This document shows, one piece after another, positions 1 through 64,000 of a DNA stretch of 64,000 bases. Numbering within the stretch: the first letter of the stretch is position 1; every line of letters begins with the position of its first letter. This DNA is from a virus. The DNA is taken from positions 62,001 to 126,000 of the IMG/VR virus record IMGVR_UViG_3300015261_000002, one strand, 5' to 3'. The notes beneath the pieces were generated by a model. The model was not told where the DNA came from. It did not search any database and saw nothing but the letters and a program-made list of their open reading frames with translations. The position numbers and the translations under genes were made by a program.

Positions 1-1
1 C

Positions 2-217
2 CGTATGCTGGATATGGATACCGGAGATAAGCTCAACATCACCACGCGCAGTCTGGACATCCTGGCCTGGAGTAAAGAACAGGTAGATGCCTTGATGGGT
101 CGCATGGAAGGTCACGTGGCGTTTGCTAACGTAACCGGTGAGGAGTGTCTCGATATCAGCGAAGAATTAATCGGTCGTCCGTTGAAGATGACTAACAGTG
201 TTCTCTCACTCTTTTAA
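2..217 (+). CDS. C-terminal end of an unrecognised gene (5' truncated by the window)
   Basis: The frame is open from the first codon in the window (Arg, then Met at base 5) to a TAA at 215-217, so the true start probably lies upstream. The visible 71 residues contain no motif I recognise. The frame stops 13 bases before the next start at 231 on the same strand, so the two are probably co-transcribed. It is probably a late gene because it is on the plus strand with the next virion-like gene. Confidence 0.6.
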   Translation, partial: RMLDMDTGDKLNITTRSLDILAWSKEQVDALMGRMEGHVAFANVTGEECLDISEELIGRPLKMTNSVLSLF

Positions 218-230
218 GGGAAGATCCGTT

Positions 231-1229
231 ATGTATGAAGAAGTTCCAGAAGTAAGTCACGTTGAAGCTGTCATGGACGGCATGCTGGACAGCCTGAGCG
301 GTAATGAGAGCCTCGATCTCACTCAGGCCCAGCGTTACCTTGCCGGTGTGCTTGAATCGGCTGACATGGTGCGTTGGAGCGTTCAGGGTACTGAAGGTTT
401 CTTCAGTTCGATTGGCGATGGTCTCAAAGCTGCATGGGACTACGTCATGAAGATGTTCAAATCCGTCTACGACTTCTTCTTTGGCAAGAAGAACAAGGAA
501 GACTCTGATGCAGCCAAGTCAAGCGTGAAAGACGCCAGCTCGGCTATCAAGGAGGTTGAGTCTCCTGAGGTGACCGAACAGAACGCACAGGCTGTCCTCA
601 AACAAGTCGAAAAGAAAATCGACAAACTTCCAGAGTCCGCAAAGAAAAAGGAACTCAAGAAGAAGGTTGAAAATGCGAAGGCTGATCCAGCCAAAGCAAA
701 AGCAGCTGCGCCTGGCCTGATCAAGGAAGTCTACGACGAGAGCATGATTGACCTGCCGCGGATGAACGCTGTGGCTAAAAAGTTCAACCAGCTCTATACC
801 GACCTCCTGAAACGTAAAGACGAATACAAGGCCCATGTCGGTGCTGGTGACCGTCAAGTGTTAGGCCACGCCCTCGAGCAATTCCTGAACGGGTTTACCG
901 GTCTCAAGGAACCGCGTAAAGGTCTGGCTGAATCGAAGGCGTGGCTCACCTGGGCTGGTCGTTGCCTGGAAGCCACCGATAACAGCCTGCTGACCATCAA
1001 GGCCATGAAGTCCGAGCACGAACATGCCATCAAGGATGTTCAAGCGAAGATCGACGGGCTTCAGAAGAGCCAACATACCAAGCAGGAGCTGGTGGCAGAA
1101 ATTGCTGACCTCAAGCGTGTGATGGCCACCATCGTGACGGTTATCAAGATCGCAGATGAAACGCGGGATTGCATCCGTCTGATGGCGAAGGATATCGAAT
1201 CCTGCTGCGTGAAAACGAAAGAAAATTAA
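231..1229 (+). CDS. Lys-rich helical protein, possible internal virion protein
   Basis: A 332-residue protein. An upstream in-frame ATG exists at 198, but the ATG at 231 follows AAGGGA at good spacing and avoids overlapping the previous gene. An aromatic/hydrophobic stretch lies around residues 55-82 (AWDYVMKMFKSVYDFFFG). A very Lys/Ala/Glu-rich segment follows at about 85-160 (KKKELKKKVENAKADPAKAK), and the C-terminal half is predicted helical with coiled-coil character. Charged, Lys-rich helical proteins of this kind are common among internal head proteins of phiKZ-like phages, but I do not recognise the family, so a virion role is an inference from strand and composition. Confidence 0.75.
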   Translation: MYEEVPEVSHVEAVMDGMLDSLSGNESLDLTQAQRYLAGVLESADMVRWSVQGTEGFFSSIGDGLKAAWDYVMKMFKSVYDFFFGKKNKEDSDAAKSSVKDASSAIKEVESPEVTEQNAQAVLKQVEKKIDKLPESAKKKELKKKVENAKADPAKAKAAAPGLIKEVYDESMIDLPRMNAVAKKFNQLYTDLLKRKDEYKAHVGAGDRQVLGHALEQFLNGFTGLKEPRKGLAESKAWLTWAGRCLEATDNSLLTIKAMKSEHEHAIKDVQAKIDGLQKSQHTKQELVAEIADLKRVMATIVTVIKIADETRDCIRLMAKDIESCCVKTKEN

Positions 1230-1240
1230 AAGCCATAGTA

Positions 1241-1270
1241 CCCTACCTAACCCACATGGGTTAGGTAGGG
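1241..1270. terminator. Bidirectional intrinsic terminator at convergent gene ends
   Basis: A perfect 14-bp stem (CCCTACCTAACCCA) with a 2-base loop sits between the plus gene ending at 1229 and the minus gene ending at 1280. The minus-side flank is T-rich (TTTTAATTTTC), so it is likely to stop at least leftward transcripts and probably both. Confidence 0.75.
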
Positions 1271-1279
1271 TATAACGGT

Positions 1280-1546
1280 TCACCAATTATCGATCGGACC
1301 GTAAAAGCCAACGTAGATTGCAACAGCTTTATCGATGTCTCGTTGTGTTTCTGCTGCCATCTGCCGAGCTGTGAAAGAATCCGCTGGATTCTCCAACTGA
1401 TGGACAAGATCCGCAAAACACTTTTTAGTGAACTCAAGTTGCTCAATGTGCTTGAGCATTCTGAGCTTCCTCTCCAGGTCTACGGCTCTTTGCTTACGGC
1501 AGTTAATCGCAGACGTGTTTCGGAATAACGGAAGAACTTGTCCCAT
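1280..1546 (-). CDS. Hypothetical protein with MGQVLP N-terminus
   Basis: 88 residues, start supported by GAGGTG about 6 bases upstream. Basic and helical in the middle, no known domain seen. The first residues MGQVLP are the same as those of the gene at 46922-47161, and both continue with a basic helix. It is the last gene of the minus-strand run and ends just before the convergent terminator. Confidence 0.75.
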   Translation of the reverse strand: MGQVLPLFRNTSAINCRKQRAVDLERKLRMLKHIEQLEFTKKCFADLVHQLENPADSFTARQMAAETQRDIDKAVAIYVGFYGPIDNW

Positions 1547-1573
1547 GTCGCACCTCGGTTAGTTAGCGGTTAA

Positions 1574-1879
1574 TTATTCATCCTTCTCGTAGTGGTATTC
1601 AAACCAATAATCCGGGAAGGCACCATCAGGAAGAATATGCACTTCGGTTTCCCCCAGATAACCAATCAGGCCCATTGCGCAGGTATCCGGATCGGCCTTC
1701 TTTTTCTTCTCTGGATAAAGGGTTACCCCACTCGCCAAAGTGAACTGACGTTTGAACTCACGGTCTTGCTGAATACGATCATTCAGAGATTTTGTCCCGT
1801 AAATTGCCGACGACTTCAAGTGCAACGCCAAGCGCAGATAGTGGGTGCTTGTCGGTTTACTGTCTTTGATCACAGCCAT
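1574..1879 (-). CDS. Hypothetical protein
   Basis: 101 residues; no recognised domain. Basic N-terminal two thirds including KKKK near residue 58, then an acidic, aromatic C-terminus (DYWFEYHYEKDE). Lies 11 bases downstream of the gene at 1891-2259 and is probably read from the promoter at 2310-2339. Confidence 0.75.
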   Translation of the reverse strand: MAVIKDSKPTSTHYLRLALHLKSSAIYGTKSLNDRIQQDREFKRQFTLASGVTLYPEKKKKADPDTCAMGLIGYLGETEVHILPDGAFPDYWFEYHYEKDE

Positions 1880-1890
1880 GGACTACGACC

Positions 1891-2259
1891 TCAATGTAAT
1901 GAACGTGTTGGATTGGCGGTGGCTTTCTTCATTGCCGCCGTAACCAAACTGTTCGTGTAGTTCTGATCTTCGTTCATGAGTTTGAGCAGAGAAGGACTGG
2001 CCTTAACCAGATCACTCATTTCCATCTCGAAGCGACCGCCTTTGTTAATGCGGAGAATACCGAGCTGGTGACCAATCTCAGTACTGGCGAATTCAATGAA
2101 GTCACCTTCGTTGCACTGGGTAATCGCCAGTTGCAACATACGCGGCATCGCAGTGTCAAAGTAGTTATAGTGTCTTACCATGATCACCTCTTTCGACTTG
2201 GCGCGATACATGGTTGCTACAACGCGACGACGGGTTACAGTGTTATTTGCAGTGCTCAT
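1891..2259 (-). CDS. Hypothetical early protein
   Basis: 122 residues with a basic N-terminus (RRRVV). No recognised domain. AAAGGA precedes the start, and a near-consensus early promoter lies about 50 bases upstream (2310-2339), making this the first gene of a short leftward operon (1891, 1574, 1280). Confidence 0.8.
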   Translation of the reverse strand: MSTANNTVTRRRVVATMYRAKSKEVIMVRHYNYFDTAMPRMLQLAITQCNEGDFIEFASTEIGHQLGILRINKGGRFEMEMSDLVKASPSLLKLMNEDQNYTNSLVTAAMKKATANPTRSLH

Positions 2260-2309
2260 AAAGGAATCCTCTAAACGTTAGTGAAAGACTTATTGTCTTA
2301 ATCACACTG

Positions 2310-2339
2310 GTAATATAGGTCCAAAAGAAAATGTATCTT
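2310..2339 (-). promoter_or_regulatory. phiKZ-type early promoter (bipartite)
   Basis: Reading the minus strand: AAGATACA, then a spacer, then CCTATATTAC; the TATATTAC core is exact. The first base of the upstream box is 22 bp from the first T of the core, as in seven other sites of this window. Drives the gene at 1891-2259. Confidence 0.8.
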
Positions 2340-2345
2340 AAAAAT

Positions 2346-2375
2346 ATACCTCTGCCTTTTTAGGGGCAGAGGTAT
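2346..2375 (-). terminator. Intrinsic terminator after the 349-residue gene
   Basis: Stem ATACCTCTGCC pairing over 11 bp around a short loop, followed on the minus strand by ATTTTTAAG. It lies directly after the gene ending at 2380 and before the next early promoter. Confidence 0.8.
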
Positions 2376-2379
2376 TGCA

Positions 2380-3429
2380 TCACGCCAAAGTGGGTGATGG
2401 TTGTTTGGCACCATCGTAGAACTTGGCTTGAGGCTCTTTACCCTTCATGATCAGCACGACCGATTTCTTGACAACAACAGAAACCGCCGCCGCCAACATG
2501 GCAAGGAGATCTGCGTCTCGAACCCAGAACAGAATGCCGGCATGACCAGGGGTGTTGACTACCAAGTGGTAGTCGGTAAACACTTCCTCAACCACACGAC
2601 CATGCAGGATCGAAATGCCCAACAGGTTGAAGTCATTCGCCCGACCATACATGATGATACCGCCGGTTCTGCCAACAACCAGATCCTTGTAAGGGAGGAT
2701 TTCTTCTTCACCGTGGGCGATGCGGTCCAACGAACCAGGTGCGTAGAGCTTCCCTTCATCCGCCGGCTGTCCTATCAGCGCGACCAGACGTTCAACGCTG
2801 TCTACGACAACTCGAATGTCGATGAAGGTATCGGACAGCTCTTCCATCACCGGCACCAGGTCATGCTTGTCCTTGACGTACAGGTGCGCGAGAACGCTTT
2901 CATCCTGGTGTTCAGTGAGGTCCACCCGAATACAGAAGTAGCCGTCAGAATCATCCTTGAACGTCGGGAGTTCTTCTTCACGCCCCATGAGGTCCAGCAG
3001 TTTGAAGGAACGGCGTTCGCCAACAACCTGCACGCCAGCGTAGTCGCGATACACAAGACCTTGCTCGTACAGATGTGGATCGGTATGACGCACATATTGA
3101 TCTGAACTGAGTCCGTTAACCCACTCCTGTGCTTGTTCCCGTGTCATGCCGTTGATCGCAGAGTCGTTGAACACGCTGAAGTCTTTCTGGGCTTTGTCGA
3201 GGAACGCATACGCGGAGCGACGTCCGGTAAAGAAACGACCCTTGTCAAAGAACGCACCCTTTGGAACAGTGGAGTCACCTTCGTCCTGGAAGACTACAAA
3301 GAAATCCATTCCCCCAAAGGCGGACTTGAGTGTGGTCTTAACCAGGTAGTTGAGAATCGGGCTGTCGCTGGTCCCGTTGGCTTCTTCAATATTGAAGAAC
3401 AGATCGCCGTGTACATTAAGCTTATTCAT
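2380..3429 (-). CDS. Hypothetical protein, 349 residues
   Basis: No recognised family. The first 60 residues are mixed hydrophobic. A segment at about 305-330 (LLAMLAAAVSVVVKKSVVL) is strongly hydrophobic and could be a membrane segment or a buried helix. A strong terminator follows. It is 2 bases from the upstream gene, indicating coupled expression in the 4672-to-2380 operon. Confidence 0.8.
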   Translation of the reverse strand: MNKLNVHGDLFFNIEEANGTSDSPILNYLVKTTLKSAFGGMDFFVVFQDEGDSTVPKGAFFDKGRFFTGRRSAYAFLDKAQKDFSVFNDSAINGMTREQAQEWVNGLSSDQYVRHTDPHLYEQGLVYRDYAGVQVVGERRSFKLLDLMGREEELPTFKDDSDGYFCIRVDLTEHQDESVLAHLYVKDKHDLVPVMEELSDTFIDIRVVVDSVERLVALIGQPADEGKLYAPGSLDRIAHGEEEILPYKDLVVGRTGGIIMYGRANDFNLLGISILHGRVVEEVFTDYHLVVNTPGHAGILFWVRDADLLAMLAAAVSVVVKKSVVLIMKGKEPQAKFYDGAKQPSPTLA

Positions 3430-3431
3430 GT

Positions 3432-3788
3432 TTACTCCTTTACACGGACGATGTATTTGTTGTCATCGCCCTTTTCAATAACCCACCCATTATCAGCGGC
3501 TAGTTTATCAGCGCGCTCCCGGAACTTCATCGAATCCAACACAGCTTGCTCACGCGCAGCAACCGTTCTCAGCTGGGGCATGTAGACCATGCAGTCATGA
3601 GACTCTTGCAGCAAATGCTGAATCTCATTCATGACCTGTTCTACCGTCGGCGCTTTGTAAGTGAACTCGATCCCACCCAGTAAGTTGGTAAACTCATCCG
3701 GTTTTTTGTGTACGACGTGTTTAACTTCTCGCATTTTTGGTCTGGCTTTCTTTTTACGCCAGTCGGCGATATTGACTACTTCACCCAT
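3432..3788 (-). CDS. Hypothetical basic protein
   Basis: 118 residues. Very basic N-terminus (WRKKKARPK) followed by a helical segment and a C-terminal stretch ending KYIVRVKE. No recognised domain. Ribosome site GGAGGC lies just upstream of the start. Operon member between 3797 and 2380. Confidence 0.75.
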   Translation of the reverse strand: MGEVVNIADWRKKKARPKMREVKHVVHKKPDEFTNLLGGIEFTYKAPTVEQVMNEIQHLLQESHDCMVYMPQLRTVAAREQAVLDSMKFRERADKLAADNGWVIEKGDDNKYIVRVKE

Positions 3789-3796
3789 ACAGCCTC

Positions 3797-4060
3797 CTAA
3801 ATAGCTTTCTTTCGGGCGGTGTATTCGAGCATGACTCGAACATCCATCCGGTGTTTGTTAAAGTGTGCGATCAACAGTTTTTCACAACCGCGGGTCATCG
3901 CATAAACAGTGACCTTATCAAAACGTTTGTACTCGTACTTGGCTCGATAAGGTCTAAAACAAATCTTCAATCGAATCAGGGTATCCTGATCTGCGATGAA
4001 CAGCCCGCCATTAAGTTTGCTAATACCTAGAGAGACATTACCAGCTTGACTACTGTTCAT
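3797..4060 (-). CDS. Hypothetical protein
   Basis: 87 residues. A longer reading frame opens at 4090, but GAGGAGATGTG immediately before the ATG at 4060 decides for the shorter form. Sequence is rich in basic and aromatic residues (FRPYRAKYEYKRFDK), suggesting a nucleic-acid-binding surface at most. No family recognised. Confidence 0.7.
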   Translation of the reverse strand: MNSSQAGNVSLGISKLNGGLFIADQDTLIRLKICFRPYRAKYEYKRFDKVTVYAMTRGCEKLLIAHFNKHRMDVRVMLEYTARKKAI

Positions 4061-4070
4061 CACATCTCCT

Positions 4071-4181
4071 CTACTGGTGCAAAGGCCCAATCAAAAAGGC
4101 AATCCCGATCGCAGCAAATGGACCGACTACCTGAATGATAAAAATGATCAGGGCTTGCTTGTTAACATATTTCCTCGCCAT
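4071..4181 (-). CDS. 36-residue membrane peptide
   Basis: Short ORF read directly: MARKYVNKQ, then one hydrophobic helix (about residues 11-32, rich in Ile, Phe, Val, Ala), then GPLHQ. GGAGTGAGAC precedes the ATG. The basic N-terminus followed by a single membrane span suggests an inner-membrane peptide with the N-terminus in the cytoplasm. Function unknown. Confidence 0.65.
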   Translation of the reverse strand: MARKYVNKQALIIFIIQVVGPFAAIGIAFLIGPLHQ

Positions 4182-4192
4182 GTCTCACTCCT

Positions 4193-4672
4193 TCAGAACT
4201 TGGACCGTTCGATCTGTTCTGGTGTCATGTCCAGATAGAAAGCGTCGATGGTCTGATGCGCGTTCTCCACGACACCATTACGCCAGGTCTGTAACCAGCG
4301 GCTCTTGTGACGCGCCCCCACCCAGCGACCACCCGCCACCTTGGAGAGAGCAACCCCCAACTGAGCGATATCCTCTTTCTCCAGTGGGAAAACCGAGAAC
4401 TTGTTCCCGGACTTCTCGCTGAGTTCGACGTCCAGTACAAAGTCCAGTAAGAACTCTGGAACATTGTCCATGATGACGTAAGGCAAACCAAGCTGATCCA
4501 TACGCCAGTCTTCTGTAATGAACGGCAGCCCGTTGAGGTTACCGGCTACCAAAGGACCGTAGTTCACATCAATGCCGTCTTCGTTAGCACGAATAACGAC
4601 TTTAGCTGTTGGTAGCTTTTCCGGCATAATCAATGACTGCTTACGAATCTGTTCTTTCTTTTGGTCGGTCAT
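4193..4672 (-). CDS. Hypothetical early protein
   Basis: 159 residues, first gene after the early promoter at 4728-4757. Acidic in the centre, with a C-terminal part rich in Trp/Arg. No recognised domain. Heads the leftward operon 4193, 4071, 3797, 3432, 2380, which ends at the terminator at 2346-2375. Confidence 0.75.
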   Translation of the reverse strand: MTDQKKEQIRKQSLIMPEKLPTAKVVIRANEDGIDVNYGPLVAGNLNGLPFITEDWRMDQLGLPYVIMDNVPEFLLDFVLDVELSEKSGNKFSVFPLEKEDIAQLGVALSKVAGGRWVGARHKSRWLQTWRNGVVENAHQTIDAFYLDMTPEQIERSKF

Positions 4673-4727
4673 CCGAATGTTCCTTTACAAATATAAAAGA
4701 AAGTAAAAAGCATGGGGTTTCAAGTAG

Positions 4728-4757
4728 ATAATGTAGGTCTGAGTTTAATTATAACTT
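4728..4757 (-). promoter_or_regulatory. phiKZ-type early promoter (bipartite)
   Basis: Minus strand reads AAGTTATA, spacer, then ACCTACATTAT. Same 22-bp geometry as the 2310 site, with C for T at the third position of the core. Start codon of the gene at 4193-4672 is about 55 bases downstream. The region is divergent with the plus-strand gene starting at 4831. Confidence 0.75.
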
Positions 4758-4830
4758 AATGGTATCAGCTATTATATTTTACTTTTGATTTTATGCTCCA
4801 AGACCCCCTGACGCCACTGTGGAACTAAAT

Positions 4831-5409
4831 ATGGCCTTTCCAAACGAACAACTGTTTTTGGACAGGTTTATCGCTTATAATCAAGACCGCTATAAGGATG
4901 AACCGACCTTCGTAAACGCACTCTCAGCCCTGACCCTCGGCCAAGTCACTTTCTCGAATTTCCGTAAAGCGGATAATGCGGGTATCATCACCTACCTTGT
5001 CGATGTTGATTCCCCGTCACTTTTCACCGGAGTCGATCAGAAGTACCAACCAGCCGACTACATTGCCAACGGACCGGCTAACCTGATTGAACCCACGCCG
5101 CTGTCCCTTGCTGATCTTCAGTCGAAGACCGTCCAGGGCGTCTACCTTCTGGTTGGAGAGGGTGATAGCGTGTCGGGGGCGGTTCTGGTGCGTAACGGTT
5201 CGCTAACCGCTGAGGTGGTTTTGCAGATCATTAAGGACAGTTGCAAGTACGTGCTGTCTGACGAAGAGATCACCATCGACCAACAGGTGACTACGGCCAC
5301 CATCGATTCGCATACCGTTGTCGGCTCGTTGACCATTGTCGAGGCTAACTCGACGGCGCGACCGAAGTACGACGGTACCTACAAATATGACGGAACCATC
5401 AAATACTAA
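4831..5409 (+). CDS. Probable virion protein, paralogue of the gene at 23369
   Basis: 192 residues; the ATG at 4831 is preferred over an in-frame GTG at 4819, although neither has a strong ribosome site. Aligns by eye with the minus-strand protein at 23369-23965: FLDRFIAYNQDRYKDE against FVERFVKFNKQRYADD, a common TPL..L motif, then GVYLLVGEGDSVSGAVLV against GLYSYVSGADTLVGVVI and CKYVL against LKYAI. Ends with two copies of KYDGT. It directly precedes the fibre gene by 10 bases, so a tail role is likely but inferred. Confidence 0.75.
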   Translation: MAFPNEQLFLDRFIAYNQDRYKDEPTFVNALSALTLGQVTFSNFRKADNAGIITYLVDVDSPSLFTGVDQKYQPADYIANGPANLIEPTPLSLADLQSKTVQGVYLLVGEGDSVSGAVLVRNGSLTAEVVLQIIKDSCKYVLSDEEITIDQQVTTATIDSHTVVGSLTIVEANSTARPKYDGTYKYDGTIKY

Positions 5410-5419
5410 AGGCTGAGCC

Positions 5420-8400
5420 ATGACTGACATCATTGAAAAGAATGACACGTTTCCCAGCGTCCCGCTTTTGGAGCGGGGGCAAGACGTGGAAGGTGGCGAC
5501 GAAACAGCGCCGTCTAACCTCCAGGCTGTTGCGCTGACGCAGCGTACCGCCTACCTGCACGAACAGTTTCTCAACCTCGTTGTAAACGGCCTGAATGTAC
5601 TCGGCCGTATCACGCAAGCTGAACTGGATGCGCTGCCAGTCGAAGACCTCCATAAAGGCGACGCCTACTTTGTTGAAGGCTCACTGCAAGCTTGGAATGG
5701 CGCCGAGTGGATCAGCTCTGGTTCCCTGTTGGGTCCTCGTGGTATCACCCTGCTCGGCAAGTGGCCTGACAACCAAGCCCTGCCAGATCACACTCTGAAC
5801 GAAGTAGGTGATGCCTACGTCTGGAAGAGCGACATCTGGTTGCTTATCCCTCAGCCAGACGGCTGGGTTACCATCGGCCTGAAAGGCGATGAAGGTAAAA
5901 GCGCCTACGACGTTGCGGTAGCCAATGGCGAAACTGGGACTGAAGTTGAGTGGCTGGCCAAACTGGTCGGCGAATCCGCTTACCAAGCCGCCAAGCGTCT
6001 GAACCCTACCATCGGCACTGAAGCAGAATGGCTTGCCAGCCTGCAAGGTAAAGACGGCGAAGTCGGCAACATCAAGCTGATCGGTCGTCTGAACTCCAAG
6101 GCTGAACTCGATGCCATTCCTACAGCAGGTCTGGACGTCGGTACCGCCTACTTCACAGAAGGTGCGCTGTACATCTGGAACGGCACCGAGTGGATCGATT
6201 CGGGTAGCCTGTTGGGTGACCGCGGTCTGACGCTGCTGGGTACCTGGCCTTCGGGTCAAGCACTTCCAGATCCAAGCATCAACTCCGTTGGCGACGCCTA
6301 CCTGTGGCAGAGCGATCTGTGGATCCTCATTCCAGGTGGTGCCGGCAACGACCCAGAAACCCCTGTGTGGTCTTCGCTGGGTCTGGAAGGACCTGCGGGT
6401 CAGAGTGCTTACGAAATCGCCGTAGAGGGTGGTTTCCAGGGCAACAAGGCACAATGGCTGACCAGTCTGGTTGGTAAGAACAACTACCAGCTCTGGCTGC
6501 AAGCCGGTCACACCGGTACCCTTGATGACTTCCTGGCTACCCTGAAGTCGACCGAACCTGGTCCTCCTGGTGTAGAAGGTCCTGCACGTTCTCCTTTCGA
6601 AGTGAAAGGTACGAAAGCAAGCGAAGCCGAACTGCCTACCCCAGGTGATGCAACTGAAGCCTGGTACGTCGGTAGTCACCTCTATGTTTGGGTAACTGAC
6701 GAAGCCCAATACGTAGACCTCGGTTCCGTTGGCGGTCTGAGCGCCTATGACCTGGCTGTAACCGACGGTTTCTCCGGTACCCTGCAACAGTGGCTTGTTT
6801 CGCTCAAGTCGACTGTGCCGGGCCCTAAAGGCGACCGTGGCCAGAACCTGACTGTTAAAGGTACGGTTGCCAACGCCGCTCAACTGGGTAACATCAACAA
6901 CCCACAAGAGCAAGACGGTTACGTTACCAACGATGACGGTCACCTGCACATCCTCACCGACGCAGTATGGGTTGACGTAGGTCCGTTCCGTGGTCAATCG
7001 ACCTACCAACTGTGGCTGGCTCAAGGTCACAGCGGTTCCGAGAACGAGTTCCTCGTTAGTCTGAAAGGCACCAACGGTACCAACGGCACGAACATCGTCG
7101 TTAAAGGTTCGGTGGCAACTTTCACCGCACTGACCGCTACGCCTGCCGAGCAAGATGTTTACTCGGTGCGCGACACCAATACCCTCTACGCTTACGTAGG
7201 TGGTGGCTGGATCCCGCTGGGTTCCTTCAAAGGTGAAGACGGCCAGAACGGTAACGACGGTGCCAACGGTTCCTCGATCACCATCATCAAGGTGCTGACA
7301 CCTGAAGACGCTACTCCACCCGACGCGTCGGCTAACCCAGGTAAGGCTTACGTCGACCTGGACAAACGCATTCAACTGTCGATTGGCGGTGAGTGGGTTG
7401 ACGGTGGTGCTGTAGGTGCGCCTGGTGACAAAGGTGCCATGGGTACCGGTATCAAGTTGCGTGGTGTGGTGGCAGGTCCTACCTATCTGCCGACGAACAC
7501 TGTTGCTGAAGAAGGCGACGGTTACTTCACCGCAAACGACAAGATGCTCTACGTCCTGACCGACGGTGAGTGGGCTGGTCCGTTCGACATCACTGGTCTC
7601 CCTGGTCCTCAGGGTAAAGACGGTGAGAAAGGTGATGCTGGTACGTCGATCAACATCCTCGGTGCTTACAACACCCTGGCCGAGTTGGCTGCTGCTCTCC
7701 CTACCGGTAACTTGGGCGACGGCTATCTGGTTGGTAACAACCTGGCCATCTGGACAACTGCTGACGGCGGTAAGTGGATCGACATCGGTCTGGTTCGTGG
7801 TCCTCAGGGTATCCAGGGTGTGCCTGGTCCTCAGGGCATCGGCAAGAAAGGTGACAAGGGTGATAAAGGTTCGTCCTGGATTACTCTGCCTGCTGGCCAA
7901 GACGCGCCTGGTGCTGGCTTCACTGGTAACATCGGTGACTGGGCTGTATCGGAAAGCTTCAAGGTCTACTACAAAACGGCAGACCGTGGTTGGGTGTACT
8001 GGGGTCAACTCGTTGCGGGTGATGTTAACTCGCCAGAGCTGTCCGTTGGTAAGGTTGTCCGTCTCGGTAACGAGTGGGTACCTCTGCTGGTAGACGAAGC
8101 GCCAAACATGGTTGACGGTAAACTGTACGTTCGCCAATTGGTAGACGGCAGCACCAGCAACGAGGGCGAGTGGGTTGAGCTGGTATTCCCACCTCAGATG
8201 GAAGAACCGCCTGCTGACGGCAACCCGTACATGCGTCTGCGCTTGAATGGGCAACTCCTCGGTGACTGGGCGAAGTACACGCCTCCTACCCTGACAAGCC
8301 TCGGCGGTGTTCCTACCACAGCGTTGGGTGTCACTGTTGCTACCCTCGTTAACGGCACTGTCCCGGCAGGTCAACTGCCGAGCTATGTCGATGACGTGCT

Positions 8401-9178
8401 GGAGTTCGCTAACCAAGCGGCATTCCCAGCCACGGGTGAAAGCGGCAAGATCTACATCGCACTCAACACCAACGCGCAGTATCGTTGGTCGGGTTCGACG
8501 TACGTCGGTCTGGTGGCTTCCCCAGGTACCTCGGATGCTGTTGTGGAGGGTACCACTAACCTCTACTTCACCCAAGCACGTGTCCGTTCGACTACGCTGA
8601 CTGGCTTCAGCTTGGCATCCGCCACTGCTGTAGTAGCAGCCGATACCGTCATCACGGCGTTCGGTAAGCTGCAAGCTCAGATCAACGCGTTCGTACCAGG
8701 CTTCGCTGACGTACCGACGGATACCAACCTGTATCTGCGTAAAGGTGACCACACGTGGGTTGTCTACACGCCAGTTACTCCTGGTATCTCTGGACCTGCT
8801 GGTGGTGTGGATGGTAAGACCTACGTCTACAAGAACAACAACTGGATTGAATTCAACCAGTACGATCTGGCTATCCGAACTATTTCGGCAACCGCCACGA
8901 TCGATGCATTGGTCGATCAGTTCGTTGTTGTGACCAACACCGGTGCAACTGCAAAAACCATTACCCTGGGCGATGGACCTAAAACCCCTGCTCGGGCCAA
9001 AGTGGTGGTGATGAAGATCAACGGTGCGGCAGGTGTTATTACCTTCGCTGCTACGGGTTCGACCGTGCTGGTTTGGAACGGTGGTTCTCCACCAAGTCTG
9101 ACCGGTAGCCGTACTTACATCACCTTCACCTGGGATGGTGTTGAGTGGACGGGTGCGGCGGGTGCTGTAGTTCCTTAA
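5420..9178 (+). CDS. Modular collagen-like tail fibre
   Basis: 1252 residues. Residues 30-60 (RTAYLHEQFLNLV region) resemble the conserved attachment end of phage fibres. Then follow repeated modules: a 'LLGxWPxxQALP...GDAYxWxSDxWxLIP' unit at about 110-145 and again about 175 residues later; an 'AELDAxP...AYFxEGxLxxWNGxEWIxSGSLLG' unit, also twice; several 'SAYDxAVxxGxxGTxxxWLxxL' units; and short Gly-X-Y collagen tracts such as GPQGIQGVPGPQG and GEDGQNGNDGANG. The last about 110 residues are a different, Gly/Thr-rich beta domain. Collagen tracts and these modules are known from trimeric phage fibres, so this is almost certainly a host-binding appendage, probably trimeric. Start supported by AGGCTGAGCC before the ATG. 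Confidence 0.9.
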   Translation: MTDIIEKNDTFPSVPLLERGQDVEGGDETAPSNLQAVALTQRTAYLHEQFLNLVVNGLNVLGRITQAELDALPVEDLHKGDAYFVEGSLQAWNGAEWISSGSLLGPRGITLLGKWPDNQALPDHTLNEVGDAYVWKSDIWLLIPQPDGWVTIGLKGDEGKSAYDVAVANGETGTEVEWLAKLVGESAYQAAKRLNPTIGTEAEWLASLQGKDGEVGNIKLIGRLNSKAELDAIPTAGLDVGTAYFTEGALYIWNGTEWIDSGSLLGDRGLTLLGTWPSGQALPDPSINSVGDAYLWQSDLWILIPGGAGNDPETPVWSSLGLEGPAGQSAYEIAVEGGFQGNKAQWLTSLVGKNNYQLWLQAGHTGTLDDFLATLKSTEPGPPGVEGPARSPFEVKGTKASEAELPTPGDATEAWYVGSHLYVWVTDEAQYVDLGSVGGLSAYDLAVTDGFSGTLQQWLVSLKSTVPGPKGDRGQNLTVKGTVANAAQLGNINNPQEQDGYVTNDDGHLHILTDAVWVDVGPFRGQSTYQLWLAQGHSGSENEFLVSLKGTNGTNGTNIVVKGSVATFTALTATPAEQDVYSVRDTNTLYAYVGGGWIPLGSFKGEDGQNGNDGANGSSITIIKVLTPEDATPPDASANPGKAYVDLDKRIQLSIGGEWVDGGAVGAPGDKGAMGTGIKLRGVVAGPTYLPTNTVAEEGDGYFTANDKMLYVLTDGEWAGPFDITGLPGPQGKDGEKGDAGTSINILGAYNTLAELAAALPTGNLGDGYLVGNNLAIWTTADGGKWIDIGLVRGPQGIQGVPGPQGIGKKGDKGDKGSSWITLPAGQDAPGAGFTGNIGDWAVSESFKVYYKTADRGWVYWGQLVAGDVNSPELSVGKVVRLGNEWVPLLVDEAPNMVDGKLYVRQLVDGSTSNEGEWVELVFPPQMEEPPADGNPYMRLRLNGQLLGDWAKYTPPTLTSLGGVPTTALGVTVATLVNGTVPAGQLPSYVDDVLEFANQAAFPATGESGKIYIALNTNAQYRWSGSTYVGLVASPGTSDAVVEGTTNLYFTQARVRSTTLTGFSLASATAVVAADTVITAFGKLQAQINAFVPGFADVPTDTNLYLRKGDHTWVVYTPVTPGISGPAGGVDGKTYVYKNNNWIEFNQYDLAIRTISATATIDALVDQFVVVTNTGATAKTITLGDGPKTPARAKVVVMKINGAAGVITFAATGSTVLVWNGGSPPSLTGSRTYITFTWDGVEWTGAAGAVVP

Positions 9179-9188
9179 CCACTCAGTG

Positions 9189-9219
9189 CAGGGGATCTCC
9201 TTTCGGGGATGATCCCCTG
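9189..9219 (+). terminator. Intrinsic terminator after the fibre gene
   Basis: Stem CAGGGGATC with GATCCCCTG around a smaller internal hairpin, followed shortly by CTACTTTTTCC. Lies in the only sizeable gap of the fibre locus, between 9178 and 9249, so it probably reduces read-through into the adhesin array. Confidence 0.7.
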
Positions 9220-9248
9220 TGCTACTTTTTCCTTAAGAGGGAAGCACC

Positions 9249-10259
9249 ATGATTGAACAATTGCTCTCCACGGGAGGACAACAAACGTACATCGGCAACT
9301 CCGGCCCAGGACCTAAGGCCCTGATTGCTGGTGATGCCACACTGGGCTATTTCGGTGAAGTGACCGATACCCAGCTGTTTACGCCGGCTCAGGTTGCTGG
9401 GCAGGCTGGGTTGTACTTGGGAACGGACAACCCTACCGCTGTATCGGCCGCTAATGGAAACATGTGGCTGAAGTTTATCTGGAACGGCAAAGTAATTTAC
9501 ATCGCTAAAATGCCTTTCCGTACGAATATCTCTTGGGCTGATTTGTATGCTGCGGGATTGGTCTACGGGACTCGGGACAACGGTAAGTATCCCCAGTCAA
9601 CCGCCAAGTTCCAATACATCCAGATGCCTAAGTATGAAGGTCAGAAGTTGTGGGTATTGAAACCACGTCTTCCAACCGGTTACCCAGCAGATCCGACCAC
9701 AGGCGGCATCGTGCTTACTGGGGAATGGAACCAGTTGTTTGGTCGTACTGTTAACGATACAAACGGCGGCGTCGGTGCTCCCAAGTTTGCAAACTTTAAC
9801 TACGCCGCCACAGGGATGTCTCCATCGTCAGGTCCTGATAGTCTTGTGCAAGAGACCATCACGTCTAACATCAACCAGTGCATTGTTCGTGGTGATGGTG
9901 GTGGCGCGCAGATCCTGACTGCTGCGAGGACGATACTGAAAACGGATAAGAGTTCCGGGACACTGGCAGCTCATGGCTGGCGACCTGTATTGGAACTTAT
10001 TCCCGATACTGTGGCTAAGGACCCCTACAGCCTTTTGTATAACTCGGTTGCGCCATTCTCTCCCATTATCAATGATGTGAGACAGTGGTCGTTGGGGGCT
10101 ATCCGTCCTGCCAACCCAGGTCAGCGGAATTGGCAGTATCAGTTGCCTCAGGTCACCTACAGCTTTGCCAACCAAGCGCTGAGGCCTACGGCTATCAGAG
10201 GAACCAGCGAGTCTCCCACACTCAAGGCCTTCACCATCTCTGGGTCTTACGTCGCTTAA
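9249..10259 (+). CDS. Tail adhesin-like protein, paralogue 1 of 4
   Basis: 336 residues, AAGAGGGAAG ribosome site. Contains the core shared by the four tandem genes: GPGPKAL, GDATLGYFG, WLKFIWNGKVIYIAK, ISWADLYAAGLVYG, and near the end of the core AHGWRPVLELIP. Unlike the next three genes it lacks the FN3-like N-terminal part (the core starts about residue 20) and carries an extra 80-residue C-terminal extension rich in Pro, Asn and Gln. The family is not one I can name. Position directly after the fibre suggests a receptor-binding or decoration role. Confidence 0.8.
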   Translation: MIEQLLSTGGQQTYIGNSGPGPKALIAGDATLGYFGEVTDTQLFTPAQVAGQAGLYLGTDNPTAVSAANGNMWLKFIWNGKVIYIAKMPFRTNISWADLYAAGLVYGTRDNGKYPQSTAKFQYIQMPKYEGQKLWVLKPRLPTGYPADPTTGGIVLTGEWNQLFGRTVNDTNGGVGAPKFANFNYAATGMSPSSGPDSLVQETITSNINQCIVRGDGGGAQILTAARTILKTDKSSGTLAAHGWRPVLELIPDTVAKDPYSLLYNSVAPFSPIINDVRQWSLGAIRPANPGQRNWQYQLPQVTYSFANQALRPTAIRGTSESPTLKAFTISGSYVA

Positions 10260-10269
10260 GGAATGAAAT

Positions 10270-11220
10270 ATGGATACGGTATTAAACTGGACGAACCTGA
10301 ACGCTCCAGGTACGTTCACTACAAAGATCTACCGCGGTACTGCTCCGCTCGATCGCTCCAGCCTGGCTAACCCCATTGCAACACTGTCTGCGGGTGAGAG
10401 CACTTACACCGACACCACCACGGTTCGCGGCACGCAGTACTACTACGTGTTCGAAACCACGCTAAACGCCAACGGCGATAAGCAGAGTTCCAACAACATC
10501 CCGATCCTCGCCGCTCCTCGCAAAGGTCCAGGTCCGGTAACGGTCGCTATTGGTGACTTCACCTATGGTTACTTCGGCACCTTAACCTCGGGTGAGCTGA
10601 TCAACACCAACGACTTGCGTACTGCGGTTGGGCTGACGGTCGGCACCGTTAACCAACAGGGTCCTCTGTGGCATAAGTGGATTCGTAACGGCAAGGTGAT
10701 CTACGTCCCTAACGGACCACTCAGTGGCAACGTTAGCTGGAAGACCCTTTACGATCTGGGTCTGGTGTTTGGTGTGGATGGGCCTGGACCTTACAACGCT
10801 GGTGCTAACGTTAACCAAAGTGCGAAAATCACTATTGGTGGCGAACAGTTCCGCGTGCGTTGCATGACAGGTTTCGACGATACCCTCGCCCGCTTCCCGG
10901 TCACGCCTGCGTCTACCGAGCCAACCGAACTGTGGCCAAACGAGTGGAATGATCTTGTTTACCCACTGTCTATGTACTGCCCAGATCTCCAGCGCATGGC
11001 CAACGTCCAGCAGGCCACGGTTGCAGACCTGGGTATGGCTCTGACGGGTGTAACACTTGGCTCCATTGTTCAGGAGCGTGTGTCGGCTGTAGCGGCGTCC
11101 AACAACCTGATCCGTGGCAACACATCGGCTAACCGGACGGGTATTGCCAACCGGAACGCAGCGACCTACAACGGCCTGTCTTACGGCTGGTGGCCCGTCC
11201 TGGAACTAATGGACAGCTAA
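10270..11220 (+). CDS. FN3-plus-adhesin protein, paralogue 2 of 4
   Basis: 316 residues, TAAGGAATGAAAT before the ATG. Residues about 1-80 look like a fibronectin type III fold: a TYTDTTTVRGTQYYYVF strand pair typical of FN3 C and E strands, and a final strand ending SSNNIP. The core follows: GPGPVTVAIGD, YGYFGTL, HKWIRNGKVIYVP, VSWKTLYDLGLVFGVDGPG, and a terminal SYGWWPVLELM. 10 bases separate it from each neighbour, so it is part of one transcript. Confidence 0.8.
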   Translation: MDTVLNWTNLNAPGTFTTKIYRGTAPLDRSSLANPIATLSAGESTYTDTTTVRGTQYYYVFETTLNANGDKQSSNNIPILAAPRKGPGPVTVAIGDFTYGYFGTLTSGELINTNDLRTAVGLTVGTVNQQGPLWHKWIRNGKVIYVPNGPLSGNVSWKTLYDLGLVFGVDGPGPYNAGANVNQSAKITIGGEQFRVRCMTGFDDTLARFPVTPASTEPTELWPNEWNDLVYPLSMYCPDLQRMANVQQATVADLGMALTGVTLGSIVQERVSAVAASNNLIRGNTSANRTGIANRNAATYNGLSYGWWPVLELMDS

Positions 11221-11229
11221 GGAGTTTGT

Positions 11230-12174
11230 ATGTCAATCAAAATCGATTGGCTGCCGATGACGGCGGATGCACTGACGCTGTATTGGTCGGACTCTCCGTT
11301 TACGTGGTCTGCTCTACCCGCTACAAAGGTCGTGTTAGGCCCTACCGATGTGACCTATACCGATACCACGGTTCCGGACCGAAGTGTTCGTTATTACATG
11401 CTGGAGGCTGTTAAAGCAGGCGCTACAACGCAATACAGCCAATGCATGCAGTACGGCAACTTCTCCAAAACAGGGCCGGGTAACAACACCGTTCTGCGGG
11501 GTAATTGGAACGCTGGGTACATGGGCTTTGTCCCTACTGCTCAGATGCTTACCATTTCCCAGCTGAGAACGGCGGTGGCTGCAACAGGCGTGGGCGGTGC
11601 TCCAGCTGACAGCACGATGACAGGTTGGTACAAGTTTGTCTTCAATGGCAAAATCTTGTTCTTCCCGAACAACATCTGCTGCACACAGGGTACCGCGACT
11701 TGGTCTCAGTTGTATAACCTCGGCTTGGTCTACGGCGTTGACGGTCCTGGTGCCGCTCCCTTCAGCCTCACGGCAGTAGGCGCACAACCAAACATCCCAA
11801 CGACGGTTAACCAGAAGAAAGTGGTTACGGTGGGCAGCGACAGCTTCCTGGTGCGATTACCCAAAAACTCCACACTGGCAACCGATCAGAACGTACCTGA
11901 CCGCACAACGTTCAAGAATAGCGAATGGTGCGAACTCATGTGCTCGCTGACCGCGTCCATTCTTGCTGCTGACGTTCCATTGCTGCAACCGAACAAGTGG
12001 AGTGATATCGCAGGTGTGCCTTATCCATTGGCGGCCACGCAGCACTTCAACGGGACCAACAACTGGTCGGTGAGTAACAGCAACTGGTCTGACGTCTTCC
12101 CCCGAGCCATTACCGGTTCGGCAGCAGGCGCCTGGATTACATGGGTCCCTGTTCTCGAATACATTCCTGCTTAA
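11230..12174 (+). CDS. FN3-plus-adhesin protein, paralogue 3 of 4
   Basis: 314 residues, TAAGGAGTTTGT before the ATG. FN3-like N-terminus (VTYTDTTVPDRSVRYYMLEA), then the array core: GPGNNTVLRGNWNAGYMG, WYKFVFNGKILFFP, ATWSQLYNLGLVYGVDGPG, ending WVPVLEYIPA. The stretch between core motifs differs strongly from the other paralogues in length and composition, including two adjacent Cys (NNICCTQG), consistent with diversification of a binding surface. Confidence 0.8.
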   Translation: MSIKIDWLPMTADALTLYWSDSPFTWSALPATKVVLGPTDVTYTDTTVPDRSVRYYMLEAVKAGATTQYSQCMQYGNFSKTGPGNNTVLRGNWNAGYMGFVPTAQMLTISQLRTAVAATGVGGAPADSTMTGWYKFVFNGKILFFPNNICCTQGTATWSQLYNLGLVYGVDGPGAAPFSLTAVGAQPNIPTTVNQKKVVTVGSDSFLVRLPKNSTLATDQNVPDRTTFKNSEWCELMCSLTASILAADVPLLQPNKWSDIAGVPYPLAATQHFNGTNNWSVSNSNWSDVFPRAITGSAAGAWITWVPVLEYIPA

Positions 12175-12185
12175 CGGAGGGTTAA

Positions 12186-13088
12186 ATGCCCATCAAAATT
12201 GATTGGACCGACCCTAACACGGCGGACGACTACACGGTCTACCGGGCTAACTCGCCGATTGCCGATGGTGCACTTCCTGCATCACTGGCAGTTGTTCCGG
12301 CAGGCACGCTGACGTACACCGACAACACCGCGGTGCGCAATCAGGTGTATTACTACCGGGTGGCGTCCCGTAAGGGGTCTGATATTGCGCTGACACCTAA
12401 CAAGGTATTGGCGTACATGCCTTACACCGGCCCTGGCCCACAGGCTTTGCTACGGGGTGACTGGAACTTCGGTTACTTCGGTAAGCTGCAAATGTCCGAC
12501 TTGTTCACCACTCAAGAGTGCAAGAACTTTGTTGGAACGATCACCACGCAAACAGAAAACACCGATGCCACTATGGGTTGGCTTAAGTTTGTGTATAAAG
12601 GGAAGATTCTCTTTATTGCAAGCCAAGCGCTCTATTCTTCCATCACCTGGGAGCTGTTGTATAAAGCTGGCGTGATCTACGGTAATTTCCCAAGTGCTGA
12701 TTGGGCCCCTACCGCTAAAACCAGCTACGGTACCATTCCCCAGGCCAAAACTGTGAGCAAGGGCGATCACTCGTTTGTCATGCGAGTCCCAACCTCGCGG
12801 GCAGTGATGGCAAGTACCAGTGGTGCGGCGGCTGATCAAATTGGCGGCGAATACGATCTGATCCTTCCCTACGCGTTCCAGGTTCGCAACTACCCTGATA
12901 CGCTGGGGTTCAAACAGTTCGACGACCTGGTCAACGCCAGTTGGATTACGTTCTCCACTGATCTTCAATCCAACGTCTGTATCAACCGTGGTAGCGGTAC
13001 AAACCCAGACCTGCTCAACGTAAGTTTGGCAATTACTGCCACGCATCCCAACCACGGCTGGCGCCCTCTCTTCGAACTCGTCCTTTAA
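12186..13088 (+). CDS. FN3-plus-adhesin protein, paralogue 4 of 4
   Basis: 300 residues, ACGGAGGGTTAA before the ATG. FN3-like N-terminus (LTYTDNTAVRNQVYYYRVAS), array core GPGPQALLRGDWNFGYFG, WLKFVYKGKILFIA, ITWELLYKAGVIYG, ending NHGWRPLFEL. The shortest of the four. All four share fixed framework motifs with variable connectors, as seen in duplicated receptor-binding proteins. Confidence 0.8.
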   Translation: MPIKIDWTDPNTADDYTVYRANSPIADGALPASLAVVPAGTLTYTDNTAVRNQVYYYRVASRKGSDIALTPNKVLAYMPYTGPGPQALLRGDWNFGYFGKLQMSDLFTTQECKNFVGTITTQTENTDATMGWLKFVYKGKILFIASQALYSSITWELLYKAGVIYGNFPSADWAPTAKTSYGTIPQAKTVSKGDHSFVMRVPTSRAVMASTSGAAADQIGGEYDLILPYAFQVRNYPDTLGFKQFDDLVNASWITFSTDLQSNVCINRGSGTNPDLLNVSLAITATHPNHGWRPLFELVL

Positions 13089-13097
13089 GGAAACATC

Positions 13098-13751
13098 ATG
13101 AGTACAGTAACTCGTACCACCCGCCTGATTCATTCTGATTCGGGCGCTTACCCGATCTACTTGGCCGATATGGCCAAGTATCAACCAAACACCTGCTTCG
13201 GCCCAACGGTTGAATCGGACTTGCTTTTCGAACTGGGCTTCGAAGTGGTTCATGACACCGCTGCTCCTACCGGTGATGTGGTCACTGAAGGCGCTCCAGA
13301 GCTGCGTGAGGGCGAATGGTACCAAACCTGGGTCGTACGCTCCTTCAACGAAGTAGAGGCCGCAGGGCAGCTCCAGGACCGCAAGACGATGCTTGCTGCT
13401 CAAGCAGAGTCGCTGCGCATTGCTGCGTTCGCCAAGGGTTTCCCTTACCAGTTCGATGGTGGCAACGTCTACCACGTCCAGGTGCGCGCTTCTGACCGTG
13501 GTAACATTTCCGACCTGCGTACCATCGCCAAGGAAATGATCGCAGCCGGGGTCGAGATGACCTTCCCGTTCCGTGTGTTCGAAAACGTTTCGATCAGCCT
13601 GACTGCTCCAGAAATGGTAGCACTGGCCGACAAGACGTTCCAGCAAGTGGTTGCCGGCTACAACGTATCGTGGGCTTACAAAGACGCGATCGCTAACGCC
13701 GAGACCATGGAGGAACTCCCAGCTGCGCCTGCGGACTACTTCACGCTGTAA
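13098..13751 (+). CDS. DUF4376-like tail-fibre-associated protein
   Basis: 217 residues, TAAGGAAACATC before the ATG. The C-terminal 110 residues have the pattern of DUF4376 domains: a stretch with R/K then AAFAKGFPYQFDGG, VQVRASDRGNISDLR, and a final ATG-like helix (DKTFQQVVAGYNVSWAYKDA). Such domains are frequent in or beside phage tail-fibre assembly proteins. The N-terminal 100 residues include a WYQTW strand. Assembly chaperone or accessory to the four upstream adhesins is a reasonable inference. A terminator-like hairpin follows. Confidence 0.7.
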   Translation: MSTVTRTTRLIHSDSGAYPIYLADMAKYQPNTCFGPTVESDLLFELGFEVVHDTAAPTGDVVTEGAPELREGEWYQTWVVRSFNEVEAAGQLQDRKTMLAAQAESLRIAAFAKGFPYQFDGGNVYHVQVRASDRGNISDLRTIAKEMIAAGVEMTFPFRVFENVSISLTAPEMVALADKTFQQVVAGYNVSWAYKDAIANAETMEELPAAPADYFTL

Positions 13752-13757
13752 ACATAA

Positions 13758-13782
13758 CCCCTCCTTCTTTAGGGGAGGAGGG
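13758..13782 (+). terminator. Possible terminator
   Basis: CCCTCC and GGAGGG can pair around a 12-base loop, with an alternative CCCCT/AGGGG pairing, followed by GTATTTAAT. The stem is weaker than the others of the window and the T-run is short. Confidence 0.45.
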
Positions 13783-13815
13783 TATTTAATCTACTAATGC
13801 CAAGTGGCGGCCAAA

Positions 13816-14541
13816 ATGATAGAATGTCTATTACCGACTCCACAAGTCGTCGAGCAGCCCCCAGATTTACCAGGTGTGTTTTTATTCGATCATGAGACAC
13901 GCACCGACTTGATAAACAACAACGCCACGGTGTCACTTTCCGGGGCAACGGTAGATACGACCTATTTGATCGATGGGCACCCTACCACCAAACTGCCGAG
14001 CATAACCAGTTACTTGCTTATCACATTCCCGAATCCGCTTGAGTTAGATAATAGTGATTGGACACTTGAGTGGTCGTGCATGGCAACTGCATTTCAGGCA
14101 ACTCGTTATGACGGCGAGATGAGAGGATTGACCACAACAGGTAAAGCTTTAATCTCTCGTTGGACTGATTCTGGCTACGGCTCCCAATTACAGTCATTTG
14201 TAGGCGGCGGTGCGACAGAAGACCTGCTATGGCGAATCCCTGGCTCTAAGCAAAGTGTTGTAAACCAACTCAGACGTATGGCGCTGGTTTGCAAACAAGG
14301 TGTTGTGACTGTATTCAAAGATGGTGTTCCCCAAAAGGTAACTAACTGGAACATTGTCGGTGGATCGGGTAACCAGGTTACACGGAATAACTTCAACAAA
14401 GAAACGGTAGTGGGTAAGCTAAGTTCAATCCGACTGGGTTGGATAAGTACCACTGCACCTGCTGCTATTTCCAACGTAGGGCGTATCCGTTTTAGCGATT
14501 ATGCGCGATACATATTCCCCTACACACCTACACCGTTCTAA
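13816..14541 (+). CDS. LamG/concanavalin-like virion protein
   Basis: 241 residues from the ATG at 13816 (an in-frame GTG at 13804 is the alternative; neither has a good ribosome site). Mostly beta: DWTLEWSCMA and a terminal IRFSDYARYIFPYTP are typical of the strands of LamG-like jelly-roll domains found in phage structural and adhesion proteins. An acidic LFDHETRTDL segment starts the fold. Probably a carbohydrate- or receptor-binding part of the tail; the domain call is by pattern only. Confidence 0.65.
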   Translation: MIECLLPTPQVVEQPPDLPGVFLFDHETRTDLINNNATVSLSGATVDTTYLIDGHPTTKLPSITSYLLITFPNPLELDNSDWTLEWSCMATAFQATRYDGEMRGLTTTGKALISRWTDSGYGSQLQSFVGGGATEDLLWRIPGSKQSVVNQLRRMALVCKQGVVTVFKDGVPQKVTNWNIVGGSGNQVTRNNFNKETVVGKLSSIRLGWISTTAPAAISNVGRIRFSDYARYIFPYTPTPF

Positions 14542-14553
14542 AGGGAATTTCAC

Positions 14554-15012
14554 ATGAGTACATTTACGCGATTCAGCGCTGAAGAACAACTGCGTTATAA
14601 CAAAACCGCCAGTGTGCTTAACAACAAGGATATCTGGGACACCATACCAGGGTTTCGTTATTACATTGGTGAAGAAAACTCGACCCGGTGGGTTGACGTA
14701 GAAACAGGCTTCCAAACGGACGGTGCCACCATCCCACGTTTCTTGTGGTGGCTACTTCCTCCGATTGGTGAATACACCCAAAACACCACCCTCCACGACA
14801 AACTGTGCACCACGTACCTCATTACCGAATTGGTGAATGGTGTTGAAACTCAAGTTGCGATTACGCGCAAAGAGATCGACGCCATTCTGAAAGAGTCCAT
14901 GGATGTGAGTGAAGTCACTCCGTGGAAAAAGAAAGTCATCATGATCGGAGTCAACTTGCACCGACTGGTAAATAACCCTACCAAACCAAAGCCTGTAGCG
15001 TTAGCCGCATAG
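14554..15012 (+). CDS. DUF1353 family protein
   Basis: 152 residues. Carries the family signature: GFQTDGATIPRFLWWLLPP, then GEYTQNTTLHDKLC, where the invariant Asp, the Pro-Arg-hydrophobic run and the HD pair are all present. DUF1353 proteins are common in phages and prophages, often near tail genes; their function is not established. The C-terminal part carries a basic helix (PWKKKVIMIGVNLHRLV). AAGGGAATTTCAC precedes the start. Confidence 0.8.
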   Translation: MSTFTRFSAEEQLRYNKTASVLNNKDIWDTIPGFRYYIGEENSTRWVDVETGFQTDGATIPRFLWWLLPPIGEYTQNTTLHDKLCTTYLITELVNGVETQVAITRKEIDAILKESMDVSEVTPWKKKVIMIGVNLHRLVNNPTKPKPVALAA

Positions 15013-15036
15013 GACGTCAATACTGCGTCCGATCTT

Positions 15037-15055
15037 GGGCGGGGAAAACCCGCCC
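15037..15055 (+). terminator. GC hairpin, weak terminator candidate
   Basis: GGGCGGG, loop GAAAA, CCCGCCC: a very stable 7-bp stem between two plus-strand genes. No T-run follows on the plus strand, so it may instead affect messenger stability or processing. Confidence 0.4.
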
Positions 15056-15083
15056 CTCCTCCCACCTTTAGGACGCACTTGAA

Positions 15084-16022
15084 ATGATCGAAGCGTTGAT
15101 ATCCGCAATTAAGCAAGTTGTTAGAGACATCATTGAAAAGGCTTGGGTAAACAGTACTGCATCGGGTCAATTCAGTTTGCAGTATGCGGTGAGCCAAGTC
15201 GACAGCACCATCTATTTATTTGGCGGTCGCGTGGGTGTCTCCACGACAGGTCGGAGTACCTGCTACAAATACAGCAACAATGCATTTACTGCGATCGCGT
15301 CACTCCCCACAACGCTCGTTGCGGCGTGTTCAGCAGTCGTTGGCAGAAAGATCTACATCTTTGGTGGCGCCGGTGCAATCACAGCGGGTACCGAGAGCAA
15401 GAAAGTTTACATCTATGACATCGACGCCAATTCATTCACAACGGGTACGGACATGCCCGTTAACTGTGTTGTGGGGTCTTGTGCTGCGGTAGGCACTGAC
15501 ATTTACGTGTACGGCGGTATGAACAGCATGACGGAAACGGGTTTTCCTAAACTGTTCTACAAGTACGACACAGTCGCCAAGACTTGGACTTCGCTGCCGT
15601 ACCATGACGGCCAGGCCATGTTGTCGACGAACATCCTCAACATGGGTGGGTTGTTGTATGCGTTTGGCGGCGAGTATGCTAACGCCGGAAGTAACGAAAA
15701 CGACGTTCGGGTATTTGACCCTGTGGCGGTCTCTTGGAGCAAACCTACTGTGTCTGGGACCAAACCCCAAGTTCGCGGCGCCTGTGCAATGATCAAATAC
15801 GACGAGACTCGGTTTATCATCCAGGGAGGGCGCTCTGGTAGTGGAACGAACGTTCTTGCGGACGCATGGGTATTCGACATTGTCTCGAGGGTCTGGACTG
15901 CTTTGCCCTCGCTTACCAAACTGGCCTTCCACCGAGGAGGTTTGGTAGCGAACAACGACGTGATTGTGTTCGATGGTTACAATGGCACCAACACCACGAC
16001 GCTTGCTTACCGTTTGCAATGA
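15084..16022 (+). CDS. Kelch-repeat beta-propeller protein
   Basis: 312 residues. Five clear kelch blades are seen by their double-glycine ends: IYLFGGRVG, IYIFGGAGA, IYVYGGMNS, LYAFGGEYA and FIIQGGRSG, with a sixth degenerate one (VIVFDGYNG). Each is followed by the usual Tyr...Trp spacing (YDTVAKTWTSLP, VFDPVAVSW, VFDIVSRVWTALP). About 30 residues of helix precede the propeller and could anchor it. Kelch propellers are binding platforms; in a fibre locus the likely role is glycan or receptor binding. Ends at a convergent terminator. Confidence 0.85.
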   Translation: MIEALISAIKQVVRDIIEKAWVNSTASGQFSLQYAVSQVDSTIYLFGGRVGVSTTGRSTCYKYSNNAFTAIASLPTTLVAACSAVVGRKIYIFGGAGAITAGTESKKVYIYDIDANSFTTGTDMPVNCVVGSCAAVGTDIYVYGGMNSMTETGFPKLFYKYDTVAKTWTSLPYHDGQAMLSTNILNMGGLLYAFGGEYANAGSNENDVRVFDPVAVSWSKPTVSGTKPQVRGACAMIKYDETRFIIQGGRSGSGTNVLADAWVFDIVSRVWTALPSLTKLAFHRGGLVANNDVIVFDGYNGTNTTTLAYRLQ

Positions 16023-16044
16023 AGCAAAAAATAAAGAACAGGCT

Positions 16045-16078
16045 AACTACCCTCACCCCGCAAAGGGTGAGGGTAGTT
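16045..16078. terminator. Bidirectional terminator at convergent ends
   Basis: Perfect 14-bp stem AACTACCCTCACCC with a 6-base loop CGCAAA, between the plus gene ending at 16022 and the minus gene ending at 16087. Separates the fibre locus from the early-type block. Confidence 0.8.
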
Positions 16079-16086
16079 ATAGCTAC

Positions 16087-16281
16087 TTAGAGATTCAACT
16101 CCGCTTCGAGCCCTTCAATCACTTCTTCAAACGTACCAGTGATCTCAGGATCATCATCGAAGAACCCACACCACAGTTCCTCTACTGGATCGTACTCCAG
16201 TGTGATACCCAGCCCCTGCTTAGAGCATTCGCGGGTGATTTCACTGAGACGCTCTTCTACAGTCATTTCTACTACTGGCAT
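16087..16281 (-). CDS. Small acidic protein
   Basis: 64 residues, strongly acidic (FFDDDPEIT, FEEVIEGLEAELNL) with one central Cys and one Cys near residue 19. GGGGACAAAGC precedes the start. No family recognised; last gene of the leftward run before the convergent terminator. Confidence 0.65.
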   Translation of the reverse strand: MPVVEMTVEERLSEITRECSKQGLGITLEYDPVEELWCGFFDDDPEITGTFEEVIEGLEAELNL

Positions 16282-16335
16282 GCTTTGTCCCCTTACATAG
16301 CTGCTGGCGTTTTTATTTCAAGCGTAAGATTGTAG

Positions 16336-16788
16336 TCACGCCTTAGCTGCAAGGATGTGGACCATCGGGTGGGTATACAAAGGCACGAGTATTTCTTTCT
16401 CGTGGATGCGAAAGAACATCAGCGAACCGCTGAGACCCTCGGTACGTTCCAACTCAACGTGGAGAAACAGGTTATGCCAGCGACCACTCAGGGTAGCCTT
16501 GTAATCCACAGCACCTTTATCGAAGTACTGGATAAAGAAGCCGCTTACCAGGTCGTAGTATTCGATCGCTACTTCACGATCGTCCATCACGAGTTTCTTG
16601 AACAGCGTTTCGATAGCTTCTTCTACCGAGTGGGACGGTTGTTCGATCAGGTAAGCAGTACCGCCACGATTCGGGGTGCTCGACACCATGTAAGAGGTCC
16701 GGTGCCCTTGGGAGGACATGTACAGTTGTTGACCATTGTCGAGACGGAAATTAGCAACCATGTGGTACTTGATTTGAGTGTTAGACAT
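16336..16788 (-). CDS. Hypothetical protein, paralogue of 16804
   Basis: 150 residues. Shares with the adjacent upstream gene the pattern VEEAIETLFKKLVMDDRE..YYDLVSGFFIQYFD, matched there by FEEAWEHLFEALVLDGRM..YNRISFLFIWYFN, and an ending VPLYTHPMVHILAAK matched by VPLADHPLVGLLRK. Tandem duplication is therefore clear. Function unknown; the shared core looks like a small alpha/beta domain. Confidence 0.75.
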   Translation of the reverse strand: MSNTQIKYHMVANFRLDNGQQLYMSSQGHRTSYMVSSTPNRGGTAYLIEQPSHSVEEAIETLFKKLVMDDREVAIEYYDLVSGFFIQYFDKGAVDYKATLSGRWHNLFLHVELERTEGLSGSLMFFRIHEKEILVPLYTHPMVHILAAKA

Positions 16789-16803
16789 TTTGAGCCTCTT
16801 AAC

Positions 16804-17391
16804 TTATTTGCGCAGCAAGCCAACAAGCGGGTGATCCGCCAGGGGTACTGCGACAGGTTGGGAACCAGCGATAGTCACCTTAACGGCACGTTTGCCGATC
16901 TCGGGTAACCATTCAAACAATACTTGTTTCTTTACACCACGCCAGAAGCCTTCTGTGGCGCGTACAACGGGTTGCTCCTCGATCTGGTTGAAGTACCAGA
17001 TAAAGAGAAAGCTGATGCGGTTATAGAGTGCGATAGACGGCATACGACCATCCAGCACCAAAGCTTCAAACAAATGTTCCCACGCTTCCTCAAAGGTAGC
17101 CGAAGAACCTTGAAGCACATACGTATCACGACGACCTGTCATGGTAGTCCAATAGTAACGGGTGTAATGTCCGTCACTCATGGCAATCAGGTTACCGTGA
17201 GCACTTTGGGTAACGCCGTAGAACTTGATAGGTTCACGGAGACCGTGGCGAATCAAGATCGTGTGTTGCTTTTGACTCCAGTGTACTGAGCGAGTAATGA
17301 TCTCTCCATTTTCACGTGCTACTTTGAACTGAGCTTCTCCCGCATCTCGTAGGGGGAAGTCGTTGGTGTAACATAACCCTTTAGAAATCAT
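16804..17391 (-). CDS. Hypothetical protein, paralogue of 16336
   Basis: 195 residues. The C-terminal two thirds correspond to the 150-residue protein downstream. The additional N-terminal part includes a repeated strand pattern with TRSVHWSQKQHTILIR and YTRYYWTTMTGRRDTYVL. No known domain. It starts 3 bases after the stop of the gene at 17395, within a tight operon. Confidence 0.75.
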   Translation of the reverse strand: MISKGLCYTNDFPLRDAGEAQFKVARENGEIITRSVHWSQKQHTILIRHGLREPIKFYGVTQSAHGNLIAMSDGHYTRYYWTTMTGRRDTYVLQGSSATFEEAWEHLFEALVLDGRMPSIALYNRISFLFIWYFNQIEEQPVVRATEGFWRGVKKQVLFEWLPEIGKRAVKVTIAGSQPVAVPLADHPLVGLLRK

Positions 17392-17394
17392 CCT

Positions 17395-17976
17395 TTACTC
17401 CTTCTTTGCTTCTGCGGTTCTCACGGTTACCCCGTACGGTTTCTTTACTTCAACCAAGGTAGGGTCGAAGGCGATATAAGCGCCCATGCCTTCGGTCTCG
17501 TACGTGTAACCTTCAGGAAGCTCCTTGGTAAGCGACGAAACATGCTTATCGGATAAAGGGCCGCCCACCATCGGCGTAACCTTAACGACAAGCTTACCCA
17601 GTTCAGAACGCCCAACGACCTCGTGAGCAATATAGAACGTAGGCCGTACATCCAAACCTACTGGTGCAGGCGCTTGGGATTTAACCCAAACAATCTGACC
17701 GACATGATTAACAACCAGATCGATGACAAGCTCACGTAGTCGACGGTATTCAGCCGCGCTCTTTGCAACCTGAACCTGACGTTCTTCGTGGAGAGGTTTG
17801 TTGTACTTCTGCACGTGTCGTCGAACTTTGGCCAGGCGCGAGAGAGCGTTACCGGGAAGACCGGGCTCACGGCAACCCTCTTCCAAGTTACGCGCATGAG
17901 TGGCAGCCATGCTGTACAGCTCGTCATACATCTCACGAGCCATCACGACCTGGTGTTTATCTTTGTTCTCTTTCAT
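17395..17976 (-). CDS. Hypothetical protein
   Basis: 193 residues. The frame is open to 18015 but the ATG at 17976 overlaps the stop of the preceding gene by one base (TAATG), the usual sign of translational coupling. N-terminal half helical and basic (RLAKVRRHVQKYN), C-terminal half a beta-rich domain with MVGGPLSDKHVSSL and EGYTYETEGMGAYIAFDP. No family recognised. Confidence 0.75.
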   Translation of the reverse strand: MKENKDKHQVVMAREMYDELYSMAATHARNLEEGCREPGLPGNALSRLAKVRRHVQKYNKPLHEERQVQVAKSAAEYRRLRELVIDLVVNHVGQIVWVKSQAPAPVGLDVRPTFYIAHEVVGRSELGKLVVKVTPMVGGPLSDKHVSSLTKELPEGYTYETEGMGAYIAFDPTLVEVKKPYGVTVRTAEAKKE

Positions 17977-18698
17977 TACCCCAACGCTCCCATTGCTAAC
18001 ACATCCTTTTTGCACAACGTCAGTGCGCCATCCAACATGCCAGGCAGGTCAACGTGCATGAATGTGTAAAAGCCAATCGGGGTGCTCGGGTAGAAAGACA
18101 ACTCGAAGACCTCGTTACGATCTACCATTTGCTGTCCAAGCCCGGGTGTTATTTCGGCATCGCCGTCTTCATCCGCTTCGAAGCGGTCCGGGTTCATGAC
18201 GAGAAGATCGCGCAGATACTCCTTCGCGTGCATGTCATAGACGGCACACTGTTTTTCAATGTCCCAGTGCTTGGCTTTGAACGGGTTGATGTCCAGTGTT
18301 ACAGAACATTTGGCAGTAGCGATGAGTTCAGCCAAGGTGTCTGTCCAATTAGCGCCATCCACAGCCCACGCCGCACAACCCTTGATGCGCAGTTCTTTCA
18401 TCCGCTCGTAAGCGACTTCCAGGACTTTTTCCAGAGTAGCCCCGATGAAGCAAAGCTCCTCCTCTTGATCTTCGGGGTTATTTGGCACGAGGTCTACTCG
18501 GATCAGCGTGTTGGTGGCAACCATCTCCGCCCGTACTTCAGGAGTAATTGCCGCAACAGCTTCAGGGTTGTGCTTGGCCAACCCCGCTAACTGTTCTTCG
18601 ACCGTGTCGTAAACGTCACGATGGTCGTTAGCGTTTACAGAGATCTTGCCTTTGCAGATAGCGTACAGCAAACGCAGGTAATCGATTTTAATACCCAT
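17976..18698 (-). CDS. Hypothetical protein
   Basis: 240 residues, acidic centre (NNPEDQEEELCFIGATLEK), then a helix-rich segment and a C-terminal strand region (FELSFYPSTPIGFYTFMHV). AAAGGAATAAAG precedes the start. Not recognised. Coupled to the next gene through a TAATG overlap. Confidence 0.75.
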   Translation of the reverse strand: MGIKIDYLRLLYAICKGKISVNANDHRDVYDTVEEQLAGLAKHNPEAVAAITPEVRAEMVATNTLIRVDLVPNNPEDQEEELCFIGATLEKVLEVAYERMKELRIKGCAAWAVDGANWTDTLAELIATAKCSVTLDINPFKAKHWDIEKQCAVYDMHAKEYLRDLLVMNPDRFEADEDGDAEITPGLGQQMVDRNEVFELSFYPSTPIGFYTFMHVDLPGMLDGALTLCKKDVLAMGALG

Positions 18699-18702
18699 TT
18701 CT

Positions 18703-18978
18703 TTATTCCTTTAGTCTTGACATAAACATGTCGCTTTCATCTTTACGGAAAGACAGCTCAGACAACTCCTTGATTTCTTCCTCAGTGAGTTTGCCCAACT
18801 TCATTGCCGCGTTAAGTACCTTACGAGCCATATCGAGACGGGCAAGCTCCATCCCGATATGCTCCTTTGCACGATCGTTATCCGTGATTGTTTTGAAGTA
18901 GCGCTCGCTCTTACCGTCTTTGTAAGCCCTGGTAAGTTCGCGATCAATGTAAACGAGCAGCGCTGGAATTTTACCCAT
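18703..18978 (-). CDS. Small helical protein
   Basis: 91 residues. The frame extends upstream to 19026 but GAGGAGGCAGTG in front of the ATG at 18978 fixes the start. Entirely helical and charged, with the C-terminal half rich in Glu/Lys/Leu (KLGKLTEEEIKELSEL). No family recognised. Confidence 0.7.
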   Translation of the reverse strand: MGKIPALLVYIDRELTRAYKDGKSERYFKTITDNDRAKEHIGMELARLDMARKVLNAAMKLGKLTEEEIKELSELSFRKDESDMFMSRLKE

Positions 18979-18988
18979 CACTGCCTCC

Positions 18989-19519
18989 TCACAACCACTT
19001 GTAACGGATTGATGTAGGACCCACACTTTCCTTTGGATTGCGTGGGTTGTTGAACGGATGAATCTTCATGGTAGGTGACGTGTTGGTGTTCATGATCTGA
19101 ACTTCACCTACCCGCTTCATCATCACCGGATCCAGCACCCGGTATTCTTGAGTCGCGTACGCGTCCCATACCCAACCTTCTCTTACGAGGATGTCAGGCG
19201 GTACAATACGTTCGTGACCCTTGAACACCGGGCGGTAAACCCAGAAGTTGATATGAGGTAACTTCTCTTCCTCAAAGAACTTCGCTACGTTGGGATAAAC
19301 ACCACGAAAGCAGCGTTCAATATCAGGTCCCAACGAGATCGCCTTCATAGGCGGCTCAGGATAGGGCCAGGAGCTGTCTTCGTGTTCACCTGGGGTATCG
19401 AAGCCTGCTTGCTCTCCAGGCGTCCACAGGCCCTTCAGGTTGCCGTTAAAGCTGATATGACACAAAACAAAGTCAACCAGCTTTTCAGCACGAATGGACG
19501 TAGGCTCTTTATCCGCCAC
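18989..19519 (-). CDS. Hypothetical protein
   Basis: 176 residues, Pro/Trp-rich. Contains FWVYRPVFKGHERIVPPD and GWVWDAYATQEYRVLDP in a central beta region. No family recognised. Its start overlaps the end of the 63-residue gene upstream by 11 bases. Confidence 0.75.
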   Translation of the reverse strand: MADKEPTSIRAEKLVDFVLCHISFNGNLKGLWTPGEQAGFDTPGEHEDSSWPYPEPPMKAISLGPDIERCFRGVYPNVAKFFEEEKLPHINFWVYRPVFKGHERIVPPDILVREGWVWDAYATQEYRVLDPVMMKRVGEVQIMNTNTSPTMKIHPFNNPRNPKESVGPTSIRYKWL

Positions 19520-19700
19520 TGCGTTCTCCTTTCGGGTTAACCCAGGGTTCGATGATCAGACCGCTGGGAACAGTTTTCGATTTGATGACAACAGTACCAA
19601 TCCCCGGAACACTTTTCAGGGTGGTATACACGTCAGGACCGTTCATTTTAATTTCTTGAACGATCTGTTCGATTTCTTCCTTGAACTTGTTATCAGACAT
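19509..19700 (-). CDS. Small hypothetical protein
   Basis: 63 residues from the ATG at 19700, chosen over the upstream 19787 because GAAGGA stands about 9 bases before it and it overlaps the preceding stop by only 8 bases. Acidic helix (FKEEIEQIVQEIKM), then VPGIGTVVIKSKTVP. No family recognised. Confidence 0.65.
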   Translation of the reverse strand: MSDNKFKEEIEQIVQEIKMNGPDVYTTLKSVPGIGTVVIKSKTVPSGLIIEPWVNPKGERSGG

Positions 19701-20463
19701 CCCATTTTCCTTCGTCAGTAAGTTTGTCGTGTTTGGAGCCAGGGAAAGGCGGAGCTTCGTAACGGACGTAAACATCCTGCTTACCAATCCCGGCCATCTT
19801 CTTCATTGCATCTTCGTTCCAGACGAGCAATTGGAACGCCCAGGCAATTGCCTTACGGGTAGGGACCACAGTACGACGATCCCGTTGGAACTCCCGTTCA
19901 ATGAAAGCAGGCTGCACTTTCATCGGTTGTGGAGACATGAAGTTTTCAATGGTCTTGAGGACTTCCGGCGGTATGGTCTTACCAGCGCCTTTCTTCAGCC
20001 TGGCGAGGAATGGCTGAATGTCGTTATCGTCTCGCTCGTTAAAGTTGGCGATCAGGTCTTCTTCGTTGCCGCCGGCGGCAAGGTTATCAACTTCGTGGAT
20101 ACGAAGGTTGTGGATGATTCGACCTCCGACGTAGATCAGACCTTCCCACCAGTAGATACATTCTGGCTTGAAGGGGTTATAGTAGGACCTTACGTGAGGC
20201 ACAGACGACGCATAGTCCGCGGGGTTAGCGTTGTGTCCGCGGCGACCATGGTCAACGTGTCCGACTGTTCCAACGTTCACTACTTTTCCCACGACGTTCT
20301 CCTCAGAAATATGGTAAAGACGTTGTATCCACTCACGGGACACTTCGTGGTTGTTATCTTCGTCGGAGGTTTGTCCGGTGTACTGCAAAATACGTTCTAC
20401 AGTTCTCCCGTCCTCTCCAACCTCCAGCTTAAAGATGTTCTCCAGCACACCCTTAAATCTCAT
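19693..20463 (-). CDS. Hypothetical protein with EF-Tu-like G1 motif remnant
   Basis: 256 residues. Residues 62-75 read VNVGTVGHVDHGRR, resembling the G1 loop of elongation factors (NVGTIGHVDHGKT), but the essential Gly-Lys-Ser/Thr is Gly-Arg-Arg and no other GTPase motif follows. A second feature is YWWEGLIYVGGRIIHNLR. It is probably not a GTPase. Overlaps the 417-residue gene by 4 bases (ATGA). Confidence 0.7.
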   Translation of the reverse strand: MRFKGVLENIFKLEVGEDGRTVERILQYTGQTSDEDNNHEVSREWIQRLYHISEENVVGKVVNVGTVGHVDHGRRGHNANPADYASSVPHVRSYYNPFKPECIYWWEGLIYVGGRIIHNLRIHEVDNLAAGGNEEDLIANFNERDDNDIQPFLARLKKGAGKTIPPEVLKTIENFMSPQPMKVQPAFIEREFQRDRRTVVPTRKAIAWAFQLLVWNEDAMKKMAGIGKQDVYVRYEAPPFPGSKHDKLTDEGKWDV

Positions 20464-21713
20464 TTGCAGAAGTCCTTGTAAGCGACCATCGTTGTGTTCT
20501 TCTCAGACGCGAACAAATAAAGCTCGGCAGGCTTCATCGGCTGAGTGCCCTTGTCACTGGTCCAGATGTTCATACGCCACCATTTACCTTTGGGCGGCTT
20601 AGGAGCAGTTTCTACTTCCACATCGGCAGCTTTCAGTACCTTGTCAGCCACGGCCATTTCTTCTGGCGAAGCCTCTTCATTACGAGGAGACAAACCAAAG
20701 ATCGAGAACTCCTGGCCATTTGCACTGACAATGGTGCTTTCCCGCACGGTGCTTTCCAGCGTCATGTGAATACCGAACAATGACTTGTAGCCATATTCGT
20801 AATAACGCATGCCGGAGATCGTACCGTTACCGAAAGGAACGGAGCAGACCTTAGGCACGGTGTAACGGCCGCTTACGACCTGGGTGGGAATCCACTTGTA
20901 CAGACCGTAGCCGATACCCCCCAGGATGCACAGGAACAGGATCCAACGGAGCCAGCTGTTACGACGCTTACGACGCTGATCCGCCTTGACCCTTTTCAGA
21001 GCAGCGAGTGCCTTGAAAGCAGCATCGCTTTCTTCACTCTCCAGTTTACCGATCGCACTTTCCAACAACACAGCAACATCATCCAGAGAAGGATGCTGCT
21101 TATCCGTGGTATCAGCCAGCAGGTCTCGGCGGTGAATACGGACGCGTTGTTCTTCCAGCTGATCAACGGAGTGTGGCTTACCAGAACCTGCGCCCAATAC
21201 AGCGTTGAGATCACCGTTCTGACTACGCCACTGTTCAAACGTACCGCCATAACCAGCACGCACGTCGTCTTGATAAAGCCCATTCAAGGCTTTATCCATA
21301 TCCACCGAAACATCTTCCGACGGGTGCACGTAAGGTATCCAGCTGCTGGTTGTGTTGCGTACCCAGTCCTGTCCACGCCAGGTCATTACATCGCCGATGT
21401 TACTTACGAAAGGCAAGAACTCGGGAAGACTTTCATACTGACCTGGGTATTCGCCCACGTAATTGATTTGACCACGTTCCCAGTCGTACGAACGGGCATG
21501 CAGATTAACAGCGTTGGAGATATTGTCCGGAACAGCTTCCGCGTCGCCGTAATCCTTCCAGGCACCTTCCTCGGTGACCGCCCAGAAGTGTTTCCCGCGC
21601 ATACAACAATCGCCAGGTTTAATACCTTCTTCTGGCAGCGCGTGGTCTTCTGGGAATGCACCGATCATGTTGAACGACATTGGTACCTGCAAATCTTGAT
21701 CTTTTACTGTCAT
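20460..21713 (-). CDS. Membrane protein with fibre-like N-terminal modules
   Basis: 417 residues, AAGGAG before the start. Residues 18-58 (GAFPEDHALP..GDCC..WAVTEEGAWKDYG) follow the pattern of the LLGxWPxxQALP..GDAYxW module of the 5420 fibre. Residues 86-120 may be a second copy, and 143-166 (GLYQDDVRAGYGGTFEQW) resemble the fibre's SAYDxAVxxGxxGTxxEWL unit. A basic stretch (ADQRRKRRNS, about 244-253) precedes one membrane helix at 254-275. The C-terminal 140 residues form a separate beta-rich domain. Orientation by the positive-inside rule puts the modules in the cytoplasm and the C-terminus outside. Function unknown. Confidence 0.8.
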   Translation of the reverse strand: MTVKDQDLQVPMSFNMIGAFPEDHALPEEGIKPGDCCMRGKHFWAVTEEGAWKDYGDAEAVPDNISNAVNLHARSYDWERGQINYVGEYPGQYESLPEFLPFVSNIGDVMTWRGQDWVRNTTSSWIPYVHPSEDVSVDMDKALNGLYQDDVRAGYGGTFEQWRSQNGDLNAVLGAGSGKPHSVDQLEEQRVRIHRRDLLADTTDKQHPSLDDVAVLLESAIGKLESEESDAAFKALAALKRVKADQRRKRRNSWLRWILFLCILGGIGYGLYKWIPTQVVSGRYTVPKVCSVPFGNGTISGMRYYEYGYKSLFGIHMTLESTVRESTIVSANGQEFSIFGLSPRNEEASPEEMAVADKVLKAADVEVETAPKPPKGKWWRMNIWTSDKGTQPMKPAELYLFASEKNTTMVAYKDFCK

Positions 21714-21771
21714 GTAAAACTCCTTGTTAATAGTTCTTTACAAAGTTACAGCGGTACAAATAAAAAAGAAA

Positions 21772-21809
21772 CTATAAACCCCCAGGCAGTCGAGCCTGGG
21801 GGTTTATAG
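21772..21809 (-). terminator. Strong intrinsic terminator
   Basis: Perfect 16-bp stem CTATAAACCCCCAGGC with loop of 6, followed on the minus strand by TTTCTTTTTTATTTG. Ends the transcript of the gene at 21818-22381, just upstream of the 417-residue membrane-protein gene. Confidence 0.9.
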
Positions 21810-21817
21810 CGGATCAC

Positions 21818-22381
21818 TTAGACTCCGGCCCGAGTTCTAAGGAAAGGCAGATAGACTTCTCTGCTTCTATCCGCGCTGGTCAACTTGATCGCAGAGTGCG
21901 TTCTCAGTTTGTTGAAGCTACGGTTAAAAGTCAGGTGATACCACACGCCGTCGAGGGCGAAGGTTGCGAAGGGGAGCCGCGATTTATCAAACAGCTCGCC
22001 GAACAACCGAGGGTATTCGTAACTGAAAAACTCGTTGATAAGCTCTGTAGTTTCAGCACCTACTTGGCAGCCCAGAAAGGATTGGTCGCGAGTCAACCAA
22101 CGGAGCTCGTTGAACTTGCCAGCGGCTTTCTCGTTGATATCAATGTTGTTTAACAATCGACCGGAAGGAAATGAACTGCTCTGGCTAATTTCCGTCAAGC
22201 AATCTATCGCGTAGACAAACTCTTGCAGCTTCCTGATATCAGGAATAAACTTCAGGAAGGTGTCGACGAACTCTACGTTCAAGATGTACTTGAAATAACC
22301 CAAGCGCTTGCTTTCTTGCACTTGAGCCTCATTAGTTGTCAGTCCATCGCTAACCTCCATCTTTCTTAATGCTTCACTCAT
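21818..22381 (-). CDS. Hypothetical early protein, paralogue of 22641
   Basis: 187 residues. Pairs by eye with the 191-residue protein at 22641: FVDTFLKFIPDIRKLQEFVYAIDCLTE against FVDHFHSLGVMKTVLREMVYGIDHLTD, ELINEFFSYEYPRLFGELFDK against KELDDFFNRSYIETFHFIME, and an ending YLPFLRTRA against NLPFARRRT. Sits directly behind the early promoter at 22444-22473. No known domain. Confidence 0.8.
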   Translation of the reverse strand: MSEALRKMEVSDGLTTNEAQVQESKRLGYFKYILNVEFVDTFLKFIPDIRKLQEFVYAIDCLTEISQSSSFPSGRLLNNIDINEKAAGKFNELRWLTRDQSFLGCQVGAETTELINEFFSYEYPRLFGELFDKSRLPFATFALDGVWYHLTFNRSFNKLRTHSAIKLTSADRSREVYLPFLRTRAGV

Positions 22382-22443
22382 GATGTTTCCCTATTTACTT
22401 AACGTGGAAGACCACAATTAATGATCGTCTGTGATTCACATAG

Positions 22444-22473
22444 GTAATGTAGGTTTGAAGTCTTCCTTAACTT
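22444..22473 (-). promoter_or_regulatory. phiKZ-type early promoter (bipartite)
   Basis: Minus strand reads AAGTTAAG, spacer, CAAACCTACATTAC. The start codon of 21818-22381 is about 63 bases away. The upstream box lies just outside the stop of the 56-residue gene at 22478. Confidence 0.8.
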
Positions 22474-22477
22474 AAAT

Positions 22478-22648
22478 CTACACGTTCCACCCGATCATAA
22501 CGCCGATAAACACAGCGATAACGCAGCAGATACCGAGAACGGCGAAGAATCTCCGACGTCTTCTGAGTTGTTGTTTTCGAATAGGGTCTGCTATCATTCC
22601 AGCAAACCAGTCATCGTCTTTGTCGAGCAAATCTTTTGGATCAATCAT
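22478..22648 (-). CDS. 56-residue single-span membrane protein
   Basis: Read directly: acidic start (MIDPKDLLDKDDDW), a basic run (RKQQLRRRRRFF), then one hydrophobic helix with two adjacent Cys (about residues 36-53) and a short WNV tail. Overlaps the end of the upstream gene by 8 bases. The basic run next to the helix suggests the N-terminus is cytoplasmic. Function unknown. Confidence 0.7.
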   Translation of the reverse strand: MIDPKDLLDKDDDWFAGMIADPIRKQQLRRRRRFFAVLGICCVIAVFIGVMIGWNV

Positions 22649-23216
22649 TTCTCTTGACCTTTAAGGAGTGCTGCGTGCGGCGGCGGGCAAACGGCAGGTT
22701 AATACCCTGACGTGAGTCCAGGTTGTTGAAGTGGAAAATAAACAACTTGCTGTCTGGAATGATCTCGTTAAATTCAACCGAATAACGATCACCGTCCACT
22801 TTAAACGTCAGCTCTTCCAACCCCATACGTTCCATAATGAAATGGAATGTCTCGATGTAACTCCGGTTAAAGAAGTCATCGAGTTCCTTCTTAACTGCTG
22901 GAGTGGGAAGTGAAATCTTCCAGCAGGTATTGTTGGTGGCCCGGAACAATTGATCAAACAGGAAAAAGGATTCCAGTTTGTAATGATCAAGGTCCATGGT
23001 CACCAATGTTTTACCGACCGGACACTCAGGCATGGCGAGCATGTCGGTCAAATGATCGATACCGTACACCATCTCACGGAGTACAGTCTTCATAACCCCC
23101 AGGCTATGGAAATGGTCTACAAAGGACGGTTCCAAAGCACGGCAAACGAGCGCGTACTCTTCTTCATCCATTGCAACAGGTGCAGCAACAATAGCTGCTT
23201 TTAATTGTGCGGTCAT
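22641..23216 (-). CDS. Hypothetical protein, paralogue of 21818
   Basis: 191 residues, AAGGAG before the start. Homologous over most of its length to the 187-residue protein downstream (see there), and like it ends with a short basic tail. The two are separated by the small membrane gene and by a promoter, so they can be expressed differently. Confidence 0.8.
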   Translation of the reverse strand: MTAQLKAAIVAAPVAMDEEEYALVCRALEPSFVDHFHSLGVMKTVLREMVYGIDHLTDMLAMPECPVGKTLVTMDLDHYKLESFFLFDQLFRATNNTCWKISLPTPAVKKELDDFFNRSYIETFHFIMERMGLEELTFKVDGDRYSVEFNEIIPDSKLFIFHFNNLDSRQGINLPFARRRTQHSLKVKRND

Positions 23217-23256
23217 GGAAAAACTCCTTAATACAAATGACCTTTTATCGGGTGTA

Positions 23257-23286
23257 GATAATAGTCGTGAGGGTGATATTAAATTT
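23257..23286 (-). promoter_or_regulatory. Degenerate early promoter candidate
   Basis: Minus strand reads AATTTAAT, spacer, then ACTATTATCT. The spacing fits the other sites but the core deviates (TATTATCT for TAYATTAY). Located about 41 bases before the gene at 22641-23216, where a promoter is expected. Confidence 0.4.
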
Positions 23287-23307
23287 TCACTGGCATATAG
23301 CAGCCAT

Positions 23308-23344
23308 AAAGCCTACCGCGGGAATAACCCCAACGGTAGGCTTT
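23308..23344 (-). terminator. Intrinsic terminator
   Basis: Stem AAAGCCTACCG with CGGTAGGCTTT around a 15-base loop that can itself pair partly. On the minus strand it ends in TTTATGG. It follows the gene at 23369-23965. Confidence 0.65.
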
Positions 23345-23368
23345 ACTAGAGCAGCTCAACCCAGCGGG

Positions 23369-23965
23369 TTAAACTTCAGGTGCGTCGTTGTCCACGGTCA
23401 GAACACCGTAGTCAGTCGGCGGGATCACTTTGACCGGTACGGCGCCTTTCACCCATTCAAGGTTGCCCTTGAAGGTGGAGCCGACCAGTGCGACGAAGGT
23501 TTCGCCATCCGTGTAGTCGATCGACGGAATGGCGTACTTCAGGCCTGCGTTGACGATTGCAGCGATTGCTGCTTCTTCACCGCCATCGGCGATGTCAGAA
23601 GCAATCACAACACCAACGAGGGTGTCGGCACCACTGACGTAGGAATACAGGCCAGCTTCGGTCTGCGCTTCCAGTTCGTTGATGTCGGCCAGCGGAGTAA
23701 CGTTCTTCAGGGTATAGAGCCCCAAAGTTTTCGAAGCGTCGGCTGGGGTCCACGATTGCAGTGGATCACAGCGGAAGTTGCGACCAGCAGAAGCGATGGT
23801 CATGTTGAAGGTGCCGTCGCCAGCGTCGACAGGAGTGCCGAGTTGGAGATCGGTTTCTTTCAATCCAATGAACAACGCGAGGTAATCTGCGTCGTCGGCG
23901 TAACGCTGCTTGTTGAACTTTACGAAACGTTCAACGAACAACGCCATGTGCGTCTTAGCTGCCAT
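23369..23965 (-). CDS. Probable virion protein, paralogue of the gene at 4831
   Basis: 198 residues from the ATG at 23965, which has TGGAGAA upstream (the frame stays open to 23998). Related along its length to the plus-strand protein at 4831-5409. The Ala/Asp/Val-rich composition and few Lys resemble structural proteins. No early promoter core stands in front of it, and it has its own terminator, so it may be expressed separately from its early-type neighbours. Confidence 0.75.
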   Translation of the reverse strand: MAAKTHMALFVERFVKFNKQRYADDADYLALFIGLKETDLQLGTPVDAGDGTFNMTIASAGRNFRCDPLQSWTPADASKTLGLYTLKNVTPLADINELEAQTEAGLYSYVSGADTLVGVVIASDIADGGEEAAIAAIVNAGLKYAIPSIDYTDGETFVALVGSTFKGNLEWVKGAVPVKVIPPTDYGVLTVDNDAPEV

Positions 23966-24033
23966 GGTGGTTCTCCAGAAAGGGATAAATCCGAACATAT
24001 CACGTTCGGCATAATATCCATCCGGAATTCATG

Positions 24034-24240
24034 TCACATAAGTATATTCAAAACTATTGATGTGACAAGAGCCGTCCCACAAGCTGCGTACGGCCCCATG
24101 CGAGCAACCAATACAAAGAAAGACACGAGCATTGAGCTTATGATCAGAAATGGACTCTGTTGCATAATACCCAGAATAATCCAACCCAAGAAACAAATTG
24201 AGCTCGGACCGAATATAAGGCTTTTGAATTGTTCTGTCAT
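24034..24240 (-). CDS. Two-span membrane peptide
   Basis: 68 residues from the ATG at 24240, preceded by AAGAGGGTGTC. Two hydrophobic helices (about residues 8-25 and 29-46, with Cys and Gly) and a third weaker one at the C-terminus. An alternative frame over the same bases is a shadow with poor start. Lies between the GroEL terminator and the 23369 gene. Function unknown. Confidence 0.6.
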   Translation of the reverse strand: MTEQFKSLIFGPSSICFLGWIILGIMQQSPFLIISSMLVSFFVLVARMGPYAACGTALVTSIVLNILM

Positions 24241-24266
24241 GACACCCTCTTATTGCAAAAAAGAAA

Positions 24267-24284
24267 GGGGATCCGAAGATCCCC
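24267..24284 (-). terminator. Intrinsic terminator of the chaperonin gene
   Basis: GGGGATC, loop of 4, GATCCCC, followed on the minus strand by TTTCTTTTTTGC. Lies 16 bases after the chaperonin stop. Confidence 0.85.
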
Positions 24285-24299
24285 ATTCCTAGTTACCCG

Positions 24300-25979
24300 T
24301 TACGACTGGATATGTACCGCAGCCAGTTTGTCCCCGATCAAAACGCTATCGAGGCTGGCCAGGATCTTGGCGGTTTGCATGCCACCGCGCAGTGCAGTGA
24401 TCGACGCATACGCCGTGTCGAAGATCCCCAGTTCAAGAGCAGTACCGTAGGTGTTGTCGCGCAGGTTCATCACCTTGATAGGAGCAGGTTCGTCCATATC
24501 AAGTACCTTACCAGTAATCTGGCTACGAAGGTCACGTTTCTTTGCTTCTTCGTTGCGAGTATCGGTAGGTAGGATGAATTCACCTTGCAGCAGCAGGTAC
24601 TGCGAGAAGATCACTTCTTCCATCACTGCGATGATCTTCTTGAACTCTGGATCTTCCTCTTCCTCATCAGTCAGACCGTTGAGTGCAAACACACCCGCTG
24701 TGATCAATGCAGTACCCACACCCGGCAGTACACCGTTGACCAACGCCGACTTAACGGCTTTCGAAACGTCTTCGAAACGGTCGATACGTTCTTTGATCTC
24801 GGACTGAGTTTCACCGCCAACAAACACAGTGATCAGCTCACCCTTCAGATCACGGATACGCTTCTCGTTGAACGCCGCCCGAATACTGAAACGTTCGCCA
24901 CGTTCGTAACTGTTGAGTTCCTTCTCGATCGCGGCTACCTGATCCTGGATACGCTGCAACGTTGCTTTATTAGTCGGCTCAAAGATCGAGCGGACAGAAC
25001 CCAGGTGCAGTGGTTCAACGCAACGCTTAGATGTCACGTTGACGATGTCGGAGAACACCTTCACCATGGGCGCATCCAGGAGCACCGAAATGTCCTGCAT
25101 GAGCAGCGTACCAACCGAACCGCCGAAGTTGGTCTGGGCGCAGATAAACGCCTGACGTTTAACCTGGTTGTTGACCTGCAAGATGATGCTGTTAATGGCG
25201 TTGTCAAAAGAACGAGCAATCAACAGAATTGGGTCGGGATGCTCTTCAATCAACTTGGCCAGGATCGGACCCAGAACACTCGCGTCCATATGGCGGACGT
25301 TGTCGTCAATAATAAACGGTACAAACCCGACGAATTCAGATGTCGCGCCGTTACCGTTCTTGGAGAAGGACGGGTTGCTGAAGATCAGGTTAACGGCCAG
25401 ACCGTTGCTACGAACAATCTGGTCATCGCCGCCCAGGCCTTCCTTGAGCTCGATCTCAGGGTATTTGTCACCGGCACTGTGATAGATGTCGGTAATAACC
25501 TTTGCGAGCTTCTCGTCGCCGTTGGAGGACGTCAGGGCCAGGTTGTACAGCTCTGGGCTACCGTTGGTAACCTTCTGCGACAGACGGGCCAGTTCGTCGA
25601 TGGTTTTGTTACACAGCTTGTCGATGAACTTGCGTTCACGATAGCGAGGGAACTGCGAGTACAGACGATACAGCTCTGCGGTGAGCAGAATGGTGGTTGT
25701 GGTGCCGTCGCCGCATTCATCATCGGTCTTGATTGCCGGTTCCAGAATGATGCGGTTGATGGCTTCTTCAAACGGGTTGACGAACTTCAGGGACTTGGCG
25801 ACTGTTACACCGTCTTTGGTTACCTTCACCGAGGTACCCACTGTGATAGCCGAGAGTTTGCCATTTGGACCCATGGTGGCAACGACCGCATCGCGTACGT
25901 CAGTCATTACATCTTCGACAACGTCTTGTGTATTGCGACGCTCACTGTGTTCGCCCTGGTTGGAAAGCTGCATGTACAT
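24300..25979 (-). CDS. groEL: GroEL-type chaperonin
   Basis: 559 residues, the length of group I chaperonins. Folds proteins by ATP-driven encapsulation. Visible signatures: VATMGPNGK near residue 34, KVTKDGVTVAKSL at 52-64, the ATP-binding GDGTTT at 90-95, a FEDVSKAV segment corresponding to the catalytic Asp398 region of E. coli GroEL, and LPGVGTALI, corresponding to VAGGGVALI. The apical domain is divergent and there is no Gly-Gly-Met tail. The start at 25979 is chosen because GGAG precedes it; the frame stays open to 26138 but that would run into the neighbouring gene. No GroES is seen in this window. Related phages EL and OBP carry such a chaperonin. It has its own promoter and terminator. 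Confidence 0.95.
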   Translation of the reverse strand: MYMQLSNQGEHSERRNTQDVVEDVMTDVRDAVVATMGPNGKLSAITVGTSVKVTKDGVTVAKSLKFVNPFEEAINRIILEPAIKTDDECGDGTTTTILLTAELYRLYSQFPRYRERKFIDKLCNKTIDELARLSQKVTNGSPELYNLALTSSNGDEKLAKVITDIYHSAGDKYPEIELKEGLGGDDQIVRSNGLAVNLIFSNPSFSKNGNGATSEFVGFVPFIIDDNVRHMDASVLGPILAKLIEEHPDPILLIARSFDNAINSIILQVNNQVKRQAFICAQTNFGGSVGTLLMQDISVLLDAPMVKVFSDIVNVTSKRCVEPLHLGSVRSIFEPTNKATLQRIQDQVAAIEKELNSYERGERFSIRAAFNEKRIRDLKGELITVFVGGETQSEIKERIDRFEDVSKAVKSALVNGVLPGVGTALITAGVFALNGLTDEEEEDPEFKKIIAVMEEVIFSQYLLLQGEFILPTDTRNEEAKKRDLRSQITGKVLDMDEPAPIKVMNLRDNTYGTALELGIFDTAYASITALRGGMQTAKILASLDSVLIGDKLAAVHIQS

Positions 25980-26030
25980 GGGGTGAATCTCCATAGCTGG
26001 GTTTGGACATAAAGAATGTAATTCACGGTA

Positions 26031-26060
26031 ATAATGTAGGTTTGAAACTCTTTTAAGCTT
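26031..26060 (-). promoter_or_regulatory. phiKZ-type early promoter of the chaperonin gene
   Basis: Minus strand reads AAGCTTAA, spacer, CAAACCTACATTAT. The upstream box overlaps the last codons of the gene at 26053-26694. The chaperonin start codon is about 52 bases downstream. Confidence 0.8.
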
Positions 26061-26694
26061 GAGTACTTTCCATCTCTCGCGCAAAGAACTTCCGCAATTC
26101 TTGGATTGCTTTAACCGCCTTACCTGCCGCTTTTGCAAAATCGTCGACAGACTTCAACGCGAGTGTGTAGTTCTCGTCGAAGTGCTGCTTACCCTTTTCA
26201 TCGTGCCATCCTTCTGGATACCAGTGGATAGCCTTGTGGCAATCGGCAATAGCCAGTTGTCCAGATCCATCTTCGTAGATCGTGGAACTGATGTAGCCGG
26301 TAAACGAGGAGTCTGCCTTATTGAGCCAGACCTTGTCGTTCAGGACTTTCTTAGCCGGAGTCTTACGACGCGCTTTCAACTCCTTTACAAAGAACTCAAA
26401 CTTCTCCTTAAGGAGGGTCAGTTTCTGTTCCATCTGGAAGAGCCCGAGATCGTCTCTGACGGGATGTAAGCGAATACGTATGGAATTCATGCTGAGGTTA
26501 AAGAAACCCTCCCACATGTACTCATACTGCGGCACAGCGTTCTTCTTCTTACCTTCAAGCGGCTTAACCCGAGGGGTGACGTCAAAGCCAAACTGATAGA
26601 CGGCTAAGTCGTCTTTATAACTCCCCGATAAGAAGTCCTTCCCCAACACCGTGATGCGGTCAAACAACACGGTCCCGCCTTTATAGTTCTCCAC
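26053..26694 (-). CDS. Hypothetical protein
   Basis: 213 residues from a GTG at 26694 with GGGAG about 7 bases upstream; an ATG at 26739 would lie inside a terminator hairpin and is rejected. N-terminal half beta-rich, centre Lys-rich and helical (KEKFEFFVKELKARRKTPAKK), then a Trp/His segment (CHKAIHWYPEGWHDEKGK). No family recognised. Precedes the chaperonin gene but is separated from it by a promoter. Confidence 0.7.
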   Translation of the reverse strand: MENYKGGTVLFDRITVLGKDFLSGSYKDDLAVYQFGFDVTPRVKPLEGKKKNAVPQYEYMWEGFFNLSMNSIRIRLHPVRDDLGLFQMEQKLTLLKEKFEFFVKELKARRKTPAKKVLNDKVWLNKADSSFTGYISSTIYEDGSGQLAIADCHKAIHWYPEGWHDEKGKQHFDENYTLALKSVDDFAKAAGKAVKAIQELRKFFAREMESTQA

Positions 26695-26727
26695 TGACAA
26701 ACTCCCTACTTTAAACAAAAAATAAAA

Positions 26728-26766
26728 CCTCCCCAGCAAGCCTGTTGGCCCGACTTACTAGGGAGG
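26728..26766 (-). terminator. Intrinsic terminator
   Basis: CCTCCC pairs with GGGAGG around a 24-base loop containing a second small hairpin. On the minus strand it is followed by TTTTATTTTTTG. It ends the operon finishing at 26782. Confidence 0.75.
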
Positions 26767-26781
26767 ATGTTGCACGTAAAA

Positions 26782-27060
26782 TCAGGCGCCCTTGCGAACG
26801 AGGTAGAAAACGTTTTCAAACTGCTGGAAGCGCAGCTCATCTTTCTTGAAGCAGCGCTCATCGTCGAGGACGACTTCCATCTTTTTACCCAGGTTGAAAA
26901 CCTGCTTGACTTTGCAGATCACGTTCTCCTGGGTAATCTTGCGATCAGGTTTATCCTGGCCATCACTACGCACCAGGTGAAGGCCGGTTTCCTTCATTTG
27001 GACCGACAGCTTTTTGAACAGGTCCATACCGAGTTTTTGTTGGATCATTACAGTTGCCAT
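26782..27060 (-). CDS. Hypothetical protein
   Basis: 92 residues with a Lys-rich basic centre and a beta-rich C-terminal half (VICKVKQVFNLGKKMEVVL, then FENVFYLVRKG). The start codon follows the stop of the upstream gene without a gap (TGAATG). It is not recognisably a GroES despite similar length and the nearby chaperonin. Confidence 0.7.
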   Translation of the reverse strand: MATVMIQQKLGMDLFKKLSVQMKETGLHLVRSDGQDKPDRKITQENVICKVKQVFNLGKKMEVVLDDERCFKKDELRFQQFENVFYLVRKGA

Positions 27061-27552
27061 TCACTTACCTTCTTTTTGTGTATTGTGGAGTTCAGGGTTA
27101 CGACCAGACAGCTCGACGCCGGTTGTAGGTTCGTCTCCGTCGAAGTCGAGTACTGCAGCAATTCTGTCCAGAACCTTTTCGAGATCAATGAACCCCTCGT
27201 GGTCGTCGCGTTCACGTTCTTTGCACACGACCGATCCGCAAGAACACGACTTGATGTAGGCGGCCGGTGTGGCGGACACGATTGGATACGTCATGACGTA
27301 GATTGCTTTGTCATTGAAGAGCGCAATAGCGGTAGCGTACGGCAGGGGGAAGGAACGCATGTCGCAATTCTCGTACAGACCGCGCTCGACCAGGTTCAGG
27401 TACTTCTCTTTGATGCGCGCGTCACGTGCTTCTTCATGTCGCCGGTAACGAGCCTCGGTGACTTCAACAGGCTCATGGAAGCTGTAATCACCTTCCTTCA
27501 TCTTGAGCTTGCTCAGATTACTTTCTGCAACAACAATAGGTGGGTTACTCAT
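27061..27552 (-). CDS. Hypothetical protein
   Basis: 163 residues from the ATG at 27552 (AAGGAAG before it). Helical, charged N-terminal half (ARYRRHEEARDARIKEKY); a short CSCGSVVC cluster at about residue 110 could bind a metal. Overlaps the upstream membrane gene by 4 bases (ATGA). Confidence 0.75.
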   Translation of the reverse strand: MSNPPIVVAESNLSKLKMKEGDYSFHEPVEVTEARYRRHEEARDARIKEKYLNLVERGLYENCDMRSFPLPYATAIALFNDKAIYVMTYPIVSATPAAYIKSCSCGSVVCKERERDDHEGFIDLEKVLDRIAAVLDFDGDEPTTGVELSGRNPELHNTQKEGK

Positions 27553-27749
27553 CGTAACGCTTCCTTGTAAGAATAAAAGAGATCGACCGATGCAATGCCG
27601 AAACCCAGCAGCACGATCCAACTCACGAGATAAATTCCGCAGACTGCCCGGCGAGGAAAGTCCGACATCCCCTGGATTTTACTCCAGGGAACGTAGGTGC
27701 CTACCACCGCAATAGCAATCGCTGCTATTAGCAGGAGGTTAAGAAACAT
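27549..27749 (-). CDS. Two-span membrane protein
   Basis: 66 residues. Two hydrophobic helices at about 2-18 and 37-55 joined by a short basic loop (SKIQGMSDFPRR), suggesting both ends outside. GCAGGAGGTTAAGAAAC-type ribosome site overlaps the end of the previous gene (TAATG). Function unknown. Confidence 0.75.
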   Translation of the reverse strand: MFLNLLLIAAIAIAVVGTYVPWSKIQGMSDFPRRAVCGIYLVSWIVLLGFGIASVDLFYSYKEALR

Positions 27750-28339
27750 TAATGACGACCCTCCTCGTCGTGGAAAGGAATATCTTCTTCCTCTTCCTCA
27801 GCTTCCAGTTCAGGGTCTTCACCTTCCGCTGGTTCGATGGGAGTAAAGATCGGATCCGGATAGACGTCGATATCGTCGTCGTCCAGCGGTTCCTGGATGC
27901 CATCGTCTTCATGAGACATGTGGGCTTTATCGTCGTTCATTTCAGCCTCCAGTTTATCGGCTTCCATGTCACGGTTGTCCCGCTCCAGCCGAGCCTTGTG
28001 GTCGGGGAGTTCCCTACAGATGTTGCACACGAAAATGCGATTGCGTTCCCGAGGCAACTCTTCACAGAAATAAGGGGTATAACTTACGCCCTCATTCCTG
28101 GGTGTTTCCATGCAGCAGTCTTCACAGTCTACGGGTTCCGTCTTGCGATCCTCGAGGAACTGCTCGTAGCAGGTTTTGCACATCAGGTAATGCTCAGAGC
28201 CAAAGCTATCGGCTTCACCCGAGTAGCCATGTGCTTGATCTCCATCTTCCAGGTGTTCGCAGTTTCCGCCTTCGGAAGCGCCACCATCCTGAATGAATCC
28301 CACACAGCGGTCACTACGACCGTGAATTTTCCAGGACAT
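27749..28339 (-). CDS. Cys-rich putative zinc-binding protein with acidic tail
   Basis: 196 residues. Three Cys pairs: C54/C57, C72/C75 and C105/C108, the last within FVCNICRELPDHK. The C-terminal 70 residues are very acidic (LDDDDIDVYPDP, LEAEEEEEDIPFHDEE). The Cys-x-x-Cys...VCxxCxxxPxHK pattern recurs in the gene at 51775. Zinc-ribbon-like proteins with acidic tails often bind protein partners or polymerase, but no family is recognised. Confidence 0.75.
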   Translation of the reverse strand: MSWKIHGRSDRCVGFIQDGGASEGGNCEHLEDGDQAHGYSGEADSFGSEHYLMCKTCYEQFLEDRKTEPVDCEDCCMETPRNEGVSYTPYFCEELPRERNRIFVCNICRELPDHKARLERDNRDMEADKLEAEMNDDKAHMSHEDDGIQEPLDDDDIDVYPDPIFTPIEPAEGEDPELEAEEEEEDIPFHDEEGRH

Positions 28340-28341
28340 GT

Positions 28342-28995
28342 TTATTCCTTGTTAAAATGTTGCACCTGTGGAAAACAAATGGTCTCAACCGGATTGTCCT
28401 CCAGGAATTTTTGTACTTCCGGAGTTCGTGGATCACCTGGTTGCATCCGGGTCATGATCTGGCAGTAGTGCTCCACCCATTCACGGGGCACACCATCCAT
28501 CACCGGCTTCTTCATCAACTCTTCGTGTTTACGGATGAGAGGAAGAAACAGAGCCTGCTGATTGGTCGTTGCAGGATGATCAGCCCAGAACTGGATCAGA
28601 GCAGGGAACTTGTGAGGATCCCTGGCAACCAATACAAAGGGAATGCCACCACCCCATACCCACAAGCGCCCCATCTCTCGAACCTTGACTGGATCGAGTT
28701 CGCTTAGCAGGTTGGAGTGCAGCAGGGCTTCAGCGATTCCCTTACCCAGTTTCTCACTCAGTTCTTTTTCCAGATAATCCGGGAAGTGGTGAGTGAAAAC
28801 ATCTGCCGCGCTATAAGTAACGTGCCGGCGAATACGAACTTCACCAATAGCACGCCACGAATAGTTGTCAGAGTTAGTGGGCGAGACGGACACTTCGATC
28901 TGTTCTTCGAAAGGTCCGCCCATGCGTTGCAAAACACGACTGACGTTGCGCCAATAACTGGATTGAACAAACCAATCCTTATTGCGGCTGATCAT
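28342..28995 (-). CDS. Hypothetical protein
   Basis: 217 residues, no recognised domain. Contains VRIRRHVTYSAADVF and a central WVWGGGIPFVLVA strand, then a helical C-terminal half. It is 2 bases from the next gene and in the same operon. Confidence 0.75.
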   Translation of the reverse strand: MISRNKDWFVQSSYWRNVSRVLQRMGGPFEEQIEVSVSPTNSDNYSWRAIGEVRIRRHVTYSAADVFTHHFPDYLEKELSEKLGKGIAEALLHSNLLSELDPVKVREMGRLWVWGGGIPFVLVARDPHKFPALIQFWADHPATTNQQALFLPLIRKHEELMKKPVMDGVPREWVEHYCQIMTRMQPGDPRTPEVQKFLEDNPVETICFPQVQHFNKE

Positions 28996-29006
28996 GCATT
29001 ACCCCC

Positions 29007-29819
29007 TTAGCGTTTGATAGACAGTTCTTCGAAGAACCCCAACACACCTGCTTTATCGTCAGGGTGGAAGGTGACCGGCCGTTGATCGTGCTGATCAAGT
29101 GGTTCGCCCAGAGGACCCAGGTAGATCTGGAAGCCTTGCAGCTTGATGTAATAGATGCGCACCTTGCTGTCGCCGATATGGCCTTCCAGGAACGCATTGC
29201 CCAGCACGTACGTGTAACGGAAGTCCGCTTCCTGACCGAACACGGTCCCGCTAACGCGACGGCCGGCGAGATACTTGTCGTTATCCCAGACATGGTCTGG
29301 ATTCAGGATGTGGTCCAGGAACTTACCGAACTCACCCGAACGCTCGAGTTGAGAAGTACCTTCCAGATGTTTGGTCGAAAACACTTGTTCTTTGTTCACA
29401 GTAACCCCCGAAGTCATTTCAGCAATACGTTTGGCGGTTTCGCCAGACGCTAGGAATTTTGACACGCTGACTTTAACTATCGTGTCCCAGTCAACAGGTC
29501 TATCAGCCCCGTAGCCTTCAGCCTGAAACTTTTTCCAAGCTTCTTCGCCGAGGGCCTCGATCTCTTTACAAATGCCCTGATTCAAAGAAGGCTCGAGAAC
29601 AATTTCCTCGATGGCTTTCAGTCCGTCCCAAGGATAGTAAACACCTACTACCGGGTGGTTGAGTCCAGGAATCCCCTCACCACCACGAGGGTCCATGATC
29701 AAGTCCATTGCGGTGGGGAACTCTACCACTACAACAGGCGAGTCAGGAGTTTCCATGAACTTCAACAGATTTGGTCTGTTGTTGATCATGACCGACACCA
29801 AACGTTTATTAGTCATCAC
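29007..29819 (-). CDS. Hypothetical protein, 270 residues
   Basis: No recognised family. Begins with a beta strand region (VVVVEFPTAMDLIMDP), then a helical region (ICKEIEALGEEAWKKFQ), and a C-terminal beta-rich domain (FRYTYVLGNAFLEGHIG, VRIYYIKLQGFQIYLGP). AAGGACACGGTG precedes the ATGATG start. Composition is like a globular cytoplasmic protein. Confidence 0.75.
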   Translation of the reverse strand: MMTNKRLVSVMINNRPNLLKFMETPDSPVVVVEFPTAMDLIMDPRGGEGIPGLNHPVVGVYYPWDGLKAIEEIVLEPSLNQGICKEIEALGEEAWKKFQAEGYGADRPVDWDTIVKVSVSKFLASGETAKRIAEMTSGVTVNKEQVFSTKHLEGTSQLERSGEFGKFLDHILNPDHVWDNDKYLAGRRVSGTVFGQEADFRYTYVLGNAFLEGHIGDSKVRIYYIKLQGFQIYLGPLGEPLDQHDQRPVTFHPDDKAGVLGFFEELSIKR

Positions 29820-29826
29820 CGTGTCC

Positions 29827-30216
29827 TTAGTGCAGAGTTTTAGTTGGGTTGTCGGACAACGTTTCTCGACGCTGCCTGATTTCGGCTAACTCTTTCTCGG
29901 CCTGACCTGGCTTATTAAAAGCCTGATTCAACGCGCCGATCGTTGGAAGTCCCTCAGCACGCGACTTCTCGGCCCACAAAATTTGCACCACCCGGCAGAA
30001 CTCGTCGATGCCGATGCTGTCGGCGAGACTCCGTACCAAATGGGCGTTGTTCTTGTCGAACTCGTGCGTCATGTGCCAATCAGAACGATCGACAGCAATC
30101 TGTTGAATACGACCATACGCCCACCACTCCAGCAGCGCCTTAATGGCAGGAACGTGTTGCAGACCTTCCAAGGATGCCAGATCAGCATCCAAGTCACCTT
30201 GATAGTAAAGCCCCAT
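29827..30216 (-). CDS. Hypothetical protein
   Basis: 129 residues, helical, with an aromatic centre (LLEWWAYGRIQQI) and a Glu/Arg-rich C-terminus (EKELAEIRQRRETL). Lies 7 bases upstream of the 270-residue gene. Not recognised. Confidence 0.75.
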   Translation of the reverse strand: MGLYYQGDLDADLASLEGLQHVPAIKALLEWWAYGRIQQIAVDRSDWHMTHEFDKNNAHLVRSLADSIGIDEFCRVVQILWAEKSRAEGLPTIGALNQAFNKPGQAEKELAEIRQRRETLSDNPTKTLH

Positions 30217-30225
30217 TACAACACC

Positions 30226-30681
30226 TCAAAAAGTAAATAGTGGTTGGGTTGGATCAACTTTGCGGTGAAGCGAGGTCTTCGAGACCCTCACTTCCTCCTG
30301 CTCGGTTGCCTTAGCCTGACAGCCAGTGAACACAGACTTGTCGGCAAACAGATCGTCGGTATCTTCCTTCAACACACTAATACCGATTTCCCGAGCGCCC
30401 TGCTCATTAACGTACACGTAGAGCAGCTTGTTACTCTCTGGCTGGAAGTAGGTTTTAGCCAACCCTTCCATGTCGACGCGTTTTGCATCAAACTTCTTGA
30501 AGACCTCGTTACCAAACTTGGCTTCTTCCTTACTGATCTCGAAGATACTAATCAGGGGAAGAAGATTCATCTGGTGGAAGTCTTCACTCTTATCCGTGTA
30601 GCCATACTGACCGCACATCAAAGTTTCGTCGGCTTGAGCAATACCCGCCAACAACATCAAAACAAACAATCCCTTACGCAT
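30226..30681 (-). CDS. Exported (periplasmic) protein with signal peptide
   Basis: 151 residues. Residues 1-17 form a Sec signal peptide: basic MRK, hydrophobic core LFVLMLLAGI, and an AQA/DE cleavage site after residue 17. Two Cys near the ends of the mature part (C23, and the Cys of FTGCQ) could form a disulfide in the periplasm. No domain recognised. A second exported protein lies at 33821, with a similar late ...CQ motif. The exported proteins could affect the envelope during infection, but this is speculation. Confidence 0.8.
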   Translation of the reverse strand: MRKGLFVLMLLAGIAQADETLMCGQYGYTDKSEDFHQMNLLPLISIFEISKEEAKFGNEVFKKFDAKRVDMEGLAKTYFQPESNKLLYVYVNEQGAREIGISVLKEDTDDLFADKSVFTGCQAKATEQEEVRVSKTSLHRKVDPTQPLFTF

Positions 30682-31247
30682 TAGTGTGCTCCCTGCAACA
30701 GTTGTTGAACGCCTACTTTCTCTACATCACGCAGATGCTCACGGAATACGTCAATCATCGACATGATCTTCAGTTGGAACAGACGGTACCCGTGCTCAGT
30801 TCCCCATGGGAGACGAATCTCAAGGTCGTACAGACCCTTACCAAAGAACATGCAAGTGATGTTCTTATTGATCCAGGCAGCATGCACCATCAGTGGGTTT
30901 TCTTCACACAGCACCCGGTTGAAGATTGGGTGGGTGTGATGACGGGCAGGTTGTACTTCGCCATTGATGAAGTCCAGGTCCACTACCCAGCGTTGCATTT
31001 CCTCCAGGATATCAATGATCTCCAGGATGGAGTTCTCGTACTCACTGATCGCTTTGCTCACGCCGATCAGATCGTTAGCCAGAGCTTTGATGGTCACATA
31101 ACGCAACAGTTTGCCCTGGGTACCAAAATCAATGCTCACACGAAAGACGATCTCGCTGTCTTTGGTATGGGTGCCGGTGCTTTCACCTACTACGTTACGG
31201 TTAGGAAAAGTGTCCAGCAGTTTACGGGTGCGGAAAAGACTAGCCAT
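30681..31247 (-). CDS. Hypothetical protein
   Basis: 188 residues, start and neighbour stop share a base. Mixed alpha/beta; ARHHTHPIFN at about residue 105 is a conspicuous His cluster. No family recognised. Confidence 0.75.
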   Translation of the reverse strand: MASLFRTRKLLDTFPNRNVVGESTGTHTKDSEIVFRVSIDFGTQGKLLRYVTIKALANDLIGVSKAISEYENSILEIIDILEEMQRWVVDLDFINGEVQPARHHTHPIFNRVLCEENPLMVHAAWINKNITCMFFGKGLYDLEIRLPWGTEHGYRLFQLKIMSMIDVFREHLRDVEKVGVQQLLQGAH

Positions 31248-31311
31248 GATAAAGCTCCAATAGTTTCAGAAAGCCGTATGGTTTCTGTTAAATGGGTATA
31301 ACGCTAAGAAA

Positions 31312-31331
31312 GGGCGGAGAAATCCCCGCCC
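31312..31331 (-). terminator. Intrinsic terminator of the 604-residue gene
   Basis: On the minus strand GGGCGGGG, loop ATTT, CTCCGCCC (one G-U pair), followed by TTTCTTAG. Lies 17 bases after the stop at 31349. Confidence 0.75.
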
Positions 31332-31348
31332 AGTTTGTACAACGGGTG

Positions 31349-33163
31349 TTAGTTATCGATCTGATGTTGCAGACCGGAAACTTCAGATTGCAGGCTGTAG
31401 TTGTCAGATTGCAGTTGCTTGATACGCTCTGCGGCTACCTTGGCGAAATCGTTCAGGGTGAAACCGATGAAGCGTTGATCATCGCGATCAGACAGCGGAT
31501 AACCCTTGATGATCCAGTCCAAGGATTCCGACAAATCATTGGGATCCATTTCACGCAGGACTGTGAGGTCTTTCTCTACCGCATTACCGCCGGGGAGGTC
31601 GGTGATGATGAACTTCGGCAGAGGACGACCAGTTACATCCAGACGTTCCGGAGAATCGTCAGGTTTCACCAGGCTCTTCTCAGCAGGCGTTGCCGCAGAG
31701 ATGGCATGGAACTCACCACGACGCAGACCACCACCTTCGGTAATAAGACGATTGAGTGTGTCATTACCGGTAGGCAAAACAGCCTGTTCGCTGGAAGGTA
31801 CTTTGCCACGAGCACCTTCTGGCTCACGGTCTACCTTCAGGAGATTACCCAGCTTGGTGCAGAGGTAGAACGCCTGATCACCGTTACCATCATAGGCAAT
31901 GTGCAACACATGACTATCGCTGGTGATGTGGGTACGATGCAGCACGTCACCTTCTTGCATCTCCGGTGGCGTAACGTCGTAACCTTCTGGCACAGGCTTG
32001 CCGCTCAACGAGTTCCAGATAGAACGCGGTTTGTCTTTAGGCAACCCGTCGGCGTCCTTTTCAGGGAACACCATTGGGTCGTTGTTGCGGTACAGGTACA
32101 GCAGCGCTTCCAGGTCCTGAGGCTGGAAGTAACCTTCCATCGCGAAGGTATTGCTACCAGGAGAGCGAGTGAAGTTCTGGCGGAGGATACCAGACCGTTC
32201 CAGAGTAGCTTTGGCGTCAACCACAGAGTTGAACGTCTCGGCCATTGGGGAAGGTCTGTACGGTTCAGCCACAGGCGCGGCGAAGATGGTCGAGTCCATG
32301 TCGGTTACTTCTTGCCCTGGGCGAAGCACTTGCATGAGCTGGTTGACATCGACGTTTTCCAGACCGCCGTTGGCTGCCGCGGTTTCAATGAAAGCACCGA
32401 ACTTTTCCTTAGCCAGTTCGATCAGCTTTTCAGCGCGACGGATGAACAGGATGGCTTCCAGATCTTTGACACTGAAATGGCCGGTGAGGACAAGATCCCC
32501 ATTCTCCCAGTCAGTACCGGTGGAGTGTTTGAACCCCACTTCGCGATTAGGTCCGTGGTCGATCGACGCCTTGGCTTCAGCTACCGTGCTGAAACGCGAA
32601 CCCGTGGTGTTCGGGTCGTGCTTCATCATCGCATGAATGGCACTGCTCATGATCGAACGAGTTTGGTCGAAGTGCTCAGCCTGAACCGCATCGATCTGTT
32701 GCATGATCTCACGACCAGCAATGTAACCTTGACCGGCAGGTACGTTGAACACCTGCTCGTACCAATCGCACCAGTCAGGGTTGACCGTTACGACGCCGCC
32801 GTTATCACCCAGCATTGCCAGCGTTGGAGGAAGCGGAGGGGTGATCGCCATCGGCGAAGGAATGCCCGGATAGACGCCTTGGTAGATCGCCAGTTGGCGA
32901 GCCAGCCAGCGGATACGCTCTTTGACCGCAGTCATGAAAGCAATCTTCGGGAACTCACCAGGCTTACGGCCGAGCATGACCTCGAGTTCGGTGTCTTTAT
33001 CGCGGTCATAGTTCATGAACGCGTAGTTTGCCAGCACGTCGTCAGACAGGGTGGCGCAAGGCAACTCAGCCCGAGGACGGGTGGTGTAATCTTTGAAGTG
33101 GTCTTCCGTACCTTCTACCAACCAGTTCATTGAAGGCGCTACGGAACGATCTGCTTTGGACAT
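31349..33163 (-). CDS. Large early protein with internal duplication
   Basis: 604 residues, unrecognised. Residues 190-243 (RFSTVAEAKASIDHG ... HFSVKDLEAILFIRRAE) and 310-362 (TFNSVVDAKATLERS ... YFQPQDLEALLYLYRNN) are an internal repeat. Residues 128-135 (NPDWCDWY) belong to a short module found in other genes of this block. The C-terminus is a coiled coil (KQLQSDNYSLQSEVSGLQ). First gene behind a strong early promoter and ended by a terminator, hence a monocistronic early transcript. Being one of the two largest unknown early proteins makes it a candidate for a central host-takeover role, which is inference. Confidence 0.85.
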   Translation of the reverse strand: MSKADRSVAPSMNWLVEGTEDHFKDYTTRPRAELPCATLSDDVLANYAFMNYDRDKDTELEVMLGRKPGEFPKIAFMTAVKERIRWLARQLAIYQGVYPGIPSPMAITPPLPPTLAMLGDNGGVVTVNPDWCDWYEQVFNVPAGQGYIAGREIMQQIDAVQAEHFDQTRSIMSSAIHAMMKHDPNTTGSRFSTVAEAKASIDHGPNREVGFKHSTGTDWENGDLVLTGHFSVKDLEAILFIRRAEKLIELAKEKFGAFIETAAANGGLENVDVNQLMQVLRPGQEVTDMDSTIFAAPVAEPYRPSPMAETFNSVVDAKATLERSGILRQNFTRSPGSNTFAMEGYFQPQDLEALLYLYRNNDPMVFPEKDADGLPKDKPRSIWNSLSGKPVPEGYDVTPPEMQEGDVLHRTHITSDSHVLHIAYDGNGDQAFYLCTKLGNLLKVDREPEGARGKVPSSEQAVLPTGNDTLNRLITEGGGLRRGEFHAISAATPAEKSLVKPDDSPERLDVTGRPLPKFIITDLPGGNAVEKDLTVLREMDPNDLSESLDWIIKGYPLSDRDDQRFIGFTLNDFAKVAAERIKQLQSDNYSLQSEVSGLQHQIDN

Positions 33164-33203
33164 GTTGTTCTCCCATTAAGAACAGTGGTTATTATTCACA
33201 CTA

Positions 33204-33233
33204 ATAATGTAGATTTGAAAAGCCCTGTAAATC
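33204..33233 (-). promoter_or_regulatory. phiKZ-type early promoter (bipartite)
   Basis: Minus strand reads GATTTACA, spacer, CAAATCTACATTAT. The upstream box just touches the stop of the acetyltransferase gene at 33232. The 604-residue gene starts about 41 bases downstream. Confidence 0.8.
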
Positions 33234-33699
33234 AAATCGCGCTACGCATGCCTTTCATGACCATGCCGTGCTCAGTGAATACAAACCCCAGTTGGTGATA
33301 GAACTGGAGTGCACGGGTGTTTCCTTTATAGCAGTTCACGGTGAGGGGCTTTGTAGGGTGGTCGCGTTGCAGATACTCGATCAACAACTGTCCGATACCT
33401 TGTCCCCGACGATCTTCGACAATAAACAAGGAACCGATGTCGTAAGGTTCGCCTTTGTGGATCAGCATCATTCCGACCGACTCTTCCTCGATATAAGCGA
33501 TGAGGCAGCGATCAACCGTCATCATAATCTCGTCCATGGTCTGAGCCATAGCGAGATCATCTTTAGGTACTTCCACAGCAGCCACGGTATCTTCGAAACG
33601 TATCAGACCTTCGAACAACCGCAGGAGGTCTTCCATTGCATCGGCAGCAATGACTTCTATCGGGTAGTCGCGAATAACCAATTTACCATCGTGTAACAT
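33232..33699 (-). CDS. GNAT-family N-acetyltransferase
   Basis: 155 residues. Shows the acetyl-CoA motif A: GSLFIVEDRRGQGIGQLLIEYL, where R/Q-x-x-G-x-G/A is RRGQGIG, and the following motif B: NTRALQFYHQLGFVFTE. Such enzymes transfer an acetyl group from acetyl-CoA to an amine of a small molecule, protein or RNA. The substrate cannot be told from sequence. Its role in phage infection is unknown; modification of a host target or protection against a host acetylation-based defence are options. Confidence 0.85.
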   Translation of the reverse strand: MLHDGKLVIRDYPIEVIAADAMEDLLRLFEGLIRFEDTVAAVEVPKDDLAMAQTMDEIMMTVDRCLIAYIEEESVGMMLIHKGEPYDIGSLFIVEDRRGQGIGQLLIEYLQRDHPTKPLTVNCYKGNTRALQFYHQLGFVFTEHGMVMKGMRSAI

Positions 33700-33771
33700 A
33701 ATTAATCCCCCAAGCGGTGTATTAGATTGATCGTGCAGTGTTAATAAATCATTGTTAAAACAAAGAGAAAC

Positions 33772-33811
33772 AAATAACCCACAGACACCCTAAGGCATCT
33801 GTGGGTTATTT
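33772..33811 (-). terminator. Strong intrinsic terminator
   Basis: Perfect 14-bp stem AAATAACCCACAGA with a 12-base loop, continuing on the minus strand as TTATTTGTTTCTCTTTG. Ends the transcript of the exported protein at 33821. Confidence 0.85.
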
Positions 33812-33820
33812 GGGCAGAGG

Positions 33821-34306
33821 TTACTGCTTACGCTGGCACTGAGCCAGTACTACGAGGTTGTCGACCGGAGAATCGGTTTCGGTCTGACGCTCTTTTGGAT
33901 CTTTCTCGTTCGTGAAGGTGTAGACCATGAAGTACAAAGCACCCGGTACTTCATTACGCTTCATGAGGATAGCGCGTTTATTGCTCCCCATGTTGCTACC
34001 AGGACCCGTCATGCCGTTACTGAACACTGTCTTGTCTTTGAAGGCTTCGCCGGCTTTGATGGTAAACCCTTTTTCGTTTTCCAGCACGGTGGTGTTAACG
34101 TACTTGGGATCGTTGTCCGTCAACTTGCCATTCGACTCAACGGTGTTCTTTGTGAACGCCGCACAGACGAATTTCTTTTCCTTGTCGTTGACGTTGTACG
34201 TTGGGCTGGAGTTGTTGGTGTTGGCCATCGCGAACAGCGGGGCGAAGATAAACAGCATTGCGAGGATAGAGCTCAAACCAAAACCGATTTTGTTTAGTGC
34301 TTTCAT
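33821..34306 (-). CDS. Exported protein with signal peptide
   Basis: 161 residues. Residues 1-28 are a Sec signal peptide: basic MKALNK, a hydrophobic core, and an AMA/NT cleavage site. The mature part has two Cys (C48 and the Cys of AQCQ close to the C-terminus), again compatible with one disulfide. No domain recognised. It may be a distant relative of the exported protein at 30226. GGAGATTCACCGC precedes the start. Confidence 0.8.
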   Translation of the reverse strand: MKALNKIGFGLSSILAMLFIFAPLFAMANTNNSSPTYNVNDKEKKFVCAAFTKNTVESNGKLTDNDPKYVNTTVLENEKGFTIKAGEAFKDKTVFSNGMTGPGSNMGSNKRAILMKRNEVPGALYFMVYTFTNEKDPKERQTETDSPVDNLVVLAQCQRKQ

Positions 34307-34365
34307 GCGGTGAATCTCCTGGTTTATCGTAGGTTTTTATTGCATTTACCGAGGCATACAATCCA

Positions 34366-34764
34366 TTAACGGATGTAATGCCGTACGCCGTTGATCACGG
34401 CGAAGTCCTTGTGCTGGTATTCGTTTTCGGAACTGAGGCGTTTAAGCCTGTGGGGGAGAAGCATCAGCGACGTGATCTTGGCGTTCTCCGGACCGCCCTT
34501 GATCTTGAAGCGTTTGGCCTTCTTGCTGAAAGCCTTGGTTGCTGCTTCGAAGTGATCGCCCGGGGCAGCCAGACCGTTTTGCAGGAAGAGCACGGTACGT
34601 TTGATTTCTTTGTACCCTTCACGAAGAATGCCCTCCACACCTTCTACATAACGTGCCAGTGCGGAGTTATCAGGGTGTGGTGTCGCGATGATCTTGATGG
34701 CTGGGTCGAACAGCTGGTCGAGGACCGACATACGTTCTGCTTGCTGCTGTTGTTGTTTGTTCAT
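34366..34764 (-). CDS. Hypothetical basic protein
   Basis: 132 residues. Gln-rich N-terminus (NKQQQQQAERM), a helical middle, a basic patch (SKKAKRFKIKGGPENAK) and a C-terminus ending GVRHYIR. No family recognised. Nucleic-acid binding would fit the charge but is not shown. Confidence 0.7.
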   Translation of the reverse strand: MNKQQQQQAERMSVLDQLFDPAIKIIATPHPDNSALARYVEGVEGILREGYKEIKRTVLFLQNGLAAPGDHFEAATKAFSKKAKRFKIKGGPENAKITSLMLLPHRLKRLSSENEYQHKDFAVINGVRHYIR

Positions 34765-34767
34765 AAT

Positions 34768-35046
34768 TTACTCCGTTTGGAAATAAAGCATCAGTTGATG
34801 GTGAGGGTTGATCTTGCGAAATGTTTTTGGAGGCTCTGTTACTACCGGTTCTTGTTTAAGTGCCCTTGCCTCCCGGATCAACTTCTTACCAGCATTTGTT
34901 GCAATGTTACCCGATACCCTGTTTTTAGCACGATACCAGTCAACCCAGTCAGGGTTGAGTTTACCCTTGACTGAAATGACGGGTTCTCCACGGAGCAGCA
35001 CTTGCTTACGCCACTCCATGTGTTCGAGCCTACCTGGACTGAACAT
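34768..35046 (-). CDS. Small protein with NPDWVDWY module
   Basis: 92 residues, GAGGG before the start (an internal ATG at 35019 is an alternative). Residues 31-38 are NPDWVDWY, followed by a helical part ending near GKKLIREARALK: the same module occurs in the 604-residue protein and, less clearly, in the proteins at 45376 and 37659. Basic overall. Confidence 0.7.
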   Translation of the reverse strand: MFSPGRLEHMEWRKQVLLRGEPVISVKGKLNPDWVDWYRAKNRVSGNIATNAGKKLIREARALKQEPVVTEPPKTFRKINPHHQLMLYFQTE

Positions 35047-35063
35047 GGGAGAACCCTCGTTGC

Positions 35064-35834
35064 TTACACGCAGAAGTGATACGTGCTGTTCGTTTTCTTG
35101 TTGGTTGCGGTTACCACACGACCGAAGTTGCCGATGGTGGTAAACTTCTGGTTATCTTCGTACGACAGCACGAAGTCGGTTTTCGGCGCAGTAATGCGCG
35201 AGCGGCTCCAGAGGTCCTTGTTGTTCAGCAAGCCATCCGAGATGATCGCGCCCAGTTGGCTTTCGGACCAGCGACCTTTCACCACACGGGTGACTGCTTC
35301 CTGCAACGCTTTCGGCAGCGCATAGCCGACGTAGCGGGTTTGCTTCTTGTCACCGTCCCATTCAGCACGGAGAGCATGAACGTTCGTCCACGGGGTGTAG
35401 ATGAACGTGTCCACACCTTTAGGCAACGTTTCCAGGACTGCGAAGAACTCCACAAGCGTGGAAGCCTTGCTCTGGAGCGACTCGAACGGATGACCGGCAT
35501 AGTGCATGCGTTCGAAGGTGTTCAGACCTTCGTAGCCGGCGGTGATGGCGTCGTAGAACTCGACGTTGGGGTAGACCTCGATAAGCGACTGCATCGCTAC
35601 AGGGTCGTTCACAGCGACTTTGAGCTTGTCTGCCAGACGCTCGCCGGCAGTGGTGTCGATCAGGAGCTTGCAGAGGTCCTTGAGTTCCTCGATGTCGTAC
35701 TTCGGTTTCTTCGACAGCTGGATACCGGCCATGAGGATTTGTTCCTGATGGTTCAGTTCACGGGGCTTGTACGACTTGACAGCATTGACGCGACGAGCTT
35801 CTTGTTTGGTGACGAAAAGTTGTTTGGCTTGCAT
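35064..35834 (-). CDS. Hypothetical early protein
   Basis: 256 residues from the ATG at 35834 (AAAAGGAAAG before it; the frame is open to 35858). Helical, with a C-terminal beta region (YEDNQKFTTIGNFGRVV). A DTTAGERLADKL segment and FIYTPWTNVHALRAEW stand out but match no family I know. First gene behind the promoter at 35923-35952. Confidence 0.8.
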   Translation of the reverse strand: MQAKQLFVTKQEARRVNAVKSYKPRELNHQEQILMAGIQLSKKPKYDIEELKDLCKLLIDTTAGERLADKLKVAVNDPVAMQSLIEVYPNVEFYDAITAGYEGLNTFERMHYAGHPFESLQSKASTLVEFFAVLETLPKGVDTFIYTPWTNVHALRAEWDGDKKQTRYVGYALPKALQEAVTRVVKGRWSESQLGAIISDGLLNNKDLWSRSRITAPKTDFVLSYEDNQKFTTIGNFGRVVTATNKKTNSTYHFCV

Positions 35835-35922
35835 GAAGTCTTTCCTTTTAAGAAACAAAATGTAACGGGGGAGTTATGGGTTCCCCATTTGATAAATCTA
35901 GTTGCGTTATATTGCTGCGTGG

Positions 35923-35952
35923 ATAATGTAGACGTGAAACCGCCTACAACTT
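35923..35952 (-). promoter_or_regulatory. phiKZ-type early promoter (bipartite)
   Basis: Minus strand reads AAGTTGTA, spacer, CACGTCTACATTAT. The leader to the start at 35834 is about 90 bases and contains a GGGGAA...TCCCCC inverted repeat (35867-35885). Confidence 0.75.
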
Positions 35953-35954
35953 AA

Positions 35955-36227
35955 TTAACCGATTGCTTCGTTTCTACGGTTCCCTACTTCGTACCTCAAC
36001 GTCTCCACACGACTGTAGAGTTCCATGATCACCAATTCGTGATCTTCGGCTTTGAAGATAAAGACGTCGCGGTTACCGTCCTTGTCTGGGTGAATGCTGT
36101 GGATCTCTTCAATGCCGTCTTTGGCAGTTTCGAAAATGGCACTCGCCAAACCCATCAAAGCCATGTCAGAGTATTCTTCGAGTTTGGCGATGACTTCTTC
36201 ACGCCTGCTAACTTCTTTACCGCTCAT
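35955..36227 (-). CDS. Small hypothetical protein
   Basis: 90 residues, helical and acidic, with a central beta hairpin (NRDVFIFKAEDHELVIMEL). GGAGG precedes the start. Last gene of the preceding operon; no terminator hairpin is visible between it and the next promoter. Confidence 0.7.
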   Translation of the reverse strand: MSGKEVSRREEVIAKLEEYSDMALMGLASAIFETAKDGIEEIHSIHPDKDGNRDVFIFKAEDHELVIMELYSRVETLRYEVGNRRNEAIG

Positions 36228-36235
36228 ATGACCTC

Positions 36236-36487
36236 CTAATGCTTGCTGCGGCCTTTTTTGGCCTTTTGTGGATAAGCGCGGTGAGGCTGAACAGAAAGTT
36301 TGCCCATCGTTTCGGTAAAGGTTCCCTTGATGTCTTTCAGCAGGTTAGCCATTACCAAACTGGCACCCTGGTGGGTCCCAACCAAAAGAATCTTTGGTTT
36401 GTCTTTCTTAGCCAGTTCGATAATTTCAGCGAGGCCCTCTTCTTTAGACTCCAGGGATTCAACAGTCTCTTCCAGTTTCTCGCTCAC
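36236..36487 (-). CDS. Small protein starting with GTG
   Basis: 83 residues. Start codon is GTG, overlapping the stop of the preceding small gene (GTGA), with AAGGGG 8 bases upstream. Acidic helix (LEETVESLESKEEGLAEI), then KILLVGTHQGASLVMANLL, and a basic C-terminus (RAYPQKAKKGRSKH). No family recognised. Confidence 0.7.
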   Translation of the reverse strand: MSEKLEETVESLESKEEGLAEIIELAKKDKPKILLVGTHQGASLVMANLLKDIKGTFTETMGKLSVQPHRAYPQKAKKGRSKH

Positions 36488-36645
36488 AGGTACAGCCCCT
36501 TCTCTTGCTGAGCCTTCGCAGGGTCAGCAAGAGGCACAGGTTGACGAGGACGGATCTGTTTGCGGATACCCGGCGGCTTACGAGCCAGGCACCACATCGG
36601 ATCGGTTGGCATCGGGATATCGTTATCTTGCTTAATTGCTGACAT
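36484..36645 (-). CDS. 53-residue protein
   Basis: Read directly: MSAIKQDNDIPMPTDPMWC, then a Pro/Arg/Lys-rich centre (RKPPGIRKQIRPRQPVP) and a short helical tail. AAGGAGAAGGTC before the start. Overlaps the preceding gene's end by 14 bases and the next start by 4. No family recognised. Confidence 0.6.
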   Translation of the reverse strand: MSAIKQDNDIPMPTDPMWCLARKPPGIRKQIRPRQPVPLADPAKAQQEKGLYL

Positions 36646-37102
36646 GACCTTCTCCTTTGAATTCAGCGGCTACCTTAACAGCCGCGTTATTGACTTTGAG
36701 CCAGGTTTCTTCGGCAGTCTCATGAAGAATCTGCCAACGCACGATCCAGACCGGATACCAGGGTTGGTTAGGAGTACCGCGCAATGTGATGTCTTTCTTA
36801 TATTGCAGTACCAGACTAACTGCCTGTTTTTCGCTCTCGACGGTTTCCTTAAGCAGCTCGTAGAAACGATAGACCGCTTTAGGATCCCGTACCCCAAACA
36901 TCATGGAGCCAACAGCGCGTGGCTTCTGAGGAGTGGGGTGGCCCTGGCAGGAGAAGATCGTGACCAGATCGTTGAGCTTGTTGAGCAGCAAAATGGAGAG
37001 GGTAATCTCCACATCGATCATTTTGGGATCGTTGATGCGTTCAACAAGATCACTCCAACGCTTCTTCAGACGCTTGAACGTATCTTCGGACATCAAGTGC
37101 AT
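36632..37102 (-). CDS. Hypothetical protein
   Basis: 156 residues; AGAGG stands 9 bases before the ATG. Helical N-terminal half with TLSILLLNKLNDLVTIFSCQ, then FGVRDPKAVYRFYELLK and a Trp-rich segment (PWYPVWIVRWQIL). Not recognised. Overlaps the upstream gene by 10 bases. Confidence 0.75.
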   Translation of the reverse strand: MHLMSEDTFKRLKKRWSDLVERINDPKMIDVEITLSILLLNKLNDLVTIFSCQGHPTPQKPRAVGSMMFGVRDPKAVYRFYELLKETVESEKQAVSLVLQYKKDITLRGTPNQPWYPVWIVRWQILHETAEETWLKVNNAAVKVAAEFKGEGHVSN

Positions 37103-37647
37103 GAACGGTTACCTCTTTCTTTGTAGTACATGTCGATGATCTCGCCAGAACGCTTTTGATAAGCTTCCTGGGCGAGACTGAACGCGTAACCACCGTCGAA
37201 TGGTGTAACGTTACCTAGTAACTTCTCCCGGTAGTCGTTGAGGATCATTTCGCCATGCTCGAATGCGCTGACCGGCATGGTGCGACACAAATTGTTTTTA
37301 TCCGACGTAGGCTGCCAGTCAAAGCCACCGTTATTGACGATCCACTCGCCAATGCCTTCGTAACTGAGGTCAAGATGGCAGAGTTGACCCTCTTTAACGA
37401 ACAGCACCCCCATGTTGGTGTCGAAGATGCCCGTCCACTTGGAGAGTTCCAGCTGGTAGGCTTCCTTCTCCTGGAGGTGGAGAGGGTAACCGTGCCAGAG
37501 ACCTTCAGCGACAATCTTGCCGGTGTTGTCGAAGGTGATTTCACCGATGCCAATATCCCAGCGGACCTGAGTGGACATACCAGGACGAATCTTGGTGTCG
37601 TTCAACTCCAGCCCTTCTGGAAAGTAAATATTGGTTACCCAACCCAT
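37093..37647 (-). CDS. Hypothetical protein
   Basis: 184 residues, beta-rich and aromatic (VRWDIGIGEITFDNTGK, ELSKWTGIFDTNMGVLFV), with an acidic helical C-terminus. AAGGAG before the start. Not recognised. Confidence 0.75.
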   Translation of the reverse strand: MGWVTNIYFPEGLELNDTKIRPGMSTQVRWDIGIGEITFDNTGKIVAEGLWHGYPLHLQEKEAYQLELSKWTGIFDTNMGVLFVKEGQLCHLDLSYEGIGEWIVNNGGFDWQPTSDKNNLCRTMPVSAFEHGEMILNDYREKLLGNVTPFDGGYAFSLAQEAYQKRSGEIIDMYYKERGNRSCT

Positions 37648-37658
37648 TGTTGTACTCC

Positions 37659-38603
37659 TTAAAGAACGGTCTTGGTTACGCGGGTAATGCGGATTTCCAT
37701 AGGGAAGAGAGGTTCCTCTTCACCACGGAAGTTACGCCACTGATCTTCAGTACCGACAGACCAGGTCAGACCGACGCGACTTTCCTGGCTAGGGAAGAGT
37801 TTCTCAACCACTCGGCGACCACAAGCGTGAATGGCCGAATCCACGGTTTGATTACCCACGGTCTTCGAATACCATTCCATCCAGGCCTTGCTGAGAATGC
37901 GGATCGAACGAGTGCCGAAGTTGCGCACCTCGAAAGCTTCCGGTTCAGGTGGGTTACCGGTGCGATAGCACTGCACCTGCGCCTTGAGATCGTCGAAGCG
38001 ATCCTTATTGTCCTTGACGAAAGTTTCGATATCACGGGTAGAGAAATCGCCCATCCCCAGCGTGCCTTCAAACTGCTTGAGACGCGGGAGCATAAAGCTC
38101 AGTCGTTCAGCTGCTGCGCGGATATGCAGAATGTTGCGTTCGTCCAGCCCCAGTTTTTCTGCTTCGTGTACCACGAAGCTTTCGAGGACATTAGCGATAC
38201 CCTCGGTTGGTGTGTCAGGGTGAATCAGTTCACGCCAGGTACTTGGGTCGCGGTCGTGAATCCACCCCATGTGGTTTTCATCGAGTGGCGGTTCTTCGCT
38301 GCGCGATGTACGCTCGAGTACCTCCAGGAGTTTGTCATTCTCGAACACCCGAAGGTCGTAGCGATCTTCGTAGGCTTTCAGACGAACAGCCATGTAGTTG
38401 AAGCGCTCGACCAGCGTTCTGATGTCGCTGATCAGTGCCGCAGGAACACGTTTGCCACCCAGGACCTTCAACCATTCTTCTTCCACCATCTTTGGAAGAT
38501 CCTGGTCAAACAGGGCTTCCATCATTTCGTGGTGTTTGAAGCGCGCCAAACGAGTCTCTTCTTCGTCCAGCTGGGCGGCGGTAGTTACAGTACAAAGCGT
38601 CAT
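37659..38603 (-). CDS. Hypothetical protein with internal helical duplication
   Basis: 314 residues. SDIRTLVERFNYMAVRLKAYE (about 79-99) and LHIRAAAERLSFMLPRLKQFE (about 158-178) with their flanks are a diverged repeat. A segment SKAWMEWYSKTVGN near 238 resembles the NPDWVDWY module of other genes in the block. No known family. Confidence 0.75.
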   Translation of the reverse strand: MTLCTVTTAAQLDEEETRLARFKHHEMMEALFDQDLPKMVEEEWLKVLGGKRVPAALISDIRTLVERFNYMAVRLKAYEDRYDLRVFENDKLLEVLERTSRSEEPPLDENHMGWIHDRDPSTWRELIHPDTPTEGIANVLESFVVHEAEKLGLDERNILHIRAAAERLSFMLPRLKQFEGTLGMGDFSTRDIETFVKDNKDRFDDLKAQVQCYRTGNPPEPEAFEVRNFGTRSIRILSKAWMEWYSKTVGNQTVDSAIHACGRRVVEKLFPSQESRVGLTWSVGTEDQWRNFRGEEEPLFPMEIRITRVTKTVL

Positions 38604-38608
38604 AATTG

Positions 38609-39118
38609 TTACCCCTTCAAATCCATCGTGAGTTTACGGTAGAAGCCACTGAACCCAAACACAGGGAACAGCAACATCTTGCCGTCGATACGAACTTTAC
38701 CGTTTTCCTTCATCCAGGACTGAGCCACAGACTCCATGATTTCCAGTTCCTGGTTGAAGTCCCATTTATCACCACGACGCAACCACTTCTTACTGGCTAC
38801 GATCGTAACGGGATACAGCACACGCTCAACAAACAAGATACCGTGGTGTCCCTCTTCAATGAATTGAGGAATCAGCACACAGTAGTCGTCGTGTTGTTTA
38901 AAGCATTCTCGCAGGTAATAGTCCGGATCCTTGGAACGCTGAATGGAGTTCAGAATGCCCCGGATCAGATGTTCCTTTTGACCCGGTTGTTTCGACAACT
39001 GAACGGCCATTGATTTCAGCTTGCTGAGTTTCTTTGGCCAGTTGTCTTTGAAGTACTGAAGAATAACTGCTTCGTCAGCAAAGGGGTCTTCGTAAGCCCC
39101 TTCTGGTATCTGTTGCAT
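38609..39118 (-). CDS. Paralogue family A, member 1
   Basis: 169 residues. Homologous by eye to the proteins at 42307 and 42932. Shared features: Leu-x-Tyr/Trp-Phe-x-x-Asn (LQYFKDNW), a downstream Lys-Leu pair, DPDYYLRECFK against DPVNMLRDFFK, EGHHGILFV against DGAHGMIVD, KKWLRRGDKWDFNQELEIME against NKNWLRENDLWNPDQEADIQ, and a terminal FPVFGFSGF against FDNFGFSGM. A family of three in one phage indicates a useful but unknown function. Confidence 0.8.
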   Translation of the reverse strand: MQQIPEGAYEDPFADEAVILQYFKDNWPKKLSKLKSMAVQLSKQPGQKEHLIRGILNSIQRSKDPDYYLRECFKQHDDYCVLIPQFIEEGHHGILFVERVLYPVTIVASKKWLRRGDKWDFNQELEIMESVAQSWMKENGKVRIDGKMLLFPVFGFSGFYRKLTMDLKG

Positions 39119-39123
39119 AGAAC

Positions 39124-40251
39124 CTACCCGTAATACGAAATGTCTTCACGAACGCCTTTATCAAGGCAGTACACAACAATGTCCAGGAACTGCGACAACT
39201 GATCACGACCGAACACGTTGAAGTCACTGAAGAACGTATTGAACGTCCACGAGATATCGGGCTCGCCAGCGTGTCTGCCTCTCAGGCTGCCGGGCTCTTT
39301 GTGGAACTTGACAGGACCCAGCGGGCGCATGTTGCGAACGGTAGTGACTACTTCGAGCAAGAGCATGGAGTGCTCGTTGTTGAAAACTTCCGTGACCAGC
39401 AGCTTGTAGCGGTTATCCTCTTCAAAGCCGATGATGATATCGAGACCGCTCAGACGTACCCCGTGACGCTCTTTGAATTCACGGAAGTACTTCGTCAGCT
39501 TTTCCATGTGTTCGCACAGCTTTGCTTCCCTGGTGTAAAGGCGATACTCAATAGGCTCAGCATCCCGGGTGTACCACGAAGTGATTGTGTCGAAGAAGTC
39601 TCGATAGTTGTTGTCATCATGCCCAACCTCAGCCCGGGCGTTCGCAAGTTTCATGCGATACGTAAGCCCATTAGAGTTTGGAGCCAGCCGCTCAGCTGGG
39701 TCGACTAACACCCCTCCAGGATACCAGGAGTTCAGCCAGTTACTGGTTGGCTGATTATCATTTTCTACCAGCTCGATTTGGAACTTATCATTGAAGGAAG
39801 CATTGGGATCCCAGGTGAAGTGGATATCCTCCCCGTTGTTTGGCATATTGATCACCTTACCTTCCCAGGTAGGGTCGAAGACCTTTAAAGGACGGATCAG
39901 ATGATCAGTTACCTTCTTCAGGAAATCTTCGTCAGCAGCAGGCTGAGTGTTGTAATGCCGACCTGTGATATGCTTGTCCCAAGGCAGCTTACCGAGACCG
40001 CCACCACGCACTGTCAGCAACGACAGATCCAACCCGCCACTTACTTCCGGATCAACAACCTTATCCAGGTCAATAACCGGCAACATAGGGAACTCTGCCA
40101 TCAGTTCGAGCAACGGGTTACGCTCTACCCGCTTTAAAGCGCCATGTGGAGTTGCTTCCACCCGGGGGAGGTTGCGCCGACGTTCTTCTTCACGAGCACG
40201 AAGAATGAGTGCGCCTTTAGGACTAACCCCGAACGTTCTTTTCTTTTTCAT
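39124..40251 (-). CDS. Hypothetical protein, 375 residues
   Basis: Basic N-terminus (KKKRTFG, RAREEERRRNLPR), a central acidic beta region (GEDIHFTWDPNASFNDKF), then helices (KLCEHMEKLTKYFREFKERHG) and DIIIGFEEDNRYKLLV. No family recognised. The start overlaps the end of the 59-residue gene. Confidence 0.75.
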   Translation of the reverse strand: MKKKRTFGVSPKGALILRAREEERRRNLPRVEATPHGALKRVERNPLLELMAEFPMLPVIDLDKVVDPEVSGGLDLSLLTVRGGGLGKLPWDKHITGRHYNTQPAADEDFLKKVTDHLIRPLKVFDPTWEGKVINMPNNGEDIHFTWDPNASFNDKFQIELVENDNQPTSNWLNSWYPGGVLVDPAERLAPNSNGLTYRMKLANARAEVGHDDNNYRDFFDTITSWYTRDAEPIEYRLYTREAKLCEHMEKLTKYFREFKERHGVRLSGLDIIIGFEEDNRYKLLVTEVFNNEHSMLLLEVVTTVRNMRPLGPVKFHKEPGSLRGRHAGEPDISWTFNTFFSDFNVFGRDQLSQFLDIVVYCLDKGVREDISYYG

Positions 40252-40402
40252 GAAAACGCTTTCCTTTCTTTGTGAGTTCCATGACGTCCAAAGTAGGACC
40301 GCCGTGACCGAAACGAACTTCTTCGGCTACTTTCTTTACGATGGCTTTGACCTGTTCGTCAGTACCACCAGGACCAAATCGTTTTTCCATATCGATCTTC
40401 AT
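40223..40402 (-). CDS. 59-residue basic protein
   Basis: Read directly: MKIDMEKRFGPGGTDEQ, a Lys-rich helix (AIVKKVAEEVRFGHGGP), and LTKKGKRFHEKEKNVRG. Its ATG follows the stop of the upstream gene without a gap (TAAATG) and it overlaps the next gene by 29 bases, more than usual here, so it is only moderately secure. Confidence 0.55.
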   Translation of the reverse strand: MKIDMEKRFGPGGTDEQVKAIVKKVAEEVRFGHGGPTLDVMELTKKGKRFHEKEKNVRG

Positions 40403-41155
40403 TTAGAACCCTGCCCAGAAACTGTTGAGCAAGGTATCCAGCTGCTCACGATCGAATCCGTTATAACCAGTAAACTCACCTACAACCTCGCCACCCTTTT
40501 GCTTGATGGTTACCAGCTTGTAGGTGATGTTAGGGTTCTTTTCATGACCCTGGACGATAACGATCGATTCGCTCAGAGGGCCTGGCATCAACAGATAAGG
40601 TACAGCTACATAATCCCTATCTGCCCTGTAACGCCAGATTGGATAGGCGATACCAGGCAGCTCCATGATCTTCTTCCACCAGTAATTGTGCCACTGCTCC
40701 TGATCATGCAGCGTAAGACCACCCAGGTCGCGTTCTTTCTCTGCGATCAGGACTGCTTCATCTGGACTGATACCAGTGGTCTTGGCTGTCTGCAACACCC
40801 AGCGCAGGCTGATCTGGCGAGTATCCCCAATGAACATAGTTGGCGCAGGATCAAAGACTGGATAATCTGGATCCTGAATTTCGCCGCGCAGCTGAACAAT
40901 AAGCTTCAGACCTTCACTTGACGTGGTATCAGAACCAAAGCACGGTGGGCAGTGGAACGGGTTGGCATCTGGGTTCTTAGCACGCCAGTGCTCGTAATGG
41001 CGCTCCCAACGTTTTTCCTTACGCCAATTTGGCCAGCCCCACAGGTGGTGGTTAAACCCGCCGCTCCCAGGGTACTCATTATCAGCACGGACCGCAGAAC
41101 TGAACACACTTGGCTCATCTTCATCCGGAATGTAGAAAGGAGTTTCGTTATTCAT
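40403..41155 (-). CDS. Hypothetical Trp-rich protein
   Basis: 250 residues. N-terminal region rich in Trp, Arg and His (WGWPNWRKEKRWERHYEHW), a CPPC near residue 70, then a helical HDQEQWHNYWWKKIM stretch. The Cys pair may bind metal. No family recognised. Confidence 0.75.
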   Translation of the reverse strand: MNNETPFYIPDEDEPSVFSSAVRADNEYPGSGGFNHHLWGWPNWRKEKRWERHYEHWRAKNPDANPFHCPPCFGSDTTSSEGLKLIVQLRGEIQDPDYPVFDPAPTMFIGDTRQISLRWVLQTAKTTGISPDEAVLIAEKERDLGGLTLHDQEQWHNYWWKKIMELPGIAYPIWRYRADRDYVAVPYLLMPGPLSESIVIVQGHEKNPNITYKLVTIKQKGGEVVGEFTGYNGFDREQLDTLLNSFWAGF

Positions 41156-41498
41156 CGTTCGAATCCTTGGTCAAATGGTCTGCGAGTTTACCCCAGAGTT
41201 CTTCTCGCAAAGGACGGTCGCTCAGGGGATTTGTCCAACGAACAAACCGATTGCTTTTGATGTCGTACTTCACATCGGACGGCTCAAAATTGTTCATCAG
41301 CATTTCGATGCTGGGGGTGGACAGGTTAACTTCCACCAGAGCCAATACGCCGTGTTTAGGATCATCAGGATCGGTAATCCCCAGAGTGGCAAAATCCTCC
41401 GCTGACGCAACCGGTACGGGCTTAACGACATACTCCTTGCCCGAATCAAGCGTGAGGGTGATACTACTTGCCATGCGGTCTAGTAATGCTTTGTTCAT
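41148..41498 (-). CDS. Hypothetical protein
   Basis: 116 residues with a beta-rich N-terminal half (SITLTLDSGKEYVVKPVPV) and an acidic tail. Overlaps the next gene by 8 bases. Not recognised. Confidence 0.75.
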   Translation of the reverse strand: MNKALLDRMASSITLTLDSGKEYVVKPVPVASAEDFATLGITDPDDPKHGVLALVEVNLSTPSIEMLMNNFEPSDVKYDIKSNRFVRWTNPLSDRPLREELWGKLADHLTKDSNDE

Positions 41499-41519
41499 TG
41501 GACACCTCGATAGTTGTGT

Positions 41520-41948
41520 TTAATCCTTCTCAGAATCGCCCTGGCTGCATTTTGGACAGCGAACCACCCGGTAGGGTACGTTGTGCCCACGCGCTTCCAT
41601 GAGAAGCTTGTACAGCTCCATGTGACCCATATCGGGGTTAGCTGCAATCACTTCCTTGATGCGGCGCACTTCCACCTCCTGCCAGGTCTCCGGGATCATT
41701 TCGGGAGTTACTTTTGAATAATCAATCGGTCCGTGTCGATCGAGTTTTGCTTTAAGCGAGTAGTTATGGACGTCTTCAAACGGTATCTTCAAAAGCTCGG
41801 CATCGATGTTTCGGCCTGGTTCGCCGTAAACATTACCAAACTTATCCCGATCGCCCGGAACAGGACCTAACGCAGTAGGTTTACTGCGATTGAAGTTCAT
41901 GGCGTGGAGATTAAGACCGCGAAGCTCTTCGGATTTGTCATCAGACAT
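41520..41948 (-). CDS. Hypothetical protein with C-terminal CPKC
   Basis: 142 residues. Mostly charged and helical; the last 15 residues contain VVRCPKCSQGD, half of a zinc knuckle, which could pair with another chain. No family recognised. Confidence 0.7.
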   Translation of the reverse strand: MSDDKSEELRGLNLHAMNFNRSKPTALGPVPGDRDKFGNVYGEPGRNIDAELLKIPFEDVHNYSLKAKLDRHGPIDYSKVTPEMIPETWQEVEVRRIKEVIAANPDMGHMELYKLLMEARGHNVPYRVVRCPKCSQGDSEKD

Positions 41949-41953
41949 AACGA

Positions 41954-42310
41954 TTACCCCAAACTGTCCATATCTTTGTTATGATCTTCACGATTCTTTT
42001 CATCCAGAACAATGAAGGCCCGACCACATTTGCACTTGGTATCAGTCTTGACATTAAAGCCGTAGGCCGATACCAATACTGCGCGACCTTGAGCCAGCGG
42101 CTGAATAGTCTGACAACGACCACCATCAGCCATTTTCACACGACGCAACGTATCAACGACACTGAGACCAAAGACGCCATGGGTATAGTCATCAATGAGT
42201 TCTTCCATAGCCGCCATTGCTTGTTCTTTGTTAAGACCTTCAAAGATCTTCCCCAAGCGTTCGCCCACAATCTCCGCGGTTGCATAATTGAACTGCGGAC
42301 CGTCACTCAT
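41954..42310 (-). CDS. Hypothetical protein with CKCG motif
   Basis: 118 residues. Helical first half; the second half has VLVSAYGFNVKTDTKCKCGRAFIVLD, a single Cys-x-Cys that might bind metal. Its start overlaps the stop of the downstream gene (ATGA). Not recognised. Confidence 0.7.
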   Translation of the reverse strand: MSDGPQFNYATAEIVGERLGKIFEGLNKEQAMAAMEELIDDYTHGVFGLSVVDTLRRVKMADGGRCQTIQPLAQGRAVLVSAYGFNVKTDTKCKCGRAFIVLDEKNREDHNKDMDSLG

Positions 42311-42918
42311 TGTTCTTGCTCCCGCAGTTCAGGGTTCAGCAGATACTGGAGTTCGAGATTGTCGCGTGCTTCGTCCTCTTTCTTCCAGTGTGGCAACAAC
42401 TCATTCCACAGCCGGTCGCTGAGTTTGTGGGTCGTCTCATAAGGAATACCGGAGAACCCGAAGTCAGCAAACAACGTAATGCGGCACGTTACCTTGCGAC
42501 GACGTTCTTTGATCATCCAGTATTGCAGGGCCTTGTCGATGATGTCGCTTTCATCGTCTTGGGTCCACTTACCGGTCTTATCCGCATTCAGCCACTTCTC
42601 GTTGGTATCGAGACTGAAACCAAACACTTCAGGACCCATCATAATCATACCGTGGTTACCCTCGGCGATCAGACGAGCCATGATAGCCGGGTAAGCGGCG
42701 AGATCCCGGAAAGCATGACGCATGAACTTAACCGGGTCCGCAGAACGCGCCAGGGTGTCGCACAGGCTCTTCTGGATCCAGGTAGGCAACTGAGGACGAA
42801 TGCGCTCATTCATCTTCTTCAGTTTCTTGGGATTGGTCGTAAAGTTACGCTGGAACCAATCCAGTACATGCAGCTCCTGATTAAAAGGAGACAGCGTTTC
42901 ATCAAATACGTAATCCAT
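42307..42918 (-). CDS. Paralogue family A, member 2
   Basis: 203 residues from the ATG at 42918, which has GGAGGACAGA in front; the frame is open to 42996 but that would run far into the preceding gene. Shares with the protein at 42932 the motif NFTTNPKKL and the ending FADFGFSG. An additional 35-residue Glu/Leu-rich helical tail follows. Function unknown. Confidence 0.8.
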   Translation of the reverse strand: MDYVFDETLSPFNQELHVLDWFQRNFTTNPKKLKKMNERIRPQLPTWIQKSLCDTLARSADPVKFMRHAFRDLAAYPAIMARLIAEGNHGMIMMGPEVFGFSLDTNEKWLNADKTGKWTQDDESDIIDKALQYWMIKERRRKVTCRITLFADFGFSGIPYETTHKLSDRLWNELLPHWKKEDEARDNLELQYLLNPELREQEQ

Positions 42919-42931
42919 TCTGTCCTCCATC

Positions 42932-43432
42932 TCAGAGACAAATTTCGCGGCACATCCCGCTAAAGCCAAAGTTGTCAAATAGGACAATCTTGCCATGGAA
43001 GTGTTTCAACCCCTGATCAGCCATCCACTGTTTCATGACCTCGTCCTGGATATCAGCTTCCTGGTCGGGGTTCCAAAGATCGTTTTCGCGCAGCCAGTTC
43101 TTGTTGGCTTTGATCTCGACGCCGAAGATGGTGTTCTTCTTGTCTACGATCATACCGTGCGCGCCGTCGGCAATAAGAGCAGGAACAATCTGTTTCCACT
43201 CGTCCATCATCTTGAAGAAGTCCCGGAGCATGTTGACAGGATCAACAGCATCGAGGATGTTCTGCAACAAACCTTTCTGGATGAAAGGCGGTTGATCATT
43301 CCAAATCCGAGTAGCCATTTTGCACAGCTTCTTAGGATTGGTAGTGAAGTTATTTTTGAAATACTCCAGTACCTGGTTTTCTTGCTCGATTGGAGACAAA
43401 GCTGCTTCGATTTCAATTGGATCCATGATCAT
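42932..43432 (-). CDS. Paralogue family A, member 3
   Basis: 166 residues, AAGGAAC before the start. FKNNFTTNPKKLCKM is nearly identical to FQRNFTTNPKKLKKM of its downstream neighbour, indicating a recent tandem duplication; the member at 38609 is more distant. Function unknown. Confidence 0.8.
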   Translation of the reverse strand: MIMDPIEIEAALSPIEQENQVLEYFKNNFTTNPKKLCKMATRIWNDQPPFIQKGLLQNILDAVDPVNMLRDFFKMMDEWKQIVPALIADGAHGMIVDKKNTIFGVEIKANKNWLRENDLWNPDQEADIQDEVMKQWMADQGLKHFHGKIVLFDNFGFSGMCREICL

Positions 43433-43458
43433 TGTTCCTTGTATGAATAAAAAGAAAA

Positions 43459-43484
43459 GGGTTGCAGGAATTACCCTACAACCC
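43459..43484 (-). terminator. Strong intrinsic terminator
   Basis: Minus strand GGGTTGTAGG, loop GTAATT, CCTGCAACCC (one G-U pair), then TTTTCTTTTTATTC. Follows the 629-residue gene. Confidence 0.85.
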
Positions 43485-43493
43485 GGTTACCGC

Positions 43494-45383
43494 TTAGTAG
43501 AAGCTGTCAGGCAACTTCTGTTGTGGCATATGCGTGGCGCGAGCGATACCTGCTACGCCTGCCTTTGGATGTTCAGGATCGATTTCCGAAGGGAGCAAGA
43601 TCCAGTTGCTAAACGAGCCATAAGCCTGAGTCAGGTACTTCCGATCGATTTCCAGAGGCCCGCCAACAAACAGAATCACCTTGTCATGGCTTAACAACTC
43701 AAGCACTTTAGGCTCTTCGTGGTTATTCAACGCAAAGGTGATCTCTTCCATCATGATGTCGATGGCACGCCCAGTACCAGGACGTTTTTCATCCAGGGTT
43801 TTGGCGATCTGTGCGATCAGTTCGCGAGTTCTATCACGCGGACTTATACTCGACTTGTCGACGCTGTAGACGATGTTGAACGGCGCTTCCGGATACCAAG
43901 TCCAGGCACCGGTGCGGGGGTGGCGGGCATAACGACCATTTGTTACCGTTGGTGGGAAGTACGGATCAGGACTGAAGATACCTCCTTGTGGGGTGCGGTA
44001 CAGTGGTTGGTTGAACATATCAGGACCATAGCTGTGAACGCGACTGTGCATGTGGTTGAACCCAGGCATGCCAGGAATACCACGATGCATGCGATCAGCA
44101 CCCAAACGTAGCTGTACCAGCTTGAGCAGATCCATACCTTGCGGCAGTTGCTGCCGTGGTGCATTTTCAGGGAACACCAGCACTTGTGTCAGTGCATAGT
44201 GGTTCAGCAGTTCGATCAGCATGTCGTTGTTGACGTGAGGCCACTGATCTTGAGGGTGCAGGCTCTGCTGGTTAAACTGAGCGCCGTCGTAGTAACCGAA
44301 TTGGCCACCAGCATACGCGCCGAAAGAGCTAGCCGGCTGAGCAGCTTGTTTGTTAACAACAATGGCGATGAGGTAGAACCCTTTGCCTGCCAAGCAGTAT
44401 TGATATGCACCGAGGGTATCCTGGTCCAGATCCCCCAATACCAGGTAAAACGCCATCGGCGGTCGAGGGTGACCGAAGATGGCTGCAACGTCGCGGTTGT
44501 TAGTCCCCGCGCTGTATTCAACCTTGAACTCGTCGAAGACATCCTTTTCGCGGTCAGTAAAGTTCTCGTAGGCCGGATTGTTTTTGACGTATGCGTCAAT
44601 CTTTGGAATGTCGAAACCCCCATAGGCGTTCATGAACGAGACCAAAGAAATATTGACATACTCTTTGATGGTGGCGATAGGGCTCACACCAACACGGAAA
44701 TCTACGCGTTGAATGGAGTAGGAGTACAACTTATTCCACTTGTACTCATTCCATTTGACCATAGTCCAGTTTTCGCCAGTAACCGGCTCTTTCCAGACCA
44801 GGTCTACGGTCGCACGGTTATGTGGATCAAGCGCCTCAACCATGAGCTTGATTTCCGGATTAGAGGTAATGTCGTTAATAAAAGACCGAACGACACGCCC
44901 ATGTTCGCCACCGAACTGTTTCAGAAAGTTCTCGTGGAGCCTTTCCAGGTTGAACACAATTCGGTCGGAACTGTCGACTTCGATAAAGCGGTTCAGATTG
45001 AAAGTCAACATTGTTTGTTTATCCTGTTCAACTTGTTTGGGGTTGTAGACGACGTGGAACAGCTGGTCGAATTTAGGCTCGGCCTTCAGATAGCGAATGC
45101 AGGCCGCACGAACACCAGTGTTGTCGAAACTGACACTGTTGAAGTCTTTACCCCGACCGATGATCAAAAAGCACTGCTCTTGCTTGTGAACGTCGGCATG
45201 AACGATTGCGTTGTCGATCAGGGTGAAAGTGGATTGAAAGTCAAACCGACCCTCGCCCATCAGCTCTTCCAGACCATTCGTAACGGAAGTTTGATGTTCT
45301 TTCCAGAATTGGCGTTGTTCAGCAATCCACTTTTTGGGATCGGTGAAGTAAGGTTTCAGGTCGATTACTTTAAGATTAGCCAC
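43494..45383 (-). CDS. Large early protein, unrecognised
   Basis: 629 residues. N-terminal part alpha/beta (CFLIIGRGKDFNSVSFD); residues about 380-500 form a low-complexity Gly/Pro/Met/Tyr/Gln segment (YAGGQFGYYDGAQFNQQ, GIPGMPGFNHMHSRVHSYG) separating two globular parts; C-terminal part with VILFVGGPLEIDRKYL. Not a Walker motif. The linker and size suggest a scaffold-like or multi-domain protein. Followed by a strong terminator. Confidence 0.8.
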   Translation of the reverse strand: MANLKVIDLKPYFTDPKKWIAEQRQFWKEHQTSVTNGLEELMGEGRFDFQSTFTLIDNAIVHADVHKQEQCFLIIGRGKDFNSVSFDNTGVRAACIRYLKAEPKFDQLFHVVYNPKQVEQDKQTMLTFNLNRFIEVDSSDRIVFNLERLHENFLKQFGGEHGRVVRSFINDITSNPEIKLMVEALDPHNRATVDLVWKEPVTGENWTMVKWNEYKWNKLYSYSIQRVDFRVGVSPIATIKEYVNISLVSFMNAYGGFDIPKIDAYVKNNPAYENFTDREKDVFDEFKVEYSAGTNNRDVAAIFGHPRPPMAFYLVLGDLDQDTLGAYQYCLAGKGFYLIAIVVNKQAAQPASSFGAYAGGQFGYYDGAQFNQQSLHPQDQWPHVNNDMLIELLNHYALTQVLVFPENAPRQQLPQGMDLLKLVQLRLGADRMHRGIPGMPGFNHMHSRVHSYGPDMFNQPLYRTPQGGIFSPDPYFPPTVTNGRYARHPRTGAWTWYPEAPFNIVYSVDKSSISPRDRTRELIAQIAKTLDEKRPGTGRAIDIMMEEITFALNNHEEPKVLELLSHDKVILFVGGPLEIDRKYLTQAYGSFSNWILLPSEIDPEHPKAGVAGIARATHMPQQKLPDSFY

Positions 45384-46218
45384 GAGGGGTGTACTCCTTT
45401 ACTTGTTCAGCGACAGTTAGACCCAGACGAGTGATCTGAGCGAAGTTGAGGTCAGGTTTATGGGTGTTCTTGAAGTAGACCACCCAGGCCATAGACACAT
45501 GACCGTATTTGGTGAGAACTTTGGGGATACCGCGAGGGCCGATTTCCGCCAGACGTTCTGCGGAACACTGTTGGAGTTGGGTCAGCATGTTGTTGCCGAC
45601 GTTCTCGACTTGTTCCTTGGTGAGCAGGCCGCGATGGTAGTTGGTGGTGTATAGCACCCAGTACGGGTTGAGTCGTTCTTCATCACCTTCTACAAACAGC
45701 GACGGCTCATCAGGTTCATCGAACTGCGCTTGGCTACGACGATTACCAGCGCCATCGTCAACAACCGACCGCTGTTTGTTGCTGGCCATGTTCAGGATTT
45801 CTTCAACCGACATATTGCTACAGCCGAATACCTGCTCATACGCATCCAAGCGCTTACGCAACGCAATGATCTCGTCGACCCCGCCCTGGATAGGTAAACG
45901 GAACGCAATCATGTAGAGTGGGTTAGTCCACGCACTTTTGTAGCCCTGGCGCTCATCGATTGGTTGATCGTGGTCTTTATTCCAACCGAGGATAAGGTCG
46001 ACACCCCAGCCCTCTCTCAGGCGTTGCGTAATGAAGAAGGCCGACGACTCACCGTTACCATGACGACTTGGCGTGCTGAGGTCCCAAGTCAGTTTAGACA
46101 CCAATTCGCCCACGTAGTCACCGTGAAAGCCGTGATTATAAGCCAGCTCACGAATAGCCTCGGTATCGAAACGCGCCGCCTGCAAGTCACAGTGGTCACG
46201 CAGATTGATTTTCAGCAT
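45376..46218 (-). CDS. Hypothetical protein
   Basis: 280 residues from the ATG at 46218 (AAGGAG before it; frame open to 46266). A Trp-rich N-terminal domain is followed by an acidic stretch (FDEPDEPSLFVEGDEERLNP). NPYWVLYTTNYHRG at 184-197 resembles the NPDWVDWY module. Overlaps the 629-residue gene by 8 bases. Not recognised. Confidence 0.75.
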   Translation of the reverse strand: MLKINLRDHCDLQAARFDTEAIRELAYNHGFHGDYVGELVSKLTWDLSTPSRHGNGESSAFFITQRLREGWGVDLILGWNKDHDQPIDERQGYKSAWTNPLYMIAFRLPIQGGVDEIIALRKRLDAYEQVFGCSNMSVEEILNMASNKQRSVVDDGAGNRRSQAQFDEPDEPSLFVEGDEERLNPYWVLYTTNYHRGLLTKEQVENVGNNMLTQLQQCSAERLAEIGPRGIPKVLTKYGHVSMAWVVYFKNTHKPDLNFAQITRLGLTVAEQVKEYTPRG

Positions 46219-46222
46219 GTTG

Positions 46223-46912
46223 TTACTCCTTGATTTCATGGAAATGTTGCACGATCTTGGCGGCATTGTACATGTGGACGCTAGTCGTGATCGTCTTGCC
46301 CAAGGTATCGATGGTAATCTCGCGATACACGTCGTTATAATCCCAGAACAGAAAGTCCTCAGGCTTTACTTCACGAGGTTCGCCGTCGAAGCGGATACAG
46401 AAAGGATAGCAATCACCAGGGCGAATCATTAGCACCTGGATAATACCGTGATCCAGACGGCCAAGGCAAATAAGCCGGTATTCGCTGAAGTCAGGTTTGT
46501 ATTGGACAATAACCCGTTTGATTTCGATACCGGTTACTGTGTGATATGGTCCATCGTGGTGCCAATCAGAACGTGGCATATCAGTGATAAGACGGCATAC
46601 CTTGTCGGTAAACTTACCGCTGCCTGAATCAGCACGGTCTCGTCCAAACACCTCACGCAAGCGGCTGGCGAGGATGTGGCTGAAAGGGACACCCTCAACC
46701 GTATCAAAACAGATGCACTTGTTGTCTTGCTGATCATGTTGGGGAACCAACGGAGCGTTGTGGGGACTGTGCTCCATGCGGGCGCTCACCGTTTTCAACA
46801 GTGCCATTGCATTGGAGGACAAGTTCGTCCAATGCATCAGCTGCTTCAACTGTTGCGACAATTCGTAGTCGGAGTGCATCTCTGGCGGTTTGCTACCGTT
46901 AAAGTTTTGCAT
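46223..46912 (-). CDS. Hypothetical protein
   Basis: 229 residues. Contains a central beta region (VTGIEIKRVIVQYKPDF, YRLICLGRLDHGIIQVLMI) and a C-terminal helix. Its start is 10 bases from the gene at 46922, with AGGAGAAACAT in front. Not recognised. Confidence 0.75.
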   Translation of the reverse strand: MQNFNGSKPPEMHSDYELSQQLKQLMHWTNLSSNAMALLKTVSARMEHSPHNAPLVPQHDQQDNKCICFDTVEGVPFSHILASRLREVFGRDRADSGSGKFTDKVCRLITDMPRSDWHHDGPYHTVTGIEIKRVIVQYKPDFSEYRLICLGRLDHGIIQVLMIRPGDCYPFCIRFDGEPREVKPEDFLFWDYNDVYREITIDTLGKTITTSVHMYNAAKIVQHFHEIKE

Positions 46913-46921
46913 ATGTTTCTC

Positions 46922-47161
46922 CTAGATGGTTAGGTTACGTCGTTGTAATTCAGCAGTGACCATATGTAGATCACTTTGGTGGATCGTGACTGGCTGGCTG
47001 CCACGAGAAGTAAACTCGAAGTTACTACCGTTTGGAAGCATGCGAGCCATCATGACTATTTCACAGTCATCCATGTGGTCTTGCAGGTATGACATCAGGA
47101 ACAGATCACGTTTAATACGATCCTGTTCTTTCTTACTAATAAACGGCAATACCTGGCCCAT
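46922..47161 (-). CDS. Small protein with MGQVLP N-terminus
   Basis: 79 residues from the ATG at 47161; an upstream ATG at 47188 would lie inside the promoter. First residues MGQVLP match the start of the protein at 1280-1546, and both continue with a basic helix (KKEQDRIKRD). Only about 11 bases separate the promoter core from the start codon, so the leader is very short, with GGGTG as the only ribosome-site candidate. Confidence 0.75.
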   Translation of the reverse strand: MGQVLPFISKKEQDRIKRDLFLMSYLQDHMDDCEIVMMARMLPNGSNFEFTSRGSQPVTIHQSDLHMVTAELQRRNLTI

Positions 47162-47172
47162 GGTGCACCCTG

Positions 47173-47202
47173 ATAATGTAGGTTTCAAAAATTAAAAGAA
47201 AG
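47173..47202 (-). promoter_or_regulatory. Early promoter core with unusually short leader
   Basis: Minus strand reads GAAACCTACATTATC. The core and the preceding ACC match the other sites; the upstream AAGwTA box is replaced by a pyrimidine tract (CTTTCTTTT). The start codon follows about 11 bases later. Confidence 0.65.
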
Positions 47203-47212
47203 TGTGAACGGT

Positions 47213-47242
47213 ACTACTTCCTTGGCATGCCAAGGAAGTAGT
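47213..47242 (-). terminator. Palindromic hairpin, probable terminator
   Basis: ACTACTTCCTTGGCA with its exact complement, a 15-bp perfect palindrome with no spacer (the tip GCATGC forms the loop). Located between the end of the small gene at 47248 and the promoter at 47173. The T-rich run on the minus strand begins about 13 bases later. Confidence 0.6.
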
Positions 47243-47247
47243 AACCG

Positions 47248-47397
47248 CTATCCCCAGATCCAATTAAGGATCGCCTTCAGTAGATTGCCTTTGGATTGCG
47301 GCGCAACCCCCTTGATGTAACGTTGATAGTCTGCACTGCCATTGCTGGAGTACATGCTAGCGGGAAGGGGATTGGCATGACGACGTTTTCCGACCAC
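47248..47397 (-). CDS. 49-residue basic protein (GTG start)
   Basis: Read directly: MVGKRRHANPLPASMYSSNG, then SADYQRYIKGVAPQSKG and a hydrophobic C-terminus (NLLKAILNWIWG). AAAGGATTTACCC precedes the GTG. Short, so coding status is moderate; it fills what would otherwise be a 290-base gap and ends immediately before a hairpin. Confidence 0.5.
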   Translation of the reverse strand: MVGKRRHANPLPASMYSSNGSADYQRYIKGVAPQSKGNLLKAILNWIWG

Positions 47398-47453
47398 GGG
47401 TAAATCCTTTTATTGCGGGTAAGGGATAAGATGAGCACAGCAGTAAAACAATG

Positions 47454-47771
47454 TTAGGCTGCGTTCATGTAACGGTTGTTCACTTTAGGCTTTGGGAGGA
47501 AGGTAAAGTCCTCGGCAGCCAGTTCGCGAATGTCAGTTGGCTTCACCAGAGCGAAGTCGCTGATGATCTCACCACGGAAGTTGGTCTTGTGAACCAGGTC
47601 TTCAGCAGTTACGATCCAACCACCTTCGTTACCAGCAGTGAAGTAGCTGTCATAGTGGAACACGGTGTTGCCGGGTTGTACATACGCCACCAGCTCAACC
47701 ATACGGTTGGCGTTGACGCTTTCTTCGTTTGCCACAATTACTTTGTCGTGGACTTTAAACTTGTTGTTCAT
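47454..47771 (-). CDS. SH3-like small protein
   Basis: 105 residues. The start FKVHDKVIVANEES and the later GWIVTAEDLVHK resemble small SH3-type beta-barrel proteins of phages, which typically begin with FKVGDxVRV. No specific family. GAGGGAACAAA precedes the start. Confidence 0.7.
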   Translation of the reverse strand: MNNKFKVHDKVIVANEESVNANRMVELVAYVQPGNTVFHYDSYFTAGNEGGWIVTAEDLVHKTNFRGEIISDFALVKPTDIRELAAEDFTFLPKPKVNNRYMNAA

Positions 47772-47836
47772 TTTGTTCCCTCAAAATAGGTTAGATTAGG
47801 TTGTAGTACAAAAAGGTTTGTGCTAATAAGAAATAA

Positions 47837-47854
47837 GGGGATCCGGAGATCCCC
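47837..47854 (-). terminator. Intrinsic terminator
   Basis: GGGGATC, loop CGGA, GATCCCC, flanked by AAG/CTT that extend the stem, and followed on the minus strand by ATTTCTTATTAG. Follows the gene at 47871-48998. Confidence 0.8.
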
Positions 47855-47870
47855 CTTACAGCAGTGCTAC

Positions 47871-48998
47871 TTACTGACCGAACAAGCCGGCCGGTACGTG
47901 GTGCACAGGTACAGCTTCGGCAGGCACGACTTCCGCAGTGCCCATGTTGATCAGGTTGTTGCCCGGCATCAGGTTGCGACCCAGTGCCGAACCAGCAGCA
48001 CCCAGGCCCAGACCGATAACGCCGCCGACGACGTAACGACCGAATTGGCTTTCGACGAAGTTGTCGACTTGTTCACCGGCGAAGAAGCCAGCGACGCCGC
48101 CAACCAGAGTACCGATTGCCGAACCAGTCGTCAGGCCGCCACGAGCCATCATTTCCATACCGCCGCCGATCACGGCGCTACCGGCTGCGATCCAGCTGGT
48201 GCGGATGCCTTCGTCACGTTCACCCATCAGGCTGAAACGGGACTTGTCGGCGTAGTGAGCATCGTCTTGCGGCTTGTTCACTTCACACCAGCGCATGAAG
48301 CTGTGGACGGTTTCGCTGCCCACTTCTTCACCCAGGCCTTCGCTGAAGATCACGAAGTTTTCGTCGAACGATTTGGCCTTGTCAGCAGCCAGGGAGAAAG
48401 CTTCCCACTTGGCGGTCAGTTCAGGCGAGGTGGCGGCGTAAGCGATCCAGGCAGCAGCGCGCTGTTCTGGAGTGCTGCGGCCGACGACGAGCATGGCGGT
48501 TTCGAACTTCTGAACGTTTTTGGTCAGGTCAGAGTTGTTTGCAGTGTTGGCGTTTTTCATGGTGTCGGTGTCCTGTACGTTTGCGTTGGAGGTGGCTTGA
48601 TCGTTGTGATCAGGAGAAGTGGTGGTCGATCCAGTGACCGGCTCTTGGTGCAGGTGATCGGTGCCTTGGTTCAGCTCGACGAAGCTGGCTTCAGGCGTCA
48701 GACCACCGACTTTGACATTTGCAGAACCCGTCAACTCGTTAACCTTGACGGGTTCTTGACCGTGGGTGAAATCACCGGCCTTCTTGATTTGGTTGAAGGA
48801 CCAGTTAACACCCAGCTGATTGTTCACCAGCTGCAACACAGGTTGACGGTCACGAGTCGTAACCTGTTCCTGATCGAGCATCACCGTTTTCATGTAGGCC
48901 AACTGAATTGGCTCCGGTGCACCCTCAGCACGAAGGTTGGAGACTACCGCTACCAGCATGGATGCAGTGTTCTCAACTTGTTGGTTCTTGGTGTTCAT
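47871..48998 (-). CDS. Glycine-zipper putative membrane protein
   Basis: 375 residues from the ATG at 48998 (TAGGAGTACCGCT before it; frame open to 49037). N-terminal about 100 residues are globular; 110-160 is a Thr/Asn/Asp-rich linker; 160-265 is helical. Residues 269-282, 291-308 and 321-340 are Gly/Ala-spaced hydrophobic helices (TGSAIGTLVGGVAGFFAG, YVVGGVIGLGLGAAGSALG). Such glycine zippers pack closely in membranes and are seen in pore-forming or virion-associated membrane proteins. Function unknown. Strong early promoter in front and terminator behind. Confidence 0.8.
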   Translation of the reverse strand: MNTKNQQVENTASMLVAVVSNLRAEGAPEPIQLAYMKTVMLDQEQVTTRDRQPVLQLVNNQLGVNWSFNQIKKAGDFTHGQEPVKVNELTGSANVKVGGLTPEASFVELNQGTDHLHQEPVTGSTTTSPDHNDQATSNANVQDTDTMKNANTANNSDLTKNVQKFETAMLVVGRSTPEQRAAAWIAYAATSPELTAKWEAFSLAADKAKSFDENFVIFSEGLGEEVGSETVHSFMRWCEVNKPQDDAHYADKSRFSLMGERDEGIRTSWIAAGSAVIGGGMEMMARGGLTTGSAIGTLVGGVAGFFAGEQVDNFVESQFGRYVVGGVIGLGLGAAGSALGRNLMPGNNLINMGTAEVVPAEAVPVHHVPAGLFGQ

Positions 48999-49069
48999 AG
49001 CGGTACTCCTATCAAGTGAGGTTAGATTACTCATCATTGCGAATAATCTTTATTGATTTAATCACACAA

Positions 49070-49099
49070 GTAATATAGACACAAAACAATCTGTATCTT
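49070..49099 (-). promoter_or_regulatory. phiKZ-type early promoter (bipartite)
   Basis: Minus strand reads AAGATACA, spacer, GTGTCTATATTAC. Exact TATATTAC core, and after it GTGTGATTAA, the same downstream flank as at the 2310 site. Drives the glycine-zipper gene. Confidence 0.85.
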
Positions 49100-49110
49100 A
49101 AATTTACTTG

Positions 49111-49251
49111 TTAGTGTTTAGTGGCGTTCTGAATGCCCCGAGTGATATACTCGGAACTATTCCCAGCGTCGGAAGGTTCATGATGTACTGCGATCAGGCC
49201 GCAGGACACTACAACACAAATCAGACCTACAAGCACGAAGGCAGCTTTCAT
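49111..49251 (-). CDS. Putative 46-residue lipoprotein
   Basis: Read directly: MKAAFVLVGLICVVVSCGL is a short hydrophobic signal ending in V-V-S-C, which fits a lipobox with Cys17 as the lipidated residue. A Cys also occurs at 12. The mature part would be about 30 residues, polar, ending NATKH. GGGAG lies 8 bases before the ATG. An early promoter is in front. Small phage lipoproteins (for example Llp of T5) block receptors and exclude other phages; that role here is inference. A simple membrane peptide is the alternative. Confidence 0.65.
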   Translation of the reverse strand: MKAAFVLVGLICVVVSCGLIAVHHEPSDAGNSSEYITRGIQNATKH

Positions 49252-49291
49252 TATTAATCTCCCAAGAGAAGTATGTTGTTTATACACACGA

Positions 49292-49321
49292 ATTATGTAG
49301 TCCTGAAATAAACTGTAAATT
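49292..49321 (-). promoter_or_regulatory. phiKZ-type early promoter (bipartite)
   Basis: Minus strand reads AATTTACA, spacer, CAGGACTACATAAT. Core has A for T at position 6. The lipoprotein-like gene starts about 40 bases downstream. Confidence 0.7.
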
Positions 49322-49344
49322 AAAATGCAAAAAATAAAGGTAAC

Positions 49345-49379
49345 CTACTCCTACTCCCCGATAAAGGGAGTAGGAGTAG
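49345..49379 (-). terminator. Strong intrinsic terminator
   Basis: Perfect 14-bp stem CTACTCCTACTCCC with a 7-base loop. On the minus strand followed by GTTACCTTTATTTTTTGC. Ends the operon finishing with the 2H phosphoesterase gene. Confidence 0.9.
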
Positions 49380-49385
49380 TACCGG

Positions 49386-49835
49386 TTACTTCTTCTTTGG
49401 TTTCTTGATGCCGAACTGCTCGTTGTGGAAGATCAGCGTGCGACCGCCCCACTCAGCAAACGCGTGATTGATGGCGAGGATATCGTGCTTGTCGAAGTCG
49501 TATTTCAACGACATGTGGAACAGGGGTGTTCCATACGAATGCACGTAACCTTCATCTTTCAAGCGGCGAAACTCTTCCAGCATGTCAGTACTGGTAAGAT
49601 GAAACACCACACCATCGCCCAGGGTTTCCAAGGAGATGATGTTCGCCTTGAATTCCTTAGATGGTGACAGCAGGTCACACAACGGCTTATCGATATCGCG
49701 CTCATCGTAAATCATCGTTGCATGCAGTTCGTGTTTGGCTTCTGGCGGGATACCTGCCAGTACCAACGTCGAAATGATCTCTGCCTGCATTTCAGGTTTA
49801 AGCTGAACACTGACGTAGCTGTAATCCAGTTCCAT
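49386..49835 (-). CDS. 2H phosphoesterase-family protein
   Basis: 149 residues, the usual size for this superfamily. The two defining His-x-Thr/Ser motifs are present: H38-A-T40 in HELHATMIYDERD and H107-M-S109 in PLFHMSLKYDF, at the spacing expected of a two-lobed fold. Family members act on 2',3'-cyclic phosphates or 2'-5'/3'-5' oligonucleotides. The phage protein Acb1, which destroys CBASS cyclic oligonucleotides, belongs here and has a similar H-x-T...YD surround. Anti-defence is therefore a good hypothesis, RNA-end processing the alternative. Last gene of an operon that also encodes a DHH phosphoesterase. Confidence 0.85.
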   Translation of the reverse strand: MELDYSYVSVQLKPEMQAEIISTLVLAGIPPEAKHELHATMIYDERDIDKPLCDLLSPSKEFKANIISLETLGDGVVFHLTSTDMLEEFRRLKDEGYVHSYGTPLFHMSLKYDFDKHDILAINHAFAEWGGRTLIFHNEQFGIKKPKKK

Positions 49836-49840
49836 TACGG

Positions 49841-50008
49841 TTAGTCCTTGATACGTTTGACTTCCACGCGCACCATGGTCTTACCGGAACCTACGCGCGC
49901 CCTCAAACGATGGCAGGCGTCTTTGACCAAGGCGGTGATGACCTGATCAGCATGGTGCATCACCATTTGGTAACCATCGTCCATTTCAAACAAAAAATCG
50001 CTTCCCAT
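49841..50008 (-). CDS. 55-residue basic protein
   Basis: Read directly: MGSDFLFEMDDGYQMVMHH, then a helix with Ala/Val and a basic C-terminal strand (RVGSGKTMVRVEVKRIKD). The GSGKT string is not a working P-loop: the protein is too short and has no Walker B. 5 bases separate it from the 2H gene. Confidence 0.6.
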   Translation of the reverse strand: MGSDFLFEMDDGYQMVMHHADQVITALVKDACHRLRARVGSGKTMVRVEVKRIKD

Positions 50009-50009
50009 G

Positions 50010-50225
50010 CTACTTCACCATAACGAGAATTGAAGAAATGGAGCTATTTCGGCGCAACCTTTTTTCCAGCCGTCTGGCGGCAGGAGTTTGATAAGGTTTA
50101 CATGCGCCACCCGAGAACTGGACTTTAAGCTTATGTCCGTGTCCCCATACAAAAAGGCGAAGCTTGTCAGAAACTGGGTAGGGGGTGAAATCCATCACCC
50201 CAAAAGAAATCGATTCATTACCCAT
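50010..50225 (-). CDS. Small hypothetical protein
   Basis: 71 residues; AAAGGAATAACCG before the start. Beta-rich first half (RLFVWGHGHKLKVQFSGG), basic C-terminus (AARRLEKRLRRNSS). Not recognised. Confidence 0.65.
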   Translation of the reverse strand: MGNESISFGVMDFTPYPVSDKLRLFVWGHGHKLKVQFSGGACKPYQTPAARRLEKRLRRNSSISSILVMVK

Positions 50226-50236
50226 CGGTTATTCCT

Positions 50237-50530
50237 TTAATTCATCAAGGGGCGGACGTAGAATTCTTCCACCTCTTTGCCTTCAGCAAAAGGGACGTTA
50301 TCGTTTTCGGCAATAGATGCCCGCACGATAAAGCCGTTACGTACTTCAATGCGCAGCTTGGGAAACTCAGGCTTGCCGGTATCACGACACACGTACAGCA
50401 GTGGCCCGCCCATTACACCAAGGACATTTTCCAGCATGCGGGTATCAACCGCGTCTGCAACATCCTTGCCGATTTCTTTATAACGCCAGATGCCGGCATA
50501 ACGAAAGAATTTAACTGCCTTGTTTTTCAT
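50237..50530 (-). CDS. Small hypothetical protein
   Basis: 97 residues. Basic N-terminus, GPLLYVCRDTG in the centre, and a C-terminal FAEGKEVEEFYVRPLMN. Its start overlaps the stop of the DHH gene (ATGA), indicating coupled translation. Not recognised. Confidence 0.75.
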   Translation of the reverse strand: MKNKAVKFFRYAGIWRYKEIGKDVADAVDTRMLENVLGVMGGPLLYVCRDTGKPEFPKLRIEVRNGFIVRASIAENDNVPFAEGKEVEEFYVRPLMN

Positions 50531-51450
50531 TTGAACAACCCAAAGACCTGGCCGATGTTGTAGAGCGTAAAACTAACCGCTCCTTTTACTTTGTCTCGGA
50601 ACGAGTAATCCAGTAGTTCGTGAGAACGAGGGAAACGCTTGTCGTTATAAGGGATCAAAAAGCCGGACGCATCTTTGTGCCCACCACCGCCAAAGTACTC
50701 GGCAATAGCGGAAACGTCGAAACCAGAATCTTTCTGGCACCGGATGGAATACTTACGTCCTTCTGGAAGATCCATGTACACGAGGGCAAATGGATAATCC
50801 TTGGAAAGAATGTTACCGAGATCAGACGCAAAGAAAATGTTGGCGTTGACCACAGGTACTTCAAAGCCCAGACACTTCATCATCCGGGCGTTCATAGCAA
50901 CGCGATCGGTATCCTGCTCGTGCTTACGCAGCAAGGTACGGCCTTCTTCGATGAGGTCCAGAGGATCGGTGTTGATGAGCGCGTCGAATTGTTCCACATT
51001 AAACGGGTACGAGAACGCTGCGGTTACCCAGTAGTTTGTATTCGGGTATTTGAACTGCCACAGGTCACGGTCTTCGACATACAACAGACCCTCTGGTGGC
51101 GGAGCATGGTTGAAGTACTTCCACGCCAGCATTGCCCCCGAATGGCTCTCATCAACAACAAAGAGTCCTTCAAGGTTTTTCTTAGCCGACGTGTGGTGAT
51201 CCAACACTACCACCGCATGCGCACGCTCCAACATCTCAACCATGATTTCGCGTGGGTAACTGAAGTCCACAACGTAAACCATTTTGCCATCTACATCTGG
51301 CAGCTTGTCGCGGTAAGCCGCCGATACCAACTCGATCTCGATTCCGAGGTTTTTGAAATGACGCCACACCGCCCATGCAGCGCCAATCCCATCCAGGCAG
51401 TCTTGATGATAAATGCACAAGACCGGCCGTAGCTCCATACTTGAATCCAT
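50527..51450 (-). CDS. DHH/DHHA1-family phosphoesterase
   Basis: 307 residues. All family motifs are visible: H15-x-D17-x-x-D20-G in YHQDCLDGIGAAW, D62 in VVDFS, D84-H85-H86 in VVLDHHTSA, D128 in VEDRDLW, and the substrate-binding DHHA1 signature GGGGHKDASG at 254-263. These Mn-dependent enzymes (NrnA/NrnB, GdpP catalytic part) hydrolyse short linear oligonucleotides, pApA or related phosphodiesters. Likely cytoplasmic. In a phage it may recycle nanoRNA from host RNA or degrade signalling oligonucleotides. Co-transcribed with the 2H gene. Confidence 0.9.
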   Translation of the reverse strand: MDSSMELRPVLCIYHQDCLDGIGAAWAVWRHFKNLGIEIELVSAAYRDKLPDVDGKMVYVVDFSYPREIMVEMLERAHAVVVLDHHTSAKKNLEGLFVVDESHSGAMLAWKYFNHAPPPEGLLYVEDRDLWQFKYPNTNYWVTAAFSYPFNVEQFDALINTDPLDLIEEGRTLLRKHEQDTDRVAMNARMMKCLGFEVPVVNANIFFASDLGNILSKDYPFALVYMDLPEGRKYSIRCQKDSGFDVSAIAEYFGGGGHKDASGFLIPYNDKRFPRSHELLDYSFRDKVKGAVSFTLYNIGQVFGLFK

Positions 51451-51484
51451 CGCCCCATATCCCCAATGAAAGTGTTAAGCAGAT

Positions 51485-51769
51485 TTATCGTGCGTATTTG
51501 CTGAAAAGCTTTTGAGCGGTGCCGTTAGAAATGGCTTCGCTAATCCCCGCGTTTAAACGGAGGTCGTAAAGCTCTTCCTGGGTTGGCGGAGTAGGCTGCG
51601 GTACACGTTTGGTTACGATAATGCGCTGGATGCAGCGGGAGAAGCGATGCTCAGCGACTTGCGTCATGCTGTCGTGATTACCACGACCAATCATCGTGCC
51701 GCTACGGAAGTGAGTAACAATCCCGTTGAGGAACACAACGTATTTAAATGCACACGTGGCTTCAGTCAT
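51485..51769 (-). CDS. Small hypothetical protein
   Basis: 94 residues from the ATG at 51769 (frame open to 51808; GAGGATT precedes the ATG). Beta-rich start (FKYVVFLNGIVTHFRSG), a basic middle, and a helical C-terminus. Not recognised. Confidence 0.7.
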   Translation of the reverse strand: MTEATCAFKYVVFLNGIVTHFRSGTMIGRGNHDSMTQVAEHRFSRCIQRIIVTKRVPQPTPPTQEELYDLRLNAGISEAISNGTAQKLFSKYAR

Positions 51770-51774
51770 TTTTG

Positions 51775-52008
51775 TTAATCCTCGTCGAAGTTTTGTTGAG
51801 CGCACCATTCTTGGTAGCTGTCTTCGGCTGCCTTGTTGCAGCGGTCAGTTTGCTCGTTGCTTTTGTGTTCGGGGGATTGCTCGCAGACAGAACACACTAC
51901 CAGCTCTTCGTTTTCCAGGCCCGGGACTTCATAAGGAAAGAACTCCTCCCCCTCGTCAACTTCCAGAGCCTTCTTGCAGATGTAGCATTCCCGAGTGTCG
52001 TGGCTCAT
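51775..52008 (-). CDS. Putative zinc-ribbon protein
   Basis: 77 residues with two Cys pairs, C8/C11 and C39/C42, enough for one zinc site. VVCSVCEQSPEHK matches FVCNICRELPDHK of the protein at 27749. The rest is acidic. Possibly a nucleic-acid or polymerase-binding ribbon; no named family. Confidence 0.75.
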   Translation of the reverse strand: MSHDTRECYICKKALEVDEGEEFFPYEVPGLENEELVVCSVCEQSPEHKSNEQTDRCNKAAEDSYQEWCAQQNFDED

Positions 52009-52012
52009 CTGA

Positions 52013-52234
52013 TCACCCCATGGTAACGTAACGACGCACTTGGATGTGCTTGACGTTATTCCGTTTCATGCGGTTATGCAGGCGCATGATGGCATCACGC
52101 TGAAGGTCATTTGGAATAAAGCCGGCCATAAAGGCGGGCTTAGGACCCTCGGTTCGGAATACCTGAACCTGAAAAATCGGAATAACCGTTCCAGGATCGG
52201 GCTTATAAAGAGTTATCAAGCTTACTGGTTTCAT
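52013..52234 (-). CDS. Small hypothetical protein
   Basis: 73 residues. Beta-rich start, then a helix with a basic tail (AIMRLHNRMKRNNVKHIQVRR without further motif). Overlaps the stop of the RNase H gene by 4 bases. Not recognised. Confidence 0.7.
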   Translation of the reverse strand: MKPVSLITLYKPDPGTVIPIFQVQVFRTEGPKPAFMAGFIPNDLQRDAIMRLHNRMKRNNVKHIQVRRYVTMG

Positions 52235-52713
52235 CCTGCGAATCCTTCGTCTACCTCTGTTGGATTGTTCGCTGCCGCTACAGCCAGCTTATCCGCCAGT
52301 TCGTTATCAGGCACGCCCGTGTGACCACGCACCCAGAAGAACTTTACCTTGTTAGCGTTCAGCAGAGGCTGGATGCGTTCCCAGAGGTCTTTGTTCTTAA
52401 TAGGTTGCTGAGTCTTCCAGGCAATCCAGTTACTGCGAGCCCAGCCATTCAACCACTTGGTAGCGGAGTTAATGACGTACATGGAATCGGTGGTTACTTC
52501 AAACACCACCCCGGGTTTAGCAAACTCCTCCAGCGTGACGATCACCGCCAAGAGCTCCATACGGTTATTAGTCGTACGGTGGTAACCTTTCGAGAGTGTG
52601 ACAACCTCGTCTCCGCATCTCGCTACAATCCCATAACCTCCAGGACCTGGGTTACCCAGCGCACTGCCATCCGTGTGCACCTTGTAGGTAATAGGGGGTT
52701 GTTTTTTGCTCAT
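52231..52713 (-). CDS. rnhA: Ribonuclease HI
   Basis: 160 residues, typical length. Degrades the RNA strand of RNA-DNA hybrids, for example primers and R-loops. All catalytic residues are seen: D15 in HTDGSALGNPGPGG, E53 in NNRMELLAV, D76 in TTDSMYVIN, H131 and D141 in WVRGHTGVPDNELAD. The basic protrusion region (KWLNGWARSNWIAWK) is also conserved. It lies between small genes and the DNA ligase, forming part of a replication cluster with the SbcC-like gene. Confidence 0.95.
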   Translation of the reverse strand: MSKKQPPITYKVHTDGSALGNPGPGGYGIVARCGDEVVTLSKGYHRTTNNRMELLAVIVTLEEFAKPGVVFEVTTDSMYVINSATKWLNGWARSNWIAWKTQQPIKNKDLWERIQPLLNANKVKFFWVRGHTGVPDNELADKLAVAAANNPTEVDEGFAG

Positions 52714-52727
52714 GGTAATCTCTTAAA

Positions 52728-52752
52728 CCCGTCCTACTGTTAATAGGACGGG
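52728..52752 (-). terminator. Intrinsic terminator
   Basis: Stem CCCGTCCTA with loop of 7, followed on the minus strand by TTTAAGAG. Lies between the beta-solenoid-like gene and the RNase H gene. Confidence 0.7.
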
Positions 52753-52766
52753 CTACTAGCTAAGGG

Positions 52767-54218
52767 TTAGAAAGGACGACCGAAATCGTCTTCGTAGTTC
52801 TCGCGATAGACCTCGCCGGTAACCACCCGTGCGGTACGTACGGTGCTGTCGAGCATCTTGATCACGCGCAGACGCGAACGGAGCGACTGCACTACATAAT
52901 GGATCAAGTTGCCAACAACCGGATCTTTCATGTCGGGATCGAGTGGGTTATGATAACCGCCGGTGCGCAGAACTTCACGCACGCCAGCATCGATCTCGTC
53001 CATCGAAGCATCGATGTCCAATTCAACTGGCTTGTGATACCCAGCGCCGATAACGATCTTCTTCACACTTTCACGACGCATGAACATGTGGTCATGCGGC
53101 AGATCGATTTTCATCGAGCTGAACTTGTTTGGAAGGTACACCGGTCGATCACCCAGGGACTCGTCAGTCATTTGGGTATTGACGATCATCACAGCACCGG
53201 TAGAAGGGATGTAGGTCCGTTCCAGACGCGCATACTTCAGGGTCGCGTTGTTACCCTTGATGGTCGAGTCTTTGATGGTCGACGATTCTGCCCGGAATTC
53301 TTCGGTCACTTTGATGGTGCTGTTGTCGATCGCGCAGTGACGAATCATGATCGCGCCGCCAAAGGTCGAGTTGAAAGCCGTGCTGTTGGTTACATGCGCC
53401 CACTGCAACTTTTTGCGGGCGCCATCACCATCGTTAGTCAACCACGGTGCCTTCAGATCAGCCGCACGGGTACGGTTGCTGATGGTCGACGCAGCGAACG
53501 TGCAGTGCGAGGTCGATTGACCTTCGAGGCACACGTCGCCGAAGAACGAGTCATGACGGCTGTCGGAGTTGATCAGCACAACCTGGTTGGCTGCCGACGA
53601 TCCGCGGTCGTACGGTGAACGAAGGTTGCGACGCGCAGGACCGCCCTGGATTTCAACCGACGATTTGTCATCGAGCAGAAATTGGATGACGACCCCATCA
53701 ACGTCGACGGTATAGTGCGAGAAGGTGCGGCCTTCACGATTAGTTGCCGGCTCTGGCGGGCGATTCTGCCAGAAGGTGTGACCGCTTTCGGTGGAGATGC
53801 GGTACGTGTCGGGGATGTTGGTCTGGAGTGGCTCGACCAGCACACCCTTCACCATGACCCAAGGCGTTTTCAGAGCAGCCATCTCATCCCGGGTGTGGTA
53901 GTTGAACGACAGACCGCCGGAAGGTTGGAAACCATCCCCTGCCTTGGGGATCTTCAGATCGGATTTGATCTTGTCGACCGCTTCTTCGACGGTCATGGTC
54001 TTTTTGGCCTTGGTACCGTTCGTGCCGGACTGGGAGGCGTTGACGACCTTCACAGATTTAGGCTGATCACCAGGAACCGCTTTACCTTTGTCGGCAACCT
54101 TTTCAAGCGCTTTAGCCGCTTTGTCCACTTGCTTGGGATTGACGTGCGGGATCGGGAGTTTGGACAGTGCTTCTTGCTGTTCGGCTGCATTTGCTTTCTT
54201 TTCAGTTGCGGTGGTCAT
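52767..54218 (-). CDS. Beta-solenoid-like protein
   Basis: 483 residues. Ala/Lys-rich helical N-terminus (about 1-85), then a globular beta region. From about 205 to 345 the sequence repeats short units with Ser/Thr/Asn and aliphatic residues (VVLINSDSRHDSFFGDVCLE, CTFAASTISN, AIMIRHCAIDNSTIKV, SSTIKDSTIKGNNATLKYA), resembling a right-handed parallel beta-helix. A helical C-terminus follows. Beta-helices in phages are usually virion or polysaccharide-binding proteins, but this gene lies among nucleic-acid enzymes. Function unknown. Confidence 0.7.
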   Translation of the reverse strand: MTTATEKKANAAEQQEALSKLPIPHVNPKQVDKAAKALEKVADKGKAVPGDQPKSVKVVNASQSGTNGTKAKKTMTVEEAVDKIKSDLKIPKAGDGFQPSGGLSFNYHTRDEMAALKTPWVMVKGVLVEPLQTNIPDTYRISTESGHTFWQNRPPEPATNREGRTFSHYTVDVDGVVIQFLLDDKSSVEIQGGPARRNLRSPYDRGSSAANQVVLINSDSRHDSFFGDVCLEGQSTSHCTFAASTISNRTRAADLKAPWLTNDGDGARKKLQWAHVTNSTAFNSTFGGAIMIRHCAIDNSTIKVTEEFRAESSTIKDSTIKGNNATLKYARLERTYIPSTGAVMIVNTQMTDESLGDRPVYLPNKFSSMKIDLPHDHMFMRRESVKKIVIGAGYHKPVELDIDASMDEIDAGVREVLRTGGYHNPLDPDMKDPVVGNLIHYVVQSLRSRLRVIKMLDSTVRTARVVTGEVYRENYEDDFGRPF

Positions 54219-54231
54219 GAGTTTGCGTCCC

Positions 54232-56175
54232 TTAGTTATGGTTCTTGATCTGAGCGATCAAATCTTCAATACTGGAAACCCTGGCGATAGTTACCATAGG
54301 TATATCCAGCTCGGTTGCTTTTAACAGTTTCTTTTCACCTGGTTTCTCCCCCACTAGGAGTAACTGGCAGTCCTTGGTGAGTTTATCCACCAATTCGATA
54401 CCCACCAATTCCAGGAGATCAAACAAGCCCTCACGAGGAAGACCTACGTCACCGGTAATACAGACTTTTCGTTCAGTCACTTCCTCCTTGTAAAACGGAT
54501 GCACACGCTTGAACAGGGTGTTGGCATTGTTCAAGATAGCGTCGGTTTCCATTGCCTTGGCAATCGGATCAGCAAGTTTGCTACCAAACCCTTTGATCTT
54601 TTTCAGGTTGTCCTTATTACCGAGCCAATGGAGTATCTCTTCAGGGATCAACCTAATGCCGGCCAGGTTCATGGCTTTGGCGATCTTCTTTGCACGAATG
54701 ACTTCAATACCAGGCAACCCCATTGCAAAGATGGCCTTGTGCAGCGGTACGGAGTCAACCTTGCGAATGTTGTCCCAGATGGATGCGTGAATGTACGTCG
54801 GTTCCAAGAACAGGATATCCGCTGGATACTCGATGTCTTCCCGTTCAATCAACTCAGCCAACAACACAGGCCCGAGGCCGTCGATGTCAAGGCAACCGCG
54901 ACTGACAAACGACAGGCAGCGATTGAGTAACTGGCTTGGACATTCTGCCACGTTGTCGCAATAGAGGAAGGCACTGGCGTCACTGACCTTGAGTCTCAGC
55001 GTAGAGCCACAGCTTGGGCACGTATCAGGTGCCTTAACACGCTCACCTACGCCAGGATCAACGACACGGTGTACCCGGGGGATAACATCGTTGTTACGAC
55101 GAATCGCCAGGATCGAGTCCTCACGCAATCCTAGCCCCATGAACTGGTGGTAGTTGTCGATACTGGCGCGACTACAGGTTACACCACCCACCTTAACCGG
55201 GTGATAAAGAATGGTAGGGTTAACCCGTCCTGTCTTACCGGTCTTCCAGATCGTGGTGTCGTAAGCCGCTTCGACTTCTTCATCCGGGTACTTGTAAGCC
55301 ACGCCCCAGTTAGGGAACTTGTTGGTCTCCCCCATGCGGTCTTGTTCGGCAAAGCTGTTTACCTTGGCCACAACACCGTCAGTTGGTAAGAAGAGATCTC
55401 GGCTACCCGATTTCAATTCGTCAATAGACAACACCGGCGATACATCAAACCCACCTTCCCGCCACCGTGTTCGCAAGTCCATGTACTGTTCACAGTCGAA
55501 CCGTTCACTGGAACCATAGGCAAAGAACTTCAACTTGCCAATGGTCTCAGGATTCTGGTTACCCCGACTGGTACGCACCCAACCACTCGCCGCATTACGC
55601 GGAGTGACCATCTGCTTCTCTACAGCTTCGTTGTAAGCGATAAAGTCAGCAAATGGCAATACCGCCTCACCCCGAATAGAAAACGTCTCAGGGAAGCTCA
55701 TAGGCAGCGTCAGCGGTAGGTTGTTGAACAAGTTGATCGAGTGAGTCACGTCCTCACCAAATAACCCGTCCCGGCGTGTACACATGCGTACCAGCTTACG
55801 GTTTTCATACAACAGATCCAAAGCCAGACCGTCCAGCTTCAGTTCATAGATGACAACCGTATTGGCCGGCAGTTTACCCAGCCATTCTTCCAGGGCTTCA
55901 ACGCTTAACTTCTTTTTGAGGCTAAGCATCGGTTCCTTGAACTCAACCAGTTCCAAGGCTGACATAGGGTTCGCTAGCACAATGGGGGCTTCATCGGCTA
56001 CCAGGTGCCGGGCAATGTCCGGGTAGAGTTCCGACAGTTCTTCAAACCGCTGAACCTTCTTATCGAAGTCGGCGTTCGTAATCAGTTCCTTGTCGTTCAG
56101 GTGGAACTGTGTATTGAGGTGGGCGATCTCGTCGTGTAACGATTTCATCTCCTCGTAGATGTTTGGCGCCTTCAT
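54232..56175 (-). CDS. ligA: NAD-dependent DNA ligase
   Basis: 647 residues, full length for the family. Seals nicks using NAD. Domains: Ia region (1-60), adenylation domain with the active-site Lys113 in ELKLDG, downstream SIRGEAV and the WGVAYKYP motif; OB fold with the HPVKVGGV motif; a four-Cys zinc finger (CPSCGS, then YCDNVAECP); helix-hairpin-helix repeats (IKGFGSKLA region); and a C-terminal BRCT-like domain with KVCITGDVG. Complete set, so likely active. Among phiKZ-like phages an own ligase is known in some members. Adjacent to the beta-solenoid and to a small membrane gene (4-base overlap). Confidence 0.97.
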   Translation of the reverse strand: MKAPNIYEEMKSLHDEIAHLNTQFHLNDKELITNADFDKKVQRFEELSELYPDIARHLVADEAPIVLANPMSALELVEFKEPMLSLKKKLSVEALEEWLGKLPANTVVIYELKLDGLALDLLYENRKLVRMCTRRDGLFGEDVTHSINLFNNLPLTLPMSFPETFSIRGEAVLPFADFIAYNEAVEKQMVTPRNAASGWVRTSRGNQNPETIGKLKFFAYGSSERFDCEQYMDLRTRWREGGFDVSPVLSIDELKSGSRDLFLPTDGVVAKVNSFAEQDRMGETNKFPNWGVAYKYPDEEVEAAYDTTIWKTGKTGRVNPTILYHPVKVGGVTCSRASIDNYHQFMGLGLREDSILAIRRNNDVIPRVHRVVDPGVGERVKAPDTCPSCGSTLRLKVSDASAFLYCDNVAECPSQLLNRCLSFVSRGCLDIDGLGPVLLAELIEREDIEYPADILFLEPTYIHASIWDNIRKVDSVPLHKAIFAMGLPGIEVIRAKKIAKAMNLAGIRLIPEEILHWLGNKDNLKKIKGFGSKLADPIAKAMETDAILNNANTLFKRVHPFYKEEVTERKVCITGDVGLPREGLFDLLELVGIELVDKLTKDCQLLLVGEKPGEKKLLKATELDIPMVTIARVSSIEDLIAQIKNHN

Positions 56176-56462
56176 AATTCATTCCTCTTATCGAGCAGGG
56201 CTTGTGCCTGTTTAATGACGCGATCGTTGAGGCAGAAACCACAGCCCTCTCTTAGACAGTCGTTGCAGACCACCCGATTGTTTTTAACACTCAGGTCTTC
56301 TTGGTCCAGCAACAAGTCCAATTGGATCTTAACGATCTCTTCCTCGTCAGGATGATCGTCAATCCCCATTAAACGATCTAACCATTTCCAAGGACCGCTT
56401 AGCATTTCAAGAAAAAAGAAAATACAAAAACCGCCCAGCAATAGCGGAACGATTAACTTCAT
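56172..56462 (-). CDS. Membrane-anchored protein with Cys-rich end
   Basis: 96 residues from the ATG at 56462 (AAGGATTACTAAA before it). One hydrophobic segment at residues 3-22 (signal anchor), then an acidic cytoplasmic-like part, and CNDCLREGCGFCLND near the C-terminus, a possible zinc site with four Cys. Coupled to the ligase gene by ATGA. Confidence 0.7.
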   Translation of the reverse strand: MKLIVPLLLGGFCIFFFLEMLSGPWKWLDRLMGIDDHPDEEEIVKIQLDLLLDQEDLSVKNNRVVCNDCLREGCGFCLNDRVIKQAQALLDKRNEL

Positions 56463-56500
56463 TTTAGTAATCCTTGAAAAATCAAAATGCGCTATAAGAC

Positions 56501-56532
56501 TAGGCACTGGGGGAGCTACCCACCAATGCCTA
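56501..56532 (-). terminator. Intrinsic terminator
   Basis: TAGGCA pairs with TGCCTA and the inner GG-GGG with CCCCC, one base bulged. Continues on the minus strand as GTCTTATAGCGCATTTTG. Follows the gene at 56538. Confidence 0.6.
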
Positions 56533-56537
56533 ATCAT

Positions 56538-57005
56538 TCAGGATGCAACTTTGTTACGTGTAGCCATGATGTCGTTCAACACGCGGATGTCGGCGAAGTC
56601 TTTCTGCTTCAGTTCGACTGGACGTGCTGGATCGATGTAGCAGGTACGCTTCTGGAGCAGCAGCGCCAGTTCGTCAAACACATCAATGCCATTTTCCAAT
56701 GTACGGCTCTGGAAATAGCGATTGCGGTGTTGGACGGTGATCTCGCTGTCCGGTATGCGCACCACGACATCGCGCAGCGGATGCACCAGGACGTCGAGAT
56801 CCTCGGCCAGGTGTTCGAAGTGCGGCGAGTCGACCCACACGTTAACATCACGTGCATTGTTACGGATCTGCATCAGCACCATTGCCGCACTTCCGCCCAC
56901 ACAGATCGATTCAGTAGGAATACCGTATTGATCGGTGAGGATGGCCAGTTGGTTCAAGACGCGTTCTTGGCTGGCCTGCCAGACGTCTACTTCAAGTTTA
57001 AACAT
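56538..57005 (-). CDS. Nucleotidyltransferase-fold protein, possibly degenerate
   Basis: 155 residues. The motif GGSAAMVLMQIRNNARDVNVW (GGS at 37-39) has the form of minimal nucleotidyltransferases (h-G-G-S-A..x..G..x..D-x-D), but the second acid is Asn (D53-V-N55), so catalysis may be weakened or lost. It aligns with the next gene upstream, indicating tandem duplication. Substrate unknown. Confidence 0.7.
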   Translation of the reverse strand: MFKLEVDVWQASQERVLNQLAILTDQYGIPTESICVGGSAAMVLMQIRNNARDVNVWVDSPHFEHLAEDLDVLVHPLRDVVVRIPDSEITVQHRNRYFQSRTLENGIDVFDELALLLQKRTCYIDPARPVELKQKDFADIRVLNDIMATRNKVAS

Positions 57006-57014
57006 GATGCTTTC

Positions 57015-57455
57015 CTAAACAGCTTTAGCAGTGAATTTATTGCCCATGCGCGCGATGCCTTCCAGCAGAGCAATCTCGATATGGTCTTGTGGTAGTTTGT
57101 CAGGATTCCGTTTAGGGTTCTTGACCATCTCACGGCGCTGATTGATCAGCTCGCGAGGACTGTACGTCCAGACACCTTCGATGCAGACTTTCCCACGGTC
57201 TTCATCCAGCATATGGAGATCGATGTGTTCGGCGTAAACAACCCGAGGGCTGAAGCCTTCCTCTTCGATGATGCTTTTGGTCGTTGCCGCCCACTTGAAT
57301 ACCCCTGGCAACACATCAACGTCGAGATCGTTCGTTTCATCACGGACGCCCATCATAACAGCGGCGGCCCCAGCACTGAGTACTACGTTGTGGGCGTTCT
57401 CTCCAAGCTCACGAACCAACGCTTTGTACTGTGCAATCACGTCGTCCTTTTTCAT
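57015..57455 (-). CDS. Nucleotidyltransferase-fold protein
   Basis: 146 residues. LSAGAAAVMMGVRDETNDLDVDV (28-48) matches the same pattern as its neighbour, here with intact D43-x-D45-x-D47. The family includes antitoxins, antibiotic-modifying enzymes and tRNA-modifying nucleotidyltransferases; the substrate cannot be predicted. The pair at 56538/57015 could represent one active and one regulatory partner. Confidence 0.7.
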   Translation of the reverse strand: MKKDDVIAQYKALVRELGENAHNVVLSAGAAAVMMGVRDETNDLDVDVLPGVFKWAATTKSIIEEEGFSPRVVYAEHIDLHMLDEDRGKVCIEGVWTYSPRELINQRREMVKNPKRNPDKLPQDHIEIALLEGIARMGNKFTAKAV

Positions 57456-57879
57456 GACCTGTACCCAATTGAAAGTTGATTAAGTCGGAACTTACGTTCC
57501 TTAGGTTGGCAAACAGTTGCGTGATATCCAAAGGGTTCACGTTTTTTCTTATAAAGCCAGAGAATGGCGAATTCAAAACAAAGTCTTCAAATGCATGACG
57601 AAGAAATTCTCGGCCATACGCACTACCTTCACACCAGCGTTTAGGGCGTGCCTTAAACGTCTGTTTACACACGGATGATAAACTCACCCGATCCAGAATC
57701 AGCAGCGTTCCATCGCTGTTTAACCGCTTCCCGATCAAGAAGTACAGTTTGTCGTTATCCTTAACCAGACCCAGTTCCACCAGAACCTTTTGCCCAGCCA
57801 ACGCGAAGTGCGTCACGACTGGTTCAAAAGGTCCCGTGAACTGATCAGGGTCTGCGCTAAAGAACCTCAATACATTCAT
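57409..57879 (-). CDS. Hypothetical protein
   Basis: 156 residues from the ATG at 57879 (weak GAGAGCC upstream; frame open to 57963). Beta-rich first half with VLVELGLVKDNDKLYFLIG, then helices. Overlaps the next gene by 47 bases, an unusually long overlap here; the downstream start may therefore lie later than annotated. Not recognised. Confidence 0.65.
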   Translation of the reverse strand: MNVLRFFSADPDQFTGPFEPVVTHFALAGQKVLVELGLVKDNDKLYFLIGKRLNSDGTLLILDRVSLSSVCKQTFKARPKRWCEGSAYGREFLRHAFEDFVLNSPFSGFIRKNVNPLDITQLFANLRNVSSDLINFQLGTGHEKGRRDCTVQSVGS

Positions 57880-57886
57880 AAGGCTC

Positions 57887-58168
57887 TCAGTGCAGGGTAG
57901 CGGTGGCAGACCCAAGGTAACGGGCGATGTTCTCAACCGTCGCCATGTCTTGCGCCGTCGCATACTGGTTCAGCATGTGGTAAGACACCACGCTGGTACC
58001 CGTCTCATCGAACGTCAGAACGGCCTGGTTAATGCCGGCGAAGTTGATGATGGCGGTCTTGCCGCTGATGTCGTAGTTGTAGGTCACAAGGGCGAACCCC
58101 ATTCCCGCTACGTTGGGGGAATAGGACCCGTCGAGGTTTTGCATAATTGGGATCTGTGCGCTTTGCAT
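57887..58168 (-). CDS. Small early protein
   Basis: 93 residues from the ATG at 58168 (GGAAGAGATAACGATC before it; frame open to 58231). Beta-rich, polar (GMGFALVTYNYDISGKTAII), ending YLGSATATLH. First gene behind the exact TATATTAC promoter at 58270-58299. Not recognised. Confidence 0.7.
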   Translation of the reverse strand: MQSAQIPIMQNLDGSYSPNVAGMGFALVTYNYDISGKTAIINFAGINQAVLTFDETGTSVVSYHMLNQYATAQDMATVENIARYLGSATATLH

Positions 58169-58269
58169 GATCGTTATCTCTTCCAGAAGTATGTAGGCTG
58201 TCATAGACAGAGGCTTGCAGTACGAATACACCCAAAAGAGATAACAACAATTGCTATCTCTACAGCGTA

Positions 58270-58299
58270 GTAATATAGGTTTAAATTACTATTGAGTGC
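58270..58299 (-). promoter_or_regulatory. Early promoter with exact TATATTAC core
   Basis: Minus strand reads TTTAAACCTATATTAC. The preceding ACC and the A/T run match the other sites, but the AAGwTA box at -22 is not evident (GCACTCAA), and the upstream part lies in the last codons of the SbcC-like gene. Leader to the start at 58168 about 100 bases. Confidence 0.75.
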
Positions 58300-60746
58300 T
58301 GGTTGACCTCGCCCGGGAGGGTAAGGCCTTCGTACCGCAAGGCAATGATGTTAGGATCTCGAAAGACCCCGAGTTGATTGAAATAATGGGACACCAAGAA
58401 CAATTGGCGGGCGTCGTTACTCTGCGTATATTCCTCCACAAAGTTAAAGAACCTACCGCGTTTGATTTCATCCAAGAATGGACCCACTTCATCCATGATT
58501 AACGGGAGTGGAAACCCGAGGTACCCCAGTAACACAAAGCGAAATGCCCAATCCAAAATATCCGTTTCTCCGCCACTGCAATCCGACACGTCCGGCGTAG
58601 GGTCTTTCTCACCCTTGACCACAGGAAAGCGATACGTCAAATCACCGTTCTCTTTGCTGCACGGTTTGATATACAGTGGGGTGTTCCAGATCTTGTTAAC
58701 CACGGCGTTCATGTTGCCGCAAATGGCGTTAATGAAGTCACTCATTAACTTACCGATCAAACCCTTGTTAGGGCAGAGACCGTCCATATGCACTTCGACA
58801 ATGGTCAACCGGCGCTTTAAGCGATCAATGTCAGCCGAGATAGATTGCACCACGGCTGTGAGCGACTTGCTTTTGATGATCGAGGTCATGTAATGTTCTT
58901 TGTCCGTTGTCAATTCGCTGATGCGATGATCGACTGCCGAACGCAGATTTACCTTCCCTTCACACTCTAACCCTTGCAGGATTTCAAAGCGGAGTTTCTC
59001 TAATCGCTTCAAGTCTTCCCCATAGGTTTGAATGCCCCGTAGTGTGTTACTCATGGCATCGATTTTGGCTCGGTAGAAAAGGATCTTGTTGTTGACATCC
59101 ACGAGCTCTTTTTCTGTGGTGCTGACGTAGATAGCCACGTCCAACACCTTATTACGGTCCAGCAACGCGATACGAGCGTCGAGGAGCTTTTCTTCTTCCT
59201 CAAGCGCCTCACGATAGCCTAGCAACTCCGCCTTGCGGCTAACAAGCTCCAAGGCGTTCTGCAAGCGATGCGTTGCATGACGGCCGACTTCAAACTGCTT
59301 GACCAGCTCAGGCAGGATCTTGACGTGACTGTTCTCACGGATAAAGGTAAACAACTGGTTCATGGTGATAAACCATTCAGCGTCATTGTCCAACTTATCC
59401 TGTAGTTCGTCCCGTTCCTTTTCCAACTTCTCGATTTTCTTTATCGAGTACTCAATGTTGGATTTCAGGTTGGCCAGCTTCTGAGGGGTCATCCCCAACT
59501 TGAACTCATGCGTACATTCCGGACACTCAACTGTTTCAGCCTGCTCATAATGGGCAAGTTGATGTTTCATGTTCGCTAGGTCGTTTGTAAAGCTCTTCAG
59601 CTCATTACCGACCACGTCCATACGTTTCTGGTAATCCTTGTACTGATTACCTGTAAGCTCCGGAGTGCTCGCTGGTGTCACGCGGTTGAGGAACTGCATC
59701 ATTGCAGGGGCAACTTGTTCCAAGCCTGCCATGGGGCTCTCTGGATCGCTAAAGACCGGGTATTGCTTCAAGGCCTGCTCGATCACTTCCAGTTTGATCA
59801 ACGTCTCAGCAATATCACCCTTAACGTGCTTGGTCTGTGCCTTAAAGGTGTCAGGGTCTTTGAGGAACTCTTCCAACCCGTCCAACATCCCCGCATGCTC
59901 GCTCAGCACACCTTGCAACACATTGGCCTGATCTCGGAAGCCTTCGAGAAGACGACGAGAGGTAGCGATGGCATCAATGTACTCCCGCTTACTCTGCCAG
60001 ACACCGCTAAGCTTATTTGCAAGCAATTGATCAGTCAGTTGATCCAGTTCCAGCTTTTTAGCCTGGATGGCAGGGTCCAACTTAACCGACTCCAAACTCC
60101 CCCGCAGTAGAAGCGACTGTTTCAGCTCTTCTTCTACACCCTTTACCCGACGCTCCAGCTCTTCCACACCGCACTCGTTAATGTAGGAGAGCTTGCGGTT
60201 CTCTTCGGTGTAACGACCAATCTGGTTCTTGATCGCGGCCTTCAATTCATTACGCGCTGTTTTAAGACGACCGTACACACCCAACGCATAGTCAGTGTTG
60301 TTCGGGTAGATCTGCATCAGCACATCTTTACGACGAGACGCAGACATAGCCGACAACCGATCAGCAATACGAATACCGCTGATGACTTTCACCAGACCAG
60401 AGTCCAAGCCGAAGTGAGTTTCGCACAACTCTTTCTGTGCGCTGTACGTGCCGTTGTTGTTCAGTTCTTCCCCGTCGTCAATCTTGAAGCTGTGCCCGTT
60501 ACCGATGCCGGTGTAAGAATCCATCGTGTAGATCTTACTCCCAACCTTCCACTTAACGAACTTACGACCGTTCTTGTAGTTACCGTTCTCCGGAGGAAGG
60601 GGATTCATTTCCTTGAGGATCGAACTCTTACCCACACCATTCAGGGAGATAAAGAGGTTGATCATATGTTCAGTGTCAAGTTCCACTTTATGAATATTGC
60701 TACTCAAGAGCGGAACGTAATTCTCTAGAATTAATTTAAGTAGCAT
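58281..60746 (-). CDS. sbcC: SbcC/Rad50-like ATPase (gp46-type recombination subunit)
   Basis: 821 residues. Walker A near residues 34-42 (SLNGVGKSS, with Ser where the first Gly is usual), long coiled coils, a zinc hook C408-P-E-C411 in VECPECTHEF at the middle, then a signature DCSGGETDIL and Walker B LPLIMDEVGPFLDE near the C-terminus. Such proteins pair with an SbcD/Mre11 nuclease to process DNA ends; no such partner is in the window. In T4 the pair is gp46/gp47 and supports recombination-dependent replication and host DNA breakdown. Divergent from the spike gene at 60801. Confidence 0.92.
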   Translation of the reverse strand: MLLKLILENYVPLLSSNIHKVELDTEHMINLFISLNGVGKSSILKEMNPLPPENGNYKNGRKFVKWKVGSKIYTMDSYTGIGNGHSFKIDDGEELNNNGTYSAQKELCETHFGLDSGLVKVISGIRIADRLSAMSASRRKDVLMQIYPNNTDYALGVYGRLKTARNELKAAIKNQIGRYTEENRKLSYINECGVEELERRVKGVEEELKQSLLLRGSLESVKLDPAIQAKKLELDQLTDQLLANKLSGVWQSKREYIDAIATSRRLLEGFRDQANVLQGVLSEHAGMLDGLEEFLKDPDTFKAQTKHVKGDIAETLIKLEVIEQALKQYPVFSDPESPMAGLEQVAPAMMQFLNRVTPASTPELTGNQYKDYQKRMDVVGNELKSFTNDLANMKHQLAHYEQAETVECPECTHEFKLGMTPQKLANLKSNIEYSIKKIEKLEKERDELQDKLDNDAEWFITMNQLFTFIRENSHVKILPELVKQFEVGRHATHRLQNALELVSRKAELLGYREALEEEEKLLDARIALLDRNKVLDVAIYVSTTEKELVDVNNKILFYRAKIDAMSNTLRGIQTYGEDLKRLEKLRFEILQGLECEGKVNLRSAVDHRISELTTDKEHYMTSIIKSKSLTAVVQSISADIDRLKRRLTIVEVHMDGLCPNKGLIGKLMSDFINAICGNMNAVVNKIWNTPLYIKPCSKENGDLTYRFPVVKGEKDPTPDVSDCSGGETDILDWAFRFVLLGYLGFPLPLIMDEVGPFLDEIKRGRFFNFVEEYTQSNDARQLFLVSHYFNQLGVFRDPNIIALRYEGLTLPGEVNQHSIVI

Positions 60747-60800
60747 AACAGAATTCTTTTTAAGAAAAATTGAAAGGGTCTACAGAATAGGACGTCAAGT

Positions 60801-61799
60801 ATGAACATAATGCACTGCATTGGTATTGGTGTGGTCGCAGCGACCAAAGATACCAATACCGATCAGATCCTCGTTTACATTCCAAACCTGTTTCCCAACG
60901 CCGATGGCCGCGTCAGCGCTAACCCTAAACAGGTTGAACGCACGAGTGTTAACGCCCAGGGCGAGCAAGTCAAGAGTAACCTGCTACACAGTAACGTGCT
61001 GCCGGCTTACTGGAAGAACATGACCGACACCAACCGTACCACCTCTCCTGACGTACGGGAAGGTAGTAAGGTGGCGATCTACCAAGCACCCGGTCAGAAC
61101 AAGTTGTACTGGACGCTGGACGGTGTTAACACCGAAACCTTTCGATTGGAGACTGTGTTCTACAATTGGAGTGCGTCACCTGAAGTAAGCGAGAATACCC
61201 CTGGCGATATCAACAACACCTACCAAATGAAGGTCTCCACCCACGAAGGGTTGATGGCTTTACGGACCTCTCAGGCTAACGGTGAGAAGGTGGCGTTCGA
61301 CATCCAGATCAATGCGATGGATGGGACGATGCAGTTTGGTGGGAGTGAGGGTGGCTTTATCGTCTGGGATGAATTGAACCATACCTTCTCCTACTCCAAT
61401 GCTGATGGTGCAGTCTTCAAGGTCGATAAGAAGACGATGACCGTGTTTATGCCTAAGTTGCTTCAGCTCTTTGCTGAGGAAGGTATTAACATCAAGACCA
61501 AACTCCTCCAGCTGCAAGCTGACCAGGTTGATGCTGACGTTAAGCTGACGCGCTGGAAAGGTGATTGGGAACACACGGGTAGCACCAAGCAAGTGGGCGA
61601 CTACGAACAAACGGGCGACTTCACCCAAGAAGGTGATTATGACCAGACGGGTGACACCAACCGTACGGGTAACTCCACGAGCACCGGTATTGTCCAAGGT
61701 CTCACTGATGTACAGACTGCAACCGTAAGTCTGAATCTGCACGTACACGCTGGTGTCGAAAACGGCGACGGCGAAACAACCCCACCAGTTCCTGGTTAA
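60801..61799 (+). CDS. Baseplate spike-like protein (gpV/gp5-type)
   Basis: 332 residues; AGGACG before the start. An N-terminal OB-like beta domain (GIGVVAATKDTNTDQILVYIP, VREGSKVAIYQAPG) is followed by a beta-helical region. Its C-terminal part repeats short units with Gly-Asp: QVGDYEQTGDFTQEGDYDQ and TGDTNRTGN. It ends HVHAGVENGDGETTPPVPG, the His/Gly/Thr/Pro end typical of phage spike proteins, where the His often chelates iron at the tip. Probable membrane-piercing part of the contractile tail. No lysozyme domain is present. Confidence 0.8.
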   Translation: MNIMHCIGIGVVAATKDTNTDQILVYIPNLFPNADGRVSANPKQVERTSVNAQGEQVKSNLLHSNVLPAYWKNMTDTNRTTSPDVREGSKVAIYQAPGQNKLYWTLDGVNTETFRLETVFYNWSASPEVSENTPGDINNTYQMKVSTHEGLMALRTSQANGEKVAFDIQINAMDGTMQFGGSEGGFIVWDELNHTFSYSNADGAVFKVDKKTMTVFMPKLLQLFAEEGINIKTKLLQLQADQVDADVKLTRWKGDWEHTGSTKQVGDYEQTGDFTQEGDYDQTGDTNRTGNSTSTGIVQGLTDVQTATVSLNLHVHAGVENGDGETTPPVPG

Positions 61800-61808
61800 C
61801 AACCTTAC

Positions 61809-61840
61809 TACCCCTACAGCCCCGCAAGGCTGTAGGGGTA
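61809..61840. terminator. Bidirectional terminator at convergent ends
   Basis: 13-bp stem TACCCCTACAGCC with a 6-base loop CCGCAA. On the plus side followed by GGGGTCTATTACGTTTTT. Between the spike gene ending at 61799 and the minus gene ending at 61849. Confidence 0.75.
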
Positions 61841-61848
61841 GGGGTCTA

Positions 61849-64000
61849 TTACGTTTTTACATCGCGTCGAGTGAAGAACTGGTTGACCCCTTGTCCGCCG
61901 TTGTCAGCGAAGTAAGGAATCGCAGAACCATGTCGGGTAGCGCTGATGGATTTACTGTCCATCACGATATAGTTCTTTTGCAGCACCAGGATACCGTTCG
62001 TGGCAATACCGAACATCACCTCGTTGTTTGCTGGTTGACGGATCACTATGGAAGCGATCGCAATCAGCGTAGTACCGAGACGTTGCAGGTAGCAGTAGTA
62101 AGTACCCGTAGTACCCACCTTAACAGCGTAGTCACGATCCAGGATCGTTGTACGACCGTTCAGCACCACACGAGCACCTGCTGGCAAACGTACCCAGCCA
62201 GTTTCGTTCACGTTGAAAGGATCAACCTTACCATTACCGCCGCCGACTTCAGTCATCAATGTAGCAAAACGACTGTTGCCCGGGAGATGCTGGAATACAC
62301 CCCGAGCTGGTAAGAGCAGAGGTGGGTAGATTTCTTCAACGGTGTCAAATGCATCAGTGCCCTGATACAGCCGTGCCTTGTTAACAGTGCCTGCAACAAA
62401 CGAAGGCGTTGCCGATGCAAAGTTGTTGACAGTAAAGCTCAGGTCGCCGTACACATCGCCAAAGGCGCGAGTAACAACAACGTTGAACGCACTGCCGTTA
62501 GCAACTGCCAACAGGTCCGAGTACTTCAGCCAGACGTTATCACCCGAGGAGGAGACCCGGTTACCCGTCATGGCCGGCTGATTGCCCGGGGTCACCTGAT
62601 ACAACTTCAGCCCATTGGTTTGGGTGTAGTTGATCGTAGCGGTCGACCCAGAGACTGTCAGACCCACTACAGCAGCTTCGGCATAGCAGAGACCATCACT
62701 GATGACGAGCAGTGCTTTACCCGCCGTCAGACCAAACAGCTGGATCTGTGGAGAACGGTAAGCGGGGTCTTGCAATGGGTTGGCAATTGCCGCCCGTGCC
62801 ATCGCACTACCGCTTGCAGCTTTGATCGCCATAACACTACCAATAGCCAGCGCTACAGGAGTACCCACGGTCAGGATGTGGTTATTGAACTGGAACGAGC
62901 TTCTGCCAACAAAGTGGTTGTTCTCGTTGAAGACCAGTGCGGAGGTCACAACACCCGGGGTTACCCGATCCACATACACCGACATACCGGACGGCATATC
63001 CGCCATGTTTTCGTTGTTATCAACCGAATCAGGCAAACGAATCCCGAAGGTACCGTCCCCACTGAGGGTGCTCACGATGCTGTCAGATACCCAGCCATAT
63101 TCCTGCCAACCGAAGCGACCGGTTTTAGCACTTGCCCCATACACCAAGAAAGAGGTTTGACCCCCGCCGTTGGTATAAGGCACGATGCGCTCAGGCAAGA
63201 GACCAAAGCACGCATGACGACTGGGTGCGTAGATCTCGGGAACCGCCAGCTTAGGGTCCACCGTAGGCCGATTGGCCAACAGGAAGTCCTTTACACCCTT
63301 GTAGGTGGTAGCGAAACGTTTTACCCGCATGCCGTTCTTGGTTGAACAGGTTTTCACGAGTTCGCCGGAGGTCAGCATGGCACCTGGGTATTGGACCAGG
63401 TTCAACAGATCAAAGCGATTACCGTCCTTGAACCAGTTGGATTGACCCACAGGCAGCAGATCATTACCAAGTGTGTCTTTGGTACGGGTTCCCAATTGAC
63501 GGAAGGTAGACGTACCACCCGCCGCGAGACTGCCAGGGATAATCGACTGCATAAAACTGAACACCAGGTTACGGGTAGTCGCACCAAGTGTTGCAATAAC
63601 CGGCACAGCCACATGCATGTAGATCTCAGCGTTCTGAACGTTCCAGAACAACGTGGTCACCACGCCATGACTACCACCACCAATCGCGAGGGTCGCACCC
63701 GCTGGCAGGTTAACGTACTTCGTCAGGTCGATCACCTGGCTGCCGTTGGCCGAAGCGTTGTAGGCAGGCGTGTCAAAACGATCGAACAGGGCTTGGTACT
63801 GAGCGTTAACCAGGTCAACGAGGGTTGGATCGGTTGTTGGGTTTGCGGCGTAGAAGAACTTGTGGTTCAACGTCACCACGGCACCTGCTGAAGAACTCGA
63901 TACCGCCAAGCCTTTATAGACGTTGGTGGCAAAGAGGTTGAACAGCAGGTAGTTCTTGTTGCTGCCCGGCATGCCAAGCGAGTTCTTGTACTGGTAGATC
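61849..64000 (-). CDS. Large structural-looking protein (5' truncated by the window)
   Basis: At least 717 residues: the frame runs through to the last base of the window (reading IYQYKNSLG before an internal Met at 63972), so the start lies beyond it. Composition is Ala/Gly/Thr/Val/Asn-rich with few charges, beta-rich, like a tail or appendage protein. Contains LPAGATLAIGGGSHGVVTTLFW and, near the C-terminal end, GWVRLPAGARVVLNGRTTI with repeated LPAGA. Virion function is inferred from composition and from its neighbour, the spike gene. No specific family recognised. Confidence 0.75.
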   Translation of the reverse strand, partial: IYQYKNSLGMPGSNKNYLLFNLFATNVYKGLAVSSSSAGAVVTLNHKFFYAANPTTDPTLVDLVNAQYQALFDRFDTPAYNASANGSQVIDLTKYVNLPAGATLAIGGGSHGVVTTLFWNVQNAEIYMHVAVPVIATLGATTRNLVFSFMQSIIPGSLAAGGTSTFRQLGTRTKDTLGNDLLPVGQSNWFKDGNRFDLLNLVQYPGAMLTSGELVKTCSTKNGMRVKRFATTYKGVKDFLLANRPTVDPKLAVPEIYAPSRHACFGLLPERIVPYTNGGGQTSFLVYGASAKTGRFGWQEYGWVSDSIVSTLSGDGTFGIRLPDSVDNNENMADMPSGMSVYVDRVTPGVVTSALVFNENNHFVGRSSFQFNNHILTVGTPVALAIGSVMAIKAASGSAMARAAIANPLQDPAYRSPQIQLFGLTAGKALLVISDGLCYAEAAVVGLTVSGSTATINYTQTNGLKLYQVTPGNQPAMTGNRVSSSGDNVWLKYSDLLAVANGSAFNVVVTRAFGDVYGDLSFTVNNFASATPSFVAGTVNKARLYQGTDAFDTVEEIYPPLLLPARGVFQHLPGNSRFATLMTEVGGGNGKVDPFNVNETGWVRLPAGARVVLNGRTTILDRDYAVKVGTTGTYYCYLQRLGTTLIAIASIVIRQPANNEVMFGIATNGILVLQKNYIVMDSKSISATRHGSAIPYFADNGGQGVNQFFTRRDVKT

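Follow-up and report, generated by a model that had tools for sequence, protein, structure and literature searches.

Organisation of the g1-g4 array

The virus record is 224,747 bp long, and the DNA analysed here (the window, 64,000 nucleotides) spans its bases 62001-126000. Four genes, named g1 to g4, follow each other on the + strand with intergenic gaps of 9-11 nt, and their open reading frames occupy positions 9249-13088, exactly where the original prediction had placed four tandem paralogs. The coordinates of the genes, of their domains and of the flanking genes are given in Table 1.

Table 1. Features of the g1-g4 region, in positions of the window
Feature	Position	Strand	Remark
Fibre gene	5420..9178	+	phrog_3904 'tail fiber protein'; 1252 aa, with short runs of collagen-like triplets; directly precedes g1
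g1, type A	9249..10259	+	336 aa; CLec-like core without FN3, plus C-terminal extension of ~80 aa
g1 core, residues about 10-255	9276..10013	+	predicted C-type-lectin/FGE-like fold (structure model)
g1 VR-equivalent segment	9873..9977	+	position relative to DGR VR; immediately before WRPVLEL
g2, type B	10270..11220	+	316 aa; FN3 and CLec-like core
g2 FN3 domain, residues 1-84	10270..10521	+	fold and sequence
g2 VR-equivalent segment	11083..11187	+	position relative to DGR VR
g3, type C (optional position)	11230..12174	+	314 aa; FN3 and CLec-like core
g3 FN3 domain, residues 1-83	11230..11478	+	alignment to g2
g3 VR-equivalent segment	12037..12141	+	position relative to DGR VR
g4, type D	12186..13088	+	300 aa; FN3 and CLec-like core
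g4 FN3 domain, residues 1-82	12186..12431	+	alignment to g2
g4 VR-equivalent segment	12954..13058	+	position relative to DGR VR
DUF4376 protein gene	13098..13751	+	next gene, 9-nt gap after g4

The four products were 27-33% identical in pairwise comparisons and their alignment contained 25 invariant columns, in agreement with the claim that they are duplicated paralogs with one shared core. The framework motifs on which that claim was based were also recovered: W.K(F/W) together with GK(V/I), and (S/T)W..LY..G(L/V)(V/I).G, were present in all four proteins, and GYFG was present in g1, g2 and g4, with GYMG instead in g3. The C-terminal motif read GWRPVLEL, GWWPVLEL, TWVPVLEY and GWRPLFEL in g1 to g4, respectively. 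When used in tblastn searches, each of the four proteins retrieved orthologs and paralogs at E <= 1e-12. Therefore, the similarity among them is not due to chance. The array consists of four adjacent copies of the family, with no further copy in the 224.7-kb record, and a DNA-level search of a phage collection gave no match to it.

FN3-like heads had been proposed for three of the four genes, and these were confirmed in g2 by fold and sequence and in g3 and g4 by alignment. Residues 1-82 of the g2 model matched the FN3 domain of the pectate lyase Pel3 (Z 9.2, rmsd 2.2, 77 residues), with additional support at the sequence level (E 9e-5 with the family profile). As also anticipated, the first gene lacked FN3 and had its own C-terminal extension, which was modelled with low confidence (pLDDT < 50).

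The surroundings of the array were less constant than the array itself in two places. One was the gap between the fibre gene and g1, where relatives carried a 417-696-aa core protein, in one case with Kelch repeats (L028, on the contig of L009); the other was the gene after the DUF1353 gene, which encodes a Kelch protein in the window phage. The DUF1353 gene, located near the cassette, is labelled as a tail protein like the fibre, and the place of the DUF4376 gene relative to the cassette shifted among relatives. The 'tail sheath' label of Noxifer was dropped, with no match in the record of the window phage.

Predicted fold of the shared core

A first structural model was obtained for g2 from 28 sequences, and a second for g1 from 91 sequences. 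Outside FN3 and the framework, the g2 model was too weak for identification of the core, whereas the g1 model reached pLDDT values mostly > 90 in this region. In the weaker g2 model, strands and helices followed the same order as in g1, as would be expected from a common core.

When the g1 model was compared with the PDB, nearly all of the 45 entries listed were C-type-lectin/FGE-like, with Z 5-7.6. As matches can arise by chance at such values, the weight of this result rests on the coherence of the match list. The top matches were the C-terminal domain of Lcl (Z 7.6), PvdO (7.6), Bd2740 (7.4), EgtB (7.2) and TvpA (7.1), and others included SenA, CarF, formylglycine-generating enzymes (FGE), CEL-IV and a snake-venom C-type-lectin-like protein, all of which we take to share one common fold. 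Nearly all of these matches stopped at model residues 250-256, which correspond to the strand of WRPVLELIPD. TvpA was also the top match in Foldseek (E 0.023, not significant by itself). The Pfam and NCBIfam libraries contained no CLec model that matched at useful E-values, even when 91 family members were searched against Pfam, where one stray match to Mtd_N appeared (E 0.009). Searches of PDB sequences with the family profiles were significant for the FN3 domains only and not for the core. A C-type-lectin/formylglycine-generating-enzyme fold is predicted for the core and, as no Pfam or NCBIfam model matches at useful E-values, it is claimed as structural resemblance, and g1-g4 are not assigned to any named CLec family. 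The assignment is also backed by the homology to a DGR target described below, itself without a solved structure.

Kinship with DGR target proteins

A search of plasmids retrieved the protein K1Y77_RS17265 of Halomonas qaidamensis, with E 1.9e-53 for the family profile and 4e-31 for g1, and its match to g4 extended across 99% of the length; the reverse search with this protein against phages led to the jumbo-phage family. Its gene lies directly upstream of bAvd (PF22296) and a reverse transcriptase (PF00078), and contains at its 3' end a variable region (VR) of 100 nt, with a template copy (TR) located 532 nt downstream. Among 15 mismatches between TR and VR, 14 were at TR adenines. The same arrangement was found in three viral contigs, with the reverse transcriptase confirmed in two of them. 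In the four loci pooled, 55/59 mismatches fell at template adenines (p ~ 1e-29), these loci being closely related and not fully independent. The DGR VR closes with GWRPALEL, to which GWRPVLEL corresponds in g1; GWRPxLEL is the shared pattern. On the basis of these sequence comparisons, the core of g1-g4 is homologous to DGR target proteins. This homology to DGR-diversified ligand-binding proteins and the C-type-lectin-like predicted fold speak in favour of the adhesin-like core of the original prediction, and the label 'adhesin' is plausible for g1-g4.

No match to the reverse transcriptase PF00078 was found in the record of the window phage, nor in 24 further related or family-bearing jumbo-phage records (25 in total), and no template repeat with adenine-specific differences was found within 4700-18000. 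A DGR in the window phage was ruled out on these grounds and, in the absence of a reverse transcriptase in the genome, g1-g4 were not classed as one.

Divergence among close relatives

Between the window phage and five close relatives, each of the g1-g4 proteins was 65-90% identical, similar to the products of neighbouring genes. Mean amino-acid identity was 0.81-0.84 in the core framework; for the C-terminal variable segments the values were 0.63 (g1), 0.81 (g2), 0.71 (g3) and 0.75 (g4). In a separate comparison, the VR-equivalent 35 residues ahead of the C-terminal motif reached 0.61-0.76 and the framework 0.80-0.83. The dN values ranged from 0.08 to 0.34, with synonymous differences near saturation, and neither hypervariability nor positive selection was seen in g1-g4 by these measures among the close relatives. 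The variability of g1-g4 is mild and does not constitute a hot repertoire. The variable connectors noted in the original prediction evolved only moderately faster than the framework across related phages, and a recently diversified receptor repertoire, or one that is still diverging, was not supported: the positions represent ancient orthologous types.

Gene position predicts phylogenetic type

The order of the genes was analysed in 127 family proteins from 36 cassettes at 26 loci. Types were assigned by cassette position only, with the exception of A, defined as the member without FN3, and the tree was built on the core alone, with FN3 excluded. Mapping gene position on this tree required 5 changes (the minimum being 3), compared with a mean of 68.3 after shuffling, and all 36 rows of type B fell on one side of a branch (SH-aLRT 88). 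Therefore, the cassette order is ancient and gene position predicts phylogenetic type. A recent tandem duplication was ruled out by the same core tree.

Cassettes were arranged as A-B-D or A-B-C-D, with A-B-D alone in many phages. Two cassettes each were found in PhiEaH1, L032, L034 and L035, and three each in SPN3US, phiEaH2 and Phobos. The duplicates of L032 and L035 paired first with first and second with second, alike for A, B and D. The first cassettes of SPN3US, EaH2 and Phobos paired mutually in all three genes, and the third of EaH2 paired with the third of Phobos. The exceptions were the C type of L032 and L035, and the second and third cassettes of SPN3US versus the second of Phobos, where A paired slightly unlike B and D; the duplicate cassettes of PhiEaH1 and L034 showed no clear pairing. 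A closest partner that varies by gene, as in some of these cassettes, is a point against the joint role proposed below. Overall, A, B and D were duplicated largely together, as a unit, and this inheritance suggests that the members of a cassette work together.

Homologs in phage virions

All of g1-g4 matched phrog_1062 and phrog_3589 (E 5e-27 or better), and their nearest named relatives occur in jumbo phages related to phiKZ, including Noxifer (Pseudomonas) and PhiEaH1 (Erwinia). The family profile detected gp145-153 of SPN3US (E 5e-28 to 9e-51), PhiPA3 080-083, 201phi2-1 gp452 and gp456, as well as a Kelch fusion of the gp83 type encoded by fMGyn-Pae01, a phiKZ-like phage; SPN3US gp138-144, including gp141 and gp143, were not detected with it. 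SPN3US gp138-154 were described as a head paralog family of 17 members (PMC5105663), later extended to the 20 members of 'Paralog family B' (gps 83, 138-154, 161 and 237), which are present in tailless particles (PMC5694885). In a second tailless mutant the head assignments largely held, with gp237 reassigned to the tail (PMC10052503). The 201phi2-1 proteins gp452 and gp456 are noted in their sequence records as virion proteins by mass spectrometry.

Given the matches to phrog_1062/3589 and to SPN3US Paralog family B, the core does not belong to an unknown family, as had been thought, and by sequence similarity g1-g4 are new members of an already published one. The direct evidence from the SPN3US homologs points to the head as the probable location.

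A proposed role on the virion and its alternatives

We propose, with a probability of roughly 0.55, that g1-g4 are virion proteins with CLec ligand-binding domains that would be co-assembled, most likely on the head, and aid adsorption. Each protein would present one CLec surface, which an FN3 spacer would carry in g2-g4. Types A, B and D, with C as an optional partner, could form a hetero-oligomeric knob or short spike. As the genes of a cassette have largely been inherited together, and in places also duplicated together, their products most likely assemble with one another, and the conserved order suggests a defined hetero-oligomer. Cassettes of four members fit a simple heterotrimer poorly. 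By analogy with the SPN3US homologs, the assembly would most likely sit on the head of the virion, and its different CLec surfaces, presumably exposed, might recognise glycans or proteins, either of the host surface or of the environment, and in this way aid adsorption.

The main rival is a tail location, because the fibre and DUF1353 neighbours carry tail labels. The cassette would then be a classical receptor-binding module of the tail or baseplate, forming the tips of the collagen-like fibre that is encoded next to it. The phrog_3904 fibre lies immediately upstream in the window phage, related fibres were found by similarity upstream of the cassettes of Noxifer, PhiEaH1, SA002 and RVTF4, the DUF4376 and DUF1353 genes are neighbours, and the Legionella adhesin Lcl unites collagen-like repeats and a trimeric C-type-lectin-like domain (PMC11162425). 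However, SPN3US gp145-153 were assigned to the head by tailless-mutant proteomics, and no similar fibre was found in the examined stretches that flank the SPN3US, EaH2, Phobos and SNUABM_37 cassettes. A receptor-binding role specifically at the tail is thus at odds with the head assignment of the studied homologs, and we consider it rather unlikely.

Two further roles appear improbable to a similar degree. The proteins could be internal head proteins, packaged and then ejected into the host, as the authors of the SPN3US work marked the family-B proteins gp141, gp143 and gp160 with 'Head ejection?'; but gp141 and gp143 were undetected by the family profile, binding proteins that are exposed typically contain FN3, CLec, Kelch and ConA-like modules, and the existence of DGR homologs implies that selection acts on a binding surface that is exposed. 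The proteins could also be a purely structural decoration, or cement, in which the CLec fold would serve as a stable scaffold with no ligand. The good conservation of orthologs, much of the VR-equivalent segment included, and the lack of a reverse transcriptase in the 25 jumbo-phage records would fit such a role, whereas the somewhat faster change of the VR-equivalent segment relative to the framework, the very different loops kept by the position-specific types and the diversification of the same segment in the DGR relatives argue against it.

The adsorption role on the head, which we favour, leads to a wider and more tentative proposal, possible but on balance doubtful: giant phages may rely, instead of on a DGR, on a fixed 'germline' set of CLec ligand-binding paralogs, which would expand by duplication of whole cassettes. 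At the surface of the capsid, these paralogs would join in a defined A-B-(C)-D hetero-oligomer, so that the head would have a host-attachment system of its own. In the open-access literature we found no account of the CLec fold of this family, of its kinship with DGR targets or of the rule that governs its cassettes, and in 2021 FGS (C-type-lectin-fold) domains were reported as absent from jumbo phages in a survey of 224 of them (PMC7824862). If the present reading is true, the CLec domain would have been overlooked in jumbo phages, and for a large family of giant-phage virion paralogs of unknown function there would now be a fold, a common evolutionary origin with DGR targets and a role that can be tested.

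Comparison with known systems

The Paralog family B of SPN3US resembles the g1-g4 array in its homologous core, its tandem cassettes and its occurrence in virions of phiKZ-related giant phages. SPN3US has three three-gene cassettes, in contrast to the single four-gene cassette of the window phage, and its A-type proteins are 470-498 aa long, whereas that of the window phage has 336 aa and no long extra domains. Closer in layout are the Noxifer gene products 133-136, which show the same A-B-C-D order downstream of a fibre gene and are 35-42% identical to g1-g4 position by position; the DUF4376 gene is upstream of the cassette in Noxifer and downstream in the window phage.

The DGR variable protein of the Halomonas qaidamensis plasmid shares with g1-g4 a core that is homologous over its whole length and the C-terminal GWRPxLEL, which closes its variable region, with TvpA (2y3c) as the structural likeness. 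DGR systems use one mutable gene, in contrast to the several fixed paralogs of the window phage, with no reverse transcriptase and no nearby template repeat. The C-terminal domain of Legionella Lcl (8q4e), without detectable sequence similarity, was a joint best structural match (rmsd 4.6, 118 residues); unlike in the window phage, the collagen and lectin parts of Lcl are fused in a single protein.

Core relatives in DGRs and neighbouring window genes

A whole diversity-generating retroelement (DGR), with a mutable target homologous to the core shared by g1-g4, was found on a 45.9 kb Halomonas qaidamensis plasmid that looks like a phage-plasmid, its RT being annotated solely as 'reverse transcriptase/maturase family protein'. 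When a template repeat was sought around the DGR-target homolog of L068, none was found within the contig stretch examined, and loss of the DGR at this locus is possible.

Features in the window and at related loci
Feature	Coordinates	Description
196-aa protein	window 4819-5409	matches N-terminal part of phrog_21620
245-aa protein	window 13804-14541	matches phrog_3545
Kelch beta-propeller protein	window 15084-16022	
GroEL-like chaperonin gene	window 24300-26138	phrog_5725, E 8e-116
Complete DGR	L066:11887-14669	H. qaidamensis plasmid NZ_CP080628.1; target, bAvd, template repeat, reverse transcriptase
Close homolog of DGR target	L068:5001-6053	prophage-like 45-kb contig

Because the C-terminal region of a core fusion at another locus (L031) also matches phrog_3545 and, weakly, Laminin_G_3, the 245-aa product may be a detached lectin-like domain. 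The content of the slot occupied by the Kelch gene changes among close relatives.

Comparison with known phage proteins

In phiKZ gp83-type proteins, Kelch repeats and the g1-g4 core are joined in one protein. phrog_21620, matched in its N-terminal part by the 196-aa protein of the window, is fused with this core in other phages.

Follow-up and report, generated by a model that had tools for sequence, protein, structure and literature searches.

A divergent Acb1-family 2H phosphodiesterase and a neighbouring, probably independent DHH-DHHA1 phosphoesterase in a jumbo phage akin to Pseudomonas phage EL

A gene run in an EL-related jumbo phage carries a 2H and a DHH phosphoesterase gene close together, and the question is whether their products act together. 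The initial annotation proposed that they do, as a complete counter-defence path in which the 2H protein opens a cyclic oligonucleotide and the DHH protein degrades the linear product to mononucleotides. The window analysed here, 64,000 nt in length, is part of a viral source record of 224,747 bases. Among annotated phages, Pseudomonas phage EL and the phages related to it come nearest by protein, with 48.6% identity for the 2H protein and 39% for the DHH protein, and close copies, with 2H proteins of 79–89% identity, are found in four IMG/VR records. No relative at the near-DNA level was found in the phage collection, and all comparisons are therefore made at the protein level; PADLOC gave no match. 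The two genes are conserved across jumbo phages and are thus not chance ORFs. The reading that we consider probable, although well short of certain, is that of a divergent Acb1-family anti-signalling 2H enzyme together with an independent DHH enzyme.

The features of the locus are listed in Table 1. The 2H and DHH genes have the same orientation with three small genes between them, as had been annotated, and the 55- and 97-aa families among these recur in relatives. The terminator placed directly after the 2H gene is likewise present, and it is real, since a strong hairpin recurs 3' of 2H in 8 of the 10 relatives compared, even where greater distance has altered its sequence; in records L026 and L029 another gene is located directly after 2H in its place. 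The repeat-rich F0 protein is single in the window and in EL, and two to four adjacent members of its family are found in L026, L027, L028 and L029.

Table 1. Features of the 2H–DHH locus, with coordinates in the window.
Feature	Coordinates	Strand	Evidence and remarks
Family F6, 388 aa, downstream of 2H	47871..49037	-	Conserved in EL clade and RisingSun
Hairpin terminator directly 3' of 2H gene	49345..49379	-	15 pairs
2H phosphoesterase, Acb1 family, 149 aa	49386..49835	-	Pfam PF23474, phrog_755, PDB profile, AlphaFold, Foldseek
Small ORF, 55 aa, family F14, kept in EL clade	49841..50008	-	No Pfam match
Small ORF, 71 aa	50010..50225	-	Without relative in compared set
Small ORF, 97 aa, family F13	50237..50530	-	After DHH in near relatives, before DHH in L031
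DHH-DHHA1 phosphoesterase, phage type (phrog_4771), 307 aa	50527..51450	-	Motifs, Pfam, AlphaFold, Foldseek
RNase H, upstream of 2H, conserved across jumbo phages	52231..52713	-	Pfam PF00075, synteny
Repeat-rich protein of 483 aa, family F0, flanked by RNase H and ligase genes	52767..54218	-	Family comparison
NAD-dependent DNA ligase	54232..56175	-	Match to EL gp122 ligase

The 2H protein contains both of the Acb1-like H-x-T/S motifs that had been noticed, namely H38-A-T40 and H107-M-S109, which align with H44/T46/H113/T115 of T4 Acb1. H44, T46, H113 and a Thr or Ser at position 115 are kept in all 16 rows of the alignment, and Y12 in 15 of them. Real homology behind the motifs is supported by profiles. 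The protein matches the Pfam Acb1 family PF23474 with 32.1 bits against a cut-off of 27, which is also passed by T4 Acb1 (202.7 bits) and by all nine jumbo-phage relatives scanned (28–64 bits), these being the members from EL, RisingSun, EJP2, Munch, pTD1 and PDCC-1 and three close relatives. A profile made from the jumbo-phage proteins only finds the Acb1 structures 9q2g (8e-10) and 7t26 (2e-7) first in the PDB, with LigT not among the matches; profiles were needed for this comparison because phmmer with the single 2H sequence gave only spurious PDB matches. The window protein and T4 Acb1 (57B) are both members of phrog_755, and 57B is the founding Acb1 (PMC9117128). Jumbo-phage 2H genes are annotated as RNA ligase because phrog_755 is so labelled, although it contains T4 57B, and in many jumbo phages the proteins so labelled belong to the Acb1 family. 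The label is spread over true Acb1 genes of phrog_755, e.g. NC_007623.1 139197–139622 (L002:7139–7564).

The AlphaFold model of the 2H protein has a pLDDT of 91, with 65 in the C-terminal block, and Foldseek ranks 9q2y and 9q2g at the top by E-value, followed by 7t26 and 7t27. The best match is 9q2g, from phage BCSR5 and with the molecule name Acb1 (TM 0.74, rmsd 2.8). FBB1 Acb1 (7t26) has a TM of 0.59, about the same as the plant cyclic phosphodiesterase 1jh6 (0.61), a near tie that counts against the preferred reading, and E. coli LigT is lower (0.51). The window 2H protein thus belongs to the Acb1 sequence family.

Base recognition, to judge from the aligned residues, probably differs from that of T4 Acb1. 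In the FBB1/T4 enzyme W74, E141 and W147 hold the bases, and E141 contacts the adenine N6 (PMC9117128). T4 Y12 corresponds to Y7 in the window protein and the F107 position is a Tyr, and the W74 position is Leu here and either Leu or Met in all members of the jumbo group. The column of the adenine-reading E141 holds Gly in the window and the EL lineage, with G, Q, E and A all occurring among the jumbo-phage homologues, and no equivalent of the C-terminal lid or of its Trp W147 could be aligned in the window protein, the alignment near the C-terminus being weak. The T4-like Acb1 rows themselves vary, with Phe for W74 in two and Lys for W147 in one. As E141 and the lid are unrecognisable, a CBASS specificity is open to doubt, but since the C-terminal alignment is weak their loss is a warning and not proof of a changed specificity. 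The protein is thus an Acb1-like phosphodiesterase whose specificity is unproven and may have changed; the altered base-reading residues make it directly testable.

In the reading that we favour, the 2H protein is a divergent, metal-independent 2H phosphodiesterase of the Acb1 family, and the ring that it most likely opens is a cyclic di- or trinucleotide, or a signal related to these, produced by a host defence, CBASS for instance. Attack on the 3'-5' bond would come from the 2'-OH, and a 2',3'-cyclic phosphate would be resolved by the HxT/HxS pair. An enzyme of this kind should need no second one, because ring opening would already remove the signal. CBASS III-C strongly protects against a phiKZ-like nucleus-forming phage (PMC10889362), and an anti-CBASS enzyme should therefore be of use to phages of that kind. 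An anti-signalling or anti-CBASS role of the 2H protein is likely, and activity on cyclic signals would explain how phages with their DNA hidden in a nucleus also escape defences based on diffusible nucleotides. The DHH protein would be an independent phage DHH-DHHA1 oligonucleotide phosphodiesterase that owes to inheritance its place in the variable slot, which has RNase H on one side and 2H on the other.

The DHH ORF carries VVLDHHTS and FGGGGHKDASGF, and narrowly passes the Pfam cut-offs for two domains, DHH with 29.9 bits and DHHA1 with 26.6 bits; among the members of its family, DHHA1 is matched by 48 of 48 and DHH by 43 of 48. Its motifs are motif I HxxCxDG (H15, C18, D20), D62, D84-H85-H86, D127/D129 and GGGGH, all of them common to the 48 aligned members, with G255, G257 and H258 invariant in the GGGGH region. 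The full catalytic set of NrnA with which the protein had been credited was not found, as motif I reads HxxCxDG and not HxxxDxD. The metal ligands of B. subtilis NrnA are H20, D24, D26, D80, H103 and D156 (PMC5593865), and by sequence spacing, with the final Asp in motif I as the reference point, the position of D24 is taken by the invariant C18. The NCBIfam NrnA equivalog NF053633 gives 22 bits against a cut-off of 350. With a Cys at a metal-ligand position and a score this far below the equivalog cut-off, an assignment to the NrnA type is not supported, and the protein is best regarded as a DHH-DHHA1 phosphoesterase of another type. Its AlphaFold model (pLDDT 91.5) has a DHH-DHHA1 fold that Foldseek places near NrnA homologues, PggH and RecJ-like proteins, in no clear subfamily.

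The Cys of motif I is present at 85 of 87 viral and 74 of 80 bacterial loci, frequencies that are biased upward because the patterns of the collection scan partly contain the Cys, and phages found by plain tblastn share it. Phages and Pseudomonas widely carry this Cys-motif family, which is uncharacterised to the extent of the present search; in the literature, no paper was found that describes such phage DHH enzymes. It is common in genomes of Pseudomonas and other gammaproteobacteria (L132–L211). The DHH proteins of EL (L002:5650–6888) and SPLA10 (L046:3647–4927) are annotated with an N-terminal extension of about 100 aa that the window protein does not have.

That the DHH protein works in nucleic-acid turnover, recycling short RNA-primer fragments from RNase H together with RNase H and the DNA ligase and without a signalling role, is a serious possibility, though we lean slightly away from it. 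It covers the DHH protein only and is compatible with the preferred reading of the 2H protein. Ligase, RNase H and DHH follow in that order in one gene run, and the DHH fold is close to those of nanoRNases and RecJ-like nucleases. RNase H leaves 5'-phosphorylated oligonucleotides. Substrates of that kind are preferred by NrnA (PMC9757072), but the Cys in motif I may change the activity of the phage protein, and outside the EL clade the flanks of viral DHH loci showed no RNase H, with CcrPW having one about 2.5 kb away.

For the 2H protein, the alternative is a phosphodiesterase that acts on 2',3'-cyclic RNA ends and serves the repair of tRNA or RNA, as suggested by the RNA ligase label and by a survey of jumbo phages that puts their 2H proteins at 2',3'-cyclic ends (PMC7824862). 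Such enzymes share the superfamily and the catalytic motifs, Acb1 is followed in the structural ranking by the plant CPDase 1jh6 and the archaeal 2'-5' ligase-like 1vdx, and loss of E141 and the lid would relax a specificity for cyclic dinucleotides. The Pfam and PDB profiles, however, favour Acb1 over the LigT-type families, the LigT and 2_5_RNA_ligase2 families giving no match to the window protein and scores below cut-off for its relatives, and the clustering with RNA-end phosphodiesterases that the initial annotation had named as counter-evidence is not seen in the sequences. The label itself includes the T4 Acb1. Neither the RNA ligase PF09414 nor RtcB was found in the 224.7-kb genome record with controls that worked, and in the same record, which may be incomplete, AAA_33 stays below cut-off; for PF09511 the control itself was silent. 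A role in RNA-end repair is thus possible but unlikely.

The order ligase, RNase H, variable slot and 2H is found across the EL, RisingSun and Vibrio jumbo phages. The slot holds DHH, on the same strand as 2H and close to it, in 9 of 11 EL-clade records (the window included), other genes in L027 and L028 of the same clade, and an SspB-like protein and DHFR in RisingSun; DHH is absent from 16 other 2H phages examined. A DHH profile run over 26 2H-bearing records, T4 included, finds DHH in eight, all of the EL clade, and with the window counted 18 of 27 records have 2H but lack DHH, two of them belonging to the EL clade. In the other direction, 2H is absent from seven DHH phages outside the EL clade. 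Among 80 viral DHH loci, many on short contigs, it is found in the flanks of only three EL-clade contigs and of one contig with a portal-type 2H domain, and none of 80 bacterial DHH loci has a 2H gene nearby. On the 2H tree the presence of DHH changes twice, by one gain and one loss, indicating a single historical event followed by one loss and not repeated co-selection. Adjacency was rejected as proof of joint function on account of this single origin and of the unrelated genes in the slot of RisingSun, L027 and L028, and the pairing is weak evidence for such a function. What still speaks most for a functional link is the gap between DHH and 2H of only 12 bases in L026 and 9 in L029, which shows that tight coupling of the two genes is possible and would fit co-expression.

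One further locus, L089, was not counted as the same pairing, as its 2H domain within 5 kb resembles the portal-protein type. It is located at L089:7113–7532 (+), about 3 kb from DHH, and resembles the 2H domain at the C-terminus of the portal protein of Pam3 (PDB 8hds); portal-fused 2H domains look like a separate branch.

It is rather improbable that the Acb1 branch of EL, RisingSun and the Vibrio phages lost the adenine reading by E141 and the lid and now degrades a different cyclic signal, e.g. adenine-free or larger rings, with the Cys-motif DHH evolved beside it in the EL clade to finish the product. For the two-step path of the initial annotation, it can be said that degradation of linear dinucleotides is known for DHH-DHHA1 enzymes and that the jumbo-phage survey, which predates the description of Acb1, predicted both families as counter-signalling, the 2H proteins for 2',3'-cyclic ends (PMC7824862). 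Acb1, however, cuts 3' of adenosine and releases a linear 3'-phosphate product such as GpAp (PMC9117128), whereas B. subtilis NrnA showed no binding of ApA or GpG that lacked the 5'-phosphate, and is hardly active on pAp (PMC9757072). As the 5'-OH/3'-phosphate ends of the Acb1 product do not match the 5'-phosphate preference of NrnA, an NrnA-like enzyme is not a natural second step; a different, non-NrnA DHH enzyme might serve as one. With the distribution, the product chemistry and the non-NrnA character of the DHH protein all against it, a dedicated two-step path is not supported, and it is the least likely of the explanations considered here.

Compared with known systems, the window DHH protein shares with NrnA and other DHH-DHHA1 nanoRNases, PggH and TM1595 both domains, the DHH and GGGGH motifs and the overall fold, and differs from NrnA in the invariant Cys at D24. 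The window 2H protein shares with Acb1 (T4 gp57B; FBB1, PDB 7t26/7t27) the 2H fold, the HxT/HxT(S) active site, Tyr12, E138 and an aromatic residue at F107 (Y in the window), yet it is only about 17% identical to the T4 enzyme. The phosphodiesterase of BCSR5 (9q2g/9q2y, 'Anti-CBASS protein Acb1'), for which no activity paper was found, is the closest by profile and structure, yet has 20% identity. EL gp126 and its homologues in RisingSun, pTD1, PDCC-1, EJP2 and Munch belong to the same family and are annotated as RNA ligase or hypothetical; the literature gave no activity data for jumbo-phage members, which we count against the preferred reading of an anti-signalling 2H enzyme, and no paper linking Acb1 with phage EL. 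The T4 gene is located beside 57A, whereas the 2H gene of the window lies beside RNase H, and in EL, RisingSun, pTD1 and PDCC-1 it is found downstream of RNase H in the same way.
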